From Candidatus Terasakiella magnetica (lineage in GTDB: Bacteria > Pseudomonadota > Alphaproteobacteria > Rhodospirillales > Terasakiellaceae): DNA of 64,000 bases. The notes beneath the pieces were generated by a model, which saw nothing but the letters and a program-made list of their open reading frames with translations, was not told the origin of the DNA and made no database searches. This document shows, in pieces, positions 1 to 64,000 of this stretch. Both the position numbers and the translations under genes were made by a program. How positions within the stretch are numbered: position 1 is the stretch's first letter; every line of letters begins with the position of its first letter. The DNA lies in NCBI RefSeq assembly GCF_900093605.1, contig NZ_FLYE01000001.1:434001-498000 (forward strand), given 5' to 3'.

Positions 1-75
1 ACCTTCCAGATACGGACAGGTGAGGGGAGATGTCGTATAGAAAAAGACCTTTGACTGGGCACGATCCGGGCGCAT
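1..75 (-). CDS. bpt: Aspartate/glutamate leucyltransferase, N-terminal fragment (cut by window edge)
   Basis: Only the first 25 codons are inside the window, read leftwards from an ATG at 75. The peptide contains FFYTTSPLTCPYLEG, which matches the N-terminal cysteine-containing CPYL segment of bacterial leucyl/arginyl-tRNA-protein transferases (Bpt/ATE family). These enzymes attach a leucine to proteins that begin with Asp or Glu and mark them for the N-end-rule degradation pathway. The gene starts 20 bases after the stop of the RDD-family gene on the same strand, so the two probably share a transcript. The call rests on this short motif and position; the rest of the gene is not visible. Confidence 0.7.
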   Translation of the reverse strand, partial: MRPDRAQSKVFFYTTSPLTCPYLEG

Positions 76-95
76 GTCTCACTCAAATAAATTTA

Positions 96-593
96 TTAAT
101 CCCGCTCAGGGATATTAAGCACTAACGTCCCTGCAAGTATATCATGAAGACAGCGTCTGCGAATATTAAACAAACAGACAAGCAGAATAAAAAAGCTTGT
201 TGGCGGTACAGTTAGGAAAAAGAGAGCCGATTGTATAAAGGCCTGCGTCATCTCTGGGCGTTGCCCATCCGTGCGATAAACCCGAATGCCAACAAAACGC
301 ATACCAAAGGTCGCGCTTTTGGAAGACCCGATCAAAACGGTATGATAGACAATGGGGATGAGGGCAAACAAAGCCATCATAGGGGCAAACAACAGGCCAA
401 AACTCATTACGCCAACAATTGCTGCAATCACCACACCAACAGCGCCCAAAGCAAAACAAACGATAAAATCAATCACATAGGCAATGATTCTCTTTTGTGA
501 AATCCCGTCATAATATTCCGGTTGATCAACAGGATCAGGTCCAACAGCTTGTTTGTTATCCCCTGAATATGCACCAGATTGCGAACCAAACAT
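96..593 (-). CDS. RDD family membrane protein
   Basis: A 165-residue protein with a polar N-terminus (about residues 1-30), then an RDD domain with three hydrophobic segments near residues 36-60, 65-90 and 115-140. The conserved elements are the Arg in the first helix region (SQKRIIAYVIDF, with the family Asp) and the motif ATFGMRFVGIRVYRTDG after helix two. RDD proteins are small inner-membrane proteins of mostly unknown function; some have been proposed to be ion antiporters. It reads into bpt with a 20-base gap, so it is probably the first gene of that transcript. The family is clear but the function is not. Confidence 0.85.
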   Translation of the reverse strand: MFGSQSGAYSGDNKQAVGPDPVDQPEYYDGISQKRIIAYVIDFIVCFALGAVGVVIAAIVGVMSFGLLFAPMMALFALIPIVYHTVLIGSSKSATFGMRFVGIRVYRTDGQRPEMTQAFIQSALFFLTVPPTSFFILLVCLFNIRRRCLHDILAGTLVLNIPERD

Positions 594-723
594 TATTTCC
601 CCTCAAAACGACCTTGATGATTACTTATATAAAATATAGCGGATAAGAATGATTAAACAAGTTATTGACGGTTGTTCTTTCTATCTCTATTGAATCATTC
701 AAGATAACGTTCGAGGTAAGAAG

Positions 724-1197
724 ATGAGTTTTGACCAAAGAGAGTTTCGTGATGCGCTTGGTAAATTTGCCACGGGGATCACTGTCGTCACCACAAAAAC
801 GGCTGATGATCAAAACATCGGTGTCACGATCAACTCGTTTGCTTCTGTCTCGCTAGAGCCGCCTTTGGTTCTATTCTCCCTTAAGACAGAGAGTAACCTC
901 ACGGATGTTTTTCTAAACCAGCCTAATTTTAATATTTGCATCCTTTCAGAGACCCAAGAAAATGTCTCCAACCTGTTTGCAGGCCCAGAAGAAGACAAGT
1001 TTTCAAAGGTTGACTGGACAGAAGGTGAAAACGGCAGCCCCGTCCTTAAGGGGACACTTGCCACATTAGAATGTAAACGCGCAGAAACACATAAAGGTGG
1101 CGACCACACCATCTTCGTTGGTGAAGTTACAAATATGGACCTGCAAGACAATGGCGGGCCTTTGCTATACTTCCAAGGCGGATATAAAACACTGTAA
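724..1197 (+). CDS. Flavin reductase family protein (FMN-binding split barrel)
   Basis: The 157-residue product begins REFRDALGKFATGITVVTT and continues with GVTINSFASVSLEPPLVLFSL, the hallmark of the flavin reductase-like (HpaC/DIM6/NTAB) split-barrel family. These proteins bind FMN or FAD and use NAD(P)H to supply reduced flavin to a partner monooxygenase, or act as general flavin reductases. The GDHTIFVGEV segment near residue 120 is the family's conserved histidine region. The length is typical. It stands alone between divergent RDD and convergent enoyl-CoA hydratase genes, so the partner enzyme cannot be deduced. Confidence 0.88.
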   Translation: MSFDQREFRDALGKFATGITVVTTKTADDQNIGVTINSFASVSLEPPLVLFSLKTESNLTDVFLNQPNFNICILSETQENVSNLFAGPEEDKFSKVDWTEGENGSPVLKGTLATLECKRAETHKGGDHTIFVGEVTNMDLQDNGGPLLYFQGGYKTL

Positions 1198-1204
1198 AAA
1201 TAGT

Positions 1205-1222
1205 TTCTGGCCCGCGCCAGAA
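1205..1222. terminator. Hairpin between convergent genes
   Basis: A perfect 7-base stem (TTCTGGC paired with GCCAGAA) with a 4-base loop lies in the 36-base gap between the stops of the flavin reductase and enoyl-CoA hydratase genes. There is no long T tract on either side, so termination activity is only suggested by position. Confidence 0.4.
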
Positions 1223-1233
1223 TGACAAAGCGC

Positions 1234-2013
1234 TTACTTGGCCTTAAAGATCGGCTTCTTCTTTTCCATAAAGGCGCGATAGCCATTTTGGTAATCTTCT
1301 GAATCACAGGTCGAGAAAGCTTCATCTAGCTCTTCTTGCGTTAAAGGAGAGGGCTGTTTTAAGCGTGAGACCATCTTTTTATGCAGGCGCGCTGCCAGTG
1401 GGGCACCTTTGGCAATACGTTCTGCGCAAAGCTTGGCTTCTTCTTCAACTTCCCAATCTTCTACAATACGGTTGATCATGCCCACACGCAGGGCATAGTC
1501 CGCATCAACCACACGGCCTTCCAGCAAAAGCTCTAACATCACAGCCGGGCTGACAAGGCGCAAGATGGCATCCAGTTCAGGATAAGCCAATGTGTGGCCC
1601 AAACGGTTGATCGGCACACCAAAACGAGAACTTTCCCCAGCGATGCGCATATCACACGCACATGCAATTTCCAGCCCGCCACCAGTACAAGCCCCTTTGA
1701 TCATGGCAAGTGTTGGATGGCGACATTCTTCAATAGCCTTTACCGTGCGCGTCACAATCTCGCCATATGCTTTGGCTTGGGCAGCACTTGAGCGTTCTTC
1801 AGGAAATTCCCCAATATCAGCACCTGCGGCAAAGGCCTCATCGCCCGCACCGCGCAAGATGATACAGCGCAGATCATTATCGGCTGAAAGTTCTTCCATT
1901 ACATCGCCAAGCTTTTGCCAAGCGGGCTTGGTCAAGGCATTGCGTTTTTCAGGATTATTGATCGTTACGGTGGCGATTGTGCCATCACGTTGCAGCAAAA
2001 TAGGCTCGCTCAT
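1234..2013 (-). CDS. Enoyl-CoA hydratase/isomerase family protein
   Basis: A crotonase-fold protein of about 259 residues. The oxyanion-hole segments are AGADIGEF near residue 65 and GACTGGGLEIACACD near residue 105. The glutamate in GGGLEIA and the downstream FGVPINRLG region fit a hydratase-type member. The family hydrates 2-enoyl-CoA thioesters or isomerises, decarboxylates or hydrolyses related CoA esters, so the exact substrate is not certain. The ATG at 2013 is preferred over a GTG five codons upstream because it begins the usual MSEPILL-type N-terminus and has a GAG-rich element about 10 bases before it. Confidence 0.85.
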   Translation of the reverse strand: MSEPILLQRDGTIATVTINNPEKRNALTKPAWQKLGDVMEELSADNDLRCIILRGAGDEAFAAGADIGEFPEERSSAAQAKAYGEIVTRTVKAIEECRHPTLAMIKGACTGGGLEIACACDMRIAGESSRFGVPINRLGHTLAYPELDAILRLVSPAVMLELLLEGRVVDADYALRVGMINRIVEDWEVEEEAKLCAERIAKGAPLAARLHKKMVSRLKQPSPLTQEELDEAFSTCDSEDYQNGYRAFMEKKKPIFKAK

Positions 2014-2110
2014 TCTTATTTTTCTCACTTTTAAAAAATAAACTGTTTGACGAACAAACTACCAACTTTGCAAGATAAGGCAAATTTTTTGAATAAAGGG
2101 ATGCGCACTC

Positions 2111-2953
2111 ATGCAGCAGAAAAGTTTTCTAAGTCTCGGCCCCCATGGTTTTCATCGTATTGCCTATACCCAATGGGGCTTTCCTGAAAGTGGACGCACA
2201 GCCATCTGCGCCCATGGCTTAACCCGCAACGGACGTGATTTTGATGAGCTCGCTCAATCCTTAACCGAGACCCATCAGGTTATTTGCCCAGATATAGCGG
2301 GCAGGGGATATAGTGATTGGTTGCTGAACCCAGCTGATTATGGCTTTCCTCTTTATGTGAGTGACATGGCAACCCTGCTGGCAAAGATCGGCGATGAAAA
2401 AGTTGATTGGATTGGCACTTCCATGGGCGGCATCATCGGCATGATGCTGGCGATCCAGCCCAATTCGCCCATTCAACGCCTGATTGTGAATGATGTGGGG
2501 CCTTTTATTCCCAAAGAATCCTTAGCTCGTATTGGGGATTATCTGGGCATGGACCCTAAATTTCCGAGCCTTGAGGCATTGGAACAACATATCCGCCTTA
2601 TTCACGCGCCCTTTGGTGAGCTGAGTGATGAGCAATGGAAACATCTGGCGGAACATAGCGCAAAAAAATGTGAAGATGGTCAATATGGCTTTCATTATGA
2701 CCCCGCGATTGGGGAACCTTTTAAAGAGGCTGAGCCCGTTGATGTGGACCTCTGGCCCATATGGGAAGCCATTCAATGCCCTGTGCTGATTCTACGTGGT
2801 GAGGATTCTGACCTTTTAACTGCTGAAACGGCCCAAGAAATGTTAAAACGCGGCCCCGATGCCGAGCTGGTTGAAATCCCCAAGGTTGGACACGCCCCAA
2901 CGTTGATGGATGAAAGCCAAATCGGGCTTGTAAAACGCTGGCTTGCCGGGTAA
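2111..2953 (+). CDS. Alpha/beta hydrolase
   Basis: The 280-residue product has the alpha/beta-hydrolase layout: an oxyanion-hole HG motif in ICAHGLTRNGRDFDELA (about residues 32-48), the nucleophile elbow GTSMGG with Ser near residue 102, a late acid in LILRGEDSDLLT near residue 230, and the catalytic His in VGHAPTLMDE near residue 262. It probably hydrolyses an ester or related bond in the cytoplasm, as no signal peptide is seen. The substrate is unknown. It is transcribed away from the enoyl-CoA hydratase gene and shares an 97-base intergenic region with it. Confidence 0.87.
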   Translation: MQQKSFLSLGPHGFHRIAYTQWGFPESGRTAICAHGLTRNGRDFDELAQSLTETHQVICPDIAGRGYSDWLLNPADYGFPLYVSDMATLLAKIGDEKVDWIGTSMGGIIGMMLAIQPNSPIQRLIVNDVGPFIPKESLARIGDYLGMDPKFPSLEALEQHIRLIHAPFGELSDEQWKHLAEHSAKKCEDGQYGFHYDPAIGEPFKEAEPVDVDLWPIWEAIQCPVLILRGEDSDLLTAETAQEMLKRGPDAELVEIPKVGHAPTLMDESQIGLVKRWLAG

Positions 2954-3049
2954 TTATAAAAATAAGTAGAATAAAACAACAATTTGGCTTAACTCAGAGG
3001 TATATTTTGTGTAGATTTGGTGTGAAATCAAATCAGGGGGGATAAACTT

Positions 3050-3085
3050 ATGAGTAAATTCCCAAATGACAAGCCGAAATGCTAA
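3050..3085 (+). other. Tiny 11-codon ORF upstream of cheW
   Basis: An ATG at 3050 follows a strong purine run (GGGGGG, 8-9 bases upstream) and reads 11 codons, ending in TAA 16 bases before the cheW start. It could be a leader peptide or a chance ORF. No homology can be claimed. Confidence 0.2.
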
Positions 3086-3101
3086 TGGCCGGAGTTAAAA
3101 A

Positions 3102-3614
3102 ATGAATCAGCTCGTGACAACAAATGACGCGCAATCTACAGACCTCATCAAAGGGGACGGTTTAGAAGATTACGTGACTTTCAAAATCGCTGATCAATTG
3201 TTTGGTATTCCCGTTCTGAAAGTTCAGGACATTTTGATGCCGGACCATATTGCCTTCATCCCGCTGGCACCAAAAGAAGTTGCGGGTTCCATCAACCTTC
3301 GCGGTCGTATCGTTACCGTAATTGACGTGCGCGTTCGCCTTGGTCTGCCAAAGCGTGACGACGAAGGTCAGAGCATGGGCGTAACCGTTGAACATATCAA
3401 CGAGCTATACAGCCTGCTTGTAGATACAGTTGGTGAAGTTCTCAGCCTTGATGAAAAGAATTATGAGCGCAACCCATCGACACTCGACCCAATCTGGCGC
3501 GAGTTTGCCTCAGGCGTTTACCGCCTTGATGGTCAATTGATGGTTGTTCTGGATGTTGATCGTATGCTCGATATCCAAACAGGCGATCAAAAAGTTGCAA
3601 AAGCTGCTGTCTAA
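3102..3614 (+). CDS. cheW: Chemotaxis coupling protein CheW
   Basis: A 170-residue CheW-domain protein. The signature runs from DYVTFKIADQLFGIPVLKVQDI through FIPLAPKEVAGSINLRGRIV to VIDVRVRLGLP, and continues with YSLLVDTVGEVL. CheW links chemoreceptors to the CheA kinase in the cytoplasmic signalling array. The short polar N-terminal extension (about 25 residues) is normal for alphaproteobacterial versions. No cheA, cheY or receptor gene is beside it, so this is an isolated coupling protein, possibly for one of several arrays. A GGAG ribosome-binding site lies 7 bases before the ATG, and a clear terminator follows. Confidence 0.92.
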   Translation: MNQLVTTNDAQSTDLIKGDGLEDYVTFKIADQLFGIPVLKVQDILMPDHIAFIPLAPKEVAGSINLRGRIVTVIDVRVRLGLPKRDDEGQSMGVTVEHINELYSLLVDTVGEVLSLDEKNYERNPSTLDPIWREFASGVYRLDGQLMVVLDVDRMLDIQTGDQKVAKAAV

Positions 3615-3633
3615 TCAGTTAAGCCAAGCTATT

Positions 3634-3672
3634 AAAAAACGCCGTATCATTTGATTGATACGGCGTTTTTTT
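3634..3672 (+). terminator. Rho-independent terminator after cheW
   Basis: The inverted repeat AACGCCGTATCA / TGATACGGCGTT with a short loop is flanked by A and T runs on both sides. It lies between the cheW stop and the hemB stop, so it can serve both convergent genes. Confidence 0.85.
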
Positions 3673-3692
3673 ATTCTCTATGTGACGATGCG

Positions 3693-4790
<1,098 letters not shown>

Positions 4791-6083
4791 TTACGCTTTA
4801 CCCAATGCCTGTTCGATATCAGCAATAATATCATCAGCATGTTCAATACCAATAGATAAGCGCACATAACCCGGTGTGACACCCGCTTTGGCCTGTTCTT
4901 CTTCACTCATTTGAGAGTGTGTTGTGCTTGCAGGGTGAATGGCAAGAGAGCGCGCATCACCAATGTTCGCCACATGATAAAGTAGTTCAAGTGAATCGAT
5001 AAAGCTGCGACCTGCATCCAGACCGTCTTTAAGTTCAAAACCCACAAGTGAGCCATAACCGCCATCAAGATAGGCATCTGCACGACGCTTTGCTTCACCG
5101 TCTTGAATAGAAGGGTGGATCACGTTGGAGACTTTTGGATGGTTTTGCAGGAATTGAACAACCTTATCGGCATTCTCACAATGTTGGCGCATACGCAGTG
5201 GCAAAGTTTCCAAACCTTGAATTGTCTGCCATGCATTAAACGGGCTTTCAGCCGCGCCAATATCACGCAAGAGAGTTACACGTGCACGAATGATATAAGC
5301 AATCGGACCAAGGGGCTTAACCGCTTCTGTCCAGACCGCACCGTGATAGCTTGGATCAGGCTGGTTCAGGGTTGGGAAGCGATCACCGCCAGCTTCCCAA
5401 TCAAAATTACCACCATCAATGATCACACCGCCAATAGACGTACCGTGACCACCGATATATTTGGTTGTGGAATACATCACCACAGCCGCACCATGATCAA
5501 ATGGACGACAGATCAGCGGTGCTGCCGTGTTATCCACGATTAATGGCACACCCAACTCACGACCGATATCAGCCACTTCTTTAATTGGGAAAACATTCAG
5601 TTTAGGATTCGGCAGAGTTTCTGCAAAATAACAACGTGTTTTATCATCTGTTGCTGCACGGAAAGTTTCAGGATCAGCCGGATCAACAAAACGTGCTTCA
5701 ATGCCCATTTGCTTAAACGTATTTGCAAACAGGTTCCATGTCCCGCCATAAAGGTCAGTGGACGTCACAAAGTTGTCACCTGCTTGGCACAGGTTTAAAA
5801 TAGCAAATGTTGCCGCAGCCTGACCAGATGCCACACCAAGGGCAGCCACACCACCTTCAAGGGCAGCAAGGCGCTGTTCCAACACATCAGTTGTCGGGTT
5901 CATGATACGTGTGTAGATGTTTCCGAACTCTTTGAGCGCAAACAGGTTTGCCGCATGTTCAGCACTATCAAACTGATAAGAAGTCGTTTGATGGATAGGC
6001 ACAGCAACAGATTTTGCCGTTTCGTCGTTGCGATAACCAGCATGGAGTGCCAGTGTTTCAGGATGAAGTTTCTTATCAGACAT
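4791..6083 (-). CDS. metY: O-acetylhomoserine sulfhydrylase (aminocarboxypropyltransferase)
   Basis: A 430-residue Cys/Met-metabolism PLP enzyme. The N-terminus PETLALHAGYRNDETAKSVA and the PLP-lysine segment YSTTKYIGGHGTSIGG are typical of MetY, which makes homocysteine from O-acetylhomoserine and sulfide. Length and the long insertion after the PLP lysine (residues around 230-260) favour MetY over MetB, MetC or MetZ, which are shorter. The ATG at 6083 has an AGGA element 9 bases upstream; longer in-frame starts lack one. The gene is divergent from icmF across a 434-base regulatory gap. Confidence 0.92.
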   Translation of the reverse strand: MSDKKLHPETLALHAGYRNDETAKSVAVPIHQTTSYQFDSAEHAANLFALKEFGNIYTRIMNPTTDVLEQRLAALEGGVAALGVASGQAAATFAILNLCQAGDNFVTSTDLYGGTWNLFANTFKQMGIEARFVDPADPETFRAATDDKTRCYFAETLPNPKLNVFPIKEVADIGRELGVPLIVDNTAAPLICRPFDHGAAVVMYSTTKYIGGHGTSIGGVIIDGGNFDWEAGGDRFPTLNQPDPSYHGAVWTEAVKPLGPIAYIIRARVTLLRDIGAAESPFNAWQTIQGLETLPLRMRQHCENADKVVQFLQNHPKVSNVIHPSIQDGEAKRRADAYLDGGYGSLVGFELKDGLDAGRSFIDSLELLYHVANIGDARSLAIHPASTTHSQMSEEEQAKAGVTPGYVRLSIGIEHADDIIADIEQALGKA

Positions 6084-6517
6084 GAAAGCTTTCCTAGTTA
6101 TATAAGAGTTTAAAATTGTTGCTAAGAGACCACCTAAGCACTGTTGCGTCAAGACGGTTTATTCTTCATACGTAAAATAAATGTATATCCCCTGAACTCT
6201 TACAACATATTAAAACTGTTATTAAAAGTCTTTGATAACATACTCATGAATCTATTTTTACCTATATATAAAGGGCAGGGTTTCTTGTCTTGCTACAAAG
6301 TGCAATGGTTAGCCTTGAAATTATTTACAATTTGACGCTTTACCTTTTAAACCTTTTGCTTTACGTTTACGTAAACGTCATTAATGAATATTAATTGATT
6401 TGCATTTTTGGCTTGGCTTTTTGTAACGTCCTCCCATTATTGGGTTAGGGCGTTTTGAAAACAAATAAATCGGCATTTCAATACCGAATTATTTAATCAG
6501 CACTTTGGGAGGATCAT
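6084..6517. promoter_or_regulatory. Divergent metY/icmF intergenic region with a 16-base palindrome
   Basis: This AT-rich gap separates two divergent genes and holds no convincing coding sequence; the 63-codon open frame at 6144-6335 has no family features. At 6363-6378 is the perfect palindrome ACGTTTACGTAAACGT, about 140 bases before icmF. It resembles the ACGT-rich operators of MerR-type regulators that control branched-chain amino acid and fatty acid breakdown (LiuR-like), which would suit icmF. The regulator assignment is inference. No recognisable SAM riboswitch was seen upstream of metY. Confidence 0.45.
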
Positions 6518-9500
6518 ATGCCAGACGGTAGCACTAAGAAAAAGGCTCATAAACTCAAGAACCCGGTTCGTTTTGTAACGGCCGCTAGTCTTTTTGACGG
6601 TCACGACGCATCAATCAACATCATGCGCCGTATTCTTCAATCCAGCGGTGCTGAGGTGATCCACCTTGGTCACAACCGTTCTGTTGATGAGATTGTAACA
6701 GCTGCTATTGAAGAAGATGCACAAGGCATTGCCGTAAGCTCTTATCAAGGTGGTCACGTTGAATATTTCAAATATATGATCGACCTGCTCAAAGAACGTG
6801 GCGCAGGCCATATTAAAGTCTTTGGCGGCGGTGGCGGTGTAATCGTCACTGACGAGATCCAAGATTTGATGAGCCACGGTGTTGAGAAGATCTATTCTCC
6901 TGAAGATGGTCGCAAACTCGGCCTTGAAGGCATGATCTTGGATATGGTTAAACGTGCTGACTATTCTCCTGTTAAAGATATCGCCAGCCCGAAAAGCCTT
7001 GCGAAGCTGAAAAAAGGCGACACCAATGATCTCGCGCGTATCTTAACAGCGCTTGAAAATGATCTATTGGACGCCAAGCTGAAAAAGCAAATTGATGAAG
7101 GTGGCGAGAAAATCGGCACTAAAATCCCGGTTCTCGGCATCACAGGTACAGGTGGTGCGGGTAAATCATCACTCACAGATGAATTGATCCGTCGCTTTCG
7201 CATGTATTCAAACGAGCCACGTATCGCCGTGATCGCCATTGACCCCACACGTCGCAAAACAGGTGGCGCACTTTTGGGTGACCGTATCCGCATGAACGCC
7301 AACAATGTAGATAATATCTATGTTCGTTCTGTTGCCACACGTGACAATAAATCAGAAGTCCCGCCAAGCATGACCTCAATGATCAGCGCTTGTAAATTGG
7401 CGGGCTTTGATCTTGTGATTGTTGAAACACCGGGCATTGGTCAAGGTGATGCGGGTATCGTTCCTTACGTTGACTTCCCCATGTATGTGATGACACCTGA
7501 ATTTGGTGCTGCCTCTCAGCTTGAAAAAATCGACATGCTTGATTTTGCTGAATTGGTCGCCATTAACAAGTTTGATCGCAAAGGCGCAAAAGATGCCCTT
7601 CGTGATGTTGCCAAACAAGTTATGCGCAACCGTGAAGAATTCCACGCCAAGCCAGAAGATATGCCTGTTATTGGCTCTATTGCCTCTCGCTTTAATGATG
7701 AAGGTGTCACAGCGCTTTATTACGAGCTTGTCACCCTTATGGGCAAAAAGAAGCTTGGTTCACTCAAGACTGTTTTAAAAGAGTCTCCCGGCATTCGTCA
7801 TTCCTCCCCCAAAACGGCAATTGTTCCACCGGATCGTCGTCGTTATTTGGCTGATATTGCCGATACGGTGCGTGGCTATCATAAAGATATTGCCCAACAG
7901 TCTAAAATCGCACGTGAGCGTCAACAGCTGCGCGAAACACAGCGCATGCTTGAAGATGCCGGCGAGAAGGGTAAAAAGTCGATCAAGAAACTGATCAAAG
8001 ACCGTGATCAAAACCTTGATGGTCGTTGCCACAAGCTGTTGGAAATCTGGCCAACGGTTAAAGAAAACTATTCTGGCGATGAATATGTTGTGAAAATTCG
8101 CGACAAGGAAATTCGCACAGGTTTGAAGTATGAAACCATGTGTGGACTGAAGGTGCCAAAAGTATCTTTGCCTCAGTTTGAAGACGAAGGTGAAATCCTG
8201 AAATGGCTTCTTAAAGAAAACGTGCCGGGCAGCTTCCCTTATACAGCTGGTGTATTTGCCTTTAAACGTGAAGGCGAAGACCCAACACGTATGTTTGCAG
8301 GCGAGGGCGATCCTTTCCGTACAAACAAACGCTTTAAGTACCTATCACAACACTCTGATGCAAAAAGACTTTCTACTGCATTTGACTCCGTAACATTATA
8401 CGGTCAGGACCCGGATCACCGCCCTGACATCTATGGTAAAATCGGTAACTCCGGTGTGTCTGTTGCCTCACTGGATGACATGAAAGTGCTGTATGATGGC
8501 TTTGATCTAACCGCACCCTCAACATCTGTTTCCATGACCATTAACGGTCCGGCACCGATGATTTTGGCGATGTTCTTAAACACAGCGATTGATCAGCAAA
8601 TCGAAAAGTTTGAGAAAGATAATGGTCGCGTGCCTACCGATGAAGAGATCGAAAAGATCAAAGCATGGGCCTTGGCAAATACACGCGGTACCGTTCAAGC
8701 CGATATCTTAAAAGAAGATCAAGGTCAAAACACTTGTATTTTCTCCACTGAATTTGCCTTGAAAATGATGGGCGATATCCAACAGTATTTCGTTGATCAC
8801 GATGTACGCAACTTCTATTCGGTATCCATTTCCGGCTACCATATTGCAGAAGCAGGCGCGAACCCAATCTCACAATTGGCCTTCACACTGTCTAACGGCT
8901 TTACCTATGCAGAAAGCTATTTGGCGCGTGGCATGCACATTGATGATTTTGCCCCGAACCTGTCCTACTTCTTCTCAAACGGTATGGACCCTGAATATAC
9001 GGTTCTGGGCCGTGTGGCACGTCGTATCTGGTCAACAGCTATGCGCTTTAAATACGGTGCAAATGAGCGTTCACAGAAACTGAAATACCACATTCAAACA
9101 TCTGGTCGTTCACTCCATGCCCAAGAAATGGATTTCAACGATATCCGCACAACGCTTCAAGCTTTGCTGGCAACTTATGACAACTGTAACAGCTTGCATA
9201 CAAACGCCTATGACGAAGCCTTTACAACACCGACTGAAGAGTCCGTGCGTCGTGCCTTGGCTATTCAGATGATCATCAATCAGGAATTCGGTCTTGCGAA
9301 AAACGAGAACCCGAACCAAGGGGCCTTCATCATCGAAGAGCTCACTGACCTTGTTGAAGAAGCCGTTCTAAGAGAGTTTGAACGTATTTCTGAGCGCGGT
9401 GGTGTTCTTGGGGCCATGGAAACAGGTTTCCAACGTGGCAAAATCCAAGATGAATCATTGTACTATGAAATGAAAAAGCACGATGGCTCTCTACCGATCA

Positions 9501-9781
9501 TCGGTGTGAACACATTCTTGAACCCGAAAGGCGATGAGCCTGTAACACCTGATCTGGCCCGTTCAACAACGGATGAGAAAGAAAGCCAAATCAGCCGCGT
9601 TAAGAACTTCCAAGACAGCAACCGTGCAAAAGGTGAAGAAGCCTTGAACAAGCTCAAAGACACAGCGCGTTCTGGCGGCAATATGTTTGAAGTTCTCATG
9701 GAAGCTGTTCGTTATTGCTCTATGGGGCAAATTTCGGACACGCTCTTTGAAGTTGGCGGAAAATATCGTCGTAACATGTAA
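6518..9781 (+). CDS. icmF: Fused isobutyryl-CoA mutase (B12 domain, G-protein chaperone and mutase in one chain)
   Basis: A 1087-residue fusion with the IcmF domain order. The N-terminal cobalamin-binding domain (about residues 15-150) carries [17 protein letters not shown] MeaB-type GTPase follows (about 200-430) with the P-loop GTGGAGKSS near residue 209 and NKFDRKG near 349. The C-terminal half (about 560-1087) is the mutase TIM-barrel with [19 protein letters not shown]. IcmF interconverts isobutyryl-CoA and butyryl-CoA, and in some bacteria pivalyl- and isovaleryl-type CoAs, using adenosyl-B12; its G domain loads and protects the cofactor. Start is supported by GGGAGG upstream. It has its own terminator, so it appears monocistronic. 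Confidence 0.93.
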
Positions 9782-9810
9782 GTCACTTACAGACCTTAAG
9801 ACATCTCTTA

Positions 9811-9845
9811 AAAAGCCCTATCGGTTGCTCCGGTAGGGCTTTTTA
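9811..9845 (+). terminator. Rho-independent terminator after icmF
   Basis: AAAAGCCCTATCGG and CCGGTAGGGCTTTT form a strong stem with a T run, 30 bases after the icmF stop. Confidence 0.9.
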
Positions 9846-10095
9846 CTTAGTTCATATAGATAGGTAAATACATACAAAGGTATTGATTTTAAAAAGCTTT
9901 TCATCTTTCAAATGCGACAAAAAAAATAAAAATGAAAAACTTTCATTTTAAATCAATGACTTGAAATTTTTTGCAGCCCACCTCACCCAAATGGGTCTAT
10001 TGAAACATCTCAAAAAGGCACATAATTAATTGAATAAACAGGATAAAAGGCAAAAAGCCAAAATGGGGTAACGTAATTGGGCGGTGAGGGCTAAA
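9846..10095 (+). promoter_or_regulatory. AT-rich upstream region of the cNMP-binding gene with a hairpin palindrome
   Basis: No gene is seen here. At 9929-9949 is a perfect 9-base inverted repeat, AAAATGAAA and TTTCATTTT, separated by three bases. It could be an operator or a weak hairpin. No promoter hexamers stand out with confidence. Confidence 0.3.
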
Positions 10096-10545
10096 ATGGG
10101 TGTGAACGAATTTAAACGAACAAAGTTCTCTGCAAATACAATCTTATTCAAAGAAGGTGAGCCTGCTGATTTTGCCTATATCATTCAAACAGGCAGTGTG
10201 AAGATATATAAAAGAGGGCCCAACGGCACACAAGTACCCCTTGCTTTAGTTGAAGAGGGGGGTGTGGTTGGTGAAATGGCGATTATCAATGATCTACCCC
10301 GTTCTGCCAGTGTGGTCGTTCATGAACCTGTTGAAGCCATCATGGTCGATAAAGAGTCCTTTAATGACAGGCTGAAAGACACAGACCCCTTTCTCTATTC
10401 ATTGATCAAAATGGTCATCACACGCGTGCGCCATACATCAGACCAAACCGCTGGCCTGTTTGAAAAGATCAACTCCAACCAGACAAAAACAGTTAAGCGC
10501 TTAAATACGCCCCCTAAAACCACACGACCTTCCTTTGAAATGTAA
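10096..10545 (+). CDS. Stand-alone cyclic nucleotide-binding domain protein
   Basis: The 149-residue protein is a single cNMP-binding beta-barrel (about residues 8-120): ILFKEGEPADFAYIIQTGSVKIYK, then the phosphate-binding cassette GGVVGEMAIINDLPRSASV. It lacks the Crp-type helix-turn-helix, so it is not a DNA-binding regulator of the usual kind. The C-terminal 30 residues are polar and Pro/Thr/Lys-rich. The ATG at 10096 is preferred because of GAGGG 5-6 bases upstream; a GTG four codons earlier is less likely. Its stop overlaps the start of the open frame for a receiver domain that follows, suggesting the two proteins act together. Confidence 0.82.
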   Translation: MGVNEFKRTKFSANTILFKEGEPADFAYIIQTGSVKIYKRGPNGTQVPLALVEEGGVVGEMAIINDLPRSASVVVHEPVEAIMVDKESFNDRLKDTDPFLYSLIKMVITRVRHTSDQTAGLFEKINSNQTKTVKRLNTPPKTTRPSFEM

Positions 10546-10607
10546 ATTTCCTTCTTGCTGATCCAAACCCGCAAAAACGAAATAGCTTAAGAGGTGGCCT
10601 GCAAGGT

Positions 10608-11438
10608 GTGGGATTTGGTGAAATTTATGATGTGAGCAACATGTATAAGGCTGAGCAGGAGCTACAGCGCAAACATTATGACATTCTTGTGCTTGATGCC
10701 TCATTTGGCTTAAATGAGATTTGTGAACTCACACAAAAAATCCGCCATGGCGTGAATTGTAAAAACCCGTTTCTTTCCATTTTGGTCATGACCAATAACA
10801 AAAGCCCGCAAGCAAACCGATCTTTTCTTAACGGCGGGTGTGATCTTGTTTTGGAAAAACCAATTTCAGTAGAAAGCATCATCAAGACATTTCGTGACCT
10901 TTGCAGAAGTGATCGCCAGTTCGTTGTCACTTATGATTATGCTGGGCCTGATCGTACTCACCTTAAAAAAGATGGCGCTGCACCTGCACCCGCCATTACG
11001 GCCCCCAACACCCTTGCAGCAAAAGTACTTAAGCAAGCTGACCAAAAAGAGCTGGAACCTTCAATCTTTGACAGTATTTCAGAGCTGAATTCCATGAAGA
11101 TGGAACGCCACCTTGTACAGCTTTCATGGCTGTTGGATAAAATGTCACCAAAAACCCAAGCCGAATTTGATTTTAACTACCTGCTTGATTGCATTGATCA
11201 GGCCTTAGGGGAAATCTATAACTGTGCCTTGCGCAGCAGCTTTAGTGTCACATGTGATATCTGCAACGAAATGCGCAAACTGGTCTATAACCTGAGACAA
11301 GCTCAAGAATGCACCAACGATCTCTATAAACATATGACCTTTTTCTATAGAGAACTCTCAGATAATCTGCCCGTTTCAAAGGGCCAACCCACAGCAGCAG
11401 TTCCAATATCTCCACAAACATCTGCGGCTGTAAATTGA
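10608..11438 (+). CDS. Receiver-domain protein with a novel C-terminal region; true N-terminus probably upstream
   Basis: The frame encodes a response-regulator receiver domain, with the phospho-acceptor Asp in YDILVLDASFG and the conserved Lys in LVLEKPIS. The first canonical start in frame is the GTG at 10608, but it would delete the first beta strand. In-frame codons from 10548 read FLLADPNPQKRNSLRGGLQG, exactly the missing strand and acidic site, with no ATG, GTG or TTG between the TGA at 10536 and 10608. After the receiver (to about residue 115) comes a Pro/Ala linker and a helical C-terminal region (about 145-260) with no recognised output domain. It overlaps the cNMP-binding gene end and probably works with it. 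Confidence 0.7.
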   Translation: MGFGEIYDVSNMYKAEQELQRKHYDILVLDASFGLNEICELTQKIRHGVNCKNPFLSILVMTNNKSPQANRSFLNGGCDLVLEKPISVESIIKTFRDLCRSDRQFVVTYDYAGPDRTHLKKDGAAPAPAITAPNTLAAKVLKQADQKELEPSIFDSISELNSMKMERHLVQLSWLLDKMSPKTQAEFDFNYLLDCIDQALGEIYNCALRSSFSVTCDICNEMRKLVYNLRQAQECTNDLYKHMTFFYRELSDNLPVSKGQPTAAVPISPQTSAAVN

Positions 11439-11499
11439 CTTACGCAAAATAGCTATTACATTAGCAGTAGGAATAATTTTAATTTTAAGACCCTACATC

Positions 11500-11727
11500 A
11501 TGTCCCAACAGGTACATTTACGCCAAGTTTTCTATGAAACGCGTTTGTATGGAAAATACATTCGTGTCCATGCGATTGATCCCGACAGCGGTATAGAAGC
11601 CATTGCAACGGGGCTTCGCTCTATGGGAGAAGCTTTTGTGAAAAAAAACGCCAAACAAAAGCTCGAATATAAGATCAGAAAAAAACGCGAACAGGCCCAA
11701 CAAAAAACCAATGGCTGGATTGCGTAA
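11500..11727 (+). CDS. Small conserved-looking hypothetical protein
   Basis: A 75-residue protein with a compact N-terminal half (RQVFYETRLYGKYIRVHAIDPDSGIEA) and a strongly basic, probably helical C-terminus rich in Lys, Arg and Gln. No known family is recognised. It precedes rpiB in the same direction with a 107-base gap. The ribosome-binding site is weak. The regular codon use and the absence of a better frame support coding. The basic tail may bind nucleic acid, but that is a guess. Confidence 0.6.
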   Translation: MSQQVHLRQVFYETRLYGKYIRVHAIDPDSGIEAIATGLRSMGEAFVKKNAKQKLEYKIRKKREQAQQKTNGWIA

Positions 11728-11834
11728 AAGTAATCCCTTAACTCCAATAAGTTTACGTGGCTTTTTCATTGTATCTTCGCCTTTGGCTGTGCTACATAAT
11801 CGCCAACATTGACCATTGATGAGGATCATCGATT

Positions 11835-12281
11835 ATGGCGTCTCAAAAAATTGCAATCGCCTGTGATCACGGCGGTTTCGGGCTTAAATCAACCCTTATT
11901 GAAGACCTTAAAACAAAAGGTTTTGAAGTTCTCGATCTGGGGTGTGAAGGTTCAGATTCCGTTGATTACCCTGATTACGCCTATAAATTGGCTCAAGCCA
12001 TTAAAGACGGTCAAGCTGATCGCGGAGTTGTTGTTTGTGGTTCTGGCATTGGCATTTCCATTGCGGTTAACCGTTTTAGCGAGGTGCGTTGTGCTTTAAT
12101 CCATGATGCATTGGGGGCGCGCATGTGTCGCGAACATAACGATGCAAACGTCATTGCTTTTGGGGATCGTATGATCGGTGAAGCCACCGCCCTTGATTGC
12201 CTTGATGTTTTCCTCACTACAGAATTTGAAGGCGGTCGTCACGCTCGTCGTGTCGAAAAACTGTCTAATCCACCGCTTTGA
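11835..12281 (+). CDS. rpiB: Ribose-5-phosphate isomerase B
   Basis: A 148-residue RpiB/LacAB-family enzyme that interconverts ribose 5-phosphate and ribulose 5-phosphate. The active-site segments are IACDHGGFGLK (DH pair), the catalytic cysteine in VVVCGSGIGISIAVNR, and HNDANVIAFGDR. Length is normal. It starts the run rpiB-glyA-nrdR-rib, an order common in alphaproteobacteria, and lies 58 bases upstream of glyA. It probably feeds pentose phosphate for nucleotide and riboflavin precursors, but the linkage may be only positional. Confidence 0.95.
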   Translation: MASQKIAIACDHGGFGLKSTLIEDLKTKGFEVLDLGCEGSDSVDYPDYAYKLAQAIKDGQADRGVVVCGSGIGISIAVNRFSEVRCALIHDALGARMCREHNDANVIAFGDRMIGEATALDCLDVFLTTEFEGGRHARRVEKLSNPPL

Positions 12282-12339
12282 AGCATAGCTCTTAAAAGCA
12301 TTTTCTTTTTTCTCCTCTTAACTGGAAAGGCTCACATAA

Positions 12340-13623
12340 ATGTCTTTTGAAAATTTCTTTACTGCTACTTTGGCAGACTCCGATCCAGAGGTTTATGCTT
12401 CTACCCGTGAAGAACTCGGCCGTCAGCAAGACCAGATCGAACTGATCGCTTCTGAAAACATCGTATCGCGCGCTGTGATTGAAGCTCAAGGTACGGTTTT
12501 GACCAACAAATACGCCGAAGGCTACCCAAACCGTCGTTACTACGGTGGTTGTGAGTATGTTGATGTTTCTGAACAATTAGCGATCGATCGCGCAAAAGAG
12601 CTGTTTGACTGCCAATATATCAACGTTCAGCCACACTCTGGCGCACAAGCCAACGGTGCAGTCTTTATGGCTTTGCTCCAGCCCGGTGACACCATCATGG
12701 GCATGACACTGGCTTCTGGTGGTCACCTTACACACGGTGCCCCACCTGCACAGTCTGGTAAATGGTTTAACGCTGTTCAATATGACGTGTCTCGTGAAAC
12801 CCAAGACATCGATTATGATGAAGTTGAAGCTATGGCTGTTGAAAACAACCCAAAGCTTATCATCGCGGGTGGTTCTGCCATTCCACGTCAAATCGACTTC
12901 AAGCGTTTTCGTGAAATTGCTGATAAAGTCGGCGCCCTCTTGATGGTTGATATGGCTCACTTTGCCGGTCTTGTGGCTGGTGGTCAGCACCCAAGCCCAC
13001 TGCCATATGCGGATGTTGTAACAACAACAACACACAAAACACTGCGCGGTCCACGCGGCGGTATGATCCTGTCCAACAATCTTGATCTGGGCAAAAAGAT
13101 CAACTCTGCTGTCTTCCCGGGCTTGCAAGGTGGTCCACTCATGCATGTGATTGCGGCAAAAGCTGTTGCATTTGGTGAAGCGCTTCGCCCAGAATTTAAA
13201 GACTATGCCGCACAAGTTGTGGCAAATGCCAAAGCATTGGCTGCTGTTTTGGTTGAGCGCGGCTGTGACATTGTGACAGGTGGTACGGACACGCACCTCA
13301 TGCTGGTTGACCTCCGCCCTAAAGGGGTAACAGGTAAAATGGCAGATGCGGCATTGGAACGTGCAGGCATCACCTGTAACAAAAACGGCATCCCGTTTGA
13401 CCCTGAAAAACCAATGGTAACATCCGGTGTTCGCCTTGGTACACCCGCTGGCACAACACGTGGCTTTAAGGAAGAAGAATTCAAGTTGATCGGTAATTTG
13501 ATCTCTGACGTTCTAGACGGCCTTGCTGCCAATGGTGAAGACAATAACGCAGACGTTGAAGCAGAAGTTCGCGCCAAAGTTAGCGAGCTTTGCAAACAAT
13601 TCCCTGTGTATAAAGACTTCTAA
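12340..13623 (+). CDS. glyA: Serine hydroxymethyltransferase
   Basis: GlyA converts serine and tetrahydrofolate to glycine and methylene-tetrahydrofolate in the cytosol, the main source of one-carbon units. The 427-residue product shows [14 protein letters not shown] near the N-terminus, [13 protein letters not shown], and the PLP-lysine segment [16 protein letters not shown] near residue 230. The length matches the family. It lies between rpiB and nrdR, with 25 bases to nrdR, so co-transcription is likely. Confidence 0.98.
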
Positions 13624-13648
13624 GGTTAGCCTTTAAGGAACGAATGAC

Positions 13649-14107
13649 ATGCGCTGTCCTTTTTGTGGAAATCACGATACTCAAGTAAAAGACTCGCGTC
13701 CCACCGAGGACAGCGCTGCTATTCGCCGTCGCCGTTATTGTCCGGCCTGTGCGTCACGCTTTACCACGTTTGAACGTGTGCAACTGCGTGATCTCATGGT
13801 CGTTAAACGCGATGGTACCAAAACGCCGTTTGATCGTGATAAGCTGTTAAGCTCTATTCGTATCTCACTGCGCAAACGCCCCGTTGAGGAAGATCAGATC
13901 GAACGTATTGTCAGTTCTATCCAGCGTCAGCTTGAAACATCCGGTGAAACCGAGATTAATTCCAAAGCCATTGGTGAAAAGGTGATGGACGTTTTGCTGG
14001 AATTGGATAAAGTAGCATACGTAAGATTTGCATCCGTTTATAAAGATTTCCGTGAAGCAAAGGACTTCGAGGACTTTGTCGAAAATTTGGGAACAAATAA
14101 CCAATAA
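13649..14107 (+). CDS. nrdR: Transcriptional repressor NrdR
   Basis: A 152-residue NrdR with an N-terminal zinc ribbon ([17 protein letters not shown] and YCPACASRF, two Cys pairs) followed by an ATP-cone domain ([18 protein letters not shown] onward). NrdR senses ATP/dATP and represses ribonucleotide reductase genes by binding NrdR boxes. Its tail overlaps possible starts of ribD, so it is translationally linked with the riboflavin operon, an arrangement widely seen in proteobacteria. Confidence 0.97.
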
Positions 14108-14141
14108 GGCTCCCATCGCTGCAACAAGCGATGAAGCCTAT

Positions 14142-15236
14142 ATGAAAACAGCCCTTGGACTTGCCAGACGCGGTCTTGGTAACGTGTGGCCGAACCCGGC
14201 TGTGGGCTGTCTTGTTGTTAAAGACGATATTGTACTGGGCCGTGGCTGGACACAGCCCGGTGGACGCCCCCATGCCGAAACCGAAGCTTTGGGTCGGGCA
14301 GGGGAAGCTGCGCGCGGGGCAACCGCATATGTAACGCTTGAGCCCTGTTCACATTTTGGTGAAACTCCGCCTTGTGTAGATGCGCTCATTAAAGCAGGTA
14401 TTTCACGCGTTGTTGTTGCACTTGAAGACCCAGACCCACGGGTTTCTGGGCGTGGCATTAAAAAGCTTAAAGAAGCAGGCATTGACATTGTCTTAAATAT
14501 CTGTCGCGATGAAGCCTTGGAAGTTAATGAAGGTTTCTTCCTTAAAGTGCTGAAAAACCGTCCCATGTTCACCATGAAGATGGCGACCACACTGGATGGT
14601 AAAATTGCTGTTCATACCGGGGAAAGTAAATGGATTACCGAAGCCCCCACACGCCAGCAAGGCCACCTGTTGCGCGCCAATCACGATGCCATCATGGTTG
14701 GCATTGGGACAGCAAGCGAAGATAACCCAAAACTCACCTGTCGCTTGGACGGGCTTGAAGGGCATTCTCCTGTGCGCATTGTTGTTGATCGGCGCATGCG
14801 CTTGCCCCTAACGGGCCATCTTGTTACCCAAGCCCAAAACATCCCCACATGGATGTTTACCTTGGGTGACCAAGACGATATCCGCGCAGAAGCCTATCAG
14901 GCCGCAGGCATCGAGCTTATCACCCCGTCAAAGTCGAACAATGAAAACGGCATCACCCTTGATTGGGTCGCTTATGAGCTTGCCCAACGCGGTCTTACCC
15001 GTGTGTTGGTTGAAGGCGGTAGTCACTTGGCTGCGGCCATGTTGCGCCGTAATCTGGTCGATCGCCTGTCTTGGATGCGCGCACCGCGCATGATGGGTCA
15101 TGACGGTATCCCGGTATCACAGGCCTTTGGTGTGGACCATCTAGAAGACACCCCGTTTTTTGATCGCACAAATCTCTTTAATTCCGGTGATGATCTCGTT
15201 GAGCTATACCGCCGACGTGATTTTGACCTCTCTTAA
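14142..15236 (+). CDS. ribD: Riboflavin biosynthesis protein RibD (deaminase and reductase)
   Basis: Bifunctional enzyme for the second and third steps of riboflavin synthesis. The N-terminal deaminase has the zinc site RPHAETEAL and TLEPCSHFGETPPCVDAL; the C-terminal reductase domain starts near MKMATTLDGKIAV. The start is uncertain. The ATG at 14142 falls after the conserved SDEAY segment that usually belongs to the protein. In-frame TTG codons at 14076 and 14028 would include it but overlap nrdR by 32 to 80 bases. I use the ATG as a conservative boundary. The frame then gives at least 364 residues. Confidence 0.92.
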   Translation: MKTALGLARRGLGNVWPNPAVGCLVVKDDIVLGRGWTQPGGRPHAETEALGRAGEAARGATAYVTLEPCSHFGETPPCVDALIKAGISRVVVALEDPDPRVSGRGIKKLKEAGIDIVLNICRDEALEVNEGFFLKVLKNRPMFTMKMATTLDGKIAVHTGESKWITEAPTRQQGHLLRANHDAIMVGIGTASEDNPKLTCRLDGLEGHSPVRIVVDRRMRLPLTGHLVTQAQNIPTWMFTLGDQDDIRAEAYQAAGIELITPSKSNNENGITLDWVAYELAQRGLTRVLVEGGSHLAAAMLRRNLVDRLSWMRAPRMMGHDGIPVSQAFGVDHLEDTPFFDRTNLFNSGDDLVELYRRRDFDLS

Positions 15237-15263
15237 AAGAATAACTGAAAGAATATTACTGTC

Positions 15264-15857
15264 ATGTTTACTGGCATTATTACTGACCTTGGACGTGTAA
15301 AAAACATTGAAAAAGCAGGCGACACCCGCTTTGAATTTGAAACCGCTTATGACCTCAACACTGTTGATATCGGTGCTTCAATCGCCTGTAACGGTGCGTG
15401 TATGACCGTTGTTGAAAAAGGCCCAAACTGGTTTGCGATTACAGCCTCAGGCGAGTCTCTTTCTAAAACCACCATGGGTTCATGGAAAGTTGATACACAA
15501 GTTAACTTTGAGAGAGCGTGCCGCGTTGGTGATGAGCTTGGTGGTCATATTGTTTCTGGTCATGTAGATGGCATTGCTGAAATTGTGTCTCTCACACTTG
15601 AAGGTGATTCACACCGCTTTAAATTTAAAGCACCTCAAGAATTAAAGAATTTCATTGCGCCCAAGGGGTCAGTTACGCTAAACGGCGTATCCCTAACGGT
15701 AAATGAAGTTGAAGATGACGTCTTCGGTATCAATATCATTCCCCATACAATGGAAGTGACAACGTTTGGTCAATCCAAGGTCGGCGATTTCGTCAACCTT
15801 GAAATCGACATGCTGGCGCGTTATGTGGCGCGTTTGCTAGAAAAGGATGAAAAATAA
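15264..15857 (+). CDS. ribE: Riboflavin synthase alpha chain
   Basis: The 197-residue protein begins MFTGIITDLGRV, the classic riboflavin synthase N-terminus, and contains two lumazine-binding repeats, the second starting near GGHIVSGHVDGIAEI. It dismutates two molecules of 6,7-dimethyl-8-ribityllumazine to riboflavin. Residue SLTVNEV in the second repeat is conserved. Its last codons overlap the start of the ribB-like gene by 11 bases, indicating translational coupling in the rib operon. Confidence 0.97.
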   Translation: MFTGIITDLGRVKNIEKAGDTRFEFETAYDLNTVDIGASIACNGACMTVVEKGPNWFAITASGESLSKTTMGSWKVDTQVNFERACRVGDELGGHIVSGHVDGIAEIVSLTLEGDSHRFKFKAPQELKNFIAPKGSVTLNGVSLTVNEVEDDVFGINIIPHTMEVTTFGQSKVGDFVNLEIDMLARYVARLLEKDEK

Positions 15858-16980
15858 AGTGAGCGAATATAGTCAATATCTGTCTAGCATCGAAGAGATC
15901 ATCGAAGATGCCAAAAACGGGCGTATGTTCATTCTTGTCGATGATGAAGACCGTGAGAATGAAGGCGATCTGGTGATCCCGGCGCAAACCTGTGACGCCG
16001 ATGCGGTTAATTTTATGGCCACACATGGTCGTGGTTTGATCTGCCTTGCCATGACGGGCGAGCGCATTGATCACCTTGGCTTGCCCTTGATGACCACCCA
16101 TAATGCATCGCGCCATGAAACGGCTTTTACAATTTCTATTGAAGCGCGCGAAGGCGTCACAACGGGGATTTCCGCAGGTGATCGTGCCTTAACGATTAAA
16201 ACTGCCATTGATGTAAACTCCACACGTGCAGACATTGCCACACCGGGCCATGTCTTTCCGTTGCGGGCACGCGATGGCGGCGTTTTGGTCCGTGCTGGTC
16301 ATACAGAAGCATCCGTTGATGTAGCCCGCCTTGCTGGCCTTGATGCCTCTGGTGTCATCTGTGAGATTATGAATGATGACGGTACAATGGCACGTATGCC
16401 GGATTTGGTTGAATACGCCAAACGTCTGGATTTAAAAATTGCCACCATTGCTGATTTGATTGCGTATCGCCGCAAACATGACCGCATTATTGAAAAGAAA
16501 ACTGAAACCAAGCTCAACAGCATTTATGGTGGTGAGTTTGAGATGCGCGTTTACACCAATAATGTAGAATATGCAGAACATGTTGCCTTGATCAAAGGCG
16601 ATATCACCACAGATGAGCCTGTGATGGTTCGTATGCATGCTCTCAACGTCCTTGATGATGTGTTGGGTGATCACGATGCAGGTAAAGAAAAAGAGCTGCA
16701 TAATTCCATGCGCCATATTTCTGAAGTGGGTCGTGGTGTGATTGTCTTGCTGCGTGAGCCGCAACGTTCCAGCCTGTCTGAGCGTGTTGAAGCCCATGCA
16801 ACGGGTCGCAAACCCTCAGGTCAGCTGCGTGATTATGGTACAGGTGCGCAAATCTTGCTGGATCTTGGCATTAGCGATATGATCCTCTTAAGTAATTCAG
16901 AACGTAAGAATATCATCGGCCTTGACGGATACGGCTTGGCCATCGTTGATCAACAAACCATTCCGGCAATGGAGGAGTAA
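15847..16980 (+). CDS. ribB: 3,4-dihydroxy-2-butanone 4-phosphate synthase fused to a degenerate GTP cyclohydrolase II domain (RibBX-like)
   Basis: The N-terminal half (about residues 10-210) is an intact RibB domain with [13 protein letters not shown] and [13 protein letters not shown]. It makes the four-carbon precursor of lumazine from ribulose 5-phosphate. The C-terminal half (about 225-377) has the fold-level features of RibA, such as [14 protein letters not shown] and [13 protein letters not shown], but lacks the zinc-binding cysteines (the GDxxxSxRCDCG region) and the QEGRGIG motif. It is therefore probably not a working GTP cyclohydrolase II. Such RibBX fusions are known in proteobacteria. 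A true ribA must then lie elsewhere in the genome. Confidence 0.9.
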
Positions 16981-16981
16981 A

Positions 16982-17443
16982 ATGGATAAACCTCGTATTT
17001 TTGTGGCAGAGGCCCGTTTCTACGACGATATTGCCGATGACTTATATGCATCGGTTGAAAAGGAATTTGAAGGCAAAGGCTATGAGCTAAAGCGCTATCA
17101 GGTTCCCGGTGTGTTTGAATTGGCGCCTGCCTTTTCTTATGCCATTCGTTCCATGGAAATTGGCGCAATGGGCTCACGTTATGTCGGTTTCATCAGCTTG
17201 GGCTGTGTGATCCGTGGTGAGACAACCCATTATGATGTGGTAGTTGATGAAACCTCCCGCGCCTTGATGGACCTGAGCGTTAATCACAATCTCGCCCATG
17301 GCTTTGGTATGATTACGGCAGAAAACCGTGAACAAGCCTTGGTTCGTGCTGATCGGGAGCAAAAAGACGTGGGCGGTAAAGCCGCACGCGCGTGTTTGCA
17401 AATGATTGAGCTTAAAAAAGAACTTCACCTTTTGCCTAGATAG
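16982..17443 (+). CDS. ribH: 6,7-dimethyl-8-ribityllumazine synthase
   Basis: A 153-residue lumazine synthase. The ATG at 16982 is preceded by GGAGGAG 4-5 bases upstream and lies just past the ribB stop; earlier in-frame starts would overlap ribB. Conserved parts include the substrate segment VPGVFELAPAF and GCVIRGETTHYDVVVDE, which contains the active-site histidine. The enzyme forms lumazine from the RibB product and the RibD product and often assembles as an icosahedral shell or pentamer. It completes the rib cluster, apart from GTP cyclohydrolase II. Confidence 0.96.
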   Translation: MDKPRIFVAEARFYDDIADDLYASVEKEFEGKGYELKRYQVPGVFELAPAFSYAIRSMEIGAMGSRYVGFISLGCVIRGETTHYDVVVDETSRALMDLSVNHNLAHGFGMITAENREQALVRADREQKDVGGKAARACLQMIELKKELHLLPR

Positions 17444-17448
17444 AGACC

Positions 17449-17949
17449 ATGAACGATAAAGTTAAAAAAAGTAAATCCGTAAAAAGAAGCTCAGCCCGCC
17501 TTGCAGCTGTTCAGGCTTTATATGAAGTGGAACTTTCTGACAGCAATGTTGATGATGTTCTGATCGAATTTCAAAAAACACGTTGGAATACCCCACAAGA
17601 AGAAGGCGATGAAGATCGCGATACAAGCCCGCTGGCAGCGCCGGACAAGCAATTGTTCACCGATTTGCTGCGTGGTGTTTCCAAGCGCCGTGACGAGCTT
17701 GAAGGCATCATGGAAGGTGGCCTTTCTCAAGAATGGAGCGTTGATCGCCTAGAAGCCATCGTGCGCATCATCTTGATGAGTGGTATTTACGAGCTTTACA
17801 TCCGCCAAGACGTGCCTGTGCGCGTTGTCATTACCCAATATGTGGATGTGGCCCATGCCTTCTTTGAAGGCCCAGAGCCGGGCTTTGTAAACGGTGTGTT
17901 AGACCGCATTGCCAAAACATTGCGAGCTGACGAACTTACCAAGGCTTAA
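17449..17949 (+). CDS. nusB: Transcription antitermination factor NusB
   Basis: The 166-residue product has the NusB fold signature, with SARLAAVQALYEVELS at the N-terminus and VNGVLDRIAKTLR at the C-terminus, plus AIVRIILMSGIYEL in the middle. NusB binds boxA RNA together with NusE (S10) and helps rRNA transcription escape Rho. The ribH-nusB-thiL order is classic, and the start lies 6 bases after the ribH stop. A basic N-terminal tail (KVKKSKSVKRS) is present. Confidence 0.96.
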   Translation: MNDKVKKSKSVKRSSARLAAVQALYEVELSDSNVDDVLIEFQKTRWNTPQEEGDEDRDTSPLAAPDKQLFTDLLRGVSKRRDELEGIMEGGLSQEWSVDRLEAIVRIILMSGIYELYIRQDVPVRVVITQYVDVAHAFFEGPEPGFVNGVLDRIAKTLRADELTKA

Positions 17950-17951
17950 TC

Positions 17952-18902
17952 GTGCTGGGTGAATTTGAACAAATCGCACAAATTATGGCTCCTTTAGCTC
18001 AAAAGGCTAAAGGAGCTTTTGCGTTAAAAAATGACGCTGCTGTTTTTCACCACGGTGCTGGTGAAGAAATTGTTGTCACCACAGATACACTTGTGGCTGG
18101 CGTTCATTTCTTTGCCAATGATGCCCCGGTTTTAATCGCCAAAAAACTGCTTGGGGTCAATCTTTCGGACTTGGCTTCCATGGGAGCAAGACCGACCCAT
18201 TACACGCTCAATGCCTCATACCCCAAAGACATCACCACAGACTGGATCAAATCCTTTGCAAGCGGGCTAGGGGAGATGCAGGATAATTTCGACATTTGCC
18301 TTCTTGGTGGCGATACAACCCACACCATAGGGCCTTTAACCCTCTCTCTCACAGCCTTTGGCACCATTTCACAGGGCATGAGCCTGCCAAGGCTTGGCGC
18401 GAGAGTGGGGGACCTTGTGTGCGTAAGTGGTACAATTGGCGATGCAGCCCTTGGCCTGCTTGTCGCCCAAGGAAAGCTCGAGGACCAACGGGGGCATCTT
18501 CTCAAACGCTATCATGTGCCGATCCCGCGCATTCATCTTGGTCAGGAACTTGTCGGGCTTGCAAAAACCTGCCTTGATATCTCTGATGGGTTGGTCACGG
18601 ACATGGCGCACATGCAGGTCGGGATAGATATTGAGCTTTCAAAAATCCCGCTTTCAAAGGCAGCTCAACAGGCGCTTGAAAAGGATTCTTCACTGCTAAA
18701 CAGCATTTTAAATGGCGGGGATGACTATGAACTGCTTTTTACAATTGCCCCTGAAGATAGAGAAAAGCTGCTTGAGAGTGCAAAGAAAACCAATACAGAC
18801 ATCAGCATTATCGGCAGAATTACAGAGCAAAAGGCCCTTCGTCTGATGAAAGAAGACGGGACTTGCTTAAGTAATATTACACCGGGATATCGTCATTTTT
18901 AA
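17952..18902 (+). CDS. thiL: Thiamine-monophosphate kinase
   Basis: ThiL phosphorylates thiamine monophosphate to the active cofactor thiamine diphosphate. The 316-residue protein has the N-terminal KNDAAVFHHGAGEEIVVTTDTLV metal/ATP segment, GVNLSDLASMGARPTHY, and LDISDGLVTDMAHM. It begins with GTG two bases after the nusB stop, so it is translationally coupled. Length fits the PurM-like ATP-binding superfamily member ThiL. Confidence 0.96.
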   Translation: MLGEFEQIAQIMAPLAQKAKGAFALKNDAAVFHHGAGEEIVVTTDTLVAGVHFFANDAPVLIAKKLLGVNLSDLASMGARPTHYTLNASYPKDITTDWIKSFASGLGEMQDNFDICLLGGDTTHTIGPLTLSLTAFGTISQGMSLPRLGARVGDLVCVSGTIGDAALGLLVAQGKLEDQRGHLLKRYHVPIPRIHLGQELVGLAKTCLDISDGLVTDMAHMQVGIDIELSKIPLSKAAQQALEKDSSLLNSILNGGDDYELLFTIAPEDREKLLESAKKTNTDISIIGRITEQKALRLMKEDGTCLSNITPGYRHF

Positions 18903-18973
18903 TTTGAGAAACTTGCATTCCCTTAAAAGCCTAACGATAATGGCTTAATTCTTGAGGGCATTGGGCGCAAATA

Positions 18974-19435
18974 ATGAAAAAAGCTATTCTTTTTCTGGTT
19001 TTACTACTGGTCGTTGCTGGGGCCGCTGTTGGGGTATTATATTTCCTCAAGCTTGGTCCGTTTGAAGGGCCTCCACCTGAAAAAACAGCTGAAGAGCTCG
19101 AGCTTGAAAAAGAAACCACAACCACCACTATTGCCATCAAACCCTTTACCATCCCCATGTTTCAAGGTGAACGCGTTGCTGGCGGTATCAAAGTTCAGTT
19201 TGATCTAGAAGTTGCCCTTGGTCAGGAAGAGCTGATCAACGCACAAATGATCCGCCTGGAAGATGCGTACTTGCGCGACCTTTATGTCTTTATGCCACGC
19301 CTGTTGCGCAATAAAGAATCCCTAGATATTGCCGCGTTGAAAAAACGCCTTAAGCGCATCACCAAGAAAGTTTTGGGTGAAGATGCCACACATGTGGAAG
19401 ATATTCTGATCCAGTCGGTCGCGGATACTAAGTAA
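18974..19435 (+). CDS. FliL-like single-span membrane protein
   Basis: A 153-residue protein with an N-terminal membrane anchor (residues 4-26) and a periplasmic domain of about 100 residues. The sequence TIAIKPFTIPMFQGERVAGGIKVQFDLEV and the helical middle resemble FliL, a flagellar stator-associated protein, but no other flagellar genes are nearby. It lies 71 bases after thiL. A Gly/Pro and acid-rich linker follows the anchor. I rate it as FliL-like by pattern only; it may serve a different envelope role. Confidence 0.6.
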   Translation: MKKAILFLVLLLVVAGAAVGVLYFLKLGPFEGPPPEKTAEELELEKETTTTTIAIKPFTIPMFQGERVAGGIKVQFDLEVALGQEELINAQMIRLEDAYLRDLYVFMPRLLRNKESLDIAALKKRLKRITKKVLGEDATHVEDILIQSVADTK

Positions 19436-19470
19436 GACCATTCCTGCACAAGCAGAAAACCAATGGTATA

Positions 19471-19920
19471 TTATTTGTTGAAGCGACCTAGGTTACCAAA
19501 GACCTGTTCAAAGAAGGTGATTTCATTACCCGCTGTTGCTGTCACACGTTCAACAAACTGGATTTTGCGGCCCTGTTGATTGTCTTTTTTCTCAACCCAC
19601 TCAACCATGCCTTCTTTGGTAAATTTAACCTGAATTACTTTGCGGTCCAGAATCTCTGGCTCCATAAAGGCATAATATTCGACGCGTTCACTGATATAAT
19701 ACCAAGATTCGCCGCCAAATGTTGAAAATGTCGATGGCGTACCCAATATCTCTGCAACATCTCGTGCATGAATTTCACCGGGTATAATTTCAGCCATGCG
19801 TTCTTCGCTCGGCAGGTTGCCACGTGTTGCAAACTGCGACGTACAGGCACTTAGCATCAAGGCTGCACCCATGAGTAAACCAACACCGAAAACTGTTTTT
19901 GAACGAACCATTTTTAACAT
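19471..19920 (-). CDS. bamE: Outer membrane assembly lipoprotein BamE (SmpA/OmlA family)
   Basis: A 149-residue lipoprotein: the signal peptide ends in the lipobox LSAC at about residues 23-26, so Cys26 would be acylated. The BamE fold follows, with the helix IHARDVAEILGTPSTFSTFGGESWYYISE and a beta-rich C-terminus. BamE belongs to the BAM complex that inserts beta-barrel proteins in the outer membrane. It is divergent from the cytochrome bc1 chaperone gene with a 93-base gap. That pairing is common in alphaproteobacteria. Confidence 0.9.
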   Translation of the reverse strand: MLKMVRSKTVFGVGLLMGAALMLSACTSQFATRGNLPSEERMAEIIPGEIHARDVAEILGTPSTFSTFGGESWYYISERVEYYAFMEPEILDRKVIQVKFTKEGMVEWVEKKDNQQGRKIQFVERVTATAGNEITFFEQVFGNLGRFNK

Positions 19921-20013
19921 CGTGACCTATAAACCTAGATTTTCACTTTGATCAGAGCCCCTACAATATCTTATAACACCCGATGATCAAGTTTTATTGG
20001 AGACTTTACTGTC

Positions 20014-20568
20014 GTGTTTCTCACCAAACTGTTTAAAACCAAGCCTGCCTATTCTGAAGAAGTTCAGGCTTTGTATATTGCGATGGTCAATCAATCGCGC
20101 CTTCCTGTTTTCTATAGCGACTTTGAAGTCGCCGATACGGTAGAAGGGCGCTTTGATATGATTTTGCTCCATGCCTATGCGCTGTTTAGAAAGCTAAAAG
20201 CAGGCGGCGAGGCCACAGAAGAATTCGCCCAATCCCTTTGGGACCTGATGTTTGCCGATATGGACCAGAATTTACGCGAACTGGGCGTTGGCGACATGGG
20301 GCTTGCCCGACGTGTCCCTCGTATGGCTGAGGCCTTTTATGGGCGCATTACCGTCTATGAAGAGGGGTTAAATGCCCAAGATGAAGACGCTTTGCTCAAG
20401 TCAGCCCTTGATCGAAATCTTTATCTCAAAACACCCGTGAGTGACGAATCGCTCACAAAAATGGCGCAATATCTTCGTGACATCATCACAAATCTGGATA
20501 ATGCAGACCTTAATGACCTCCAAAAAGGCGAAATCCAGTTTGGTACGCCGCCATCAAAAGAGACATGA
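20014..20568 (+). CDS. Ubiquinol-cytochrome c chaperone family protein
   Basis: The 184-residue protein matches the CBP3-type chaperone family (also UPF0174): an N-terminal helix, then FDMILLHAYALFRKLKAGG and WDLMFADMDQNLRELGVGDMGLARRVPRMAEAFYGR, the family core. Related mitochondrial proteins help assemble cytochrome b of the bc1 complex. The start is GTG with GGAG upstream. It overlaps the next gene (DUF177) by an ATGA-type junction, and the chaperone-DUF177-rpmF-plsX order is conserved in alphaproteobacteria. Confidence 0.87.
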   Translation: MFLTKLFKTKPAYSEEVQALYIAMVNQSRLPVFYSDFEVADTVEGRFDMILLHAYALFRKLKAGGEATEEFAQSLWDLMFADMDQNLRELGVGDMGLARRVPRMAEAFYGRITVYEEGLNAQDEDALLKSALDRNLYLKTPVSDESLTKMAQYLRDIITNLDNADLNDLQKGEIQFGTPPSKET

Positions 20569-21113
20569 TCATGAGTGAAAACGAATTCACCCATCCCTTT
20601 GCTGTGGATAAACTCGGCCCTAATCCGAAACGCATTCACATTGATGCAACTGAGCAAGAACGCGCTGCCCTTAGTGAGCGTTTTGACCTTGATGAGATGA
20701 CGATCTTCAAATCTCAGGCCGTTTTACAGCGCCTATCAGGTAAAAAAATTGAATGTCGCTATGAAGGCCATTGTGAAATTATACAACAATGTGTTGTCAC
20801 CTTTAAACCTGTAAAAACCGGCATTGATCTGGCATTTACACGGGTTTACGACTCATCTTTTAAACATCAAGATGATGAAAAAGAAGTCGAAATCGACATT
20901 GATGCTACAGATGAGCTTGATCCCATCATAGATGGTGTGATAGACCTCGCCGATGCTTTGGCAGAAGAGCTGGGATTGGAGATTGACCCTTACCCCCGTG
21001 CTGATGGGATCGCTTATACCGAAATTGGTGTGGGCCCTGAAATCACTGAGGAAGAGATTAAATCCAACAATCCATTCTCTGTTTTAGCAGAAATAAAAAA
21101 TAAAAGTGACTAA
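20565..21113 (+). CDS. DUF177 (YceD family) protein
   Basis: A 182-residue YceD/DUF177 protein. It shows CRYEGHCEIIQQCVVTFKPV, including the two cysteines, and the acidic DELDPIIDGVIDLADALAEELGLEIDPYPR segment typical of the family. YceD in other bacteria is linked to 23S rRNA maturation and is encoded beside rpmF. An alternative ATG lies two codons downstream at 20571; the difference is slight. Its start overlaps the stop of the previous gene. Confidence 0.88.
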   Translation: MIMSENEFTHPFAVDKLGPNPKRIHIDATEQERAALSERFDLDEMTIFKSQAVLQRLSGKKIECRYEGHCEIIQQCVVTFKPVKTGIDLAFTRVYDSSFKHQDDEKEVEIDIDATDELDPIIDGVIDLADALAEELGLEIDPYPRADGIAYTEIGVGPEITEEEIKSNNPFSVLAEIKNKSD

Positions 21114-21200
21114 AGCGCCATTATTGGCTTGCTCTATATGACACTTTCGTTTAAATAACCGCCTCCCTCGTTTTCGAGTTACAGTAAAGAGTACAGAATA

Positions 21201-21383
21201 ATGGCTGTTCCTAAGAAGAAAGTTTCCACATCTCGTCGCAACATGCGTCGTTCACACGATTCACTTAAAGCATCTGTGTATAACGAATGCCCTAACTGTG
21301 GCGAGCTGAAGCGTCCGCACCACGTTTGTTCTGAATGCGGTCACTACGATGGCCGTGAGGTTACCGACGTCGAAGCTGTTTAA
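21201..21383 (+). CDS. rpmF: 50S ribosomal protein L32
   Basis: A 60-residue L32 starting [19 protein letters not shown], with four cysteines in two CxxC pairs ([17 protein letters not shown]) that form a zinc ribbon. L32 is a late-assembling large-subunit protein near the peptidyl transferase centre region. Placed between DUF177 and plsX, the standard order linking ribosome and fatty-acid synthesis genes. Confidence 0.98.
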
Positions 21384-21409
21384 TCAGTTTCGCTTGAAAG
21401 GTTATCTCC

Positions 21410-22447
21410 TTGTCAAACGATATGACGCTAGCCATTGACGCTATGGGGGGCGATGCCGCCCCTGCTATGGTCGTTGAAGGCTTAAGCATCTGCAAGACAA
21501 AGCTCCCTGGTGTTCGTTACCTCCTCGTAGGGGATGAACGTCAGTTGGAGCCTTTGTTGATTCAGTATCCACAGGTCAAAGACATTTGCACCATTGTCCA
21601 TACCGAAGAGGTTGTGACCAATGATGACAAACCGGCCGTTGCCCTGCGCAACCGTCGCAACTCGTCTATGCGCCTGGCCATCAATGCGGTTAAAAGCGGT
21701 GATGCTGACGGTATTGTTTCTGCGGGTAATACAGGTGCCTTAATGGCCATGGCAAAGTTTGCACTGCGCACGCTGCCCGGCATTGATCGCCCTGCAATCG
21801 CAACGTACCTTCCACATCGTACAGGCGGCTCAGTCATGCTTGACCTTGGTGCCAATGTGGAATGTGACGCAGATAACCTGACCCAATTTGCCGTTATGGG
21901 GGAAGTATACGCCCGTAACGTCCTTGGTCTTGAAAAACCCAAAGTTGGCTTGCTCAACATCGGTGAAGAAGACCTTAAAGGCAATGATTCGGTCAAACAG
22001 GCGCACACGATTTTGCGCGATACACCGCTGGATATTGATTTCTACGGCTTTGTTGAAGGCGATGATATTGGTAAAGGCACCGTTGATGTAATCGTCACCG
22101 ATGGTTTTACAGGTAACATTGCCCTTAAAACGGTTGAAGGCACGGCGCAATTGCTCGTTCACTTCCTAAAAGATGCCCTAACAGGCAGCTTCTTGGGCAA
22201 GCTGGGCGCCTTTATTGCCAAGCCCGCCTTGATGACTTTTAAGAAAAAAATGGACCCCCGCCAATATAACGGCGCTATGTTCTTGGGTTTGAACGGAATA
22301 TGCGTTAAAAGCCATGGTGGAACAGACGCTCTTGGCTTTGCCAATGCGGTCGGTGTGGCACATGATCTTGTTCATCATGGCTTTAACGACCTGATTAAAA
22401 AAGATCTTGAGCGTTTGATGGATGCCCATAGCGGCGAAGACTCATAA
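21410..22447 (+). CDS. plsX: Phosphate acyltransferase PlsX
   Basis: PlsX makes acyl-phosphate from acyl-ACP at the start of phospholipid synthesis. The 345-residue protein has LAIDAMGGDAAPAMVVEG at the N-terminus, GALMAMAKFALRTLPGIDRPA, and DLGANVECD. The chosen start is TTG at 21410, preceded by AAAGG at a good distance. An ATG four codons later lacks such a site and is the alternative. It is followed closely by fabH. Confidence 0.96.
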   Translation: MSNDMTLAIDAMGGDAAPAMVVEGLSICKTKLPGVRYLLVGDERQLEPLLIQYPQVKDICTIVHTEEVVTNDDKPAVALRNRRNSSMRLAINAVKSGDADGIVSAGNTGALMAMAKFALRTLPGIDRPAIATYLPHRTGGSVMLDLGANVECDADNLTQFAVMGEVYARNVLGLEKPKVGLLNIGEEDLKGNDSVKQAHTILRDTPLDIDFYGFVEGDDIGKGTVDVIVTDGFTGNIALKTVEGTAQLLVHFLKDALTGSFLGKLGAFIAKPALMTFKKKMDPRQYNGAMFLGLNGICVKSHGGTDALGFANAVGVAHDLVHHGFNDLIKKDLERLMDAHSGEDS

Positions 22448-22465
22448 TTTTGGTGGCAGTTTTTT

Positions 22466-23434
22466 ATGGCCTTACGTTCAAGAATCCTCGGATGCGGATC
22501 ATATCTTCCTGAAAATGTCGTAACTAACGATGATCTGGCTGAAAAAGTCGAAACATCGGATGACTGGATTCAGGCCCGCACAGGCATTAAACAACGCCAT
22601 ATTGCCGAAGAAGGCGAACTGACATCTGACCTTGCACGCAAAGCCGCCCTTAAAGCGATTGAACATGCGGGCATTGATGTACAGGATATCGACCTGATTA
22701 TCCTTGGCACCACCACACCGGATAATACATTTCCCTCCACCGCAACCAAAGTGCAGGCCCAGCTTGGCTTGACCCATGGTTTTGCCATGGACGTTCAGGC
22801 GGTGTGTTCCGGCTTTATGTATGCCTTGGCAACGGCGGATAATTTCCTAAAAGCCGGGCAGGGTAAAACAGCACTGGTTATTGGGGCTGAAACTTTTACA
22901 CGTCTGCTTGATTGGGAAGACCGCACCACCTGCGTTCTTTTCGGTGACGGGGCGGGTGCCGTGATCTTGCGCGCTGAAGAAGCAAGTGACGACTCCGCCG
23001 GTATTTTATCGACCCATTTACATTCTGATGGGCGCCATCAGGGTATTTTGATGGTTGATGGCGGTCCGTCTTTGACCCAAACGACAGGTCATGTGCGCAT
23101 GGCCGGTAAAGAAGTTTTCCGCCATGCCGTCGTCAACCTGGCAGAAGTTGTTAGAGAAGCTTTGGCAGCCAATGATTTAAGCGCAGATGATGTGGACTGG
23201 ATTGTTCCTCACCAAGCCAACAAACGTATTTTGGACGGCACTGCAAAAAAACTGAAGGTCAACCCTGAAAAGGTTGTTATCACGGTTGACCAGCATGCCA
23301 ATACTTCTGCGGCTTCCATCCCACTGGCGCTCGACGCTGCAGTGCGAGATGGTCGCATTAAGCGCGGGGATGTTCTCATCCTTGAGGCCATGGGCGGCGG
23401 CCTGACATGGGGTTCTGCACTCGTCCGTTGGTAG
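22466..23434 (+). CDS. fabH: 3-oxoacyl-ACP synthase III
   Basis: FabH condenses acetyl-CoA with malonyl-ACP to start fatty acid synthesis. The 322-residue product has the catalytic triad in the usual places: Cys in [13 protein letters not shown], His in [10 protein letters not shown], and Asn in [13 protein letters not shown]. The glycine-rich end [16 protein letters not shown] is typical. It begins 18 bases after plsX and is in the same operon. Confidence 0.98.
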
Positions 23435-23545
23435 GACTTGTTATTAAAAAAACTAATACAATCAAACCTTTGATATTGACGGATTAATCCTGCTCAGGTA
23501 CCGTTAAAGTCTGTTTTCGACCCTATTTTTGCGAGGATTGCGCCT

Positions 23546-23842
23546 ATGAGTGAAAAAACGATTACCCGCGCCCAACTGACCGAGGCTGTTTATCAGGAAG
23601 TTGGTCTCTCTCGTAATGAATCGGCAGACCTTCTTGAATCCGTTTTGGATATGATCGCTGATACATTAGCCAATGATGAGACAGTGAAAATTTCCTCTTT
23701 TGGTAGCTTCTCCGTTCGCTCTAAGGGTGAACGTATCGGGCGCAACCCCAAAACAGGGGAAGAAGTTCCGATTTTGCCACGTAAAGTGCTGGTTTTCCGC
23801 CCTTCACAGGTTCTAAAAGCCCGCATTAACGAAAATAACTAA
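23546..23842 (+). CDS. ihfA: Integration host factor alpha subunit
   Basis: A 98-residue HU/IHF protein. The motif [27 protein letters not shown] is the DNA-intercalating beta-arm region of IHF-alpha, with the conserved Pro. IHF (with IhfB) bends DNA sharply at regulatory and recombination sites. The fabH-ihfA-merR order is common in alphaproteobacteria. Spacing of 111 bases upstream allows its own promoter. Confidence 0.95.
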
Positions 23843-23867
23843 GCTGTTTTAGGCAAAGTTTTCACAA

Positions 23868-24590
23868 ATGACCAAATCGGATGATGCATTTCGCACGATC
23901 AGTGAAGTGGCCAAAGAACTTGATTTGGCCACTCATGTGCTGCGTTTTTGGGAAAGTAAATTCCCGCAAATCAAACCGCTAAAACGGGCAGGGGGGCGAC
24001 GTTATTATCGCCCTGACGATGTTGCTTTACTGCGCCGCCTGCAATCACTCCTTCATGATGAAGGCTATACCATCAAAGGGGTGCAAAAGCTTTTGCGCGA
24101 AGATGGGGCACGTAAACTCATCAATGAAGCCAGCGAACAAGACAATGAGCCTCAAGTTGAAGCTGAGGTCCAAGCGATACTCGCACCAGAGGCAATTGAA
24201 CCAGACCTAAATACAGATATTTCAGCACCCGCTCCTGAAACGCCAACAGAGGCTCAATCTGCAACTCCACAAGCCAGCCTCTTTGACATGGCCCCGGTTG
24301 AGCCCCAAGAGGATGTGAGCGAGCCGGATATGCCTATCCCTGAGGATATGCCGGAAGCCCCGGTTGTTGAAAAACGCAAACTGACCTTCACACTCAAACC
24401 CAATAACACACGGCCTGAAACCGATAGCATCTTACCAGACGCACCAGAGCCAGAACCCGTGCGCGGCCCCGATGAACCAGCCCCAAAAATCATCGTCAAA
24501 AAGATGCTCACCCATCAGCAACGTAGAAGCTTGGAAGAAGTTCTTGCTGAGTTGAAGGATATAAAAAAACAGATCGACCAAGTCGCCTAA
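23868..24590 (+). CDS. MerR family transcriptional regulator with long acidic tail
   Basis: The first 75 residues form a MerR winged helix-turn-helix: [24 protein letters not shown], then [37 protein letters not shown]. Instead of a metal- or ligand-binding dimerisation helix pair, there is a long, low-complexity acidic, Pro/Ala-rich region (about 90-200) and a short C-terminal helix. This architecture, placed after ihfA, is conserved in alphaproteobacteria, but the inducer and targets are not known. It starts 25 bases after ihfA. Confidence 0.9.
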
Positions 24591-24662
24591 AAAAGACCGA
24601 CTTTTTCAAAACTAACCATTGCATCCCCCAACAGCCCTATATATATTCCCGCTCACCAATGT

Positions 24663-24739
24663 CGGGACATAGCGCAGTCTGGTAGCGCACTACACTGGGG
24701 GTGTAGGGGTCGTGGGTTCGAATCCCGCTGTCCCGACCA
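24663..24739 (+). tRNA. tRNA-Pro (anticodon GGG)
   Basis: A 77-base tRNA gene with the encoded CCA end. The acceptor stem CGGGACA pairs with TGTCCCG. The anticodon arm is CTACA-CTGGGGG-TGTAG with GGG at positions 34-36, and the T arm contains GGTTCGAATCCC. It lies downstream of the MerR gene, as is usual in this group, and marks the left edge of the signalling region. Confidence 0.95.
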
Positions 24740-24746
24740 TAGAGAC

Positions 24747-24783
24747 CAAGGACTTAGCTGATTTTTAGCTAGGTCCTTTTTCT
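24747..24783 (+). terminator. Terminator after tRNA-Pro
   Basis: AAGGAC-TTAGCT and AGCTA-GGTCCTT form a stem with a short AT loop, followed by TTTTTCTTTC. It sits 8 bases after the tRNA. Confidence 0.8.
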
Positions 24784-24883
24784 TTCTAGATACCACATAG
24801 GTAGCTGTAAAATTCCCTACTTCTAATCCATGACTTCAGTATCACTAAGATTTTAGAGCAATCCAGCATGCCCTAAGCCTGTG

Positions 24884-25024
24884 AAAACCTAAACTGTTCA
24901 GATCAAGTTCATCAACATACACATCGACGATGCGTACTGGGTTGTCCGCGCCAACATAATCACCCTAGTGTTCTAGGAATAATGTGCTCTGGCTGCGGTC
25001 TTCACCTTCAATAAAACGCTTCAT
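24884..25024 (-). pseudogene. Decayed N-terminal remnant of an IS1182-type transposase
   Basis: Reading leftwards from an ATG at 25024 gives MKRFIEGEDRSQSTLF, then LEH, a TAG stop, and on in the same frame GDYVGADNPVRIVDVYVDEL to LDLNSLGF. This matches the conserved start of IS1182-family (IS5-like group) transposases. One in-frame stop at codon 20 and the loss of everything after about codon 47 show it is dead. The rest of the 24784-25230 gap holds no gene I can support, and no terminal inverted repeats were found. Confidence 0.75.
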
Positions 25025-25230
25025 ATGGACCTCTTATCAACTGGATAAAAAGATTTTAACACATTTCAAGTTTCACACAGCCTAGACCCAAACCGGACTT
25101 ATCAATCTCCATTCCTTTATTTAAGAAGTATTGAACATTGGAATTAGTAGTTGGGTCTTTGTTTATCAATCTGCTAGGTTTAATTTTATACATTCGTATA
25201 TGGGTACTATATTGTTAACGGGAGAGAGTT

Positions 25231-25998
25231 ATGCCAGTTTTTTTTCGCTCACTATTTGTTATTTCGGTTTTCTCTTTGTCGGTATTTTTTAGTAGCGTAG
25301 CTCTGGCAGGTTCTGCTCTATCCCTTATGACTGAAGAGTTTGCGCCCTATCAGTTTTATGAAGGAGAAGGGGAGGACAAGAAACTTACAGGCATTTCCAT
25401 TGAAATTGTCAAAGCCATTCAAAATGAAATCGGCAATAATGACAAAATCAAGGCCATGCCTTGGAATCGAGCTTTGAAGTTAGTTAAGAATAAGAAAAAT
25501 ACCGCACTTTTTTCAACAGCCAGAACACCTGAGCGAGAAGATAAATTCAAATGGGTCGGCCCTCTTGCATCATTAGAAATTGTATTCTTTCGCAAGAAAG
25601 GGAGTGACGTAACTTTTTCATCAGTTGAAGAAGCAAAAAAAGTAGGAAAAATAGGCGTCACTAAAAATGTAGCGACACAAGAAATCTTGAGTGATTTGGG
25701 TTTTCAAAACCTCGACATCATGAAAAGTGGCGCAGACGAAAAAAACCTGACACGTCTTTTAAAGGGCCGTATTGATGTCTGGCCGACAGCTTATTACGCA
25801 GGAACCTACAGTGCAAAAAAAGCTGGTAAACGAGATATGATAGAAGCCGTAAAAGGTGTAAACCTGTTATCAGGCCATCTCTATATTGCCTTCCATAAAG
25901 AGACTGATGGCAAGGTTATTAATCAATGGCAGGCGGCATTGGATTTATTAAAAGCACAAGGTGCTATCGACAAAATTATTGCAAAATACGATCGATAA
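25231..25998 (+). CDS. Periplasmic solute-binding protein (SBP family 3), first copy
   Basis: A 255-residue protein with a signal peptide (cleavage near VALA-GSAL, about residue 26) and a full extracellular solute-binding family 3 domain. Segments include TEEFAPYQFYEGEGEDKKLTGISIEIV and KIGVTKNVATQEILSDLG. It has no lipobox and no permease or ATPase genes nearby, so it is probably a sensing partner rather than a transporter part. It lies 16 bases before the giant phosphatase receptor and is a close paralogue of the protein at 39440-40186, sharing most of its sequence. The ligand is unknown; amino-acid-like molecules are typical for the family. Confidence 0.88.
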   Translation: MPVFFRSLFVISVFSLSVFFSSVALAGSALSLMTEEFAPYQFYEGEGEDKKLTGISIEIVKAIQNEIGNNDKIKAMPWNRALKLVKNKKNTALFSTARTPEREDKFKWVGPLASLEIVFFRKKGSDVTFSSVEEAKKVGKIGVTKNVATQEILSDLGFQNLDIMKSGADEKNLTRLLKGRIDVWPTAYYAGTYSAKKAGKRDMIEAVKGVNLLSGHLYIAFHKETDGKVINQWQAALDLLKAQGAIDKIIAKYDR

Positions 25999-26014
25999 GA
26001 TTTGGTAAAATAAC

Positions 26015-29000
26015 ATGTCACTAAAACGGCTCAAAATATCTGTTGGAACATTGCTTTTCTTCTTATGTATAAGCTTTGCGTATTCCCATACGTTGATAGC
26101 TGCTGATACTGTGAAGGAGGGGCAAGAACATGCCAATGCCATAGCTCGTTTTGCTGCCAAAGCAATCTACAATCTTGATGAAGACCAGTTAAGAGCTGTT
26201 TTAGACCCTTATTTAGAAGTAGATAAAAACATTAAAGGTCTACGGGTTATTGAGTCGATTGAAAATGAGGTAATCCTTCAATTTTACCGCGATAAAAATA
26301 ACAAGGTTTTATATGGAGAAACCTTGCCAACTGGGGTCACAGAACTAGAGCGATATGAAGCGCCTTCGACTTTTGAGCAGGAAAATATTGGCAAAGTCAT
26401 CGTCTATTATGAACCGCCCAATACCTTGGGCCTAACGCCAGAAGAACTGCAGTGGTTGAGCGAAAATAAAAACATTGTTTTCGGTGTTGATGAGACATGG
26501 AAACCCTGGATTATTAAAAACCAAGATGGCTCATACAGTGGCTTTGATGGCGATATTATCAAATTAGTTAATGACATGTTGGGAACAAATATGACCTTCG
26601 AAGTTGGTCGTTGGTCAGACATGGTTCAGAAATTTAAAAATCGTGAAATCGATGGACTTTCGTCTTCTGCAGTACATGCAGAAAGAAAGAGCTTTGCTGA
26701 TTTTTCAACTCCCTACACCAGTCATCATAAAATGCTATTTGTGAAAACTGGTGATAAGAGAAGGATATCAACGCCTAAAGATTTAGCAGGTAAAAAAATT
26801 GCGTTCCATAAAGGTAATTTATTTATTCAAAAATTACTTGGGACCTACCCAGAGGCTATTCCTGTTGAAATGTCTGATAATTCCGAAATGTTTGATGCCC
26901 TTTTATCAAATGAAATTGATGGTTTTGTTGGAAGCGAAGTCACGCACTATGCAATCGTAGAAAAAGGTGTTGGCTTCATTACGCCTGCCTTTACCTTGGG
27001 CGAACCACTTGAAATGGTTTTCTCCACCCGTAATGACATGCCCGAATTTGTAAGCATCCTCAATAAAGCACTTGCGAGTATCCCTATAGGGAAAAGGCTG
27101 GAGATTAAATCCAAATACGCTATATCATCTGCATCAGATACGGCCCAAAACCTTGCTTTGAACCAAGAAGAGAAACAATGGCTTAAAGCCAATCCAACCA
27201 TCTCTGTTGGCGTTGAAGAATGGTATCCTTTTATTCGAACTGAAGAAAATGGTTTACCCGGTGGCATTGCAGGCGACTTCATTAATCTGGTCCTGGAAAA
27301 AACGGGATTAAAGATAAAAGTCATTAGTGACCAATGGTCAACGTTGCTCTCAAATTTTGAGAAAGGTCAAATTGACCTTCTGCCAGCAACATATTACACG
27401 GATGAACGTGCAACATATGGGCTCTATAGCAATCCATATTTTTCGGGCAAAGAATTCCTTTATATTCGAGATGACAACACTGAGATTAAATCCTTTGAAG
27501 ACCTACGCGGTAAAAAACTCGCGATCCCTGAAGATTTTGGGACTATTCCAAAGGTTAAGGCCAAGTTTCCTGAAATTGAAATAGTAGAAACAAAAAGCCA
27601 ACTTGATTCTTTATATGCTGTTTTAAATGGTGTTGCCGATGCGACTTTTGAATCTCAAATCGTCATGGAAGATCTTATCCGTAAAGAACTTATGACTGGG
27701 ATCAGGGCTATTATCCAAACAGAGTTTGAAGCATCAAAGCTTTATTTCTTCTCCCATAAAGAGAAACCAATTCTACAATCCATTTTGAAAAAAGCATTGG
27801 ATAGTATTAGTGAGGAAGAAAGAAGGTCCATTATTAATAAATGGGTTTCTTCAAATAACATTCAGGATAGCGCAGGACAAAACGAGAGTAATTCTGCAAA
27901 TGAAAAAGCCCTTTTATCTGCACCCGTGATTGCGGCAATGGGGATAGGTCTTCTTATTATTTTCGCTGTTATCGTCTTTATTCTTAGCAAGTTGAAATCA
28001 GATAGAGACCTTTCGACCTTCTTTGGTGCGGCAAGTTTCAGGGTCAGCATTCTAATTGCGTTGAGTGTTCTGGTCGTTGGCGTTGCTCTTATGAACTGGG
28101 TTGCTATTAAGGATAGTCATAAACGCACATTAGCGACATTGGAGCAAGAACTCCAACTTGTCTTAAGCAGTTCAATCGAGCGATTAAACAGTTGGGTAGA
28201 TGAACATAAGAATTTCATTACACAATTGGGCCGTGACCCTGTTTTAGTACAAATCACAAAAGAATTGCTGAATGTTACCCCCTCAAAAGAGGCTTTGGCC
28301 CCATCTGAAGCTCTAGAAAATGCTCGACAATATTTTGCGGCCAATAAACAATTTGGCGCTGCAGGCTTTTTTATTATATCGCCTGATAAAGTAAGCATTG
28401 GATCAAGACGTGATACAAATATTGGCACAAGGAATTTCATTGCAGATGTCCGTCCTGACCTGATTGAAAGAGCGTTTAAAGGAGAAGCTGTCTTTATTCC
28501 GCCTATTCGTTCTGATGTTCAATTAACCAAGGATGAGAAACAAAAGCCTCTTACCATGTTCTTTGCAGCACCAATCACTGACAAAGACGGTGAAGTCCTG
28601 GCTGTCATGACAGAACGCATTCGTCCAAGCGGCCCCCTTTCTAGAATTCTTCACCATGGCCGCATTGGGTTATCTGGGGAGACATATGCCTTTAATTTTG
28701 AAGGGAGAATGGTAAGTGAAAGCCGTTTTCAAAACCAACTTATTGAAACAGGCTTATTACCCGAAAAAGGCTATGAGAATGTAGAAATTATCCTTAAAGC
28801 CCCTAAGGGTCATAATTTAAATAAAAGACAATTCGATAAAGGACAGGATAAATTTACGAAAATAGTGAATAAGTCACTGGAAAAACGTGAAAATAATCAA
28901 TCTGACTTAATCGTAAATGTTAAAGAAGGTTATCCTGATTACAGAGGTATAAGTGTCGTTGGCGTTGGGAGATGGCTAAAAGAACTAGACCTTGGGCTTG

Positions 29001-30730
29001 TGACTGAAATGGATTTTGATGAAGCCATGACCAGCCACCATACTTTCCGTTTCAATCTTCTGGTCATCTCAATCATCGCCACCACTATGGCTGTGGGTGC
29101 AACGCTATTTACATTGATCGTCGGGCAACGTTCTTATCGCTCTTTAAGTAAAGCCCGCGACGAACTTGAAGACCGTGTGGTTGAACGTACAAAAGAGCTT
29201 GAATATAGTGAAAAACGGACCCGCTCGATTATTGATAATGCGGCAGATGGGATCATTGTCATCAATCCGCAAGGTACCGTACAAAGCTTCAGCCCGGCAG
29301 CAGAAGATATATTTGGCTATGGCGCAGATGAAGTCGTTGGTCAAAACATCAAAATGCTCATGCCTGAACCGTACCAATCTGAACATGATGGCTATTTATC
29401 CAACTATTTTAGAGATGGTGTTAAAAAAGTTATCGGGCAAAACCGTGAGGTTCGCGGCCGAAGAAAAGACGGCAGTGAATTCCCCATGGATTTGGCTGTC
29501 GGAAAGACGGTCATTGGTGAGGAGGTGATTTTCACGGGTATTATCCGCGATATCAGTGCCCGTGTGGAAGCTGAACGACTTCAAAAAGAAAATGAAGCCA
29601 CCTTAACGGCTATTTTGGACAGTATGCCTGCAATTGTTTTCCTGAAAAAACTGAATGGCACTTTCCTCAAGGTCAATAAAGGATATCAGGAGGCCTATGG
29701 GGTCGATAGGGAGTGGGTTGTAGGCAAGAAATTATACGATTTTCTTGATCATGATTTGGCTGATAGTTTGACCTCATTTGATCAAGATGTCTTGAGCAAA
29801 GGCGGACGCAGTGAACAGGAACATACCGTTGTAAATGAAGATGGTGAAACGACATACCATGGGATTATGTTTCCGGTCCTTGATGAATTGGGTAATATTA
29901 CCTCGTATGGCGGAGTTGAAATTGACATTACGGCGAGAAAGCAAGCTGAAAAAGAGCTTCAAGATGCCTATAATATCATTTCAAGCAGCATTGAATATGC
30001 CAGCAGAATTCAAGAGTCAGCATTGCCGGATCACAGACTGCTAAGCTCCCTTGTCTCTGACTATTTCATCTGGTGGGAACCGCGTGATGTGGTCGGTGGC
30101 GACCTGTACTGGCTTGGTGCATGGGGTGACGGTTGCCTTATCATTTTAGGCGATTGTACCGGACATGGCGTTCCCGGTGCCTTCATGACCTTGATTTCGA
30201 TTGCGGCCATTGAACGGGCTGTCTCTGAAGTGGAAGGTGGTGACCTGGATAAACTGATTTCAAGGACGCACCAGTATATCCAAACCATGCTGGGTCAACA
30301 TTACGATGGCGGCCAATCTGATGACGGTATCGAGTTGGGAGCATGCTATTTCATTCCTGAAGAACCGCAAATGAAGTTTGTCGGTGCCCGTTTCAATCTT
30401 CTGATCGTTGAGGATGAAAACAATACTGTTATCAAGGGCACAAAGGCGGGTATGGGCTATCGCAATGTTCCCTACATTCAGGAATATCAGGAAGAAATCA
30501 TAGAACTGAAAGAAAACCAACAATTCTATATGACTTCTGACGGTCTAATAGACCAAGTTGGCGGTCATCGCAGAAGAATGATGGGCAAGAAACATTTGTT
30601 TAAAGTTCTGCATGAAAACAAGCACCTTGCAATGGAGGAGCAAAAACAGTCTTTACAAGACACATTGAAAACCTATCAAGGTGATGAAAAACGCCGCGAT
30701 GACATATCGATGATTGGCTTTAAGTTTTAA
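26015..30730 (+). CDS. Giant transmembrane receptor: two solute-binding domains, dCache, PAS-PAS and SpoIIE/PP2C phosphatase
   Basis: The 1571-residue protein has a signal segment (1-31), an unnamed periplasmic module (about 35-140, containing AIYNLDEDQLRAVLDPYLE), two solute-binding family 3 domains (about 150-385 and 395-620), a membrane helix near 640-665 and another near 675-695, a dCache region (about 705-1000), a third helix near 1012-1035, a coiled stretch, PAS domains (about 1068-1182 and 1195-1307), and a PPM/SpoIIE phosphatase (about 1345-1571). The phosphatase metal motifs are intact: DVVGGDLYW, GDCTGHGVPGAFMT, TSDGLIDQ and RRDDIS. It should dephosphorylate a cytoplasmic partner, for example a STAS-domain protein, in response to a periplasmic ligand. 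No partner is in the window. Confidence 0.87.
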   Translation: MSLKRLKISVGTLLFFLCISFAYSHTLIAADTVKEGQEHANAIARFAAKAIYNLDEDQLRAVLDPYLEVDKNIKGLRVIESIENEVILQFYRDKNNKVLYGETLPTGVTELERYEAPSTFEQENIGKVIVYYEPPNTLGLTPEELQWLSENKNIVFGVDETWKPWIIKNQDGSYSGFDGDIIKLVNDMLGTNMTFEVGRWSDMVQKFKNREIDGLSSSAVHAERKSFADFSTPYTSHHKMLFVKTGDKRRISTPKDLAGKKIAFHKGNLFIQKLLGTYPEAIPVEMSDNSEMFDALLSNEIDGFVGSEVTHYAIVEKGVGFITPAFTLGEPLEMVFSTRNDMPEFVSILNKALASIPIGKRLEIKSKYAISSASDTAQNLALNQEEKQWLKANPTISVGVEEWYPFIRTEENGLPGGIAGDFINLVLEKTGLKIKVISDQWSTLLSNFEKGQIDLLPATYYTDERATYGLYSNPYFSGKEFLYIRDDNTEIKSFEDLRGKKLAIPEDFGTIPKVKAKFPEIEIVETKSQLDSLYAVLNGVADATFESQIVMEDLIRKELMTGIRAIIQTEFEASKLYFFSHKEKPILQSILKKALDSISEEERRSIINKWVSSNNIQDSAGQNESNSANEKALLSAPVIAAMGIGLLIIFAVIVFILSKLKSDRDLSTFFGAASFRVSILIALSVLVVGVALMNWVAIKDSHKRTLATLEQELQLVLSSSIERLNSWVDEHKNFITQLGRDPVLVQITKELLNVTPSKEALAPSEALENARQYFAANKQFGAAGFFIISPDKVSIGSRRDTNIGTRNFIADVRPDLIERAFKGEAVFIPPIRSDVQLTKDEKQKPLTMFFAAPITDKDGEVLAVMTERIRPSGPLSRILHHGRIGLSGETYAFNFEGRMVSESRFQNQLIETGLLPEKGYENVEIILKAPKGHNLNKRQFDKGQDKFTKIVNKSLEKRENNQSDLIVNVKEGYPDYRGISVVGVGRWLKELDLGLVTEMDFDEAMTSHHTFRFNLLVISIIATTMAVGATLFTLIVGQRSYRSLSKARDELEDRVVERTKELEYSEKRTRSIIDNAADGIIVINPQGTVQSFSPAAEDIFGYGADEVVGQNIKMLMPEPYQSEHDGYLSNYFRDGVKKVIGQNREVRGRRKDGSEFPMDLAVGKTVIGEEVIFTGIIRDISARVEAERLQKENEATLTAILDSMPAIVFLKKLNGTFLKVNKGYQEAYGVDREWVVGKKLYDFLDHDLADSLTSFDQDVLSKGGRSEQEHTVVNEDGETTYHGIMFPVLDELGNITSYGGVEIDITARKQAEKELQDAYNIISSSIEYASRIQESALPDHRLLSSLVSDYFIWWEPRDVVGGDLYWLGAWGDGCLIILGDCTGHGVPGAFMTLISIAAIERAVSEVEGGDLDKLISRTHQYIQTMLGQHYDGGQSDDGIELGACYFIPEEPQMKFVGARFNLLIVEDENNTVIKGTKAGMGYRNVPYIQEYQEEIIELKENQQFYMTSDGLIDQVGGHRRRMMGKKHLFKVLHENKHLAMEEQKQSLQDTLKTYQGDEKRRDDISMIGFKF

Positions 30731-30882
30731 GTCTGTATTTCCGCTTTAGGGCAAAGAGTTTTTCAACAGCCTCAACCAAAACCAGAATAAAGGATTTGAT
30801 CAAAGAGAGCTTGATGGACCTTTGTGTCACAAGCGATTATATAAAAGTATCCTGCTAACGAGAGACTACTATTTCAGACAAA

Positions 30883-32439
30883 ATGCTTTCACATATTTCC
30901 AGAAACTATAAAATACGGTTCACAGCTGTATTCGTTTTTATTTCCTTGTTTTTATTTTCCGCCTTAGTGGCCGCAGAGGATATTCAACTGACAGCAGAGG
31001 AAAGAGACTATCTTCGAAAGCATTCTGTTTTTACGACCAGTAATCAAATCGACTGGCCGCCATATGATTTTTCTCTTCGCTCAAAGCCTGTTGGCTATTC
31101 AATCGATTATATGGAAATCGTCGCAGGTAAATTAAGTATAAAGCTAGAACATATCAGTGGGACTTGGGATGAATTGATTGAGAGGTTCTGCAATGGGGAA
31201 ATACAGATTTTCCATTCCATAGATCGATCAGAAAAAATAAGAAAATGTGCCAATATTTCCACTAGATTTGCCACAGATACGGTTCAATATCTGACCCGAA
31301 AAGAATTTCGCAATATTAATAGAGTTGAAGATGTCTATGGCACCACGGTTTCAAGTGTGAAAGGCTGGGAACAAAATGAATCCTACAAAAAACACCCCGG
31401 TCAATTTAAACTGCTTGAATACGACACCTTTGATCAAGCTGTAGAAGCCGTAAATCTGGGAGTAGCTGATTTTACGGTCAACTATGGGAACTCACTGCGT
31501 TATTTGATCCTGAAAAATGGCTATGTAAATTTAAAAGTTCAGGGTTTCTGGAAACAGGAAGGGGGAGTGCAAACGGATATATTCATTGGAACGCCTAAAT
31601 CCGACCCTATTCTTGCAGGCATCATTCAAAAGGCTATTAATGCGGTTTCACCTCAAAAAACTCAAAAACTACAAACAAAATGGTTTGGTGGCGCAAGTGC
31701 AAATGCTGAAAGCTCTCCACTCAGATTAACACAGTCAGAAAAACAATTTCTCAATGCAAAGCAGAACATTACTTACTGTGTGAGCCCGAATTGGAAACCT
31801 ATTGAATATCTTGATGATGAAGGCCAGCATGCTGGAATGACACGCGATTATCTTGATTTTTTGCGCACAAATCTAGCTATCGATTTTAAGGTTATAAAAA
31901 CAGCTTCAAGGGAAGAAAAAACCCAATTCCTGCAAGAGAAACGTTGTGACATGGCTTTTGTGACAACGCCAATGGGGGCAAACAAAACCTCTTTATTACA
32001 CACAACACCATATACCAGCCTGCCAAGCGTGATGGTTAATAAACTTGGATCTTCCTTTGTTACAAAAGGAATGAGCGAATTTTTGGATAAGAAAATAGCT
32101 GTGTTGAAAGGCTCTGCTCTTATTGAAAGCTTTAAAAAGAAATACCCCAACTTTAGCCCCGTTGAAGTTCAAACAATAGACGATGGCCTAAAACGCATTG
32201 AGGAGGGTGAACTCTATGGTTTTATTGAATATTTACCCAGACTAAGTCTTTATATGGAAAATATTGCTGATAGAAACCTCAAGATTGCAGGGCGTATTTT
32301 TGAGCCCGTTGATATGCGGGTTGCCATTCAAAAAGACCAGAAGACCTTGCATTTGATTTTACAAAAATCTCTTGATGTAATTTCTAGTGATGAGAAAGAC
32401 CGGGTATTACAGAAATGGAGTGCCATCACGGTTGAATAA
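30883..32439 (+). CDS. Two-domain periplasmic sensor, front part of a split sensor kinase
   Basis: A 518-residue protein with an N-terminal signal or anchor (residues 11-28) and two solute-binding family 3 domains (about 35-265 and 280-518), beginning with LTAEERDYLRKHSVFTTSNQ. It ends abruptly at a TAA (32437-32439). The same frame continues directly into a membrane helix and a histidine kinase. The natural reading is a BvgS-like sensor kinase interrupted by a nonsense codon, leaving a secreted double binding domain. As it stands, the product would be periplasmic with no signalling output. A working stand-alone protein or stop-codon readthrough are the alternatives. Confidence 0.75.
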   Translation: MLSHISRNYKIRFTAVFVFISLFLFSALVAAEDIQLTAEERDYLRKHSVFTTSNQIDWPPYDFSLRSKPVGYSIDYMEIVAGKLSIKLEHISGTWDELIERFCNGEIQIFHSIDRSEKIRKCANISTRFATDTVQYLTRKEFRNINRVEDVYGTTVSSVKGWEQNESYKKHPGQFKLLEYDTFDQAVEAVNLGVADFTVNYGNSLRYLILKNGYVNLKVQGFWKQEGGVQTDIFIGTPKSDPILAGIIQKAINAVSPQKTQKLQTKWFGGASANAESSPLRLTQSEKQFLNAKQNITYCVSPNWKPIEYLDDEGQHAGMTRDYLDFLRTNLAIDFKVIKTASREEKTQFLQEKRCDMAFVTTPMGANKTSLLHTTPYTSLPSVMVNKLGSSFVTKGMSEFLDKKIAVLKGSALIESFKKKYPNFSPVEVQTIDDGLKRIEEGELYGFIEYLPRLSLYMENIADRNLKIAGRIFEPVDMRVAIQKDQKTLHLILQKSLDVISSDEKDRVLQKWSAITVE

Positions 32440-32475
32440 AAGACGGATTACGGCCTTGTTCTCTTCATCCTTGGT

Positions 32476-33225
32476 GTGAGTAGCCTAATCTTCATTGTCT
32501 TTTCTATCCTCAATGTAAAAATGAGACGCTTAAACCAACGTCTTAATCAACTGGCGGAAAATGAAAAAAACAAACGCGAAGAAACATCACGCTTTCTTTC
32601 CATGCTGGGACATGAGCTAAAAACACCTTTGGCTGTTATACGAGCACTCTTAGCCAATAAAAAAATAACGCCTGCCATGATTGAGATGGCGAATAAATCA
32701 ATCAGCGAAATTGATGATGTAGTTTCAACAAGCCAAATGGCCGAAAAAGTTGAATCTGATACTGTTCAAGTTAATATTACACAATGTGATCTTAATGACA
32801 TGCTGGAGAGTTTAACTGAAAAGCATCATCTCCAAGGGAGTGTAAAATTATCTCCCCACACATCACCTACAATTAACTCAGACCTGATACTTTTAAATAT
32901 TATTTTGTCCAACTTGATCGAAAATGCAGCCAAATATGGGGCAGGGGACAAACCTATCGAAATTGAACTCTCTGATACTGAGGAACGAGATACAGTAATC
33001 TTATCAGTGGCAAATGATGTGCGAAATGATAATTGGCCTGACCCTGACAGGTTATTTGATAAGTATCATCGTGACCGCTATGCCCATCGTGTTACAGGCT
33101 CCGGTCTTGGATTGTATCTTGTGAAAGGGTTCTCCGGCTTGCTCGGGATTGATATAGAATACCAACCGACAAAGACACAAGCAGTCTTTCGCCTCTATAT
33201 ACCCAAAGAATTCAGTGCGAAATAA
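32476..33225 (+). CDS. Histidine kinase fragment, back part of the split sensor kinase
   Basis: The frame continues from the stop at 32439 through a membrane helix (LVLFILGVSSLIFIVFSIL), then HisKA with the phospho-His in MLGHELKTPLAVIR, and a HATPase domain with the N box LIENAAKYGA and G2 box GSGLGLYLVKG. The usual G1 box (DxGxG) is not visible, so ATP binding may be atypical. The first possible start is GTG at 32476, inside the helix, with no good ribosome-binding site. This looks like the C-terminal half of the gene starting at 30883. Translation as a separate protein is doubtful. Confidence 0.65.
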   Translation: MSSLIFIVFSILNVKMRRLNQRLNQLAENEKNKREETSRFLSMLGHELKTPLAVIRALLANKKITPAMIEMANKSISEIDDVVSTSQMAEKVESDTVQVNITQCDLNDMLESLTEKHHLQGSVKLSPHTSPTINSDLILLNIILSNLIENAAKYGAGDKPIEIELSDTEERDTVILSVANDVRNDNWPDPDRLFDKYHRDRYAHRVTGSGLGLYLVKGFSGLLGIDIEYQPTKTQAVFRLYIPKEFSAK

Positions 33226-33285
33226 AGAGTATTTCGACCACAACATCGCCATAAAAAAGAATATCTACTGTCTGGTGAAACACAC

Positions 33286-33546
33286 TCATGTTTCCTTACT
33301 CAGTTTTCGCTCAATCAGCTCAAGGATTGAATAGACGCTCGAGGCTGCGACTAACCCTCCAACCAGAACAAACTGGGCCGTTGGGCTAAGAGCGAAGAAC
33401 CATTCAGAGAATGCCTCGCCGTACCCTAACAGTGACAAGGCCCAACCAAACAATATGGATATACCATATGCCAACAAGCCCCCGCCTAATACGCCAAAGA
33501 CGTAGAACTCTAATTTTGGATATTTATTAAACATAGAACTTACCAT
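33286..33546 (-). CDS. Small two-helix membrane protein
   Basis: An 86-residue protein with two hydrophobic helices (about residues 12-38 and 55-75) and polar ends, no known family recognised. It is on the same strand as, and 46 bases downstream of, the large phosphatase receptor (33592-39408), so it may be the last gene of that operon and could interact with the receptor. The start may instead be the ATG four codons later, which has GGTAAG before it. Confidence 0.55.
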   Translation of the reverse strand: MVSSMFNKYPKLEFYVFGVLGGGLLAYGISILFGWALSLLGYGEAFSEWFFALSPTAQFVLVGGLVAASSVYSILELIERKLSKET

Positions 33547-33591
33547 AGCAAAACGACAGAAATATACAAGCCAGTGGGCAATGGTTTCGAC

Positions 33592-36500
33592 TTACTGATT
33601 AAGTCCAGCTTTAAAGCCAATACAAGAAAGGTCATCTCGGCGTTCTTGGCCTGCTTCATAGGTGTGGAAAATTTTATAAATCTGTTCTTGCTGATCGTTC
33701 ATAGGTAAATCAATGTGATCAAGGATTGCTTGTTTTAAGCGTTTTTTACCAAAGCCGCGTTTGCGCTCACCACCGATTTGATCAATCATACCATCAGAGC
33801 TCATGTAGTAAGATTTATCATGGGAAAGCTCAAGTGTGTGCAGCTTGAAGGATTGATCAAATTTCGTTGTGCGATACCCAATGCCAGTCTTATCACCTTT
33901 AGTGACCTCCAGCCCATTTTGATCACAAGCCCAAAGCTCAAAACGTGCACCGGCAAACAGCATGACATTCATGCTGGTGTTGATCAAACACATGCCGCAT
34001 TCAAATCCATCATCTGAATTACCTTGTCCATCCACTTGGCTAAGGACTGTTTTCACCAACTGGTTCATGCGGGTTAACAAAATGGATGGGTCTGCATCAG
34101 GCAGCTCAATTAAGGCCTGATCTAATGCACCTGTGACAACCATGGTCATAAAGGCACCGGGCACACCATGGCCGGTACAATCAACCAAGGTTAATAATGT
34201 GCCACCTGCACATTCACGCAGCAAACAAATATCGCCGCCCACAATGTCTTTGGGTTCCCAAATGAGGAAATGATCTTCAAACAGTTCATTCAGCTCTTTT
34301 GGTGTTGGCAGAACAGAGCGTTGAATGCGACTGGCATAAGAAATACTTTCTTGGATCAGCTTCATCGATTTTTCGATGATGGCTTCGTTCTTTTTGCGCT
34401 GGGTAATATTCGTGTAGGTAATAACCAAACGACCATCTGGCGTGCGTACACTATGGGCATCATAAATCTGGTCATCTCCATAAGAGACATCCAGACGGTT
34501 TTCTCCGGACCAGAGGAAGTCAACACGCTCCTGTGCCACTACCGTTGGGTCTTTATCATTTTCTCCATACTGCCCACGCACTGCCAAAATAAGTGCAATA
34601 TCAAAGAGTTTCATGCCGGGGACTAAAAGCTCTTCATCAAGCCCAATGGTGCCCGGGTAATGTTTATTCCAGGCAACAAGCTCTTGGTTTTCATCAAACA
34701 TAACCACAGCCTGAAGGACGTTTGAGAGAATATCCTGAAGCTGAATTCTGCTGTTGCGGATTTCTTCTTCGGCTTCTTTACGGCTGGAAATATCGCGGAT
34801 AATCCCGGTGAAAATATGTTCCCCTTCAATAACAGACTCACCAACGGCTAAATCCATTGGAAACTCGCTGCCATCTTTTCTCATACCCACGACTTCGCGG
34901 TTGTTGCCCACAACATTTCGGCTGTGCCCATTTAGGTAATCTGAAAGAAAATCATCATGATGGACAGCCGTGTAGGTCGGCATGAGCATTTTGACATTAT
35001 TGCCCACAACTTCTTCTTCACTATACCCAAAGATCCGCTCCGCAGCCGGACTGAAGCTCTGCATGGTACCTATTGCATTAATCACGACAATGCCATCAAC
35101 CGCATTGTCGATAATCGCGCGCATACGGCCTTCGCGGTCACGAATTTTCTGTTCCGCTTTTTTACGCTCAGTAATATCCGTGCGAATGGAGATAAAGCGC
35201 TCTGGCTTGCCGTCTTCACCCATAAACGGAATGATAGATGCCGCCAGCCAGATGGCGCCGCCGTCTCTATTGCGGTTGCAGAGTTCACCGTGCCAAACCT
35301 CACCCGACATAATGTTGTTCCACATATTTTCGTAGAAGCTACGGTCATGGTGACCCGATTTTAAGAAACGGTGGTTTTTACCCATCATCTCTTCACGGCT
35401 ATAGCCCGTAATCTCACAGAAGAAGTCATTTACATAAGTGATGTTTCCATCCACATCGGTGGCGCTCACAATGGCGTGGCGGTCCAGTGCAAATTTCTGG
35501 AAGTTCAGCTCACGGGTGCGATCTTCAACTTCTTTTTCAAGGTTATCGCGTGCTTTGCGCAAAGAACGGTTCGCACTTTGTCCAATCCAAACCGACAGGC
35601 CCGTCAGGGTCAAGGCAACGATCACCGTAATACCAAGGATCAAGGCCATGGTGATGCGCAATGTCCAGAAGGTGGACATGGCTTCATCTTCATCAACCTC
35701 AGTTGCAAAACCCACATCAAGTTTAGTGTCCCAAAGCCAAGCCCCCAGCACCTGAACACCGCGATAATCACTATAGCCCTGAACATTGACACCTGTATCA
35801 CCAACAATTGCGCTACGTGCCATTTGGGTTAAGGGGAGCTCTGCAATATTTTCAGGAACGGGTGCGCCTTCTATGAGATTGCCGCCGGGATCACCAAGGC
35901 GCAAATTCAAAATAGCATTGGTGCCCGCTTCTAAGAGTCCCAGCTTTTGAAGTTGAAAATCATAGCGACTATCCGTCACCATAATGGCTTTTTTATCAAA
36001 GACATATGTTTCGCCACTTACACCGCTTTGTCCCAACTGTGCAATACGGGTGAAATCTTCTACCGGATCATACCTTAAAGTCAGAACCGCAATGACTTTT
36101 TGGTTTTCATCAATGATCGGTGCGGCAAGAAACATGGTTGGTTCTTGCGTAAGTTCAAGCCCAGCAGCACCTTTGATACGTACGTCAGAGGCAATCGGCG
36201 GGATGAATTGTGTTTCACCCTGAAAAGCCAGCTCCAGCCTGCGGTCACGATATTTGCTGATCAAATTTAGCGTGCCAAGGTTTGTATCGCGTTTGGAGCC
36301 AATGCTGAGTTTATCTGGTGAAACAATAAAGAAGCCCTGAACTTCGCGCCCTTTAGAGTGACGGACAAACCAATCTCGAATGGAACTAAGCGGCTCGCTC
36401 CTTGAAAGCTTGCTTGCTTTTGGATCGACAAGAAGAAGGGCTTTTACATGTCCAAGCAATTCAGGGTCATTTGCGATACGCTCAATATAGCGGGTTTCAG

Positions 36501-39408
36501 CATCTAGCCAGGAACGTAATGCTTGATGAGTGGTTTTTAGGACGGTTTGAAGCTGGGCACCCACACTATTGCGCGTTTGTTGCTCCGCCCTTTCAGCCGT
36601 AATCCACGCTGCAAGAATAACGACAGCCAACAACACTGCCACACCGACAATGCCCGTTCCCTTAACTTCGCGTGATTCATAAATTTGTGAGACATCACGT
36701 TTTGCTGCGCGCGCAATGATAAAGCGAATGATCCAAAGCAACACGATCAGCCCAAAGGCCGTGCTGGTAATGGTCAGTACCAGCGTGAAAGTATCGGTTT
36801 TATTCTCTGCATTTGTAATGGCTTGTGGCGCTTTTACAATCCAGCGTGCGCGAATGGGGGCGATTTCTTCTTCCGTGACGTTATCAATTGCTTTTTGTAA
36901 AAGCTTATGAAGCATGGGCCAATCATCGCGCACCCCAATGCGTAAATTATTTGAGAAAATGGGATCATTCACACTGGCAACAATTCTCAGGTTGGTGAGA
37001 AAGAGCTTTTTGATCAAATTATCCTGAACCGCAAGCCCGCCCAATGTGGCATCAGCACGACCAGAGGAAACAAGCTTTAGGCATTGGCCTTGGTTTTGTG
37101 CCAGAAGAAGTGAAATATGGGGATAATCGCGTTCTAAAATTTCTTGATAGAAAAAGCCTTCAGGCACACAAACAAGCCTGCCAGAAAGGTCTTCAAATGA
37201 TTCAATATTTGCGCCGTCTTGGGTGACGACCATCGGGGGGTTGTCCACATAAGGTTCCGTAAAGCGAATATATTGATCACGCTCAGGCGTTTTTACGATA
37301 TTGAGCATGACATCCAGTTCTTTATTCTGGATCATCTCTAAAAACTCTGCCCATCTCGGCCCGGAAATATACTCAACATTCAGGCCTAGTTTCTCGGTCA
37401 ATAAATTCATGTAATCGATTGAGAAACCTTTGGGCTTACCGTCATTGTTAAAATTAAACGGGGCCCAGCCCATTTCATTATGAACTCTTAAAACTGGATT
37501 GCGGTTCACCCAATCTTGTTCTTCCTGACTCAGTTTTAAACGCTTTACATTTGAGCGCGCCGAAAGCTCACCAGCCCCCAGCCACTTTTTGCGCAGTTCA
37601 CGTTTTTTCTGTTCTGGCATGGCGTAAAGGGTCTTATTGAGGATGGAGACCAGTTCAGGCCAGTCTTTTCGCACCCCGATATGTTGCAGGTCATGTTTAT
37701 AAGGGGTGCGCCCAGACACTTTCATGTTAGACAGACCCAATTGTTCAATTAAGTATGTCCCAACAGCCATGTTGGAGATATAAGCGTCTGCCTCGCCAAA
37801 AGAGACCGCTTCCAGTGCTTCTTTAGAGGTCTCAACAACCTTCAATTTGATGCTTGGAAAATCTTGTTCAAGCAGCTTATGGGTAATGAAGTTGCGTTCA
37901 ACCGCAACCGTCTTGCCGATCAATTCTTCCATAGCGGCAAAAGGTGAATTCTGCCTGGCAAAAACCACCATGGGATAAGAAAAATAGTCTTGCGTAAACA
38001 GAACATATTTTTCCCGCTCCCGGCTGTAGCCAATAGTGGGCAGGATATCGACTTTCTGAAGCTTTTGAATATTATCCAGCGCATCATTCCAACTGATGGG
38101 GACAAATTCAGGCTCGATACCAATTTGGTCAAACATCCATGTGAGATGATCAAGTGCCATCCCGACAGGCTTGCCATTCTCAATGAAATGGAAAGGGGCC
38201 CATGATCCCGCCATGACCCGCATTTTTGGATGCTTGGCTAAAAAGGCGCGTTCTTCCTCTGATAATAAGTTCAGGGTACTGTTTTTAGAGGCATTAGCCT
38301 TATCAGACTTATGCGTAACAGCCATCCATTTTTGGCGAATTTTACGGACTTCTTCCACTGGAATATTCTTCAGTGCTTTTTCCATAATTTCGACCAAAAT
38401 GCCCCAATCAGAGCGAACCCCAAAACCTAAAGGGGTACTTTTTAACTTCGTTGGACCGGCAATTTTCAAATTCACCAGACTGTTTTCAGCAATTAAATAG
38501 CCCACAACCCCCAACGTATCGATGACCGCATCAATCTGTCCTGTAGAGGCCATTCTAAGGCCTTCAAGAGTACTGGGAATTTCCGTGATATTCATATCTG
38601 GATATTGTTTGCGGATAATCTCCGTAATGGCATAGCCTTTAACAATGCCGACCCGCTCACCGCTAACATCACCAAGGCCTTGAATGTCACGGTGACCTGA
38701 TTGGGTGACCACAACCCACTGGGTGCTGATGACGGGTTTGGTATATTTCAGATATTTATTTCTCTCAGGCGTTTCTTGCGACAAAGAGACGATATCAAGT
38801 TTTCGCTTATTCGCCTGTTCTTGAACCTCAGACCAGCTTAAATCAGGCACCAGTTCAAATTTTATGTTCAGCCGTTTGGACAGGGCTTCAAGATATTCAG
38901 AGGCTAAGCCTTGATGTTGTTGATCTTCTATAAAGTCAAATGGTGGCCAAGCCCTGTCTACACCAAGACGAATAACGGGATGTTCTTTTAACCATGCACG
39001 TTCTTTTACAGTTAAAGGCAGGCCGTCTTTAAAATAGATGGTAATATCGCCAATATGTTCACCTTCATAGAGGGACTTGGCGCTAAACTGGGGCAGTAAC
39101 TTTATATCCTCGGGTATTTCTTCACCATAAACGGGCTTGTTGTCTTGGTAGTAATATTGAATGAGGCTTTCTTTATCGATACTTTCTTCAATCACCAGCC
39201 CCTTAATTTTAGGGCTTTCACTTAAAAAGTTTTCCAAAACCGCAAAAAGCTGGTCACGATCCAGATTGTAGATACCGCGTGAAGTGAAAGAGGCAACGCT
39301 ATCAACAACTTTTTGCCCATCACTTGCGTAAGTAACAGGGGCAAACACCAAGCCTGCAAGAACGATAATAATCGCAGCAAGAGAGTGATTGAACTTTTGG
39401 AATTTCAT
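33592..39408 (-). CDS. Giant transmembrane receptor: three solute-binding domains, dCache, three PAS and SpoIIE/PP2C phosphatase
   Basis: The 1938-residue paralogue of the protein at 26015. After a signal peptide (ending near VTYA-SDGQ) come the same unnamed module (about 35-130, GIYNLDRDQLFAVLENFL), three solute-binding family 3 domains (starting near 143, 395 and 638), membrane helices near 870 and 920, dCache (about 940-1230), a helix near 1245-1270, PAS domains (about 1307-1420, 1433-1543, 1560-1673), and a PPM phosphatase (about 1713-1936). Metal motifs are intact: DIVGGD, VDCTGHGVPGAFMT, SSDGMIDQ, RRDDLS. The ATG at 39408 has AGGGG 8 bases upstream; an earlier TTG is less likely. It follows its own solute-binding protein gene. 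Confidence 0.87.
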   Translation of the reverse strand: MKFQKFNHSLAAIIIVLAGLVFAPVTYASDGQKVVDSVASFTSRGIYNLDRDQLFAVLENFLSESPKIKGLVIEESIDKESLIQYYYQDNKPVYGEEIPEDIKLLPQFSAKSLYEGEHIGDITIYFKDGLPLTVKERAWLKEHPVIRLGVDRAWPPFDFIEDQQHQGLASEYLEALSKRLNIKFELVPDLSWSEVQEQANKRKLDIVSLSQETPERNKYLKYTKPVISTQWVVVTQSGHRDIQGLGDVSGERVGIVKGYAITEIIRKQYPDMNITEIPSTLEGLRMASTGQIDAVIDTLGVVGYLIAENSLVNLKIAGPTKLKSTPLGFGVRSDWGILVEIMEKALKNIPVEEVRKIRQKWMAVTHKSDKANASKNSTLNLLSEEERAFLAKHPKMRVMAGSWAPFHFIENGKPVGMALDHLTWMFDQIGIEPEFVPISWNDALDNIQKLQKVDILPTIGYSREREKYVLFTQDYFSYPMVVFARQNSPFAAMEELIGKTVAVERNFITHKLLEQDFPSIKLKVVETSKEALEAVSFGEADAYISNMAVGTYLIEQLGLSNMKVSGRTPYKHDLQHIGVRKDWPELVSILNKTLYAMPEQKKRELRKKWLGAGELSARSNVKRLKLSQEEQDWVNRNPVLRVHNEMGWAPFNFNNDGKPKGFSIDYMNLLTEKLGLNVEYISGPRWAEFLEMIQNKELDVMLNIVKTPERDQYIRFTEPYVDNPPMVVTQDGANIESFEDLSGRLVCVPEGFFYQEILERDYPHISLLLAQNQGQCLKLVSSGRADATLGGLAVQDNLIKKLFLTNLRIVASVNDPIFSNNLRIGVRDDWPMLHKLLQKAIDNVTEEEIAPIRARWIVKAPQAITNAENKTDTFTLVLTITSTAFGLIVLLWIIRFIIARAAKRDVSQIYESREVKGTGIVGVAVLLAVVILAAWITAERAEQQTRNSVGAQLQTVLKTTHQALRSWLDAETRYIERIANDPELLGHVKALLLVDPKASKLSRSEPLSSIRDWFVRHSKGREVQGFFIVSPDKLSIGSKRDTNLGTLNLISKYRDRRLELAFQGETQFIPPIASDVRIKGAAGLELTQEPTMFLAAPIIDENQKVIAVLTLRYDPVEDFTRIAQLGQSGVSGETYVFDKKAIMVTDSRYDFQLQKLGLLEAGTNAILNLRLGDPGGNLIEGAPVPENIAELPLTQMARSAIVGDTGVNVQGYSDYRGVQVLGAWLWDTKLDVGFATEVDEDEAMSTFWTLRITMALILGITVIVALTLTGLSVWIGQSANRSLRKARDNLEKEVEDRTRELNFQKFALDRHAIVSATDVDGNITYVNDFFCEITGYSREEMMGKNHRFLKSGHHDRSFYENMWNNIMSGEVWHGELCNRNRDGGAIWLAASIIPFMGEDGKPERFISIRTDITERKKAEQKIRDREGRMRAIIDNAVDGIVVINAIGTMQSFSPAAERIFGYSEEEVVGNNVKMLMPTYTAVHHDDFLSDYLNGHSRNVVGNNREVVGMRKDGSEFPMDLAVGESVIEGEHIFTGIIRDISSRKEAEEEIRNSRIQLQDILSNVLQAVVMFDENQELVAWNKHYPGTIGLDEELLVPGMKLFDIALILAVRGQYGENDKDPTVVAQERVDFLWSGENRLDVSYGDDQIYDAHSVRTPDGRLVITYTNITQRKKNEAIIEKSMKLIQESISYASRIQRSVLPTPKELNELFEDHFLIWEPKDIVGGDICLLRECAGGTLLTLVDCTGHGVPGAFMTMVVTGALDQALIELPDADPSILLTRMNQLVKTVLSQVDGQGNSDDGFECGMCLINTSMNVMLFAGARFELWACDQNGLEVTKGDKTGIGYRTTKFDQSFKLHTLELSHDKSYYMSSDGMIDQIGGERKRGFGKKRLKQAILDHIDLPMNDQQEQIYKIFHTYEAGQERRDDLSCIGFKAGLNQ

Positions 39409-39439
39409 CGGTGTGCCCCTAAAGAACCTGATCAATTAC

Positions 39440-40186
39440 TTATTTTTCATATTTCATTACGATCTGGTCAATAACCCCTTTGGTACGTAAGCTATCCAAA
39501 GCGAGCTGCCATTGATGAATAATTTTGTCATCAACAGCTTTATTAAAGGCGATATAAAGATGGCCGGACATGATCTTAACATTCGGAATGGCTTGAATTT
39601 TCTCAAGCACACCCATTTTCTTGGCGCTATAGGTGCCTGCGTAATAAACCGTTGGCCAAACATCGACTCTTTTCTTAATCAGGCGCTTAAGGTTTTTCTC
39701 ATCAGCGCCACTTTCCATGACATCTAGATTAGTAAAACCCATATTGCGGAGGATTTCATGGGTGGCGACATTTTTTGTGACACCTATTTTATTGAGTGTT
39801 CTTGCCTCATCTAATGAGTTAAGGCTGATATCACTATCGCTTCGTTTGAAAAACACCATTTCTAGCGAGGCAAGGGGCCCAACCCATTTATATTTATTTT
39901 CTCGCTCCGGTGTACGCGCTGTGGAAAAGAGCAACGCGTTTTTCTTTTTTGCCAATAGTTTTAAAGCACGGTTCCACGGGAGAACCTTGATCGGGTCTTG
40001 ATTGCCCACTTCTTTTTGCAAGGCCTGAACAACCTCAAGGGAAATACCTTTAAATTGTCGGGTGCCATCATTTTCTTCATAGAACTGATAAGGTGCAAAT
40101 TCTTCCGTCATAATCATCAAGGACGAATTTGCCTGAGCATTAAACGAAAAAAGTATAAAAGCGAGAAGGGAGAGATACTTTTTCAT
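39440..40186 (-). CDS. Periplasmic solute-binding protein (SBP family 3), second copy
   Basis: A 248-residue secreted binding protein (signal peptide ending near NAQA-NSSL) and a close paralogue of the one at 25231; shared blocks include MTEEFAPYQFYE, LPWNRALKL, LFSTARTPERE, KIGVTKNVAT and YYAGTYSAKK. It lies 31 bases before the three-domain phosphatase receptor on the same strand, mirroring the arrangement at 25231-30730. The ATG at 40186 has GAGG 6-7 bases upstream and is preferred to an ATG four codons earlier. No transport genes accompany it. Confidence 0.88.
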   Translation of the reverse strand: MKKYLSLLAFILFSFNAQANSSLMIMTEEFAPYQFYEENDGTRQFKGISLEVVQALQKEVGNQDPIKVLPWNRALKLLAKKKNALLFSTARTPERENKYKWVGPLASLEMVFFKRSDSDISLNSLDEARTLNKIGVTKNVATHEILRNMGFTNLDVMESGADEKNLKRLIKKRVDVWPTVYYAGTYSAKKMGVLEKIQAIPNVKIMSGHLYIAFNKAVDDKIIHQWQLALDSLRTKGVIDQIVMKYEK

Positions 40187-40409
40187 TTCATTCCTCATTT
40201 GTCTATGTGCGCATATACAAAAGAGTAGTATTGGAAATCAAATAAGTCCATCGCTATCTACAGTTGGAACAAGCTTGTGTGGAAAAAAAATGAAATCACC
40301 CGTTAACATCTGTCACGATGTATGTTTTTGGGGCCAATTCAAAGAATTGAAAATTGAAAGAGAAGTCTTTTCGGGAAAGGTGAGGGGCTTAATTAAAGGT
40401 TTACCACTT

Positions 40410-42878
40410 TCAGCCCTTAACACTAAATGAAGCTGGAGATTCATTATTTAAAAACCTTGAATATGCCTGCTCAAATGCTTTCTCTAGATGGCATGTGTAA
40501 CGTTCAGTATCGAAAAGAGAAGATGTTTTAATATTTCCTCTGATTTTTCTTCTCAATTTCTGAAGATTCTTTGGATTTTTGGCTAGCTCTAATGCTGTTT
40601 TTTCATATTCTGAAGTTGAATAAGTGATGAGTTCTGGTAAATCCAAGCTTTTTAATATGCTGCTTGCCACCCGTGCAGTATATTGCTTACCTTCTTTTGT
40701 AAGAAGCGGTAGGCCTGACCATAGGGCATCGCTAGCGGTTGTATGAGCGTTATAGTTAAATGTGTCCAAAAACAAGTCCCCAAGCCTTTGGCGTGCCAAA
40801 TGATCAGCCAAACTTTCAACACGTTCAGCAAAAATTAATCGTGTTGGTTTGACACCTCTTATTTCAGCTTCTTTTCTCAAGTTGGTCTTAACTTGTTCAG
40901 TCGCTCGTGAAAGCCAGAGAACGCTGCCTTCAACTTTATTAAGTAGACGCATCCAGATTTCAAACTCTTCTCTCTTAATCTTATAGTTATTGTTGAAACA
41001 ACAGAAGACAAATGCCTCTTCCGGTAGTCCAAAATCAGATCGTGACATCTTTTTATCGGAGATTTCCCTCTGATCATCATTCGGTTGAAAGCTATTGGGT
41101 AGATAAATAACCTTTTCAGAATAATATTGTGCAGTCTCTTCTGGAATAACCGTTGCATCTGCAATAATGTAATCCATAAAGTCTGTACCGGTTGTACAGG
41201 GATAGCCAAGAAAGTTGATTTGTACAGGTGCGATGCGTTGTGCAAAAAGGGTTGGTCGGCTCCCTTCTGTATATCCGTTCAAATCAATCGCAATATGTAA
41301 GCCTAACTCATGGCATAAATCAGCTACTTCAGTATCTGTTTTTTCAGCAATCTCAATAAATTGATCCACTGCTGCTTTGGCTTTCTCTGTGTATTCATCA
41401 TTTTTATCTGCCACAAGAGAAAAGGCATATATTTCAAACAAGTCTTTATTGTGTTTTTCATAAACACCAGCCATAAGGTGCATGACTGGGTGATTGCGGA
41501 AATCTGTAGAAAAATAACCAATTTTGATTTTTGATGCCTTGTCCTGAGTTGTCTCCTTTTTGTCTCTCTGAGAAACCGGGAACTTCATAGAAGCATAATT
41601 CTGCGCACGCATAAACTGTCGCTCAGGGTTGTCTTCTTCACAAAGAAGAGAGAAAGGTGGAACAACGCTGTCTTTTTGACCTAAACTTAAAATAAGTTTT
41701 TTATTTCTGTCATATTCGCTCCAATCACACATTTTAGCTTGTTCATAGACTTTAGAGACCAGAGCATCAGAATAAGTCGGTTTAATTGAGAGAGCCCGTG
41801 AATATGCTTCAACAGCTTGCAGCGATGAACCTTGTTTTTGATAACTGTTACCTAGGTTATTCAGTACAATCAGGTCTTTGGGATTAATTTCCAATGATTT
41901 TTTATAAAAACTAATGGCCTCATCTTGCAGACCTTGTTCTTTATAAAGGTTACCAAGGTTATTGTATGCTGCGCCATAATTAGGGCTCACAGTTAAAGCC
42001 TGGCGATAATACTTCTCAGCTTCCTCAAATCGACCTTTTTCCTTAACTGCAACACCAAGATTAGTCAGGTAAAGCGGATTGTTTGCGGCAAGTTCAACGG
42101 CTTTTTGTAATTTTTGAACAGCTGCATCAAAATCCCCAATTTCCAATAGGGTATTGCCAAGGTTATTATAAGCCCAGGCAAAATTCGGGTTTAATGAAAT
42201 AGCTTTTTCATAGTTTGTAGCAGCTAGGTCAGGCTTCTGCGTTGACTGGTAAATGCTTCCCAATATTACGTACAAAACAGGGTCGCTTGGTGCAATGGAA
42301 AGTCCATTATTGATTTGTTTAATTGCTTTATCAAATTCTCCAAGCCCCTGATATGCCATTGCAAGATTGCCCATTGCATTTACAAAGTTGGCATTTAAAG
42401 AGATTGCTTTCTTAAATGAAGTAACTGCTTGTTTGAGCTTACCTTGTTCTTTCAATGAAACGGCAAGGCTATTGTGCGCATCAGGATATTCAGGCTTGAG
42501 TTTAATTGCTTTTCGTTGTGCCTCTTCTGCCTTTCGGTAGTCGCCCAAGGATTGAAAAACAACCCCAAGATCGTTATACGCCTCCGCAAAACGCGGCATA
42601 ATTTTCAAAGCTTGAGAAATCAGATTAAGAGCAATGTCATTTTTTCCCATTTGATGGGCCACAACACCTAAAAGGTGAAGAGCATTAGGTTGATCCGACT
42701 GAAGCGATAGAACTTGTTCATAAAGGCCTTTAGCTTGAGACAGTCGACCTGCAGTATGATGTTGAACAGCTAAATTCAGGGTCTGTTGAATTTGCATAGC
42801 CTTAGGACCGGTAATTGTGTTTTGTCCGGCTGGTTTGGCCCCAGCTTTATGCTGGCTACGGCGCTTAGCTCTATTCAT
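40410..42878 (-). CDS. TPR protein with C-terminal O-GlcNAc-transferase-like domain
   Basis: The 822-residue protein has a basic start (NRAKRRSQHKAGAKPAG), a long array of about ten 34-residue TPR repeats (about residues 30-385), and a glycosyltransferase family 41 C-terminal half (about 450-810). The latter shows IKIGYFSTDFRNHPVMHL, IDLNGYTEGSRPTLFAQRIAPVQINFLGYPCTTG and DTFNYNAHTTASDALWSGLP. Family members transfer a sugar to Ser/Thr of proteins in the cytoplasm; in bacteria some modify flagellins or adhesins, but the target here is not known. It is a monocistronic gene on the minus strand. Confidence 0.9.
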   Translation of the reverse strand: MNRAKRRSQHKAGAKPAGQNTITGPKAMQIQQTLNLAVQHHTAGRLSQAKGLYEQVLSLQSDQPNALHLLGVVAHQMGKNDIALNLISQALKIMPRFAEAYNDLGVVFQSLGDYRKAEEAQRKAIKLKPEYPDAHNSLAVSLKEQGKLKQAVTSFKKAISLNANFVNAMGNLAMAYQGLGEFDKAIKQINNGLSIAPSDPVLYVILGSIYQSTQKPDLAATNYEKAISLNPNFAWAYNNLGNTLLEIGDFDAAVQKLQKAVELAANNPLYLTNLGVAVKEKGRFEEAEKYYRQALTVSPNYGAAYNNLGNLYKEQGLQDEAISFYKKSLEINPKDLIVLNNLGNSYQKQGSSLQAVEAYSRALSIKPTYSDALVSKVYEQAKMCDWSEYDRNKKLILSLGQKDSVVPPFSLLCEEDNPERQFMRAQNYASMKFPVSQRDKKETTQDKASKIKIGYFSTDFRNHPVMHLMAGVYEKHNKDLFEIYAFSLVADKNDEYTEKAKAAVDQFIEIAEKTDTEVADLCHELGLHIAIDLNGYTEGSRPTLFAQRIAPVQINFLGYPCTTGTDFMDYIIADATVIPEETAQYYSEKVIYLPNSFQPNDDQREISDKKMSRSDFGLPEEAFVFCCFNNNYKIKREEFEIWMRLLNKVEGSVLWLSRATEQVKTNLRKEAEIRGVKPTRLIFAERVESLADHLARQRLGDLFLDTFNYNAHTTASDALWSGLPLLTKEGKQYTARVASSILKSLDLPELITYSTSEYEKTALELAKNPKNLQKLRRKIRGNIKTSSLFDTERYTCHLEKAFEQAYSRFLNNESPASFSVKG

Positions 42879-43027
42879 TTTCCATCCTCAGGCATCACTC
42901 AAAAATTGAGACGCGATATTCACATATCTCCTAAATAATTAAAAGATTTTTTATTTTATCAATTCAGCATTTCATATTGAAAATATGAAGCTATAGCGAT
43001 GTCACCGAGAACATTCCCTTAGACATT

Positions 43028-43501
43028 TTACGCGAGATTGGCATTTACATGGGCTGCTTTATGGGCGCAGCCAGCAGGGCAGGATTTTTCTTCGGCGTAT
43101 TTCATGTTTTTGTGAGAACAACATAGGCGCACGCTTGAGACCAAAGCCATATCTGTTAACTCTGTATGTAAGTGGGCCTGTTTATCTTTTTCGGCTTCAC
43201 AGACGATAACAGAAAACGGTTTGTCATTTTCCAACAAGGCAACGCAGGGAAAAGCATATTTATCGGCAATATCAATCAAGCCGCAGACAGCTGTAAATTT
43301 AGCTTCGCGATCCTGATACTCATCCCATATTTTTTTCAGGCGTTTTGTAATGGCATTCGTCCCAATACTCACGCCAACTTGATCCTGTTTTGAACAGACC
43401 ACATCCTCGCTAAAGAGACTTTCAAGCAGGCCCACGCTTTTTTCGTTCACCGCTATTGTGTAGCAATTCATGATTTCAAGGGTTCTGGCCCGATTTGGCA
43501 T
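43028..43501 (-). CDS. NTF2-like (SnoaL-type) protein with Cys-rich tail
   Basis: A 157-residue protein. The N-terminal part (NCYTIAVNEKSVGLLESLFSEDVV, then a middle beta-sheet segment around AKFTAVCGLIDIADKYAFPC) resembles the cone-shaped NTF2/SnoaL fold. The C-terminal 40 residues carry several cysteines and histidines (LCCSHKNMKYAEEKSCPAGCAH), a possible metal-binding segment. No function can be named. It is separated from neighbouring genes by more than 140 bases on both sides. The fold call is by sequence pattern only. Confidence 0.55.
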   Translation of the reverse strand: MPNRARTLEIMNCYTIAVNEKSVGLLESLFSEDVVCSKQDQVGVSIGTNAITKRLKKIWDEYQDREAKFTAVCGLIDIADKYAFPCVALLENDKPFSVIVCEAEKDKQAHLHTELTDMALVSSVRLCCSHKNMKYAEEKSCPAGCAHKAAHVNANLA

Positions 43502-43613
43502 ATTTTTGTCTTACCCATTTTACAATGAGTAACCACCTGTATTTTAGACTTCCTTATAATATCTCTAAATTAAATAAAAATAATATTCCCATTTGGTAAC
43601 AGGTACTCAACCA

Positions 43614-43650
43614 TAAAAAAACGGCCCAATCTGCATGATTGGACCGTTTT
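43614..43650 (-). terminator. Terminator after the small cytochrome c gene
   Basis: On the minus strand AAAACGGTCCAAT and ATTGGGCCGTTTTTTT form a 13-base stem with one G-T wobble, followed by a T run, 23 bases after the cytochrome stop. Confidence 0.85.
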
Positions 43651-43672
43651 AAAAAGAAACTAACTTTTAAAC

Positions 43673-44047
43673 TTAGTTATTTTTTGCACCTTGGTTGATC
43701 CAGCGACGGATCACATTGCGATCATCTTTTTCAAGACGACGTGTGTTATGTGGCATTTTCAACGCTGCGTCAGTCTGACCTTCGATCATACGCACAAGGT
43801 TACTCAAAGAAGCATCACCCTTAACAATAACCGCACCATGCTTTGTGCCTTTAAGGATATCTTCATAGTTTTCCATAGAGAAGCCTGATGCCATTTTACC
43901 TTCGCCGTCACCAGTGTGACAACGTGCACAGTTTTTCTCTAAAATAGGCATAACATCTTTAGAAAAACTAGGGTTAGTCGGGATATTGCCTGCCATTGCG
44001 GTTGTGGCAAATGTTAAGGCTGCTGCTGCCGACAAGATAAAACGCAT
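43673..44047 (-). CDS. Small periplasmic class I-like cytochrome c
   Basis: A 124-residue protein with a signal peptide (FILSAAAALTFATTAMAG, cleavage near residue 20) and one haem-binding motif in EKNCARCHTGDGEGK. A likely Met ligand lies in ALKMPHNTRRLE near the C-terminus, as in the cytochrome c domains of membrane-anchored planctomycete-type and related electron carriers. It probably passes electrons in the periplasm. The ATG at 44047 has GGAGAA 8 bases before it; a longer start at 44089 would add 14 residues before the signal peptide and is less likely. Confidence 0.87.
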   Translation of the reverse strand: MRFILSAAAALTFATTAMAGNIPTNPSFSKDVMPILEKNCARCHTGDGEGKMASGFSMENYEDILKGTKHGAVIVKGDASLSNLVRMIEGQTDAALKMPHNTRRLEKDDRNVIRRWINQGAKNN

Positions 44048-44273
44048 TTTGATTTCTCCGAATGAGGTTGCATAATTGAGGTAAGTCATACACGAATGAA
44101 GCAGTTTTGATAACAGAAAAATAACTGCAAATTATATTTGCGAAAAAACCTAGAAAAAAACAGCAAATGTTACACTCTGTTACAAATTATCTATTTATAT
44201 ATAGTGCAGAGCAACATATGATAGGCACATTCGAACAATCTAAAGTTCTTATGTATTATTTAATGAGGATCCA

Positions 44274-44717
44274 ATGAAAAAAATCATTCTCGCAGCTTGC
44301 GTATGTGCCACAGCCTTTATCGGCGTTGCTTATGAAGCTTTCGCTGCAGAAAACAATCCGGCTATTGTTCACCGTCAAAGCACCTATAAGGTTGTTGGTG
44401 GTCACATGGGCTCTTTAAAATCGATCCTGTTCCTCGGCGGAAAAGGCGATACGGTTTATCATGCAGAATCAATCAAAGCCGCATGGGACCATATGGGCAA
44501 AGCTTATCCAAAAGGCTCTGATGTTGGCGAAACACGTGCCAAACCAGAAATCTGGACAAATATGGATGCCTATATGGAAAAAGGCAAAGCCGCTTATGGC
44601 GCCACATTAAGCTTAGTTGAAGCTGCAAAAAGTGGCGATCAAGCTGCACAAGTGGAGGCCTTTAAAACACTGGGCGGCGCTTGTAAGGCCTGCCATAAAG
44701 AATTCCGCAAAAAATAA
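44274..44717 (+). CDS. Cytochrome c' (class II cytochrome c)
   Basis: A 147-residue protein with a signal peptide (ending FAA-EN, about residue 25) and a four-helix bundle ending in the haem motif GGACKACHKEFRKK, typical of class II cytochrome c'. Such proteins bind NO and other gases and may protect against nitrosative stress or carry electrons. It is 75 bases upstream of a cytochrome b gene in the same direction, a common pairing, so the two probably exchange electrons across the membrane interface. Confidence 0.92.
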   Translation: MKKIILAACVCATAFIGVAYEAFAAENNPAIVHRQSTYKVVGGHMGSLKSILFLGGKGDTVYHAESIKAAWDHMGKAYPKGSDVGETRAKPEIWTNMDAYMEKGKAAYGATLSLVEAAKSGDQAAQVEAFKTLGGACKACHKEFRKK

Positions 44718-44728
44718 TCTTGCTATTG

Positions 44729-44759
44729 CGACAGGGCATAGAGCGCTCATGCCCTGTCG
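44729..44759 (+). terminator. Long hairpin between the cytochrome c' and cytochrome b genes
   Basis: CGACAGGGCAT and ATGCCCTGTCG form a perfect 11-base stem with a 9-base loop. There is no strong T run after it, so it may be an attenuator, an mRNA-stabilising hairpin or a weak terminator that sets unequal expression of the pair. Confidence 0.55.
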
Positions 44760-44792
44760 TGATTATCATTCATCAAAATACAAGTACGTCAT

Positions 44793-45470
44793 ATGAGACC
44801 TAAATCAACAATCGCAACATGGGACCTTCCCACACGCCTTTTCCATTGGGCCTTGGTCGGGTTATTCATCAATGCCTATCTCACATTTGAATTTGGCGAT
44901 GTGAATATGACGTATCATATGTGGAATGGTTATGCGATTTTGACCCTGTGTCTATATCGCCTTTTTTGGGGTATTATTGGGTCAAACACAGCGCGCTTTA
45001 GCAATTTCATTAAAGGGCCTAAAGCTGTTTTGAGCTATCTCACCTCCTTAATCAGACCTCCTTCAGAAAAACACTTGGGCCATAACCCCGTTGGTGGATT
45101 AATGGTCATTGCCTTACTCATGCTTTTGTTGGGCCAAGGCACCATGGGGCTTTTTACCAGTGATGAAATCATCGTTGAAGGTCCACTGGTATTTATTGCC
45201 AGTGATGACTGGGTCTCCCTTGCAGGTACATTGCACCGTGTTGGGTTCTGGGTCATCCTTGGCTTTGTGGGGCTGCATGTCAGCGCTGCTTTCTTCTATC
45301 TTTTGTTCAAAAAAGAAAACCTTATTCGTGCCATGATCACAGGCAGAAAACAAAGTCACACAGTCCCCATAAGCCAATCCTTAGAAAAACGTCCACTCTA
45401 CCTTGCCGCCCTCTGCCTTGGTCTTGCAGCTGGCTGTGTTTGGCTGGCGTTGAACATCTGGCATTTCTAG
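44793..45470 (+). CDS. Cytochrome b561-type membrane protein
   Basis: The 225-residue product has four or five membrane helices and histidines at the positions expected for a dihaem b-type cytochrome: LPTRLFHWALVGLF, NMTYHMWNGYAIL, and TLHRVGFWVILGFVGLHVSAAFF. Family members oxidise quinol or take electrons at the membrane and pass them to soluble cytochromes; here the cytochrome c' upstream is the likely partner. Its stop overlaps by 4 bases with the stop of the convergent DUF523 gene. Confidence 0.88.
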   Translation: MRPKSTIATWDLPTRLFHWALVGLFINAYLTFEFGDVNMTYHMWNGYAILTLCLYRLFWGIIGSNTARFSNFIKGPKAVLSYLTSLIRPPSEKHLGHNPVGGLMVIALLMLLLGQGTMGLFTSDEIIVEGPLVFIASDDWVSLAGTLHRVGFWVILGFVGLHVSAAFFYLLFKKENLIRAMITGRKQSHTVPISQSLEKRPLYLAALCLGLAAGCVWLALNIWHF

Positions 45471-46426
45471 CCCCTGATATAATTCCTCAAACCGAGTTCA
45501 TGAGGGCAGGGCGATAGATAGCTTTGGCTTGACAGATAGATGATATTACAACGCCTGATCATATGAGAGAGAAGGGCAATCGGTACACAAAATGGAATGA
45601 CCCCATTTTGATAATCCTTAATCGTCTTGTTAAGCTCTAAACGCCCATTTGCACTGAGTTTCTGTTTTAAATGCCCAGCCATATGCATAAGCGCATTGGC
45701 CTGTTTCCCTTTAGAGGGCTTAATCGCTAAACATTGCATGAACTTTTGGATATAGAGTTGTTTAAACTCTTCTCGCTTATATGATTTAATCTGTCCGACA
45801 AGCTGTCCAAGCTCTTTTGACAAAAGCGGGCTATGAGCCAAGAGCAACATTTTTTCAGCCCCTTGAAAAGCAACTACCTCACGGCGTGTCCAGCCGTTTT
45901 TGAACAAATCTTTCACACGGCGAAAAGCAAAAACCCTTTCCAGAAAGTTTTCCCGAAGCATGGGGTCATTTAAACGCCCATCTTCTTCAACGGGTAGTTT
46001 TGGAAATTTTTCCATAAGAGCTTTTGCAAAAAGGCCGGCATTGTTTCGCTCAGCAGGCTGATCGTTCACATAAGTTTTCACACGAAAAACACCACAACTT
46101 GGCGAATTCTTTTTAAAGATATAACCATCAAGATCCAGCGCTTCCAATTGATGCGCCCTCACGCTCGCATAAGCCTCCATATCCTTTGTAAAATCCTCTT
46201 TTGACTTTGGTGCAATCAGATGGGTTGAGCCATCTTTAAAACGCTCCAACCGTACAGCTTCGCGCGGAATACCCATACCAATTGCCGCTTCAGGACAGCT
46301 CGGGATAAATTCTGCAAAAGGAGATAAGGATTGTGTGAGAAAACGGTCATGACAATGACCGCCATTAAAACGAACTTTCTCACCGAGTAAACAAGCAGAC
46401 ACGCCAATCTTAAGATGCTTTTCCAT
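45467..46426 (-). CDS. DUF523 and DUF1722 (YbgA-type) protein
   Basis: A 319-residue protein with an N-terminal DUF523 domain (about residues 5-150: IGVSACLLGEKVRFNGGHCHD, CPEAAIGMGIPREAVRL, KKNSPSCGVFRVK, with conserved cysteines) and a C-terminal DUF1722 domain (about 180-310, including HSPLLSKELGQLV). Related DUF1722 proteins are often encoded with photolyases and have been linked to tRNA modification or DNA repair, but the function is not established. The ATG at 46426 has AGAGG 7 bases before it; longer starts lack one. Confidence 0.88.
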   Translation of the reverse strand: MEKHLKIGVSACLLGEKVRFNGGHCHDRFLTQSLSPFAEFIPSCPEAAIGMGIPREAVRLERFKDGSTHLIAPKSKEDFTKDMEAYASVRAHQLEALDLDGYIFKKNSPSCGVFRVKTYVNDQPAERNNAGLFAKALMEKFPKLPVEEDGRLNDPMLRENFLERVFAFRRVKDLFKNGWTRREVVAFQGAEKMLLLAHSPLLSKELGQLVGQIKSYKREEFKQLYIQKFMQCLAIKPSKGKQANALMHMAGHLKQKLSANGRLELNKTIKDYQNGVIPFCVPIALLSHMIRRCNIIYLSSQSYLSPCPHELGLRNYIRG

Positions 46427-46647
46427 AAGGGAACCTCTTTTCGATTTGTAAAACTGCCAAGTTTTAGGTCGCTCAATACTGCATATAGGTGGCAACAATA
46501 CAAACTACAATATTTTTTTTACCTCTCTTAGGGCCCTGACCCTACATCACACGTATATCGTTTATTACTTACAAAATGATCGAACATACTGGTTAATTAT
46601 GCTAAGCTAATAAAACACCATCATATCAAAATAGAGGTGTAGAGCCG

Positions 46648-47103
46648 ATGAAATATCTAAAACTCATAACCATTGCATTTTCATTATTCAGCTTTATCTC
46701 AACAGGCTGGGCTGAAGATAGAGGCACCCGAGAAGAAGCCAAACAACTCGCGCTTGAAGCGGCTTCCTTCCTATCAAAAATGGGCGAAGAGAAGGCTTTT
46801 TCAGAATTTCAAAACCCAGAGGGCATCTTTCGCAAAAAAGACCTTTATGTCTTTGTGCAAGATTTCAAATGTAATTTCTTTGCCCATGGGCTTAATCCCA
46901 AACTGGTTGGCAAAAACATCTGGAACCTGAAAAACCCAAACGGGCGATTTGCCTGCCAAGATATTGTCCACGCGACCCAAAAAGATGGACAGGCTTGGAC
47001 AGATTATATTTTTCAAGACCCCCATACGGGGAAACTAGCCGAAAAAACAACTTTTTCAATTGAGGTAGGCCACTATATCGTGATGGTTGGTGTCTATAAA
47101 TAG
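46648..47103 (+). CDS. Secreted single-Cache domain protein
   Basis: A 151-residue protein with a signal peptide (ending STGWA-ED near residue 22) and one Cache domain of the sCache_2 type: the helix EAKQLALEAASFLSKMGEEKAF, then FRKKDLYVFVQDFKCNFFAHGLNPKLVGKNIW and DYIFQDPHTGKLAEK. Cache domains are normally the sensing part of receptors, so a free periplasmic form is probably a ligand-binding accessory. It lies 9 bases before a solute-binding protein gene in the same operon. Confidence 0.82.
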   Translation: MKYLKLITIAFSLFSFISTGWAEDRGTREEAKQLALEAASFLSKMGEEKAFSEFQNPEGIFRKKDLYVFVQDFKCNFFAHGLNPKLVGKNIWNLKNPNGRFACQDIVHATQKDGQAWTDYIFQDPHTGKLAEKTTFSIEVGHYIVMVGVYK

Positions 47104-47112
47104 GGGAAGAGT

Positions 47113-47874
47113 ATGTTTTTCTTTGGGAAACATATAATAAGGCAAATTTTCTTTATATGCCTGCTTGGGCTTGTTTCAACGCAAGCCCAAGGCGAGGCGA
47201 ACCATTCAATCCTGATTGGCACCCCTAAACTTGATTTTTTCTATAAAAAAAATGCATCATATGAAGAAGATGGTCTCATATCAAAAATTATCAGGACTGC
47301 TTTTAAAAGCCAGAACATGGCTGTAAGCTTCCAATCTTTGCCGTGGAAAAGGTCTATCTTTGAAGTAGAAACAGGTAACCTAGCTGGCGCTTTTACAAGC
47401 CAAGACATTGGCTGGCACAAAGAAAAATTCATCATCAGTGATGCAATTATCCACAGGGATGTCATCCTTGTTCTCAACAATAGCTATGCCCATCTTGATA
47501 TCAAAACCTATGCCGATTTAGGGCAACTTGATATCGCAGTTATTCAAGGCGATAACCTTGAACATGAGCTGAGCGGCAGAGGTATCCCCTATAAAACGAT
47601 TGCTTTTAGCTATCGCCTTTACGACTTGATTGACCGGGGGCGCATTGATGGGGTACTGGGTTTTAAAGACATTCTTGAACCGTCTCTTATGTCAAATGGA
47701 AACCCAAATTCCGTAAGTGTGATCACCATTGAAAAACATCCCATTTTTTTCATGGTTTCTAGAAAAAACCCAAAGGGTGAAGACATCATTGAAAAACTAA
47801 ATAATGGCCTTAAGATGATGAAAGAAAACAATACATATGATGCAATCTTGAACGCCTATTTTAAAACTCATTAA
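47113..47874 (+). CDS. Periplasmic solute-binding protein, third type
   Basis: A 253-residue secreted protein (signal peptide ending TQAQGEA near residue 30) with a solute-binding family 3-like domain, more distant from the two paralogues in the 25-40 kb region. Segments such as YEEDGLISKIIRTAFKSQNMAVSFQSLPWKRSIFEVE and DIAVIQGDNLEHELSG are typical. No transporter genes are next to it; it pairs with the secreted Cache protein upstream, suggesting a sensing role. GGGAAGAG precedes the ATG. Confidence 0.8.
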   Translation: MFFFGKHIIRQIFFICLLGLVSTQAQGEANHSILIGTPKLDFFYKKNASYEEDGLISKIIRTAFKSQNMAVSFQSLPWKRSIFEVETGNLAGAFTSQDIGWHKEKFIISDAIIHRDVILVLNNSYAHLDIKTYADLGQLDIAVIQGDNLEHELSGRGIPYKTIAFSYRLYDLIDRGRIDGVLGFKDILEPSLMSNGNPNSVSVITIEKHPIFFMVSRKNPKGEDIIEKLNNGLKMMKENNTYDAILNAYFKTH

Positions 47875-47906
47875 AATATTAAATTGGTATGACCAGACAG
47901 TACCGC

Positions 47907-47932
47907 AAAGCCTTTTAATATAAGGCTTTTCT
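47907..47932 (+). terminator. Terminator after the solute-binding protein gene
   Basis: AAAGCCTT and AAGGCTTT form a stem with a short AT loop, followed by TCT, 33 bases after the stop. Confidence 0.65.
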
Positions 47933-48060
47933 ACTATAGCAGCTTAAATTCAAAAAATCACCGATATATCCAAAAGTCGGACTTGCAGGTTGCGCCAAAT
48001 AACCTTACAAACTTTGCCCATATTAATTTTTTTTGACAGTTTGTGAGATAGGTTTGACCC

Positions 48061-49836
48061 GTGAAACCAACCAACACTTCTGATCCTACCCACTTTCATA
48101 AAGTGGTAGATTGCCAATATGCCTGTCCGGCACACACGCCGGTTCCTGAATATATTCGCTTGATCCTTGCGCGCCGTTATACGGACTCTTATATGGTCAA
48201 CTGGGAAGCTAACGTTTTTCCCGGTGTTTTAGGCCGTGTATGTGACCGCCCGTGTGAACCGGCATGTCGCCGCCAACGTGTGGAAGAAAAACCTGTCGCG
48301 ATCTGTCGCCTCAAACGTGTTGCCGCAGATAATAAGGAAGATATCAAAGAGCGCCTTCCTCTTATCCCTGAGCAGAAAAACGGCAAGAAAATCGCACTTC
48401 TTGGTGCGGGGCCTGCTTCACTCACCGTTGCACGCGACCTGATGCCCCTTGGCTATGACTGTACGATCTTTGATCGTGACGGTCTTGGTGGTGGCATGAT
48501 GCGCACACAAATCCCGTCTTTCCGTCTGCCGCTGGATACCTTAAACAGCGAAGTTGACACGGTTCTTGATTTTGGTGTTGAAACACGCTTTGGCCAAGAG
48601 CTCACATCCATGCAAGCTATTTTGGATGAAGATTTTGATGCCGTTGTTGTTGGTACAGGCGCACCAAGTGGTCGCCCCCTGCAAATGGATGGCCTTGAAG
48701 AAGCTGGTGATCACGTTCAAATCGGCATCAACTGGCTGGCTGGTGTTACTTTTGAACATGTGAAAGAAGCCCCTAAACGCGTTGTCGTTCTTGGTGGGGG
48801 TAACACGGCTATGGACTGTACGCGTACGGCCCGCCGCCTTGGTGCACATGATGTGAAAGCCATCGTGCGTTCTTCTTATGATGAAATGAAATCATCTGAG
48901 TGGGAACGCGAAGATGCCATGGCTGAGAATGTTGAAATTCTGCCAAACCATACGCCACTGCGTTATGTGGTTGAAGATGGTAAATTCATCGGTGTTGAAT
49001 TTGACCGTGTGGAAACACATTGGGAAAAAGGCAAGCGTAAGCTGATCTCCACAGGTGAAGACCCTGTCTTGGTTGAATGTGACCTTGTTCTGGTTGCCAT
49101 TGGTCAAGATGCAAGCTTCCCATGGATTGAAGGTAAGCTTGGTATTGATTTTGATGATTGGGGCATGCCTGTTCTTAATAAAGACACGCTGCAATCCACC
49201 AACGAAAAAGTCTTCTTTGCAGGTGATGCGGCCTTTGGTCCGGAAAACATCATCACCGCAGTTGCCCATGGTCATATTGCAGCAGCCTCCATTGATCGCA
49301 TGCTCAGTGATGATAAAGAGCTAAGCGACGTTCCATTTGGTGAGTATGACATGACCTCCCAGAAAATGGGTATTCATGAATGGTCTTATCAAAGCTCTGT
49401 TTCAAATGATCCGCGCAACACTGTGCCGGTTATGAACTTGGAAGAAGCCCTGCAAGACCTGAGCAAAGAAGTCGAGCTTGGTTTTGATGAAAAGCTGGCC
49501 CTAAAAGAAGCTGCGCGTTGCCTAAGCTGTGATGTGCAAACCGTCTTTACGGCTGAGCGCTGTATTGAATGTGTGGCTTGTGAAGATATCTGTCCGATGG
49601 ATTGTATCAACTTCACCGACAACGGGGATGAAGATGATCTTCGCACCCGTCTGCGCGTTCCTGCACCAGATAACCCACGTGATCTTTATGTTTCAGGCGA
49701 GCTGAAAAGCAAGCAGGTTATGGTAAAAGACGAAGATGTGTGTCTGCACTGTGGCCTTTGTGCTGAACGTTGCCCAACAGGGGCATGGGACATGCAGAAA
49801 TTCCTATTTAAAGCGACACAGGTAGAGGTGGCTTAA
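48061..49836 (+). CDS. GltD-like flavoprotein with ferredoxin domain, partner of the 2-oxoacid oxidoreductase
   Basis: A 591-residue protein. The N-terminal cysteine-rich domain (about residues 10-90: VDCQYACPAHTPVPEYI, RVCDRPCEPACRRQ) matches the Fe-S domain of glutamate synthase small subunits. An FAD site (ALLGAGPASLTVARDL) and an NADP site (VVLGGGNTAMDCTRTARRLG) follow. The C-terminus has two 4Fe-4S motifs, CIECVACEDICPMDC and CLHCGLCAERCPTG. It probably shuttles electrons between NAD(P)H and ferredoxin for the korAB-like genes directly downstream. The start is GTG with an AGG element upstream. Homologues sit beside KorAB in several alphaproteobacteria. Confidence 0.87.
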   Translation: MKPTNTSDPTHFHKVVDCQYACPAHTPVPEYIRLILARRYTDSYMVNWEANVFPGVLGRVCDRPCEPACRRQRVEEKPVAICRLKRVAADNKEDIKERLPLIPEQKNGKKIALLGAGPASLTVARDLMPLGYDCTIFDRDGLGGGMMRTQIPSFRLPLDTLNSEVDTVLDFGVETRFGQELTSMQAILDEDFDAVVVGTGAPSGRPLQMDGLEEAGDHVQIGINWLAGVTFEHVKEAPKRVVVLGGGNTAMDCTRTARRLGAHDVKAIVRSSYDEMKSSEWEREDAMAENVEILPNHTPLRYVVEDGKFIGVEFDRVETHWEKGKRKLISTGEDPVLVECDLVLVAIGQDASFPWIEGKLGIDFDDWGMPVLNKDTLQSTNEKVFFAGDAAFGPENIITAVAHGHIAAASIDRMLSDDKELSDVPFGEYDMTSQKMGIHEWSYQSSVSNDPRNTVPVMNLEEALQDLSKEVELGFDEKLALKEAARCLSCDVQTVFTAERCIECVACEDICPMDCINFTDNGDEDDLRTRLRVPAPDNPRDLYVSGELKSKQVMVKDEDVCLHCGLCAERCPTGAWDMQKFLFKATQVEVA

Positions 49837-49838
49837 CG

Positions 49839-51674
49839 ATGAAATCTATTAATAGTGTAAACGAATTCGTTATTCGCTTTGCCAACACCAATGGTACAGG
49901 TTCTGCCAGTGCCAACAATATGTTTGCTAAAGCTGTTTTCCGCATGGGCATTCCGGTAAGCCCGCGCAACGTTTTCCCATCTAACATTCAAGGCATGCCC
50001 ACATGGTTTGACGTGCGTGTGTCTGATAAAGGTTATCTTGCGCGCCGTGAAGGTGGTTCTGATATCGTGGTTGCCATGAATTCCCAGTCCATGGTCGCTG
50101 ATGTTGAACATGTACTGCCCGGTGGTTATTTCCTTTATGACTCCACAAAGGAAATTGACCCATCCTTGATGCGCAAGGATATCACCTTCCTTGGTATGCC
50201 AATCTCTGAGATTTGCCTGCGCGAATATACAGACCCGCGTCAACGCCAGCTGTTTAAAAACGTGATCTACGTTGGGGCCTTGGCGGCTTTACTGGATATG
50301 GACTTTGACATTCTTAAAGGTCTGATCTCTGATCAGTTCCGCGGGAAAGAAAAACTCATTGCGCCAAACGTCCATGCTTTGGAGTTGGGTTATCAACAAG
50401 CCACAACACGCTTTAACTGCCCTTTAAGCATCACGCTTAAGTCTTCTGATCAAGTGGGCTCAAGAATCCTGATTGATGGCAACACGGCTGCTGGCCTTGG
50501 GGCTGTTTATGGTGGGGCAACGGTTGCGGGTTGGTATCCAATCACACCATCCACATCGGTTGTTGAGAATTACGAAAAATACTGTGAGCGTCTTCGCATT
50601 GATCCTGCAACTGGCAAAAAGAACTTTGCCGTCATGCAGGCAGAAGATGAACTAGCTGCTATTGGTATCGCCATTGGCGGTGGCTGGAATGGGGCACGTT
50701 CCTTTACAGCCACATCCGGCCCAGGTGTGTCCTTAATGACAGAATTCCTAGGTCTGGCCTATTTTGCTGAAATTCCGGTTGTTTTGATGAACGTACAGCG
50801 CGCAGGCCCTTCAACAGGTATGCCAACACGTACACAGCAATCTGATATCACCGCCTGTGCCTATGCCTCCCATGGTGATACGAAACAGGTTCTCTTGTTC
50901 CCCTCTACACCAAACGAATGTTTCAACATGTCTGCGGATAGTTTTGATCTGGCAGAACGTTTGCAAACACCGATCATGGTGATGAGTGATCTTGATCTGG
51001 GCATGAACGACCATCTTACTGAAGAACTTTCTTGGGATGATGATCGCACCTATGATCGCGGTAAAGTGCTCAACGCTCAACAGCTTGAAGAAGTTGAAGA
51101 GTTTGGTCGCTACCTTGATGTGGATGATGATGGCATCTGTTATCGCACCTATCCGGGCACACACCCTGAAAAAGGCATCTTCTTCACCCGTGGGACATCA
51201 CGCGATGAATATGCTGCCTATACAGAAAAAGGGGATGCTTACGTGCGCAATATGGAACGTCTTGAAAAGAAATTCCGCACAGCAGCCGAGATCATTCCAC
51301 AGCCACAAATGCATGAGTATAACTCTGGCAGTAAAGTCGGTGTGATCTATTACGGTACAACCGATTGTGCCATGACAGAAACACTCGATATCCTTGGCTC
51401 TAAAGGTTACAGCGTTGATGCCATGCGCATCAGAGCATTCCCCTTTGGCAAGGCTGTTGAAGAGTTTGTTTCATCCCATGATCAGGTCTTTGTTGTTGAA
51501 CAAAACCGTGATGGGCAGATGCGCTCTTTGCTGATTAACGAGCTTGAAGTTGATCCGGCGAAAATGGTGAAAGTCACCCATTATGACGGGATGCCCATTA
51601 CGGCTGATTTCATCTCCACATCCATTCTCGATAAAATCGTCATTAAACCGGCGAAAAAAGCAAAGCGAGGGTAA
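49839..51674 (+). CDS. korA: 2-oxoacid:ferredoxin oxidoreductase, alpha subunit with fused gamma domain
   Basis: The 611-residue protein starts with a gamma domain (about residues 1-190, including GTGSASANNMFAKAVFRMGI) and continues with the alpha domain (LGAVYGGATVAGWYPITPSTSVVENYEKY near residue 215, and AEDELAAIGIAIGGGWNGARSFTATSGPGVSLM). With the beta subunit it oxidatively decarboxylates a 2-oxoacid, probably 2-oxoglutarate, to the CoA ester and reduces ferredoxin; the reaction can run in reverse in the reductive TCA cycle. It begins 3 bases after the GltD-like gene stop. The substrate is inferred from the KorA-type architecture. Confidence 0.9.
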   Translation: MKSINSVNEFVIRFANTNGTGSASANNMFAKAVFRMGIPVSPRNVFPSNIQGMPTWFDVRVSDKGYLARREGGSDIVVAMNSQSMVADVEHVLPGGYFLYDSTKEIDPSLMRKDITFLGMPISEICLREYTDPRQRQLFKNVIYVGALAALLDMDFDILKGLISDQFRGKEKLIAPNVHALELGYQQATTRFNCPLSITLKSSDQVGSRILIDGNTAAGLGAVYGGATVAGWYPITPSTSVVENYEKYCERLRIDPATGKKNFAVMQAEDELAAIGIAIGGGWNGARSFTATSGPGVSLMTEFLGLAYFAEIPVVLMNVQRAGPSTGMPTRTQQSDITACAYASHGDTKQVLLFPSTPNECFNMSADSFDLAERLQTPIMVMSDLDLGMNDHLTEELSWDDDRTYDRGKVLNAQQLEEVEEFGRYLDVDDDGICYRTYPGTHPEKGIFFTRGTSRDEYAAYTEKGDAYVRNMERLEKKFRTAAEIIPQPQMHEYNSGSKVGVIYYGTTDCAMTETLDILGSKGYSVDAMRIRAFPFGKAVEEFVSSHDQVFVVEQNRDGQMRSLLINELEVDPAKMVKVTHYDGMPITADFISTSILDKIVIKPAKKAKRG

Positions 51675-51679
51675 GAATA

Positions 51680-52732
51680 ATGAGTTACTTAAAGTCCAAA
51701 TTTCACCACCCAAACCTTGCCCGCAACGAGTTGGGTCTAACCTATCGTGATTATGAAGGTTCACTTTCCACATTATGTGCCGGTTGTGGCCATGATGCGG
51801 TGGGTGCAGCTCTTGTTCAGGCCTGTTTTGAGCTTTCTATCGAGCCCCATAAAGTTGCCAAACTTTCCGGTATCGGTTGTTCCTCAAAAGCGCCGACTTA
51901 CTTCCTTGGTAAGTCCCATGGTTTTAACACGGTCCATGGTCGTATGCCCTCGGTCACAACAGGTGCCTCTATGGCAAACCGTGACCTGAAATACATCGGT
52001 ATGTCTGGTGATGGCGATACGGCTTCCATCGGTATGGGCCAGTTTGCCCATGTGGTACGCCGCCGCCTCAACATGACATATGTTGTTGCCAACAACGGTG
52101 TTTATGGCCTAACCAAAGGTCAAACAGCTGCCACAGCCGATAAAGGTTCTCGCACCAAAAAAGGTGAAGAGATCATGTGGGGCGGGATTGATCTGCCCAC
52201 CATGGCTTTGCAATTGGGCGCAACCTTTGTTGCACGTAGTTTCTCTGGTGATAAAGAGCAGCTTGTACCTTTGCTAAAGGCTGCTATCTGCCATGAAGGT
52301 TTTGCCTTTATTGATATCATGTCGCCTTGTGTAACCTTCAACAACCACGCCACATCCACACGTAGCTATGACTATGTGCGTGAGCATGTTCAAGAAGGTA
52401 ACATCACGGATTTCGTTCCCTCAAAAGAAGAAATCACGACTGAATATCCAGAAGGCGAAAGCAAGGATATCTGCTTGCATGATGGTTCCATCCTGCGTTT
52501 GCACAAAGGTAAAGACGGCTATGATCCACGTGATCGTTTCGCCGCCATCAACGCCATTGAGCAACATCGCGAAAAAGGTGAAATCCTCACAGGTCTTCTT
52601 TATTGTGACCCAACCTTGCGCGATATGCATGACTTCCTTGGCACAACGGATACACCGCTTAATACACTGGATGAGAAGTCTTTATGTCCGGGTAACCATG
52701 CGCTTGAAGGTATTAACAACAGCTTCCGTTAA
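51680..52732 (+). CDS. korB: 2-oxoacid:ferredoxin oxidoreductase, beta subunit
   Basis: The 350-residue thiamine-diphosphate-binding subunit has the Fe-S cysteines in TLCAGCGHDAVG, LSGIGCSSKAPTYF, and the ThDP motif GDGDTASIGMGQFAHVVRR with NNGVYGLTKGQ. It starts 6 bases after the alpha subunit with a GAGGTAAG ribosome-binding site and ends the operon. A conserved cysteine near residue 215 (DIMSPCVTFN) is another cluster ligand. Confidence 0.92.
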   Translation: MSYLKSKFHHPNLARNELGLTYRDYEGSLSTLCAGCGHDAVGAALVQACFELSIEPHKVAKLSGIGCSSKAPTYFLGKSHGFNTVHGRMPSVTTGASMANRDLKYIGMSGDGDTASIGMGQFAHVVRRRLNMTYVVANNGVYGLTKGQTAATADKGSRTKKGEEIMWGGIDLPTMALQLGATFVARSFSGDKEQLVPLLKAAICHEGFAFIDIMSPCVTFNNHATSTRSYDYVREHVQEGNITDFVPSKEEITTEYPEGESKDICLHDGSILRLHKGKDGYDPRDRFAAINAIEQHREKGEILTGLLYCDPTLRDMHDFLGTTDTPLNTLDEKSLCPGNHALEGINNSFR

Positions 52733-52755
52733 GACTTTTTCTGCATGACAAATAA

Positions 52756-52797
52756 TAAAAGGCCACCGTGTTGAACGAACGCGATGGCCTTTTTCTT
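52756..52797. terminator. Terminator between korB and the convergent methyltransferase gene
   Basis: AAAAGGCCACCG and CGATGGCCTTTTT form a stem with a T run on the plus strand, 24 bases after the korB stop. The minus-strand reading also has a short T stretch, so it may serve both genes. Confidence 0.8.
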
Positions 52798-52811
52798 TTA
52801 TGAAGTGAAGG

Positions 52812-53498
52812 TCAGGCAGGTTTTCGCAATAAGTTCATACGCGTTGGCTGATCGAAATAAGTGAACCCATCACCTTTATGTTCGCCCAAGCGGTCATAAG
52901 CAGCACGCAGCACCTCATCACGTTCTTCAAAAATCTTTTCACGCTCAGGGTTTGGCCCGATCAGCTTATCGCGCAATTCTTCAAAGCTTTTACGGCGCAG
53001 CGGATGATTATAAATCAGCTCCTGATCCCAGCTTAAACCCAACTCTGCAAATCGCTTGATATTGTCATACGCCACGGCGCGCACGTGGGTTTCATCATCA
53101 ATGGGCTGGAGCAATTCAAAATGCGGGCCTTGGGCTATGGGCTCAGAAATATAAATATAACCGCCAGTTTTCAACACACGCACCGCTTCTTTTAAGGCGT
53201 TAAATTGTTCATCCAAAGGAATGTGATGCAGGCTGTTGAAAAACACGACGATATCTTGACTTGCATCAGCAAAGGCCAAGTCTTGGCCTACACCATCCAT
53301 AAAAACTTCATCAGACACACAGTCATAAGAATGGGCTTTTTCAAGCTGGCGAGGGGAACATTCAAGCCCAACCACATGAGCGCCCTGTTTTGCCATCATG
53401 CGGCTTAAGTGACCTTCACCACTGCCCACATCCAGTACATTTTTTCCCGCAAGGGGTAGGGTTTCTTTTAAGACGTCAGCATTTTTCTTTTTTAACAT
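52812..53498 (-). CDS. SAM-dependent class I methyltransferase
   Basis: A 228-residue methyltransferase. Motif I is NVLDVGSGEGHLSRMMAKQGA, motif II includes GLECSPRQLEKA, and DIVVFFNSLHHIP is the motif IV region seen in UbiE/methyltransferase-11 type enzymes. The substrate is unknown; a small molecule is more likely than nucleic acid given the fold. The gene starts 5 bases after the stop of the cytochrome gene, with an ATG at 53498 preferred over a TTG one codon earlier. It is co-transcribed with that cytochrome gene. Confidence 0.83.
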   Translation of the reverse strand: MLKKKNADVLKETLPLAGKNVLDVGSGEGHLSRMMAKQGAHVVGLECSPRQLEKAHSYDCVSDEVFMDGVGQDLAFADASQDIVVFFNSLHHIPLDEQFNALKEAVRVLKTGGYIYISEPIAQGPHFELLQPIDDETHVRAVAYDNIKRFAELGLSWDQELIYNHPLRRKSFEELRDKLIGPNPEREKIFEERDEVLRAAYDRLGEHKGDGFTYFDQPTRMNLLRKPA

Positions 53499-53503
53499 CA
53501 ATT

Positions 53504-54022
53504 TTATTCCACACGGTAAGATGAATGACAGGCACTACAAACATCTATTGTTTCACTAAGGGCTGTAAAAACGCGTTGATAATCCGCAACTGTCGGCGGA
53601 TTTTTTACAGTATCAGCAACATTGGCAAAATGCTCAGCCGCCTTGTGAAAAGCGCGGCCTAGCTCGCGAACTTCTTCTGGCATATAACGCCCCATGCCAC
53701 GCCCGGGATGATCGCTTGTGCCATGTTTTTTGCGCAGTTGGGCGAGTTTTTCTTCAATCTCTTCTTCGCTTTTGCCTTGCACGGTCATGATTTCACGCAC
53801 GGAATGACCAAAGCCCATTTTATTTTTGGCAACAAATGCTGCTGACTTAAAATCACCTGAGGCCACAGCCAAGGTAATCTCATTGAGATTATCAAGGTGG
53901 GTTCGCATTTCGCCTAAAAACAAAGCTTTAATTTCAGAAGGGATGGTGATGACTTCTCGCTCATCCGCACTGGCCTGAAAAGAAAAGATCAAACTCAAAA
54001 CAACAATGCCCAAACGCTTCAT
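53504..54022 (-). CDS. Periplasmic class II-like cytochrome c
   Basis: A 172-residue protein with a signal peptide (KRLGIVVLSLIFSFQASA) and a C-terminal haem motif VCSACHSSYRVE. The rest is helical, as in cytochrome c'-like (class II) proteins. It is first in a two-gene unit with the methyltransferase. The ATG at 54022 has AGGAGG 7 bases upstream; a TTG one codon before is unlikely. Its electron partners are not known. Confidence 0.86.
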   Translation of the reverse strand: MKRLGIVVLSLIFSFQASADEREVITIPSEIKALFLGEMRTHLDNLNEITLAVASGDFKSAAFVAKNKMGFGHSVREIMTVQGKSEEEIEEKLAQLRKKHGTSDHPGRGMGRYMPEEVRELGRAFHKAAEHFANVADTVKNPPTVADYQRVFTALSETIDVCSACHSSYRVE

Positions 54023-54191
54023 CAAAGAACCTCCTAAACAACATGAGCATCCATTTAAATTGCATTTTCCTAATAATACAATGACAAACTGAGCTGAGAC
54101 GATATGAACAGCACTGATTGGCTAAAAGATTGAATTAAGCGCCAAGCTCCATTATCTTGCTTGAAAAGGTAATTTTTTCAGGAAGATAAAT

Positions 54192-54785
54192 ATGTCCCAG
54201 CCCCTTAGTGATGAAGCCATCAACCAACTTTTCCTTGACGCACGCACCCATAACCTGTGGCAAGATAAAGCGGTTTCTGACGAGCTGCTTACCCAAGCTT
54301 GGGATATGACCAGATGGGCACCAACAAGCATGAACTGCTGCCCGGCACGTATCCATTTTGTAAAAAGTGCTGAGGCTAAAGAAAAACTTAAAAGCTGCCT
54401 CTCAGAAGGCAATATCGAAAAAACCATGGCTGCGCCAGCAACCGCGATTATTGCCGTGGATACAAAATTTTACGTCAATATGCCCCGACTGTTTCCAAGC
54501 TTTCCCGGTGCGGCAGATATGTTTGAACAATCACCAGAGCTTAGCGAAGAAACAGCACAACGTAACACTATATTACAAGGGGCGTATTTTATCATGGCGT
54601 GCCGTACTTTAGGACTAGATTGCGGCCCTATGTCTGGCTTTGATAATGAAAAACTGGATGAAACTTTTTTTAATGACTCAAGCTTTAAGTCCAACTTCCT
54701 CTGTAATATAGGCTATGGCGATAAGGCTGGCCTTTATGATCGCGGTCCACGCCCTGCCTTTGATGAGGTATGCGCCATTCTTTAA
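54192..54785 (+). CDS. rutE: Malonic semialdehyde reductase-like nitroreductase (RutE family)
   Basis: The 197-residue FMN-dependent nitroreductase-family protein begins LSDEAINQLFLDARTHNLW and contains TRWAPTSMNCCPARIHFV and GLDCGPMSGFDNEKLDETFF, strongly like RutE/HadB. RutE reduces malonic semialdehyde to 3-hydroxypropionate in pyrimidine breakdown. Other rut genes are not nearby, so here it may have a general aldehyde or nitro-reducing role. GGAAG lies before the ATG. Confidence 0.85.
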   Translation: MSQPLSDEAINQLFLDARTHNLWQDKAVSDELLTQAWDMTRWAPTSMNCCPARIHFVKSAEAKEKLKSCLSEGNIEKTMAAPATAIIAVDTKFYVNMPRLFPSFPGAADMFEQSPELSEETAQRNTILQGAYFIMACRTLGLDCGPMSGFDNEKLDETFFNDSSFKSNFLCNIGYGDKAGLYDRGPRPAFDEVCAIL

Positions 54786-54861
54786 TCAAACCTAAGGACT
54801 TATACGTATAGGTAACTGTCATACCTTGGTTGTTTGTGATAAGTTCAAGGTAAACAATGAT

Positions 54862-57375
54862 ATGAATGGCAAAATGAACCCGATAAACAACCCCATAAAA
54901 ACGATTGTTAATCACAATCTGCTGACCTGCAAACCCCAAGATACGGTCGCTAAATGCGCAAATCTGATGCAGGCTAATGGGTGTAGTTCCATTCTGGTTG
55001 AAGAAAATGGCCTTCCCATTGGCATCTGGACGGAAAAAGACAGCTTGAGAATGGATGTCTCAAGCTTGGCTGTGTTTGATAAGCCCGTTCGGGACTTTAT
55101 GAATTTTCCGGTTAAAAGCATCCGTGATGACGTCACAATCGGGGCAGCAGCCGTTCGTTTTAAAGAGGAAAAAGTCCGCCACCTTTTGGTCGTTGATGAT
55201 GAAAATCACCCAAGCGGTATTATCACCCAAACCGATGTCATCTTAAAACATGGTGAAGAATATTACCTAACCGTCAAAAGTGTTGAGCAAACCCTCACCC
55301 AAGCCGCCCCTATGGCACATGAGGAACTTAGCCTGCATGATACGCTCAGGATCATCAGCAATTCTCCACAAGCTGCGGTCTGCGTACAGTTTAGTGATGG
55401 CACATACGGGATTATTACAGAAAAAGACGTTACGCGTTTTCTGTCTCAGCGAAAATTCCCCTCAACTGCGGGTGAGGCGGCATCGCGCCCCCTAAAAACC
55501 ATTTCAAAAGACTCAAACCTGCTGGAAACTCGAAATCAACTGGTTAAAACAGGTTTTCGCCATCTTGGTGTGCATGATGATAACGGCAATATTATCGGGC
55601 TAATCAGCTTTTCTGGTATCCTCTCCAGCCTTCAGTTTGAATATGTACGGCGCATTAATACGATCCTTGAAGAACGTTCCCAAGCGCTTAAGACCTCACA
55701 AAATAACCTTCATCTCGCCCATAAAATTATTGAGGCGTCTCTTGATGGCGTTATCATTGCCAATTCTGAAGGTAAGATCGCCTATGTTAACCCAACCTTC
55801 ACCCATGTGACAGGCTATAGCGCTGAAGAGGCCATTGGGCAAACGCCTGCTTTGCTAAAATCTGGTCGTCACGATGAAGATTATTATCAAAAAATGTGGG
55901 AACAGCTCCAAAACGAAGGCTATTGGCAAGGTGAGATTTGGAACCGTCGCAAAAATGGTGAGCTTTATCCAGAATGGCTGACCATCACCGCCATTAAAAA
56001 CGATGCTGGTGAGATTTTCCAATATGCCGGTATTTTCTGTGACATTACAGAGCGTAAAAATCAGGAAAAACAAATCCGCCGATTGGCCTATTTTGATGAG
56101 CTGACAAAACTGCCCAACCGCAGGCTTTTCTCAGATCGCCTCAATATGGCGGTGGAACGCGCCAAACGCCATGACGACCGCCTTGCCATTATGTTTGTTG
56201 ATCTGGATCATTTTAAAAAGATCAACGATACATTGGGCCATAGCATTGGCGATGCCTTGTTAGAAGAGGCTGCTGAGCGCTTAAAACATTGCACACGTGG
56301 TGAAGATACCGTTGCACGCATGGGCGGGGATGAATTTATCCTGCTTTTCCCTGAAATCGAAGCGGTTGAAGAAGTCACCAAAGTTGCCCAGCGCGTGATT
56401 GAGGCTTTTTCACAGCCTTTCCACCTCATGGGCCACAAACTATTTGTCACCGCCAGCTTAGGCATTAGTGTCTTTCCCGATGATGGCGGGGATGTTGAAA
56501 CCATTATTAAAAATGCTGATGCGGCTATGTATCGCTCAAAAGCCCAAGGGCGCAGTACCTTTAACCTGTTTAACCCGTCTTTTACCGAACAGGGCATGCG
56601 ACAACTGCAAATCGAAACAGCCTTGCGTGGTGCGATTGATAAGGATGAGTTTGAAGTTTATTACCAGCCTCAAGCCAAGGCCCAAAATGGTGTGGTAATT
56701 GCGGCAGAAGCCCTTTTGCGCTGGCATAATGATGAGATCGGTAAAATCGGCCCGGCTGAGTTTATCCCCATTGCAGAAGAAATCGGGATCATTTCACAAA
56801 TCGGCGAATGGGTTCTCAAACAGGTCTGTCAACAAATCAAAGCCTGGCAGAACAAAGGCCATCCACCGATTACAGTGGCTGTTAATATTGCGCCTGAACA
56901 AATCACCAATGCAGAGTTCCCCAAGCTTGTTCAAGACCTTCTTGAAGAATATGACATCAGTGGCAACCAGCTTGAGATTGAAATCACGGAAGGCTCCTTT
57001 ATTGATAGCCCTGATAAGGTAAAAACAAACCTCTATGCCCTAAAACAAATTGGCGCGCGCATTGCTATTGATGATTTCGGCACGGGTTATTCAAACCTAA
57101 GTTACTTGCGAAAACTTCCTATTGATCACCTTAAGATCGATCAAAGCTTTATTCGCGGCATGTTTAGTGAGGATGGCAACCGCCAACTGATTAAAACCAT
57201 ACTGTCCATGAGTGATAATTTAGGCATGCAAAGCATTGCAGAAGGCGTAGAAAGCCAGCCTCAAGCAGATTTCCTTCATGAAGGCGGCTGTTCCATCATC
57301 CAAGGCTATCTTTTGGCGAGGCCCGAACCTGCTGATGATTTTGAAAAACACTTCCTGCCCACAAAAGAAGAATAA
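54862..57375 (+). CDS. Four-CBS, PAS, GGDEF and EAL protein (cyclic-di-GMP turnover)
   Basis: An 837-residue cytoplasmic protein. Two CBS pairs (about residues 10-130 and 140-275) are followed by a PAS domain (about 285-405: SLDGVIIANSEGKIAYVNPTF), a GGDEF domain (about 410-580) and an EAL domain (about 590-830). The GGDEF active site is intact (ARMGGDEFILLF), with an RxxD inhibitory site (RGED) five residues before it. The EAL domain keeps EALLRW, EITEGSF, and DDFGTGYSNLSYL. It can thus both make and degrade c-di-GMP; CBS pairs often bind adenosyl nucleotides. The ATG at 54862 is chosen; a TTG 12 codons upstream is the alternative. Confidence 0.9.
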   Translation: MNGKMNPINNPIKTIVNHNLLTCKPQDTVAKCANLMQANGCSSILVEENGLPIGIWTEKDSLRMDVSSLAVFDKPVRDFMNFPVKSIRDDVTIGAAAVRFKEEKVRHLLVVDDENHPSGIITQTDVILKHGEEYYLTVKSVEQTLTQAAPMAHEELSLHDTLRIISNSPQAAVCVQFSDGTYGIITEKDVTRFLSQRKFPSTAGEAASRPLKTISKDSNLLETRNQLVKTGFRHLGVHDDNGNIIGLISFSGILSSLQFEYVRRINTILEERSQALKTSQNNLHLAHKIIEASLDGVIIANSEGKIAYVNPTFTHVTGYSAEEAIGQTPALLKSGRHDEDYYQKMWEQLQNEGYWQGEIWNRRKNGELYPEWLTITAIKNDAGEIFQYAGIFCDITERKNQEKQIRRLAYFDELTKLPNRRLFSDRLNMAVERAKRHDDRLAIMFVDLDHFKKINDTLGHSIGDALLEEAAERLKHCTRGEDTVARMGGDEFILLFPEIEAVEEVTKVAQRVIEAFSQPFHLMGHKLFVTASLGISVFPDDGGDVETIIKNADAAMYRSKAQGRSTFNLFNPSFTEQGMRQLQIETALRGAIDKDEFEVYYQPQAKAQNGVVIAAEALLRWHNDEIGKIGPAEFIPIAEEIGIISQIGEWVLKQVCQQIKAWQNKGHPPITVAVNIAPEQITNAEFPKLVQDLLEEYDISGNQLEIEITEGSFIDSPDKVKTNLYALKQIGARIAIDDFGTGYSNLSYLRKLPIDHLKIDQSFIRGMFSEDGNRQLIKTILSMSDNLGMQSIAEGVESQPQADFLHEGGCSIIQGYLLARPEPADDFEKHFLPTKEE

Positions 57376-57391
57376 GCCGTTTTATTCTTCT
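57366..57391. terminator. Bidirectional hairpin that covers two convergent stop codons
   Basis: A perfect 10-base inverted repeat, AGAAGAATAA and TTATTCTTCT, has a 6-base loop. Each arm contains the last codons and TAA stop of one gene, so both proteins end in Glu-Glu. It likely acts as a terminator for both directions, though it is AT-rich. Confidence 0.5.
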
Positions 57392-57669
57392 AACTCTTTT
57401 TCAAGCCAGTCGGCAATTTCTGATATTTTATCAGGCCCAGCTTCCAAATAAAAACTTCCCCCCGGTGCAATCCGGATAGCGGGGCCACGCTCGCACTGAC
57501 CAAGGCAGATAATCTCTTCAACATTGATATCAACAGAGCGCTTTCTCAATTCTTCGCGCAGCAAGGGTAGGGTCTTTTTACTACCCCGCAAGGCACAAGA
57601 CCCACGCGAGCCCCCCACACGCATATTCGTACAAACATAGAGTTTTTTCTGTGTCTTAATGTCATTCAT
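57382..57669 (-). CDS. 2Fe-2S ferredoxin, thioredoxin-like fold
   Basis: A 95-residue protein with four cysteines in the order of thioredoxin-like [2Fe-2S] ferredoxins: KLYVCTNMRV, GSCALRGSKK, ICLGQC, each in the expected spacing. Such domains occur as free ferredoxins or in NADH dehydrogenase and hydrogenase subunits. No obvious redox partner is next to it. It is convergent with the GGDEF-EAL gene and shares a hairpin with it. Confidence 0.85.
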   Translation of the reverse strand: MNDIKTQKKLYVCTNMRVGGSRGSCALRGSKKTLPLLREELRKRSVDINVEEIICLGQCERGPAIRIAPGGSFYLEAGPDKISEIADWLEKELEE

Positions 57670-57898
57670 GGCAGTCTCACACGGCTCTTTTTACTTAAAA
57701 TCTACAAATGCAGTTATTTTTTATACTCAGATGAGAATTGAGGCTTCATAAATCCTACAAATTTTATCAAAAAAACTTCAATTGCAGTAGCAGGCACTGG
57801 TCATGAAAAAGAATGAATCGAATTCGAACTAATGCCACCTCATAACCATAGCACAGAGGTCTCGCATTTTACTTTACGTGTGTCAATTCAGACTAAAT
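57670..57898. other. Intergenic gap without recognised features
   Basis: This 229-base AT-rich stretch holds the promoter region of the ferredoxin gene and the downstream flank of a small hypothetical gene. I see no gene, repeat or strong hairpin in it. Confidence 0.4.
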
Positions 57899-58162
57899 TT
57901 ATTCCCCAAGAACTTCACGCCCAAGCTCAGTAATTCGACAGACTAACCAGTCTGGTTTTAGCGGATTGGTAAACCATGGCTCAGCCCAACCATTTCGGAT
58001 ACAGCTTCTCACAGTCTGAGGATTGACCTGTTGACCATACTCATCAAAGAGGGGGAGCTTACCACCGGCTTGTTCCAGCCCGCGTACCAACCATTTACGT
58101 TGTGTCTGTGATGGTTCTTGTCCATCATGGTCACAACCTGTTTCCATTTCTTCCTTACTCAT
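57899..58162 (-). CDS. Hypothetical protein, possibly winged-helix
   Basis: An 87-residue protein with a polar acidic start and a compact region TQRKWLVRGLEQAGGKLPLFDEYGQQV followed by TVRSCIRNGWAEPW and VCRITELGREVL. The pattern of a short helix bundle followed by a TELGREVL end resembles winged-helix proteins, but this is weak. An ATG at 58162 with an upstream GAG is preferred over a TTG six codons earlier. It is divergent from cutA. Confidence 0.5.
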   Translation of the reverse strand: MSKEEMETGCDHDGQEPSQTQRKWLVRGLEQAGGKLPLFDEYGQQVNPQTVRSCIRNGWAEPWFTNPLKPDWLVCRITELGREVLGE

Positions 58163-58284
58163 GGCAATCTCATTTTGCAAACGTCAAGGAGCCTAAATGG
58201 TAATGTGAATTTGGAAATTGTCCAAGACTTATACATAACGCCCTTGTAACGGAGGGCTGATTGCTTGCGATTGAGGAGGCCTCT

Positions 58285-58602
58285 ATGAAAGCTGTAACCC
58301 TATATATCACCTGCTCTGATGAGACCGAGGCCCGAGCTATTGGCAAGCAATTGCTCACAGAAAGGTTGGTGGCCTGCATCAATATTTTGCCCGCCATCCA
58401 ATCCTTATATTGGTGGAATGATGAAATCCAAGATGATTCGGAAACGGCTTTTTTTGCAAAAACCACTGAAGATAAGGTCGATCAAATCATTAAAAGGATA
58501 GGGGAGTTACACAGTTATGATTGCCCCTGCGTGGTCGCTTTACCTATTGAAAAAGGCAATCCAGCCTTCCTTGACTGGATTGTTGAGCAGACCAAAAACT
58601 AG
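58285..58602 (+). CDS. cutA: Divalent-cation tolerance protein CutA
   Basis: A 105-residue CutA1 protein that forms very stable trimers; the name comes from copper tolerance in E. coli, but the real function is unclear. Segments: AVTLYITCSDETEARAIGKQLL, LVACINILPAIQSLYWWNDEIQDD, and YDCPCVVALPIEKGNPAFLDW. The ATG at 58285 has GAGGAGG upstream; the frame opens 8 codons earlier without a good site. It is convergent with ispDF. Confidence 0.93.
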   Translation: MKAVTLYITCSDETEARAIGKQLLTERLVACINILPAIQSLYWWNDEIQDDSETAFFAKTTEDKVDQIIKRIGELHSYDCPCVVALPIEKGNPAFLDWIVEQTKN

Positions 58603-58653
58603 CATTATTCATAAGCAAAATCGCCAACACCATTTCGCATACGTTATATTTTT

Positions 58654-59802
58654 CTAGCCTAATTTAACAGTGGCTACAGCTTGCGCGGCAATGCCTTCAG
58701 AGCGACCTGTAAAACCAAGTTTTTCTGTTGTGGTGCCTTTAACGCTTACACGATCAAGATCAATTTTAGCAATCTCAGCAATTTTTTTGCGCATTTCTTC
58801 GCGGTGCGGGCCAATTTTGGGGCGCTCACAAATAATGGTCAGGTCAAGATTGCTGATTTGTCCGTTCTTTTCTGCCACCAAATCACAGGATTTGCGTAAA
58901 AAACGATCAGAAGAAACGCCTTTCCACTGCATATCTGTTGGCGGGAAATGGCTACCAATATCACCAGCGCCAATGGCCCCTAAAACCGCATCGGTTAAAG
59001 CATGTAAGGCTACATCTGCATCTGAATGGCCTGAAAGACCGTGACTGTGGGGGACCTCAACACCACATAGGGTTACAAAATCCCCTTTATCAAAGCGATG
59101 CACATCAAAGCCTGTGCCTGTACGAAACTCCACATCCATCTTCATCATCCTTTGTGCACGGCCTAAATCATCCGGTGTTGTAATCTTCAAATTATCTTCA
59201 TGGCCTAAAACAAACACAATCTGCTTGCCCACAGCTTCCATAACAGCGGCGTCATCGGTGAGCTCATGGCCTTGCTGGGTAAGGTGGGCAGGGTAGATAT
59301 CATCAAACAAAAACCCTTGTGGGGTTTGGGCGCGCCATAACTCAGTGCGATCAACCGTACCTGCACAGAGCCCATCAACTTCACGCTTAATCGTATCTGA
59401 GACAGGCAAGGCAGGAATAACACCTTGACCCTCACTGACCTTATCAATGACCCGATCAATCACCCCGTGGGTAACAAAGGGGCGCGCCGCATCATGGATC
59501 AAGACCATATGGGCCTCATTATCTTTAAAACTGTCCAGACCGTTACAAACAGAGGCTTGGCGTGTTTCACCACCATATACAGGGGGCAAAAGCTCCAAAC
59601 CCTCAATCGCCGAATCGTAAAGTTCTTGATCATCAGGATGAATGATCACACGCACGCCTGATATCTTGGGGTGGGTCAAAAAAACATGTGCGGTGTGATA
59701 CAGCACGCTCTTGCCTGCAAGTTCACAATATTGCTTGGGTAAGTCTGCACCAAAGCGTCTTCCACGCCCGGCGGCAACGATGATGGCATAAATCTTTTTC
59801 AT
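58654..59802 (-). CDS. ispDF: Bifunctional IspD/IspF of the MEP isoprenoid pathway
   Basis: A 382-residue fusion. The IspD part (about 1-225) has YAIIVAAGRGRRFGADLPKQY and LIHDAARPFVT; it makes CDP-methylerythritol. The IspF part (about 226-382) has TGFDVHRF, GLSGHSDADVALHALTDA, DIGSHFPPTD and EKLGFTGRSEGIAAQAV; it makes the cyclodiphosphate. Such fusions are common in alphaproteobacteria and may work with IspE. The open frame extends upstream to 59907, but the ATG at 59802 starts at the conserved IspD N-terminus. It is divergent from the CcsA-like gene. Confidence 0.95.
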   Translation of the reverse strand: MKKIYAIIVAAGRGRRFGADLPKQYCELAGKSVLYHTAHVFLTHPKISGVRVIIHPDDQELYDSAIEGLELLPPVYGGETRQASVCNGLDSFKDNEAHMVLIHDAARPFVTHGVIDRVIDKVSEGQGVIPALPVSDTIKREVDGLCAGTVDRTELWRAQTPQGFLFDDIYPAHLTQQGHELTDDAAVMEAVGKQIVFVLGHEDNLKITTPDDLGRAQRMMKMDVEFRTGTGFDVHRFDKGDFVTLCGVEVPHSHGLSGHSDADVALHALTDAVLGAIGAGDIGSHFPPTDMQWKGVSSDRFLRKSCDLVAEKNGQISNLDLTIICERPKIGPHREEMRKKIAEIAKIDLDRVSVKGTTTEKLGFTGRSEGIAAQAVATVKLG

Positions 59803-59881
59803 CCGTCTTTCATAGCGAGAGAAGCTCTTTGAAACAATAGCTATTGCATCAAGGCCTGACATAAGGCTAGATACACCTGAT

Positions 59882-60685
59882 ATGTTACAGACAATGATTT
59901 TCAGCATAAGTGCCGTTCTCGCAATTGCCGTGCCCGCACTCTATTTTTTAAAGGAGCCCAAAGAGCAGGGGGGAACCTTCTGGTCTCTCATGGCTGTTGC
60001 CTTGGCGGGTTCCATCAGCTGGACATTGGCCCAACTTTCCGGTGAATGGCGCACATCCCTCTCACTGGCAGTCTGGGTAACGGTATGTGCAAGCGTTATC
60101 AGCTTCACCATTGTCTGTGCGCTAAACCGCCTTGCCTGGCGCTTAACGCCTTTGCTTATGCCCTATCTTGCGGCTATGGGTATCTGGGCGATCATCTGGT
60201 CGACCTTTCCCGGCCAGCCCATTGAAAATGAAGGCCCTGTGAGCAATTGGATCATGTTCCATATTGCCATTTCCGTCTTTACCTATGCCTTGGCAACCAT
60301 TGCCGCCGTTGCTGCACTCAGTGCCTTTCTTGTTGAGCGCGCGCTAAAACAAAAACGCCCAACCAAGCTGAGCCGTATGTTGCCTTCTGTCATTGATAGT
60401 GAGAGCCTTTTGGTGCGCTTACTGCTGGCATCAGAAGTTATTTTAGCATTGGGCCTGCTGTCTGGCATGGGGGTTTCCATGATGGAAAATGGACAGCTCT
60501 TAACAGCGGATCATAAAACGCTCTTTTCCATTGGTGCTTTTATTGCAATTGCTGTCTTGCTGTTTGCCCATCATCAAAGCGGTATTCGTGGGCGCAAAGC
60601 AGCCCGCATCGTGCTTGTGGCTTACCTGCTGCTAAGTCTTGGCTTCCTCGGTGTTAAATTTGTTACTGATGTGATGATGGCTTAA
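59882..60685 (+). CDS. CcsA/HemX-like inner membrane protein (YpjD type)
   Basis: A 267-residue protein with about eight membrane helices. The conserved histidines are in WIMFHIAISVFTYALA and TADHKTLFSIGAFIAIAVLLFAHHQSGIRGRKAA, as in the cytochrome c assembly protein family that includes CcsA and HemX. The tryptophan-rich WWD haem-binding loop is not visible, so it is closer to the HemX/YpjD-type branch with uncertain function. It is divergent from ispDF; the gap is 79 bases. Confidence 0.8.
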   Translation: MLQTMIFSISAVLAIAVPALYFLKEPKEQGGTFWSLMAVALAGSISWTLAQLSGEWRTSLSLAVWVTVCASVISFTIVCALNRLAWRLTPLLMPYLAAMGIWAIIWSTFPGQPIENEGPVSNWIMFHIAISVFTYALATIAAVAALSAFLVERALKQKRPTKLSRMLPSVIDSESLLVRLLLASEVILALGLLSGMGVSMMENGQLLTADHKTLFSIGAFIAIAVLLFAHHQSGIRGRKAARIVLVAYLLLSLGFLGVKFVTDVMMA

Positions 60686-60804
60686 ACGCCACTTTTATTC
60701 ACCTTTTTCCTTCCTGATTAAAATTTCAATTTCTTAGGCTGAATCCGTATTTTTCAGATTGATTTACCATGCCTAACTGCCTATACTTTGGGCACAGAGG
60801 AAAT

Positions 60805-61803
60805 ATGATTAAAAATAAGGCACTTAAGATTAGCACAATTGAGCTGGAAAGCCCCGTTGTGCTTGCCCCCATGTCAGGCGTTACCGACATGCCATTTCGC
60901 AAACTGGTTAAACAGTTTGGCGCAGGTCTTGTTGTATCTGAAATGATTGCCAGCCAGGAAATGCTGCGCGCTTCCACCAAAACACAGAAAATGGCAACCC
61001 CTTGCGAAGATGAAAGCCCCATTGCCGTGCAATTGGCAGGCACGGATCCCGAAATCATGGCCCAAGCCGCAATCATGAATGAAGCCAGAGGCGCCGATAT
61101 CATTGATATCAATATGGGCTGCCCGGTGAAAAAGATCGTTAAATCCTTTGCAGGCTCCGCCCTCATGCGCAATGAAAAGCTTGCAGGCGAGATCATGCAA
61201 GCGGTAAAGGCAGCCGTAAATATCCCCGTCACCGTTAAAATGCGCTTGGGCTGGGATGAAGAAAGCCTCAATGGCGCAACCCTTGCCAAAATGGCTGAAG
61301 ATATTGGCCTAAGCGCCATTACCATCCATGGGCGCACCCGCAATCAGATGTATGGTGGCCACGCCAATTGGGAAGCCATCGCGCCGATCAAACAAGCTGT
61401 CAACATTCCCGTTATTGGCAATGGCGATCTCAACACATTGGAAGATGTGGACAAGATGATTGAACAATCCGGTGTTGACGGGGTGATGGTTGGGCGCGGT
61501 GCATATGGTCGCCCGTGGTTTTTAAGACAAGTCATGGATTATTTAAAAACAGGTGAACAGACAGAGCCCCCCAGCCTTGCTGAACAATGCGAGATCGTTC
61601 TAGAGCATTATCAAGCCATGCTGGAGCATTACGGTGAGCATGTGGGCGTGCGCCATGCGCGCAAACATATCGGCTGGTACTGCAAAGGCCTTAACGGGGC
61701 CACAAACTTTAGAAATGAAATTATGAAAATGGCTTCTCCTGATGAAGTCAAAACCCATATTCGTGATTTTTATACTGCAAATATCGAAAGAAAGGTGGCT
61801 TAA
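60805..61803 (+). CDS. dusB: tRNA-dihydrouridine synthase DusB
   Basis: A 332-residue FMN enzyme that reduces uridine to dihydrouridine in the tRNA D-loop. Motifs: VLAPMSGVTDMPFRKLV at the N-terminus, the catalytic cysteine in IINDMGCPVKKIV-like sequence (here DIINMGCP region, DINMGCPVKKIVKSF), and GVMVGRGAYGRPW. It belongs to the NifR3/DusB group and precedes ntrB and ntrC, the classic nifR3-ntrB-ntrC order of alphaproteobacteria. The ATG at 60805 has AGAGG 5 bases upstream; an earlier ATG at 60769 is less likely. Confidence 0.94.
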   Translation: MIKNKALKISTIELESPVVLAPMSGVTDMPFRKLVKQFGAGLVVSEMIASQEMLRASTKTQKMATPCEDESPIAVQLAGTDPEIMAQAAIMNEARGADIIDINMGCPVKKIVKSFAGSALMRNEKLAGEIMQAVKAAVNIPVTVKMRLGWDEESLNGATLAKMAEDIGLSAITIHGRTRNQMYGGHANWEAIAPIKQAVNIPVIGNGDLNTLEDVDKMIEQSGVDGVMVGRGAYGRPWFLRQVMDYLKTGEQTEPPSLAEQCEIVLEHYQAMLEHYGEHVGVRHARKHIGWYCKGLNGATNFRNEIMKMASPDEVKTHIRDFYTANIERKVA

Positions 61804-61806
61804 CCC

Positions 61807-62928
61807 ATGTCCGCTTCATCGGTTTCCTTTGACGGCGAGGTCATTCTCAATTCCGTTTCCTCCTGTGTCTTTGTGGTGGATGAAGACGGGGTCATGCGCT
61901 TTGTAAATACAAGTGGGGAGCAACTTCTCCAAGCCAGCGCACCTTATCTTACAGGGCGTTCATTAGATGAATTTATCCCCGGTGACAGCCCCATTCTTGC
62001 GCTTATCCAACAAGCACGCCTTGATCAGGCTAATGTGTCTGAAAATGGTGTAAACCTAGAATCTCCTCGTCTTGGCAAGCAATTGGTCAATGCCCATGCT
62101 TCCCCCTTGATTGAAGACCCAAGCATGATCATCTTAACACTGACCAAGCGCTCCTTAGCTGACCAAATTGCACGCCAGCTTAAACATAGATCAGCCGCTC
62201 GCACCATTACCGCCATGTCCGCCATGCTTGCCCATGAGATTAAAAACCCGCTCTCAGGCATTCGCGGGGCCGCACAGTTGCTTGAAACCACTGCACCAGA
62301 AGATGATAAAGCACTAACCCGCCTGATCACCGATGAGACAGACCGGATTTGCGCACTCGTTGATCGCATGGAAAGCTTTTCTGATGGACGCCCCATTAAA
62401 CGCGAAGCCATCAACATCCACCAAGTGCTTGAACACGTTCGCCATCTGGCCCAAAACGGCTTTGGTAAGCATGTACGCTTTCTTGAACAATATGATCCCT
62501 CGCTTCCACCAGTCTTTGGCAATAAGGACACTCTCATTCAAATTGTCCTGAACCTGATTAAAAATGCCTGTGAGGCCGCCCAACAAGAAAATGCCGAAAT
62601 CACCATAACCACAGCCTATCAACATGGGGTGCGCCTTGCTGTGCCCGGTTCTAACACCCGTGTTCACTTACCGCTGATGGTTTCCATTCAAGACAATGGC
62701 CCCGGCATTCCAGAAGATTTACGCTCTCAGCTTTTTGAGCCCTTCGTCACCACCAAAGCCAAAGGCAGTGGCCTTGGGCTTGCCTTGGTTGCCAAGATGA
62801 TTGGTGATCATGGCGGCTTGATTGAATGTGAGAGTGAGCCCAAGAAAACCATCTTTCGCATTATGCTCCCCATGTATTCAGAAAAAATTCACGGCCCCCT
62901 TGACGCCCAAAAGGAAAAACAGTCATGA
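61807..62928 (+). CDS. ntrB: Nitrogen regulation sensor kinase NtrB (GlnL)
   Basis: The 373-residue cytoplasmic kinase/phosphatase has a PAS domain (about residues 12-115), HisKA with the phospho-His in [23 protein letters not shown], and a HATPase domain with [20 protein letters not shown] and GSGLGLALV. NtrB, controlled by PII (GlnB), phosphorylates NtrC when nitrogen is scarce. It starts 3 bases after dusB and overlaps ntrC by an ATGA junction. Confidence 0.95.
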
Positions 62929-64000
62929 CCGCTACCATCCTTGTTGCAGATGATGATGCTGCAATTCGCACCGTCCTTAACCAAGCCCTTGGTCGCGCTG
63001 GCTATGAGGTCCGCGTTACTGGCAATGCCTCCACATTGTGGCGCTGGGTAAGTGAAGGCGAGGGCGATCTCGTCATCACCGATGTGGTTATGCCCGATGA
63101 AAACGGTCTTGACCTCATCCCGCGCATCAAAAAAATCCGTCCTGAAATGCGCTGCATTGTCATGAGTGCGCAAAACACTCTCATGACTGCCGTGCGCGCA
63201 ACCGAGCGCGGTGCGTTTGAATATCTGCCAAAACCATTTGATCTCAATGAGTTACTCTCCGTTATTAAACGGGCACTGGAAACACCACAACCCTGCAAGC
63301 CTGCCGCCGTTAACGATGAAGATATGGAAGAAGACCTTCCCCTGATCGGGCGCTCTGCCGCCATGCAGGATATCTACCGCACACTTGCCCGCCTGATGGG
63401 AACCGATCTTTCTGTGATGATCACAGGGGAGTCTGGCACAGGTAAAGAGCTCGTTGCACGCGCCCTTCATGATTATGGTAAACGCCGCAATGGAAGCTTT
63501 GTCGCCCTTAATATGGCAGCCATCCCCAAAGAGCTGATCGAAAGTGAATTATTCGGTCATGAAAAAGGCTCTTTTACAGGGGCCACAAACCGTAAATCAG
63601 GTCGTTTTGAACAGGCCGAAGGCGGAACCCTCTTTCTTGATGAAATTGGTGACATGCCTTCTGAAGCCCAAACCCGTTTGCTTCGTGTGCTTCAAGAAGG
63701 CGAATTCACAACAGTTGGCGGCAGCACGCCCATTAAAGCCAATGTCCGCATTGTGGCAGCCACACACCGTGATTTGCGCAGCTTAATCCGCCAAGGACTG
63801 TTTCGCGAAGATTTATATTATCGCCTCAATGTTGTGCCCATTCGCTTGCCCCCATTGCGCGAACGCACAGAAGACATTCCAGAACTTGCCAATCACTTCT
63901 TAAGCCTTGTGGCTGAAGAGGGATTGCCCTGGAAAACCATTGAAGGCCCAGCGCTTGAGCGCCTAAAACAACATAACTGGCCCGGCAATGTGCGTGAACT
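62925..64000 (+). CDS. ntrC: Nitrogen regulation response regulator NtrC (3' end outside window)
   Basis: The visible 358 codons hold a receiver domain ([14 protein letters not shown]; the phospho-Asp in [13 protein letters not shown]), a linker with [14 protein letters not shown], and most of the AAA+ domain: Walker A GESGTGKE, Walker [14 protein letters not shown] and the arginine-rich [23 protein letters not shown]. The loop that touches sigma-54, usually GAFTGA, reads GSFTGA here. The DNA-binding domain would lie past the end. The start overlaps the ntrB stop. Confidence 0.95.

Follow-up and report, generated by a model that had tools for sequence, protein, structure and literature searches.

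What kind of signalling is served by two convergent loci in a 64,000-nucleotide stretch of the Candidatus Terasakiella magnetica genome (the window), each of which pairs a secreted solute-binding protein (SBP) with a giant membrane receptor? The initial annotation had described the free SBP gene as preceding the receptor gene in both of the loci that run toward each other, and ORF analysis bore this out. On the forward strand, locus A encodes a free secreted SBP of the SBP_bac_3 family (SBP A; 25231..25998, 255 aa, Pfam 58.6 bits) followed by receptor A (26015..30730, 1571 aa). On the reverse strand, locus B encodes SBP B (39440..40198, 252 aa, SBP_bac_3, Pfam 48.9 bits) followed by receptor B (33592..39435). 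Receptor B measures 1947 aa from a TTG codon or 1938 aa from an ATG nine codons on, and use of a second ATG in SBP B would place the upper boundary of the gene at 40186 instead of 40198. ABC transporter genes had been noted as absent nearby, and no ABC transporter family was found in the 10 flanking ORFs scanned. The neighbouring histidine kinase gene (30883-33225) has its reading frame broken by an in-frame TAA.

Both receptors begin with a signal and an N-terminal domain (NT), followed by tandem SBP domains, two transmembrane segments, a dCache-like region, a further transmembrane segment, PAS domains, and a SiaA-type phosphatase domain. The two or three tandem SBP domains read from the sequence by the initial annotation were recovered as Pfam SBP_bac_3 matches in two stretches of receptor A (141.5 bits) and three stretches of receptor B (238.6 bits), and the PAS and PPM/SpoIIE assignments were likewise confirmed, with PAS matches in two stretches of receptor A, PAS families across three stretches of receptor B, and SpoIIE scores of 65.3 and 54.0 bits, respectively. 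No Pfam match to HisKA, HATPase, or receiver domains was found in either receptor. The dCache assignment held in part: the region is flanked by two hydrophobic segments in both receptors, a placement that fits dCache, but its dCache_1 scores (28.0 bits in receptor A and 37.8 bits in receptor B) lie below the Pfam gathering score of 45. The hydrophobic segments and extracytoplasmic-type domains together form a membrane-anchored sensor part. The NT, an extra domain that spans ~105 residues and separates the signal from the first SBP domain in each receptor (26111..26437, forward strand, in A; 39010..39327, reverse strand, in B), had been missed. It is predicted to adopt a PAS/Cache-type extracytoplasmic fold: a structure model of the NT of receptor B (pLDDT 84) resembles CitA (1p0z; Z 11.2, 2.7 Å over 95 residues) and a LapD orthologue (4u64; Foldseek 2.6e-4, Z 10.4).

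The phosphatase domains occupy residues 1325-1571 of receptor A (29987..30727, forward strand) and 1697-1943 of receptor B (33607..34347, reverse strand). The only solved phosphatase matched by either at E≤0.01 was SiaA-PP2C from Pseudomonas aeruginosa (6k4e; E 1.7e-41 for A and 1.5e-46 for B). The VGGD, DCTG, DG..DQ, and RDD motifs, to which the SiaA active-site residues D457, D474, G477, D600, G601, and D653 (PMC7647112) were assigned by eye, are identical in A and B and invariant across the 12 SiaA-type phosphatases of the genome. As judged from these motifs, the active sites of both domains are intact. Both loci are real, but because the genome contains 12 SiaA-type members (among 17 SpoIIE matches) they do not represent the full extent of the family to which their receptors belong.

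A STAS-type partner had been expected outside the window. Searching the genome for SiaB and SiaC identified four of each, all of them indeed outside the window; the expected partner was found, although it most likely belongs to a SiaB-SiaC pair and not to the anti-sigma system also envisaged. All four SiaC retain YFNSS at the T68 site, and a YFNSS-like motif is missing in 10 of 60 SiaC matches (some genes being counted in two loci), one of these 10 lying within the order (L066). Among 150 genomes of the order, 33 encode both a SiaA-type phosphatase and SiaC, none the phosphatase only, one SiaC only, and 116 neither (Fisher 2e-32, a value that overstates independence because the genomes are related); by comparison, some SpoIIE protein is present in 123 of the 150. 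These SiaA-type counts rest on 76 of 79 matches, with three short frames located at contig ends or close to them left out (G045:C27, G088:C171, and G088:C88), and sub-cut-off SiaC matches occur without a SiaA-type phosphatase in three further genomes. Four genomes (G009, G014, G015, and G016) encode SiaC with SBP-fused forms as the only SiaA-type phosphatases found. Because the SiaA-type phosphatase tracks SiaC, the main reading does not invoke an anti-sigma or RsbW-type partner, which was set aside. The receptor phosphatases very likely act on a SiaC.

Gene linkage differs between this genome and its relatives. A siaB-siaC pair adjoins neither receptor in this genome; it adjoins the receptor B orthologue in a congener (G016, locus L050) and receptors of other relatives. 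The congener's B orthologue, whose phosphatase domain is 75% identical to that of receptor B, is its sole SiaA-type phosphatase; the same locus holds its sole siaC together with siaB and the genes for a free SBP and a class III cyclase. In two other loci (L056 and L058), siaB, siaC, a stalk protein, the free SBP, and the receptor form a same-strand run. Overall, siaC lies ≤2.2 kb from 7 of 26 SBP-phosphatase receptors and is present in 38 of 80 named loci, counted on uncleaned ORFs; cleaning hid genes in G+C-rich loci (siaC then in 27 of 80), and the counts were redone. The SiaB of the congener shows 85% identity to the C1:48k copy of this genome and 84% to the C2 copy. Because neither receptor here has a siaB-siaC pair beside it and four SiaC are available, we infer the pairing of receptor and SiaC from the congener.

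The relationship between the free SBP and the NT is strict. A close free SBP lies beside 9 of 9 NT-bearing receptors versus 0 of 17 SBP-phosphatase receptors lacking the NT (0 of the 14 that are fully visible, the others having the start cut off [L083], beginning inside an SBP domain [L055], or offering 210 bp upstream only [L031]). The nine pairs come from seven genomes, with two in this window and three in one other genus. At strong scores, the free-SBP subfamily was found only at NT-receptor loci in the 150 order genomes, and the reverse also holds; in 398 genomes of the phylum, where the first-look candidates of some genomes were scored in part, the free SBP and NT occur only at the loci described here and at one locus of G365 that also has siaB and siaC. 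The NT profile gave 11 matches (9 proteins) in the order, all in phosphatase receptors, and the sole match outside the order, in G365, is a protein cut by a contig end before its output domain. The possibility that the NT and free SBP also serve kinases or GGDEF proteins was rejected on the basis of these order-wide and phylum-wide searches (150 and 398 genomes), all order matches being phosphatase receptors, and an expected similarity to the N-termini of kinases from Gammaproteobacteria did not emerge at the NT search cut-off.

Pairwise identities of the free SBPs correlate with those of the NTs (r 0.66) more closely than with those of the PPM domains (0.35), in an uncontrolled comparison that includes one truncated PPM. 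SBP A and SBP B score 461 and 478 bits, respectively, against the free-SBP profile, of which each is a seed. The free SBPs are GlnP/AncQR-like and keep the Arg of RTPER; the amino-group-binding Asp of amino-acid SBPs is not kept. The strict pairing supports the proposed tie between binding protein and receptor and makes a dock predictable. It is likely that the free SBP works together with the receptor, and linkage points to the NT as its most likely docking site.

Candidate outputs were recognized by a shared stalk. Three stalk proteins are encoded in this genome, with Guanylate_cyc, HisKA-HATPase, and GAF-HD_5 domains; none carries GGDEF. A profile of the three stalks matches GGDEF proteins in siaB/C loci of Pseudomonas gingeri (2e-8), P. 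batumici, Herbaspirillum, and others, and among the named loci, stalk matches were found in 22 of the 40 that have siaB or siaC versus 0 of the 40 that have neither. The stalk motif RLxxLSDRxE aligns by eye with the SiaD contact positions K77, V78, I81, S82, D83, R84, and Q86 (PMC8457831), the comparison being to published residues and not to the SiaD sequence; SiaD was not among the 9 matches of the stalk profile to solved structures (up to E 10). Together, the stalk and its genomic setting suggest that these enzymes are outputs of the system, which we regard as a reasonably likely assignment.

Other explanations bear on each end of such a pathway. SBP_bac_3 proteins are mostly transport-linked and the genome has 60 PF00497 matches, as would suit free SBPs that are ordinary orphan scavengers or feeders of an unlinked transporter, adjacent to the receptors only through shared ligand control. 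The lack of ABC transporter families in the 10 flanking ORFs scanned makes this unlikely, as do the confinement of the free-SBP subfamily, at strong scores, to NT-receptor loci across the order (and, across the phylum, to the loci described here and G365) and the missing free SBP beside receptors without the NT. Alternatively, the free SBP might compete with the receptor, soaking up the ligand of the fused SBP domains and dampening signalling instead of delivering. The free and fused SBP domains of the window do form one family, with similar scores against one profile seeded by both, but competition leaves the restriction to NT receptors unexplained, and receptors carrying as many as five fused SBPs have no free SBP; we consider it improbable.

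On the output side, the substrate could be another STAS protein of the RsbV/anti-sigma type instead of SiaC, and other SpoIIE-STAS arrangements do seem to occur in the genome, as at L027, with a 590-aa SpoIIE protein beside a 111-aa STAS-like gene (labelled STAS by eye). Against this, the closest solved homologue is SiaA, every one of the 33 genomes with a SiaA-type phosphatase has SiaC although SpoIIE proteins in general are far more widespread (123 of 150), and siaB-siaC adjoins the only SiaA-type phosphatase of the congener; another STAS substrate is accordingly given a very low probability. Finally, the receptors could be decayed or non-signalling copies, as the region holds one broken gene because of the TAA in the histidine kinase gene. 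This is scarcely credible for receptors with long intact frames and retained active-site motifs, one of which has an orthologue maintained in the congener.

The reading that we favour, and consider probable, is that each pair comprises a binding protein and a SiaA-type phosphatase receptor that would act via SiaC on stalk enzymes. It draws on the domain make-up, the intact active-site motifs, the siaB, siaC, and stalk genes, the linkage in relatives, and the pairing of free SBP and NT. In the mechanism that we infer, which extends to docking, the ligand, the direction of switching, SiaC as substrate, the assignment of four SiaC to receptors, and output activity, the free SBP would capture a small ligand outside the membrane and dock on the receptor, most likely at the NT, while further inputs would come from the fused SBPs and the dCache-like region. 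The signal would be relayed by the membrane helices and then by the PAS domains; the PPM phosphatase that receives it would dephosphorylate SiaC in opposition to the kinase SiaB. Unphosphorylated SiaC would then bind the helical stalk of the output enzymes and activate them, these enzymes in this lineage being of the class III nucleotidyl cyclase, histidine kinase, and HD-GYP types. More tentatively, with the balance somewhat against it, the free SBP and an NT dock might form a two-protein sensory unit joined to a SiaA phosphatase, giving a binding-protein-gated phosphatase receptor; SiaC and the shared stalk might then jointly set cAMP (through the class III cyclase) along with the activity of the histidine kinase and the HD-GYP protein, and the 12 phosphatases might funnel many extracellular ligands into a few SiaC hubs. 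Strains like the congener make the whole path testable because the sole SiaA-type receptor and sole SiaC share a locus with siaB and the cyclase.

The initial annotation regarded the combination of domains as undescribed. In the open-licence literature, the sole scope of this check, we found no report of SBP_bac_3 combined with SpoIIE or PP2C, or of a sensor joining periplasmic solute binding with SpoIIE; the phosphatase itself is of the known SiaA type. To our knowledge, the mechanism by which a free SBP communicates with its receptor has been established for few cases only. Tandem periplasmic SBP_bac_3 domains before the membrane, followed by cytoplasmic PAS domains, are known from BvgS-type sensor kinases, and the receptors described here share that arrangement. 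They differ in having a PPM phosphatase as output in place of HisKA, HATPase, and receiver domains, additional NT and dCache-like domains, and a dedicated free SBP. Adjacent genes for a free SBP and for a membrane receptor that has a PAS/Cache-type ectodomain are also a feature of the known SBP-activated receptors, which include chemoreceptors, sensor kinases, c-di-GMP enzymes, and Ser/Thr kinases (PMC9602780). Protein phosphatases are absent from that list in the available part of the source, and SBP-receptor pairing on a phosphatase would add an output class to it. The logic of a sensor phosphatase acting through a STAS protein on a second-messenger enzyme has a parallel in Campylobacterota, where pathways of a PP2C with a periplasmic sensor, a STAS protein, and a c-di-GMP enzyme were proposed; those pathways, as far as the accessible portion of the account describes them, have no solute-binding domains or free SBPs (PMC9239204).

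The closest parallel is SiaABCD of P. aeruginosa, comprising the PP2C phosphatase SiaA, the kinase SiaB, the DUF1987 protein SiaC, and the diguanylate cyclase SiaD. Shared with it are the type of phosphatase domain, the SiaB and SiaC families, the Ser/Thr site motif, and an output stalk homologous to that of the GGDEF proteins beside siaB/C. In contrast, SiaA receives its input through a HAMP sensor, whereas the input here consists of a free SBP and fused SBPs (up to five in relatives); the stalk is carried by class III cyclase, histidine kinase, and HD-GYP outputs and by no GGDEF enzyme; and 12 receptors are present for four SiaBC pairs. If the favoured reading is correct, SiaC would be a general adaptor for stalk enzymes, where its published role, in the portion of the literature available, is as partner of a diguanylate cyclase. 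On this reading, the system is a SiaABC variant that differs from that of Pseudomonas in both input and output.

An open-reading-frame check established that the two convergent pairs of binding-protein and receptor genes proposed in the initial annotation are real: a free solute-binding protein (SBP; 25231-25998, + strand) accompanies receptor A (26015-30730, + strand; 1571 aa), and another (39440-40198, - strand) accompanies receptor B (33592-39435, - strand; 1947 aa, 1938 from the ATG). Pfam also recovered the predicted SBP_bac_3 stretches, two in A and three in B, with PAS and SpoIIE/PPM domains in each; dCache_1 scores in both (28.0 and 37.8) are under the Pfam cut-off of 45, which weakens the proposed dCache call. 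Hydropathy profiles revealed an N-terminal signal, a helix pair behind the SBP array and a single helix ahead of the PAS domains, a pattern that would place the SBPs and dCache-like part outside the membrane and the PAS and phosphatase domains inside. Each receptor contains a further domain of ~105 residues (NT), lying after the signal and ahead of the first SBP, for which a Pfam search gave no match. Between the receptors lies a BvgS-like gene (30883-33225, + strand) encoding two SBP domains, a hydrophobic stretch, HisKA and HATPase; one in-frame TAA (32437-32439) interrupts it immediately ahead of the hydrophobic stretch, and the halves appear as ORFs of 518 and 249 aa. The B pair adjoins a gene for a TPR and glycosyltransferase family 41 (O-GlcNAc-transferase-like) protein (40410-42878, - strand), and a further free SBP_bac_3 gene (47113-47874, + strand) is close to cytochrome genes.

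The only solved phosphatase matched by the A and B domains was Pseudomonas aeruginosa SiaA-PP2C (6k4e; 1.7e-41 and 1.5e-46, respectively); among solved structures, A also matched one antibody chain at 0.003. Conserved SiaA active-site residues are named in the excerpted text of PMC7647112, and the motifs equated with them, by our own assignment of its residue numbers, are intact in A and B. The genome (3.68 Mb, 47 contigs) has 17 SpoIIE matches, of which 12 are SiaA-type, and the motifs do not vary among these 12; the 11 domains other than A's share 43-52% identity with that of A. Fused SBPs occur in five of the 12 receptors (A, B and those of loci L031, L032 and L036), and a free-standing binding-protein gene lies within ~550 bp of seven (A, B, L030, the 726-aa receptor of L034, both of L035, and L036). 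The L030 receptor (contig C45:33000-47000; 6813-10115) places the phosphatase after a two-component-regulator beta-propeller (Reg_prop, Y_Y_Y), with its free SBP gene 250 bp upstream; at L034 (5997-9221), the gene for a free binding protein from a different family, ABC_sub_bind (PF04392), ends 6 bp ahead of a SiaA-type receptor gene. The L031 (C15) and L032 (C16) receptors, with four and three SBP domains, adjoin recombinase-, methylase- and mobilisation-like genes (by eye) on contigs of 12.7 and 9.5 kb, which are perhaps plasmid or mobile.

The probable STAS-type partner, expected outside the window (C1:434001-498000), was found by a genome-wide search, which returned four SiaC and four SiaB, paired at C2:172k, C1:48k, C1:656k and C44:24k. 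A YFNSS motif is conserved in each of the four SiaC at the position equivalent to T68, the phosphorylated site of P. aeruginosa SiaC (PMC7647112, in part). In Cupriavidus sp. D384, a single 330-aa ORF (L140, 8802) is matched by both SiaB and SiaC profiles and is perhaps a fusion. In a congener, G016, the SiaA-type phosphatase and SiaC searches each gave a single match, the phosphatase being an orthologue of B with 1937 aa. The two share a locus (L050), where receptor and free SBP are on one strand, and siaB, siaC and a class III cyclase with a SiaD-like helical N-terminus (stalk) occupy the other. The G016 SiaB is 85% identical to the C1:48k copy and 84% to the C2 copy, so C1:48k is a candidate partner of B, the less favoured one; its SiaC is closer to the C2 copy (72% versus 67%), and its cyclase is 86% identical to that adjoining siaB-siaC at C2. 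These identities make the C2 module the most likely partner of B. Four other genomes sampled from the genus (G037, G054, G067 and G079) had neither SiaA-type phosphatase nor SiaC above cut-off. In two genomes of another genus (L056, L058), siaB, siaC, a stalk protein (a cyclase in L056), free SBP and receptor follow in succession on one strand, and in L051, L053 and L063, too, SBP-bearing receptors are found together with siaB, siaC and genes for stalk proteins.

Across 150 genomes of the GTDB order (the name Rhodospirillales is approximate), SiaA-type phosphatases (E<=1e-20) occurred in 33 and SiaC above cut-off in 34, including all 33 (Fisher 2e-32, for genomes that are not phylogenetically independent). 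The sole genome with SiaC alone, G059, is 81% complete; three more had weak sub-cut-off SiaC matches. SpoIIE generally was found in 123 of the 150, so it is the SiaA type with which SiaC is associated. In four genomes that all contain SiaC (G009, G014, G015 and G016), fused SBPs are borne by every SiaA-type phosphatase found. Fused SBPs were identified in 26 of 76 SiaA-type proteins examined (of 79 matches, three being left out), spread over 12 of the 33 genomes, and siaC lies within 2.2 kb of at least seven of the 26, a lower bound since flank lengths differ among the fetched loci. Outside the order, three of 80 named loci contain such receptors, one on the contig of L053 and two in Magnetococcales.

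NT is found in nine of the 26 SBP-fused receptors and in no other protein of the 150 genomes. Each of the nine immediately adjoins a free SBP from a single subfamily (304-478 bits, three being seeds of the profile; one, L082 1077-1769 on G015:C103, has an in-frame TAG), versus none of the 17 without NT (best 148 bits; Fisher 3e-7). Three of the 17 are only partly visible (L083 and L055 without a start, L031 with 210 bp upstream), and with the 14 fully visible receptors the value is 1.2e-6. The reverse search of the 150 order genomes recovered nine free-SBP places at >=418 bits, all adjoining NT receptors, with the next at 151. In 398 phylum genomes, some with their candidates partly scored, NT and the SBP subfamily both passed the applied cut-offs only here and in G365, where two such SBPs, siaB, siaC and an HD-GYP-like gene (by eye) accompany an NT-SBP receptor truncated by the contig edge (weak NT match, E 2e-10). 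Identity to the B counterpart is 60-76% among the free SBPs and 25-64% among the NT domains. The NT model (pLDDT 84) has an extracytoplasmic PAS/Cache-type fold resembling CitA (Z 11.2, 2.7 Å, 95 residues) and also the LapD orthologue CdgS9; for the free SBP, both profile and model come closest to amino-acid binding domains such as those of GlnP.

Downstream of siaB-siaC at C2 are a Guanylate_cyc protein and a histidine kinase with ~60 N-terminal residues in common, and a GAF-HD_5 protein at C43 (L045, 5885-7870) shares this SiaD-like stalk; no siaB or siaC was found at that locus. The cyclase domain is nearest to CyaB (3r5g, 1.7e-64), an adenylate cyclase, and cAMP is therefore its likely predicted product. 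RLxxLSDRxE of the three stalks aligns by eye with SiaC-contacting SiaD residues (PMC8457831, in part). A three-stalk profile matched GGDEF-motif proteins in loci of Pseudomonas gingeri, P. batumici, Herbaspirillum, Methylobacterium and others, with matches in 22 of 40 named loci containing siaB or siaC versus 0 of 40 with neither; these 80 loci were picked by their phosphatase, and the rate is not genome-wide.

A search of open-licence literature found no SBP_bac_3 together with SpoIIE or PP2C. In the excerpts available, solute-binding domains are fused to Ser/Thr kinases (PMC1262709), a list of receptor classes driven by free SBPs does not include phosphatases (PMC9602780), SiaA is linked to membrane perturbation (PMC12834913), and sensor-PP2C/STAS/c-di-GMP pathways are proposed for Campylobacterota (PMC9239204). 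Compared with SiaABCD as described in the accessible parts of PMC8457831 and PMC7647112, the A and B pairs most likely belong to a SiaABC-like system whose input is new and whose output differs.
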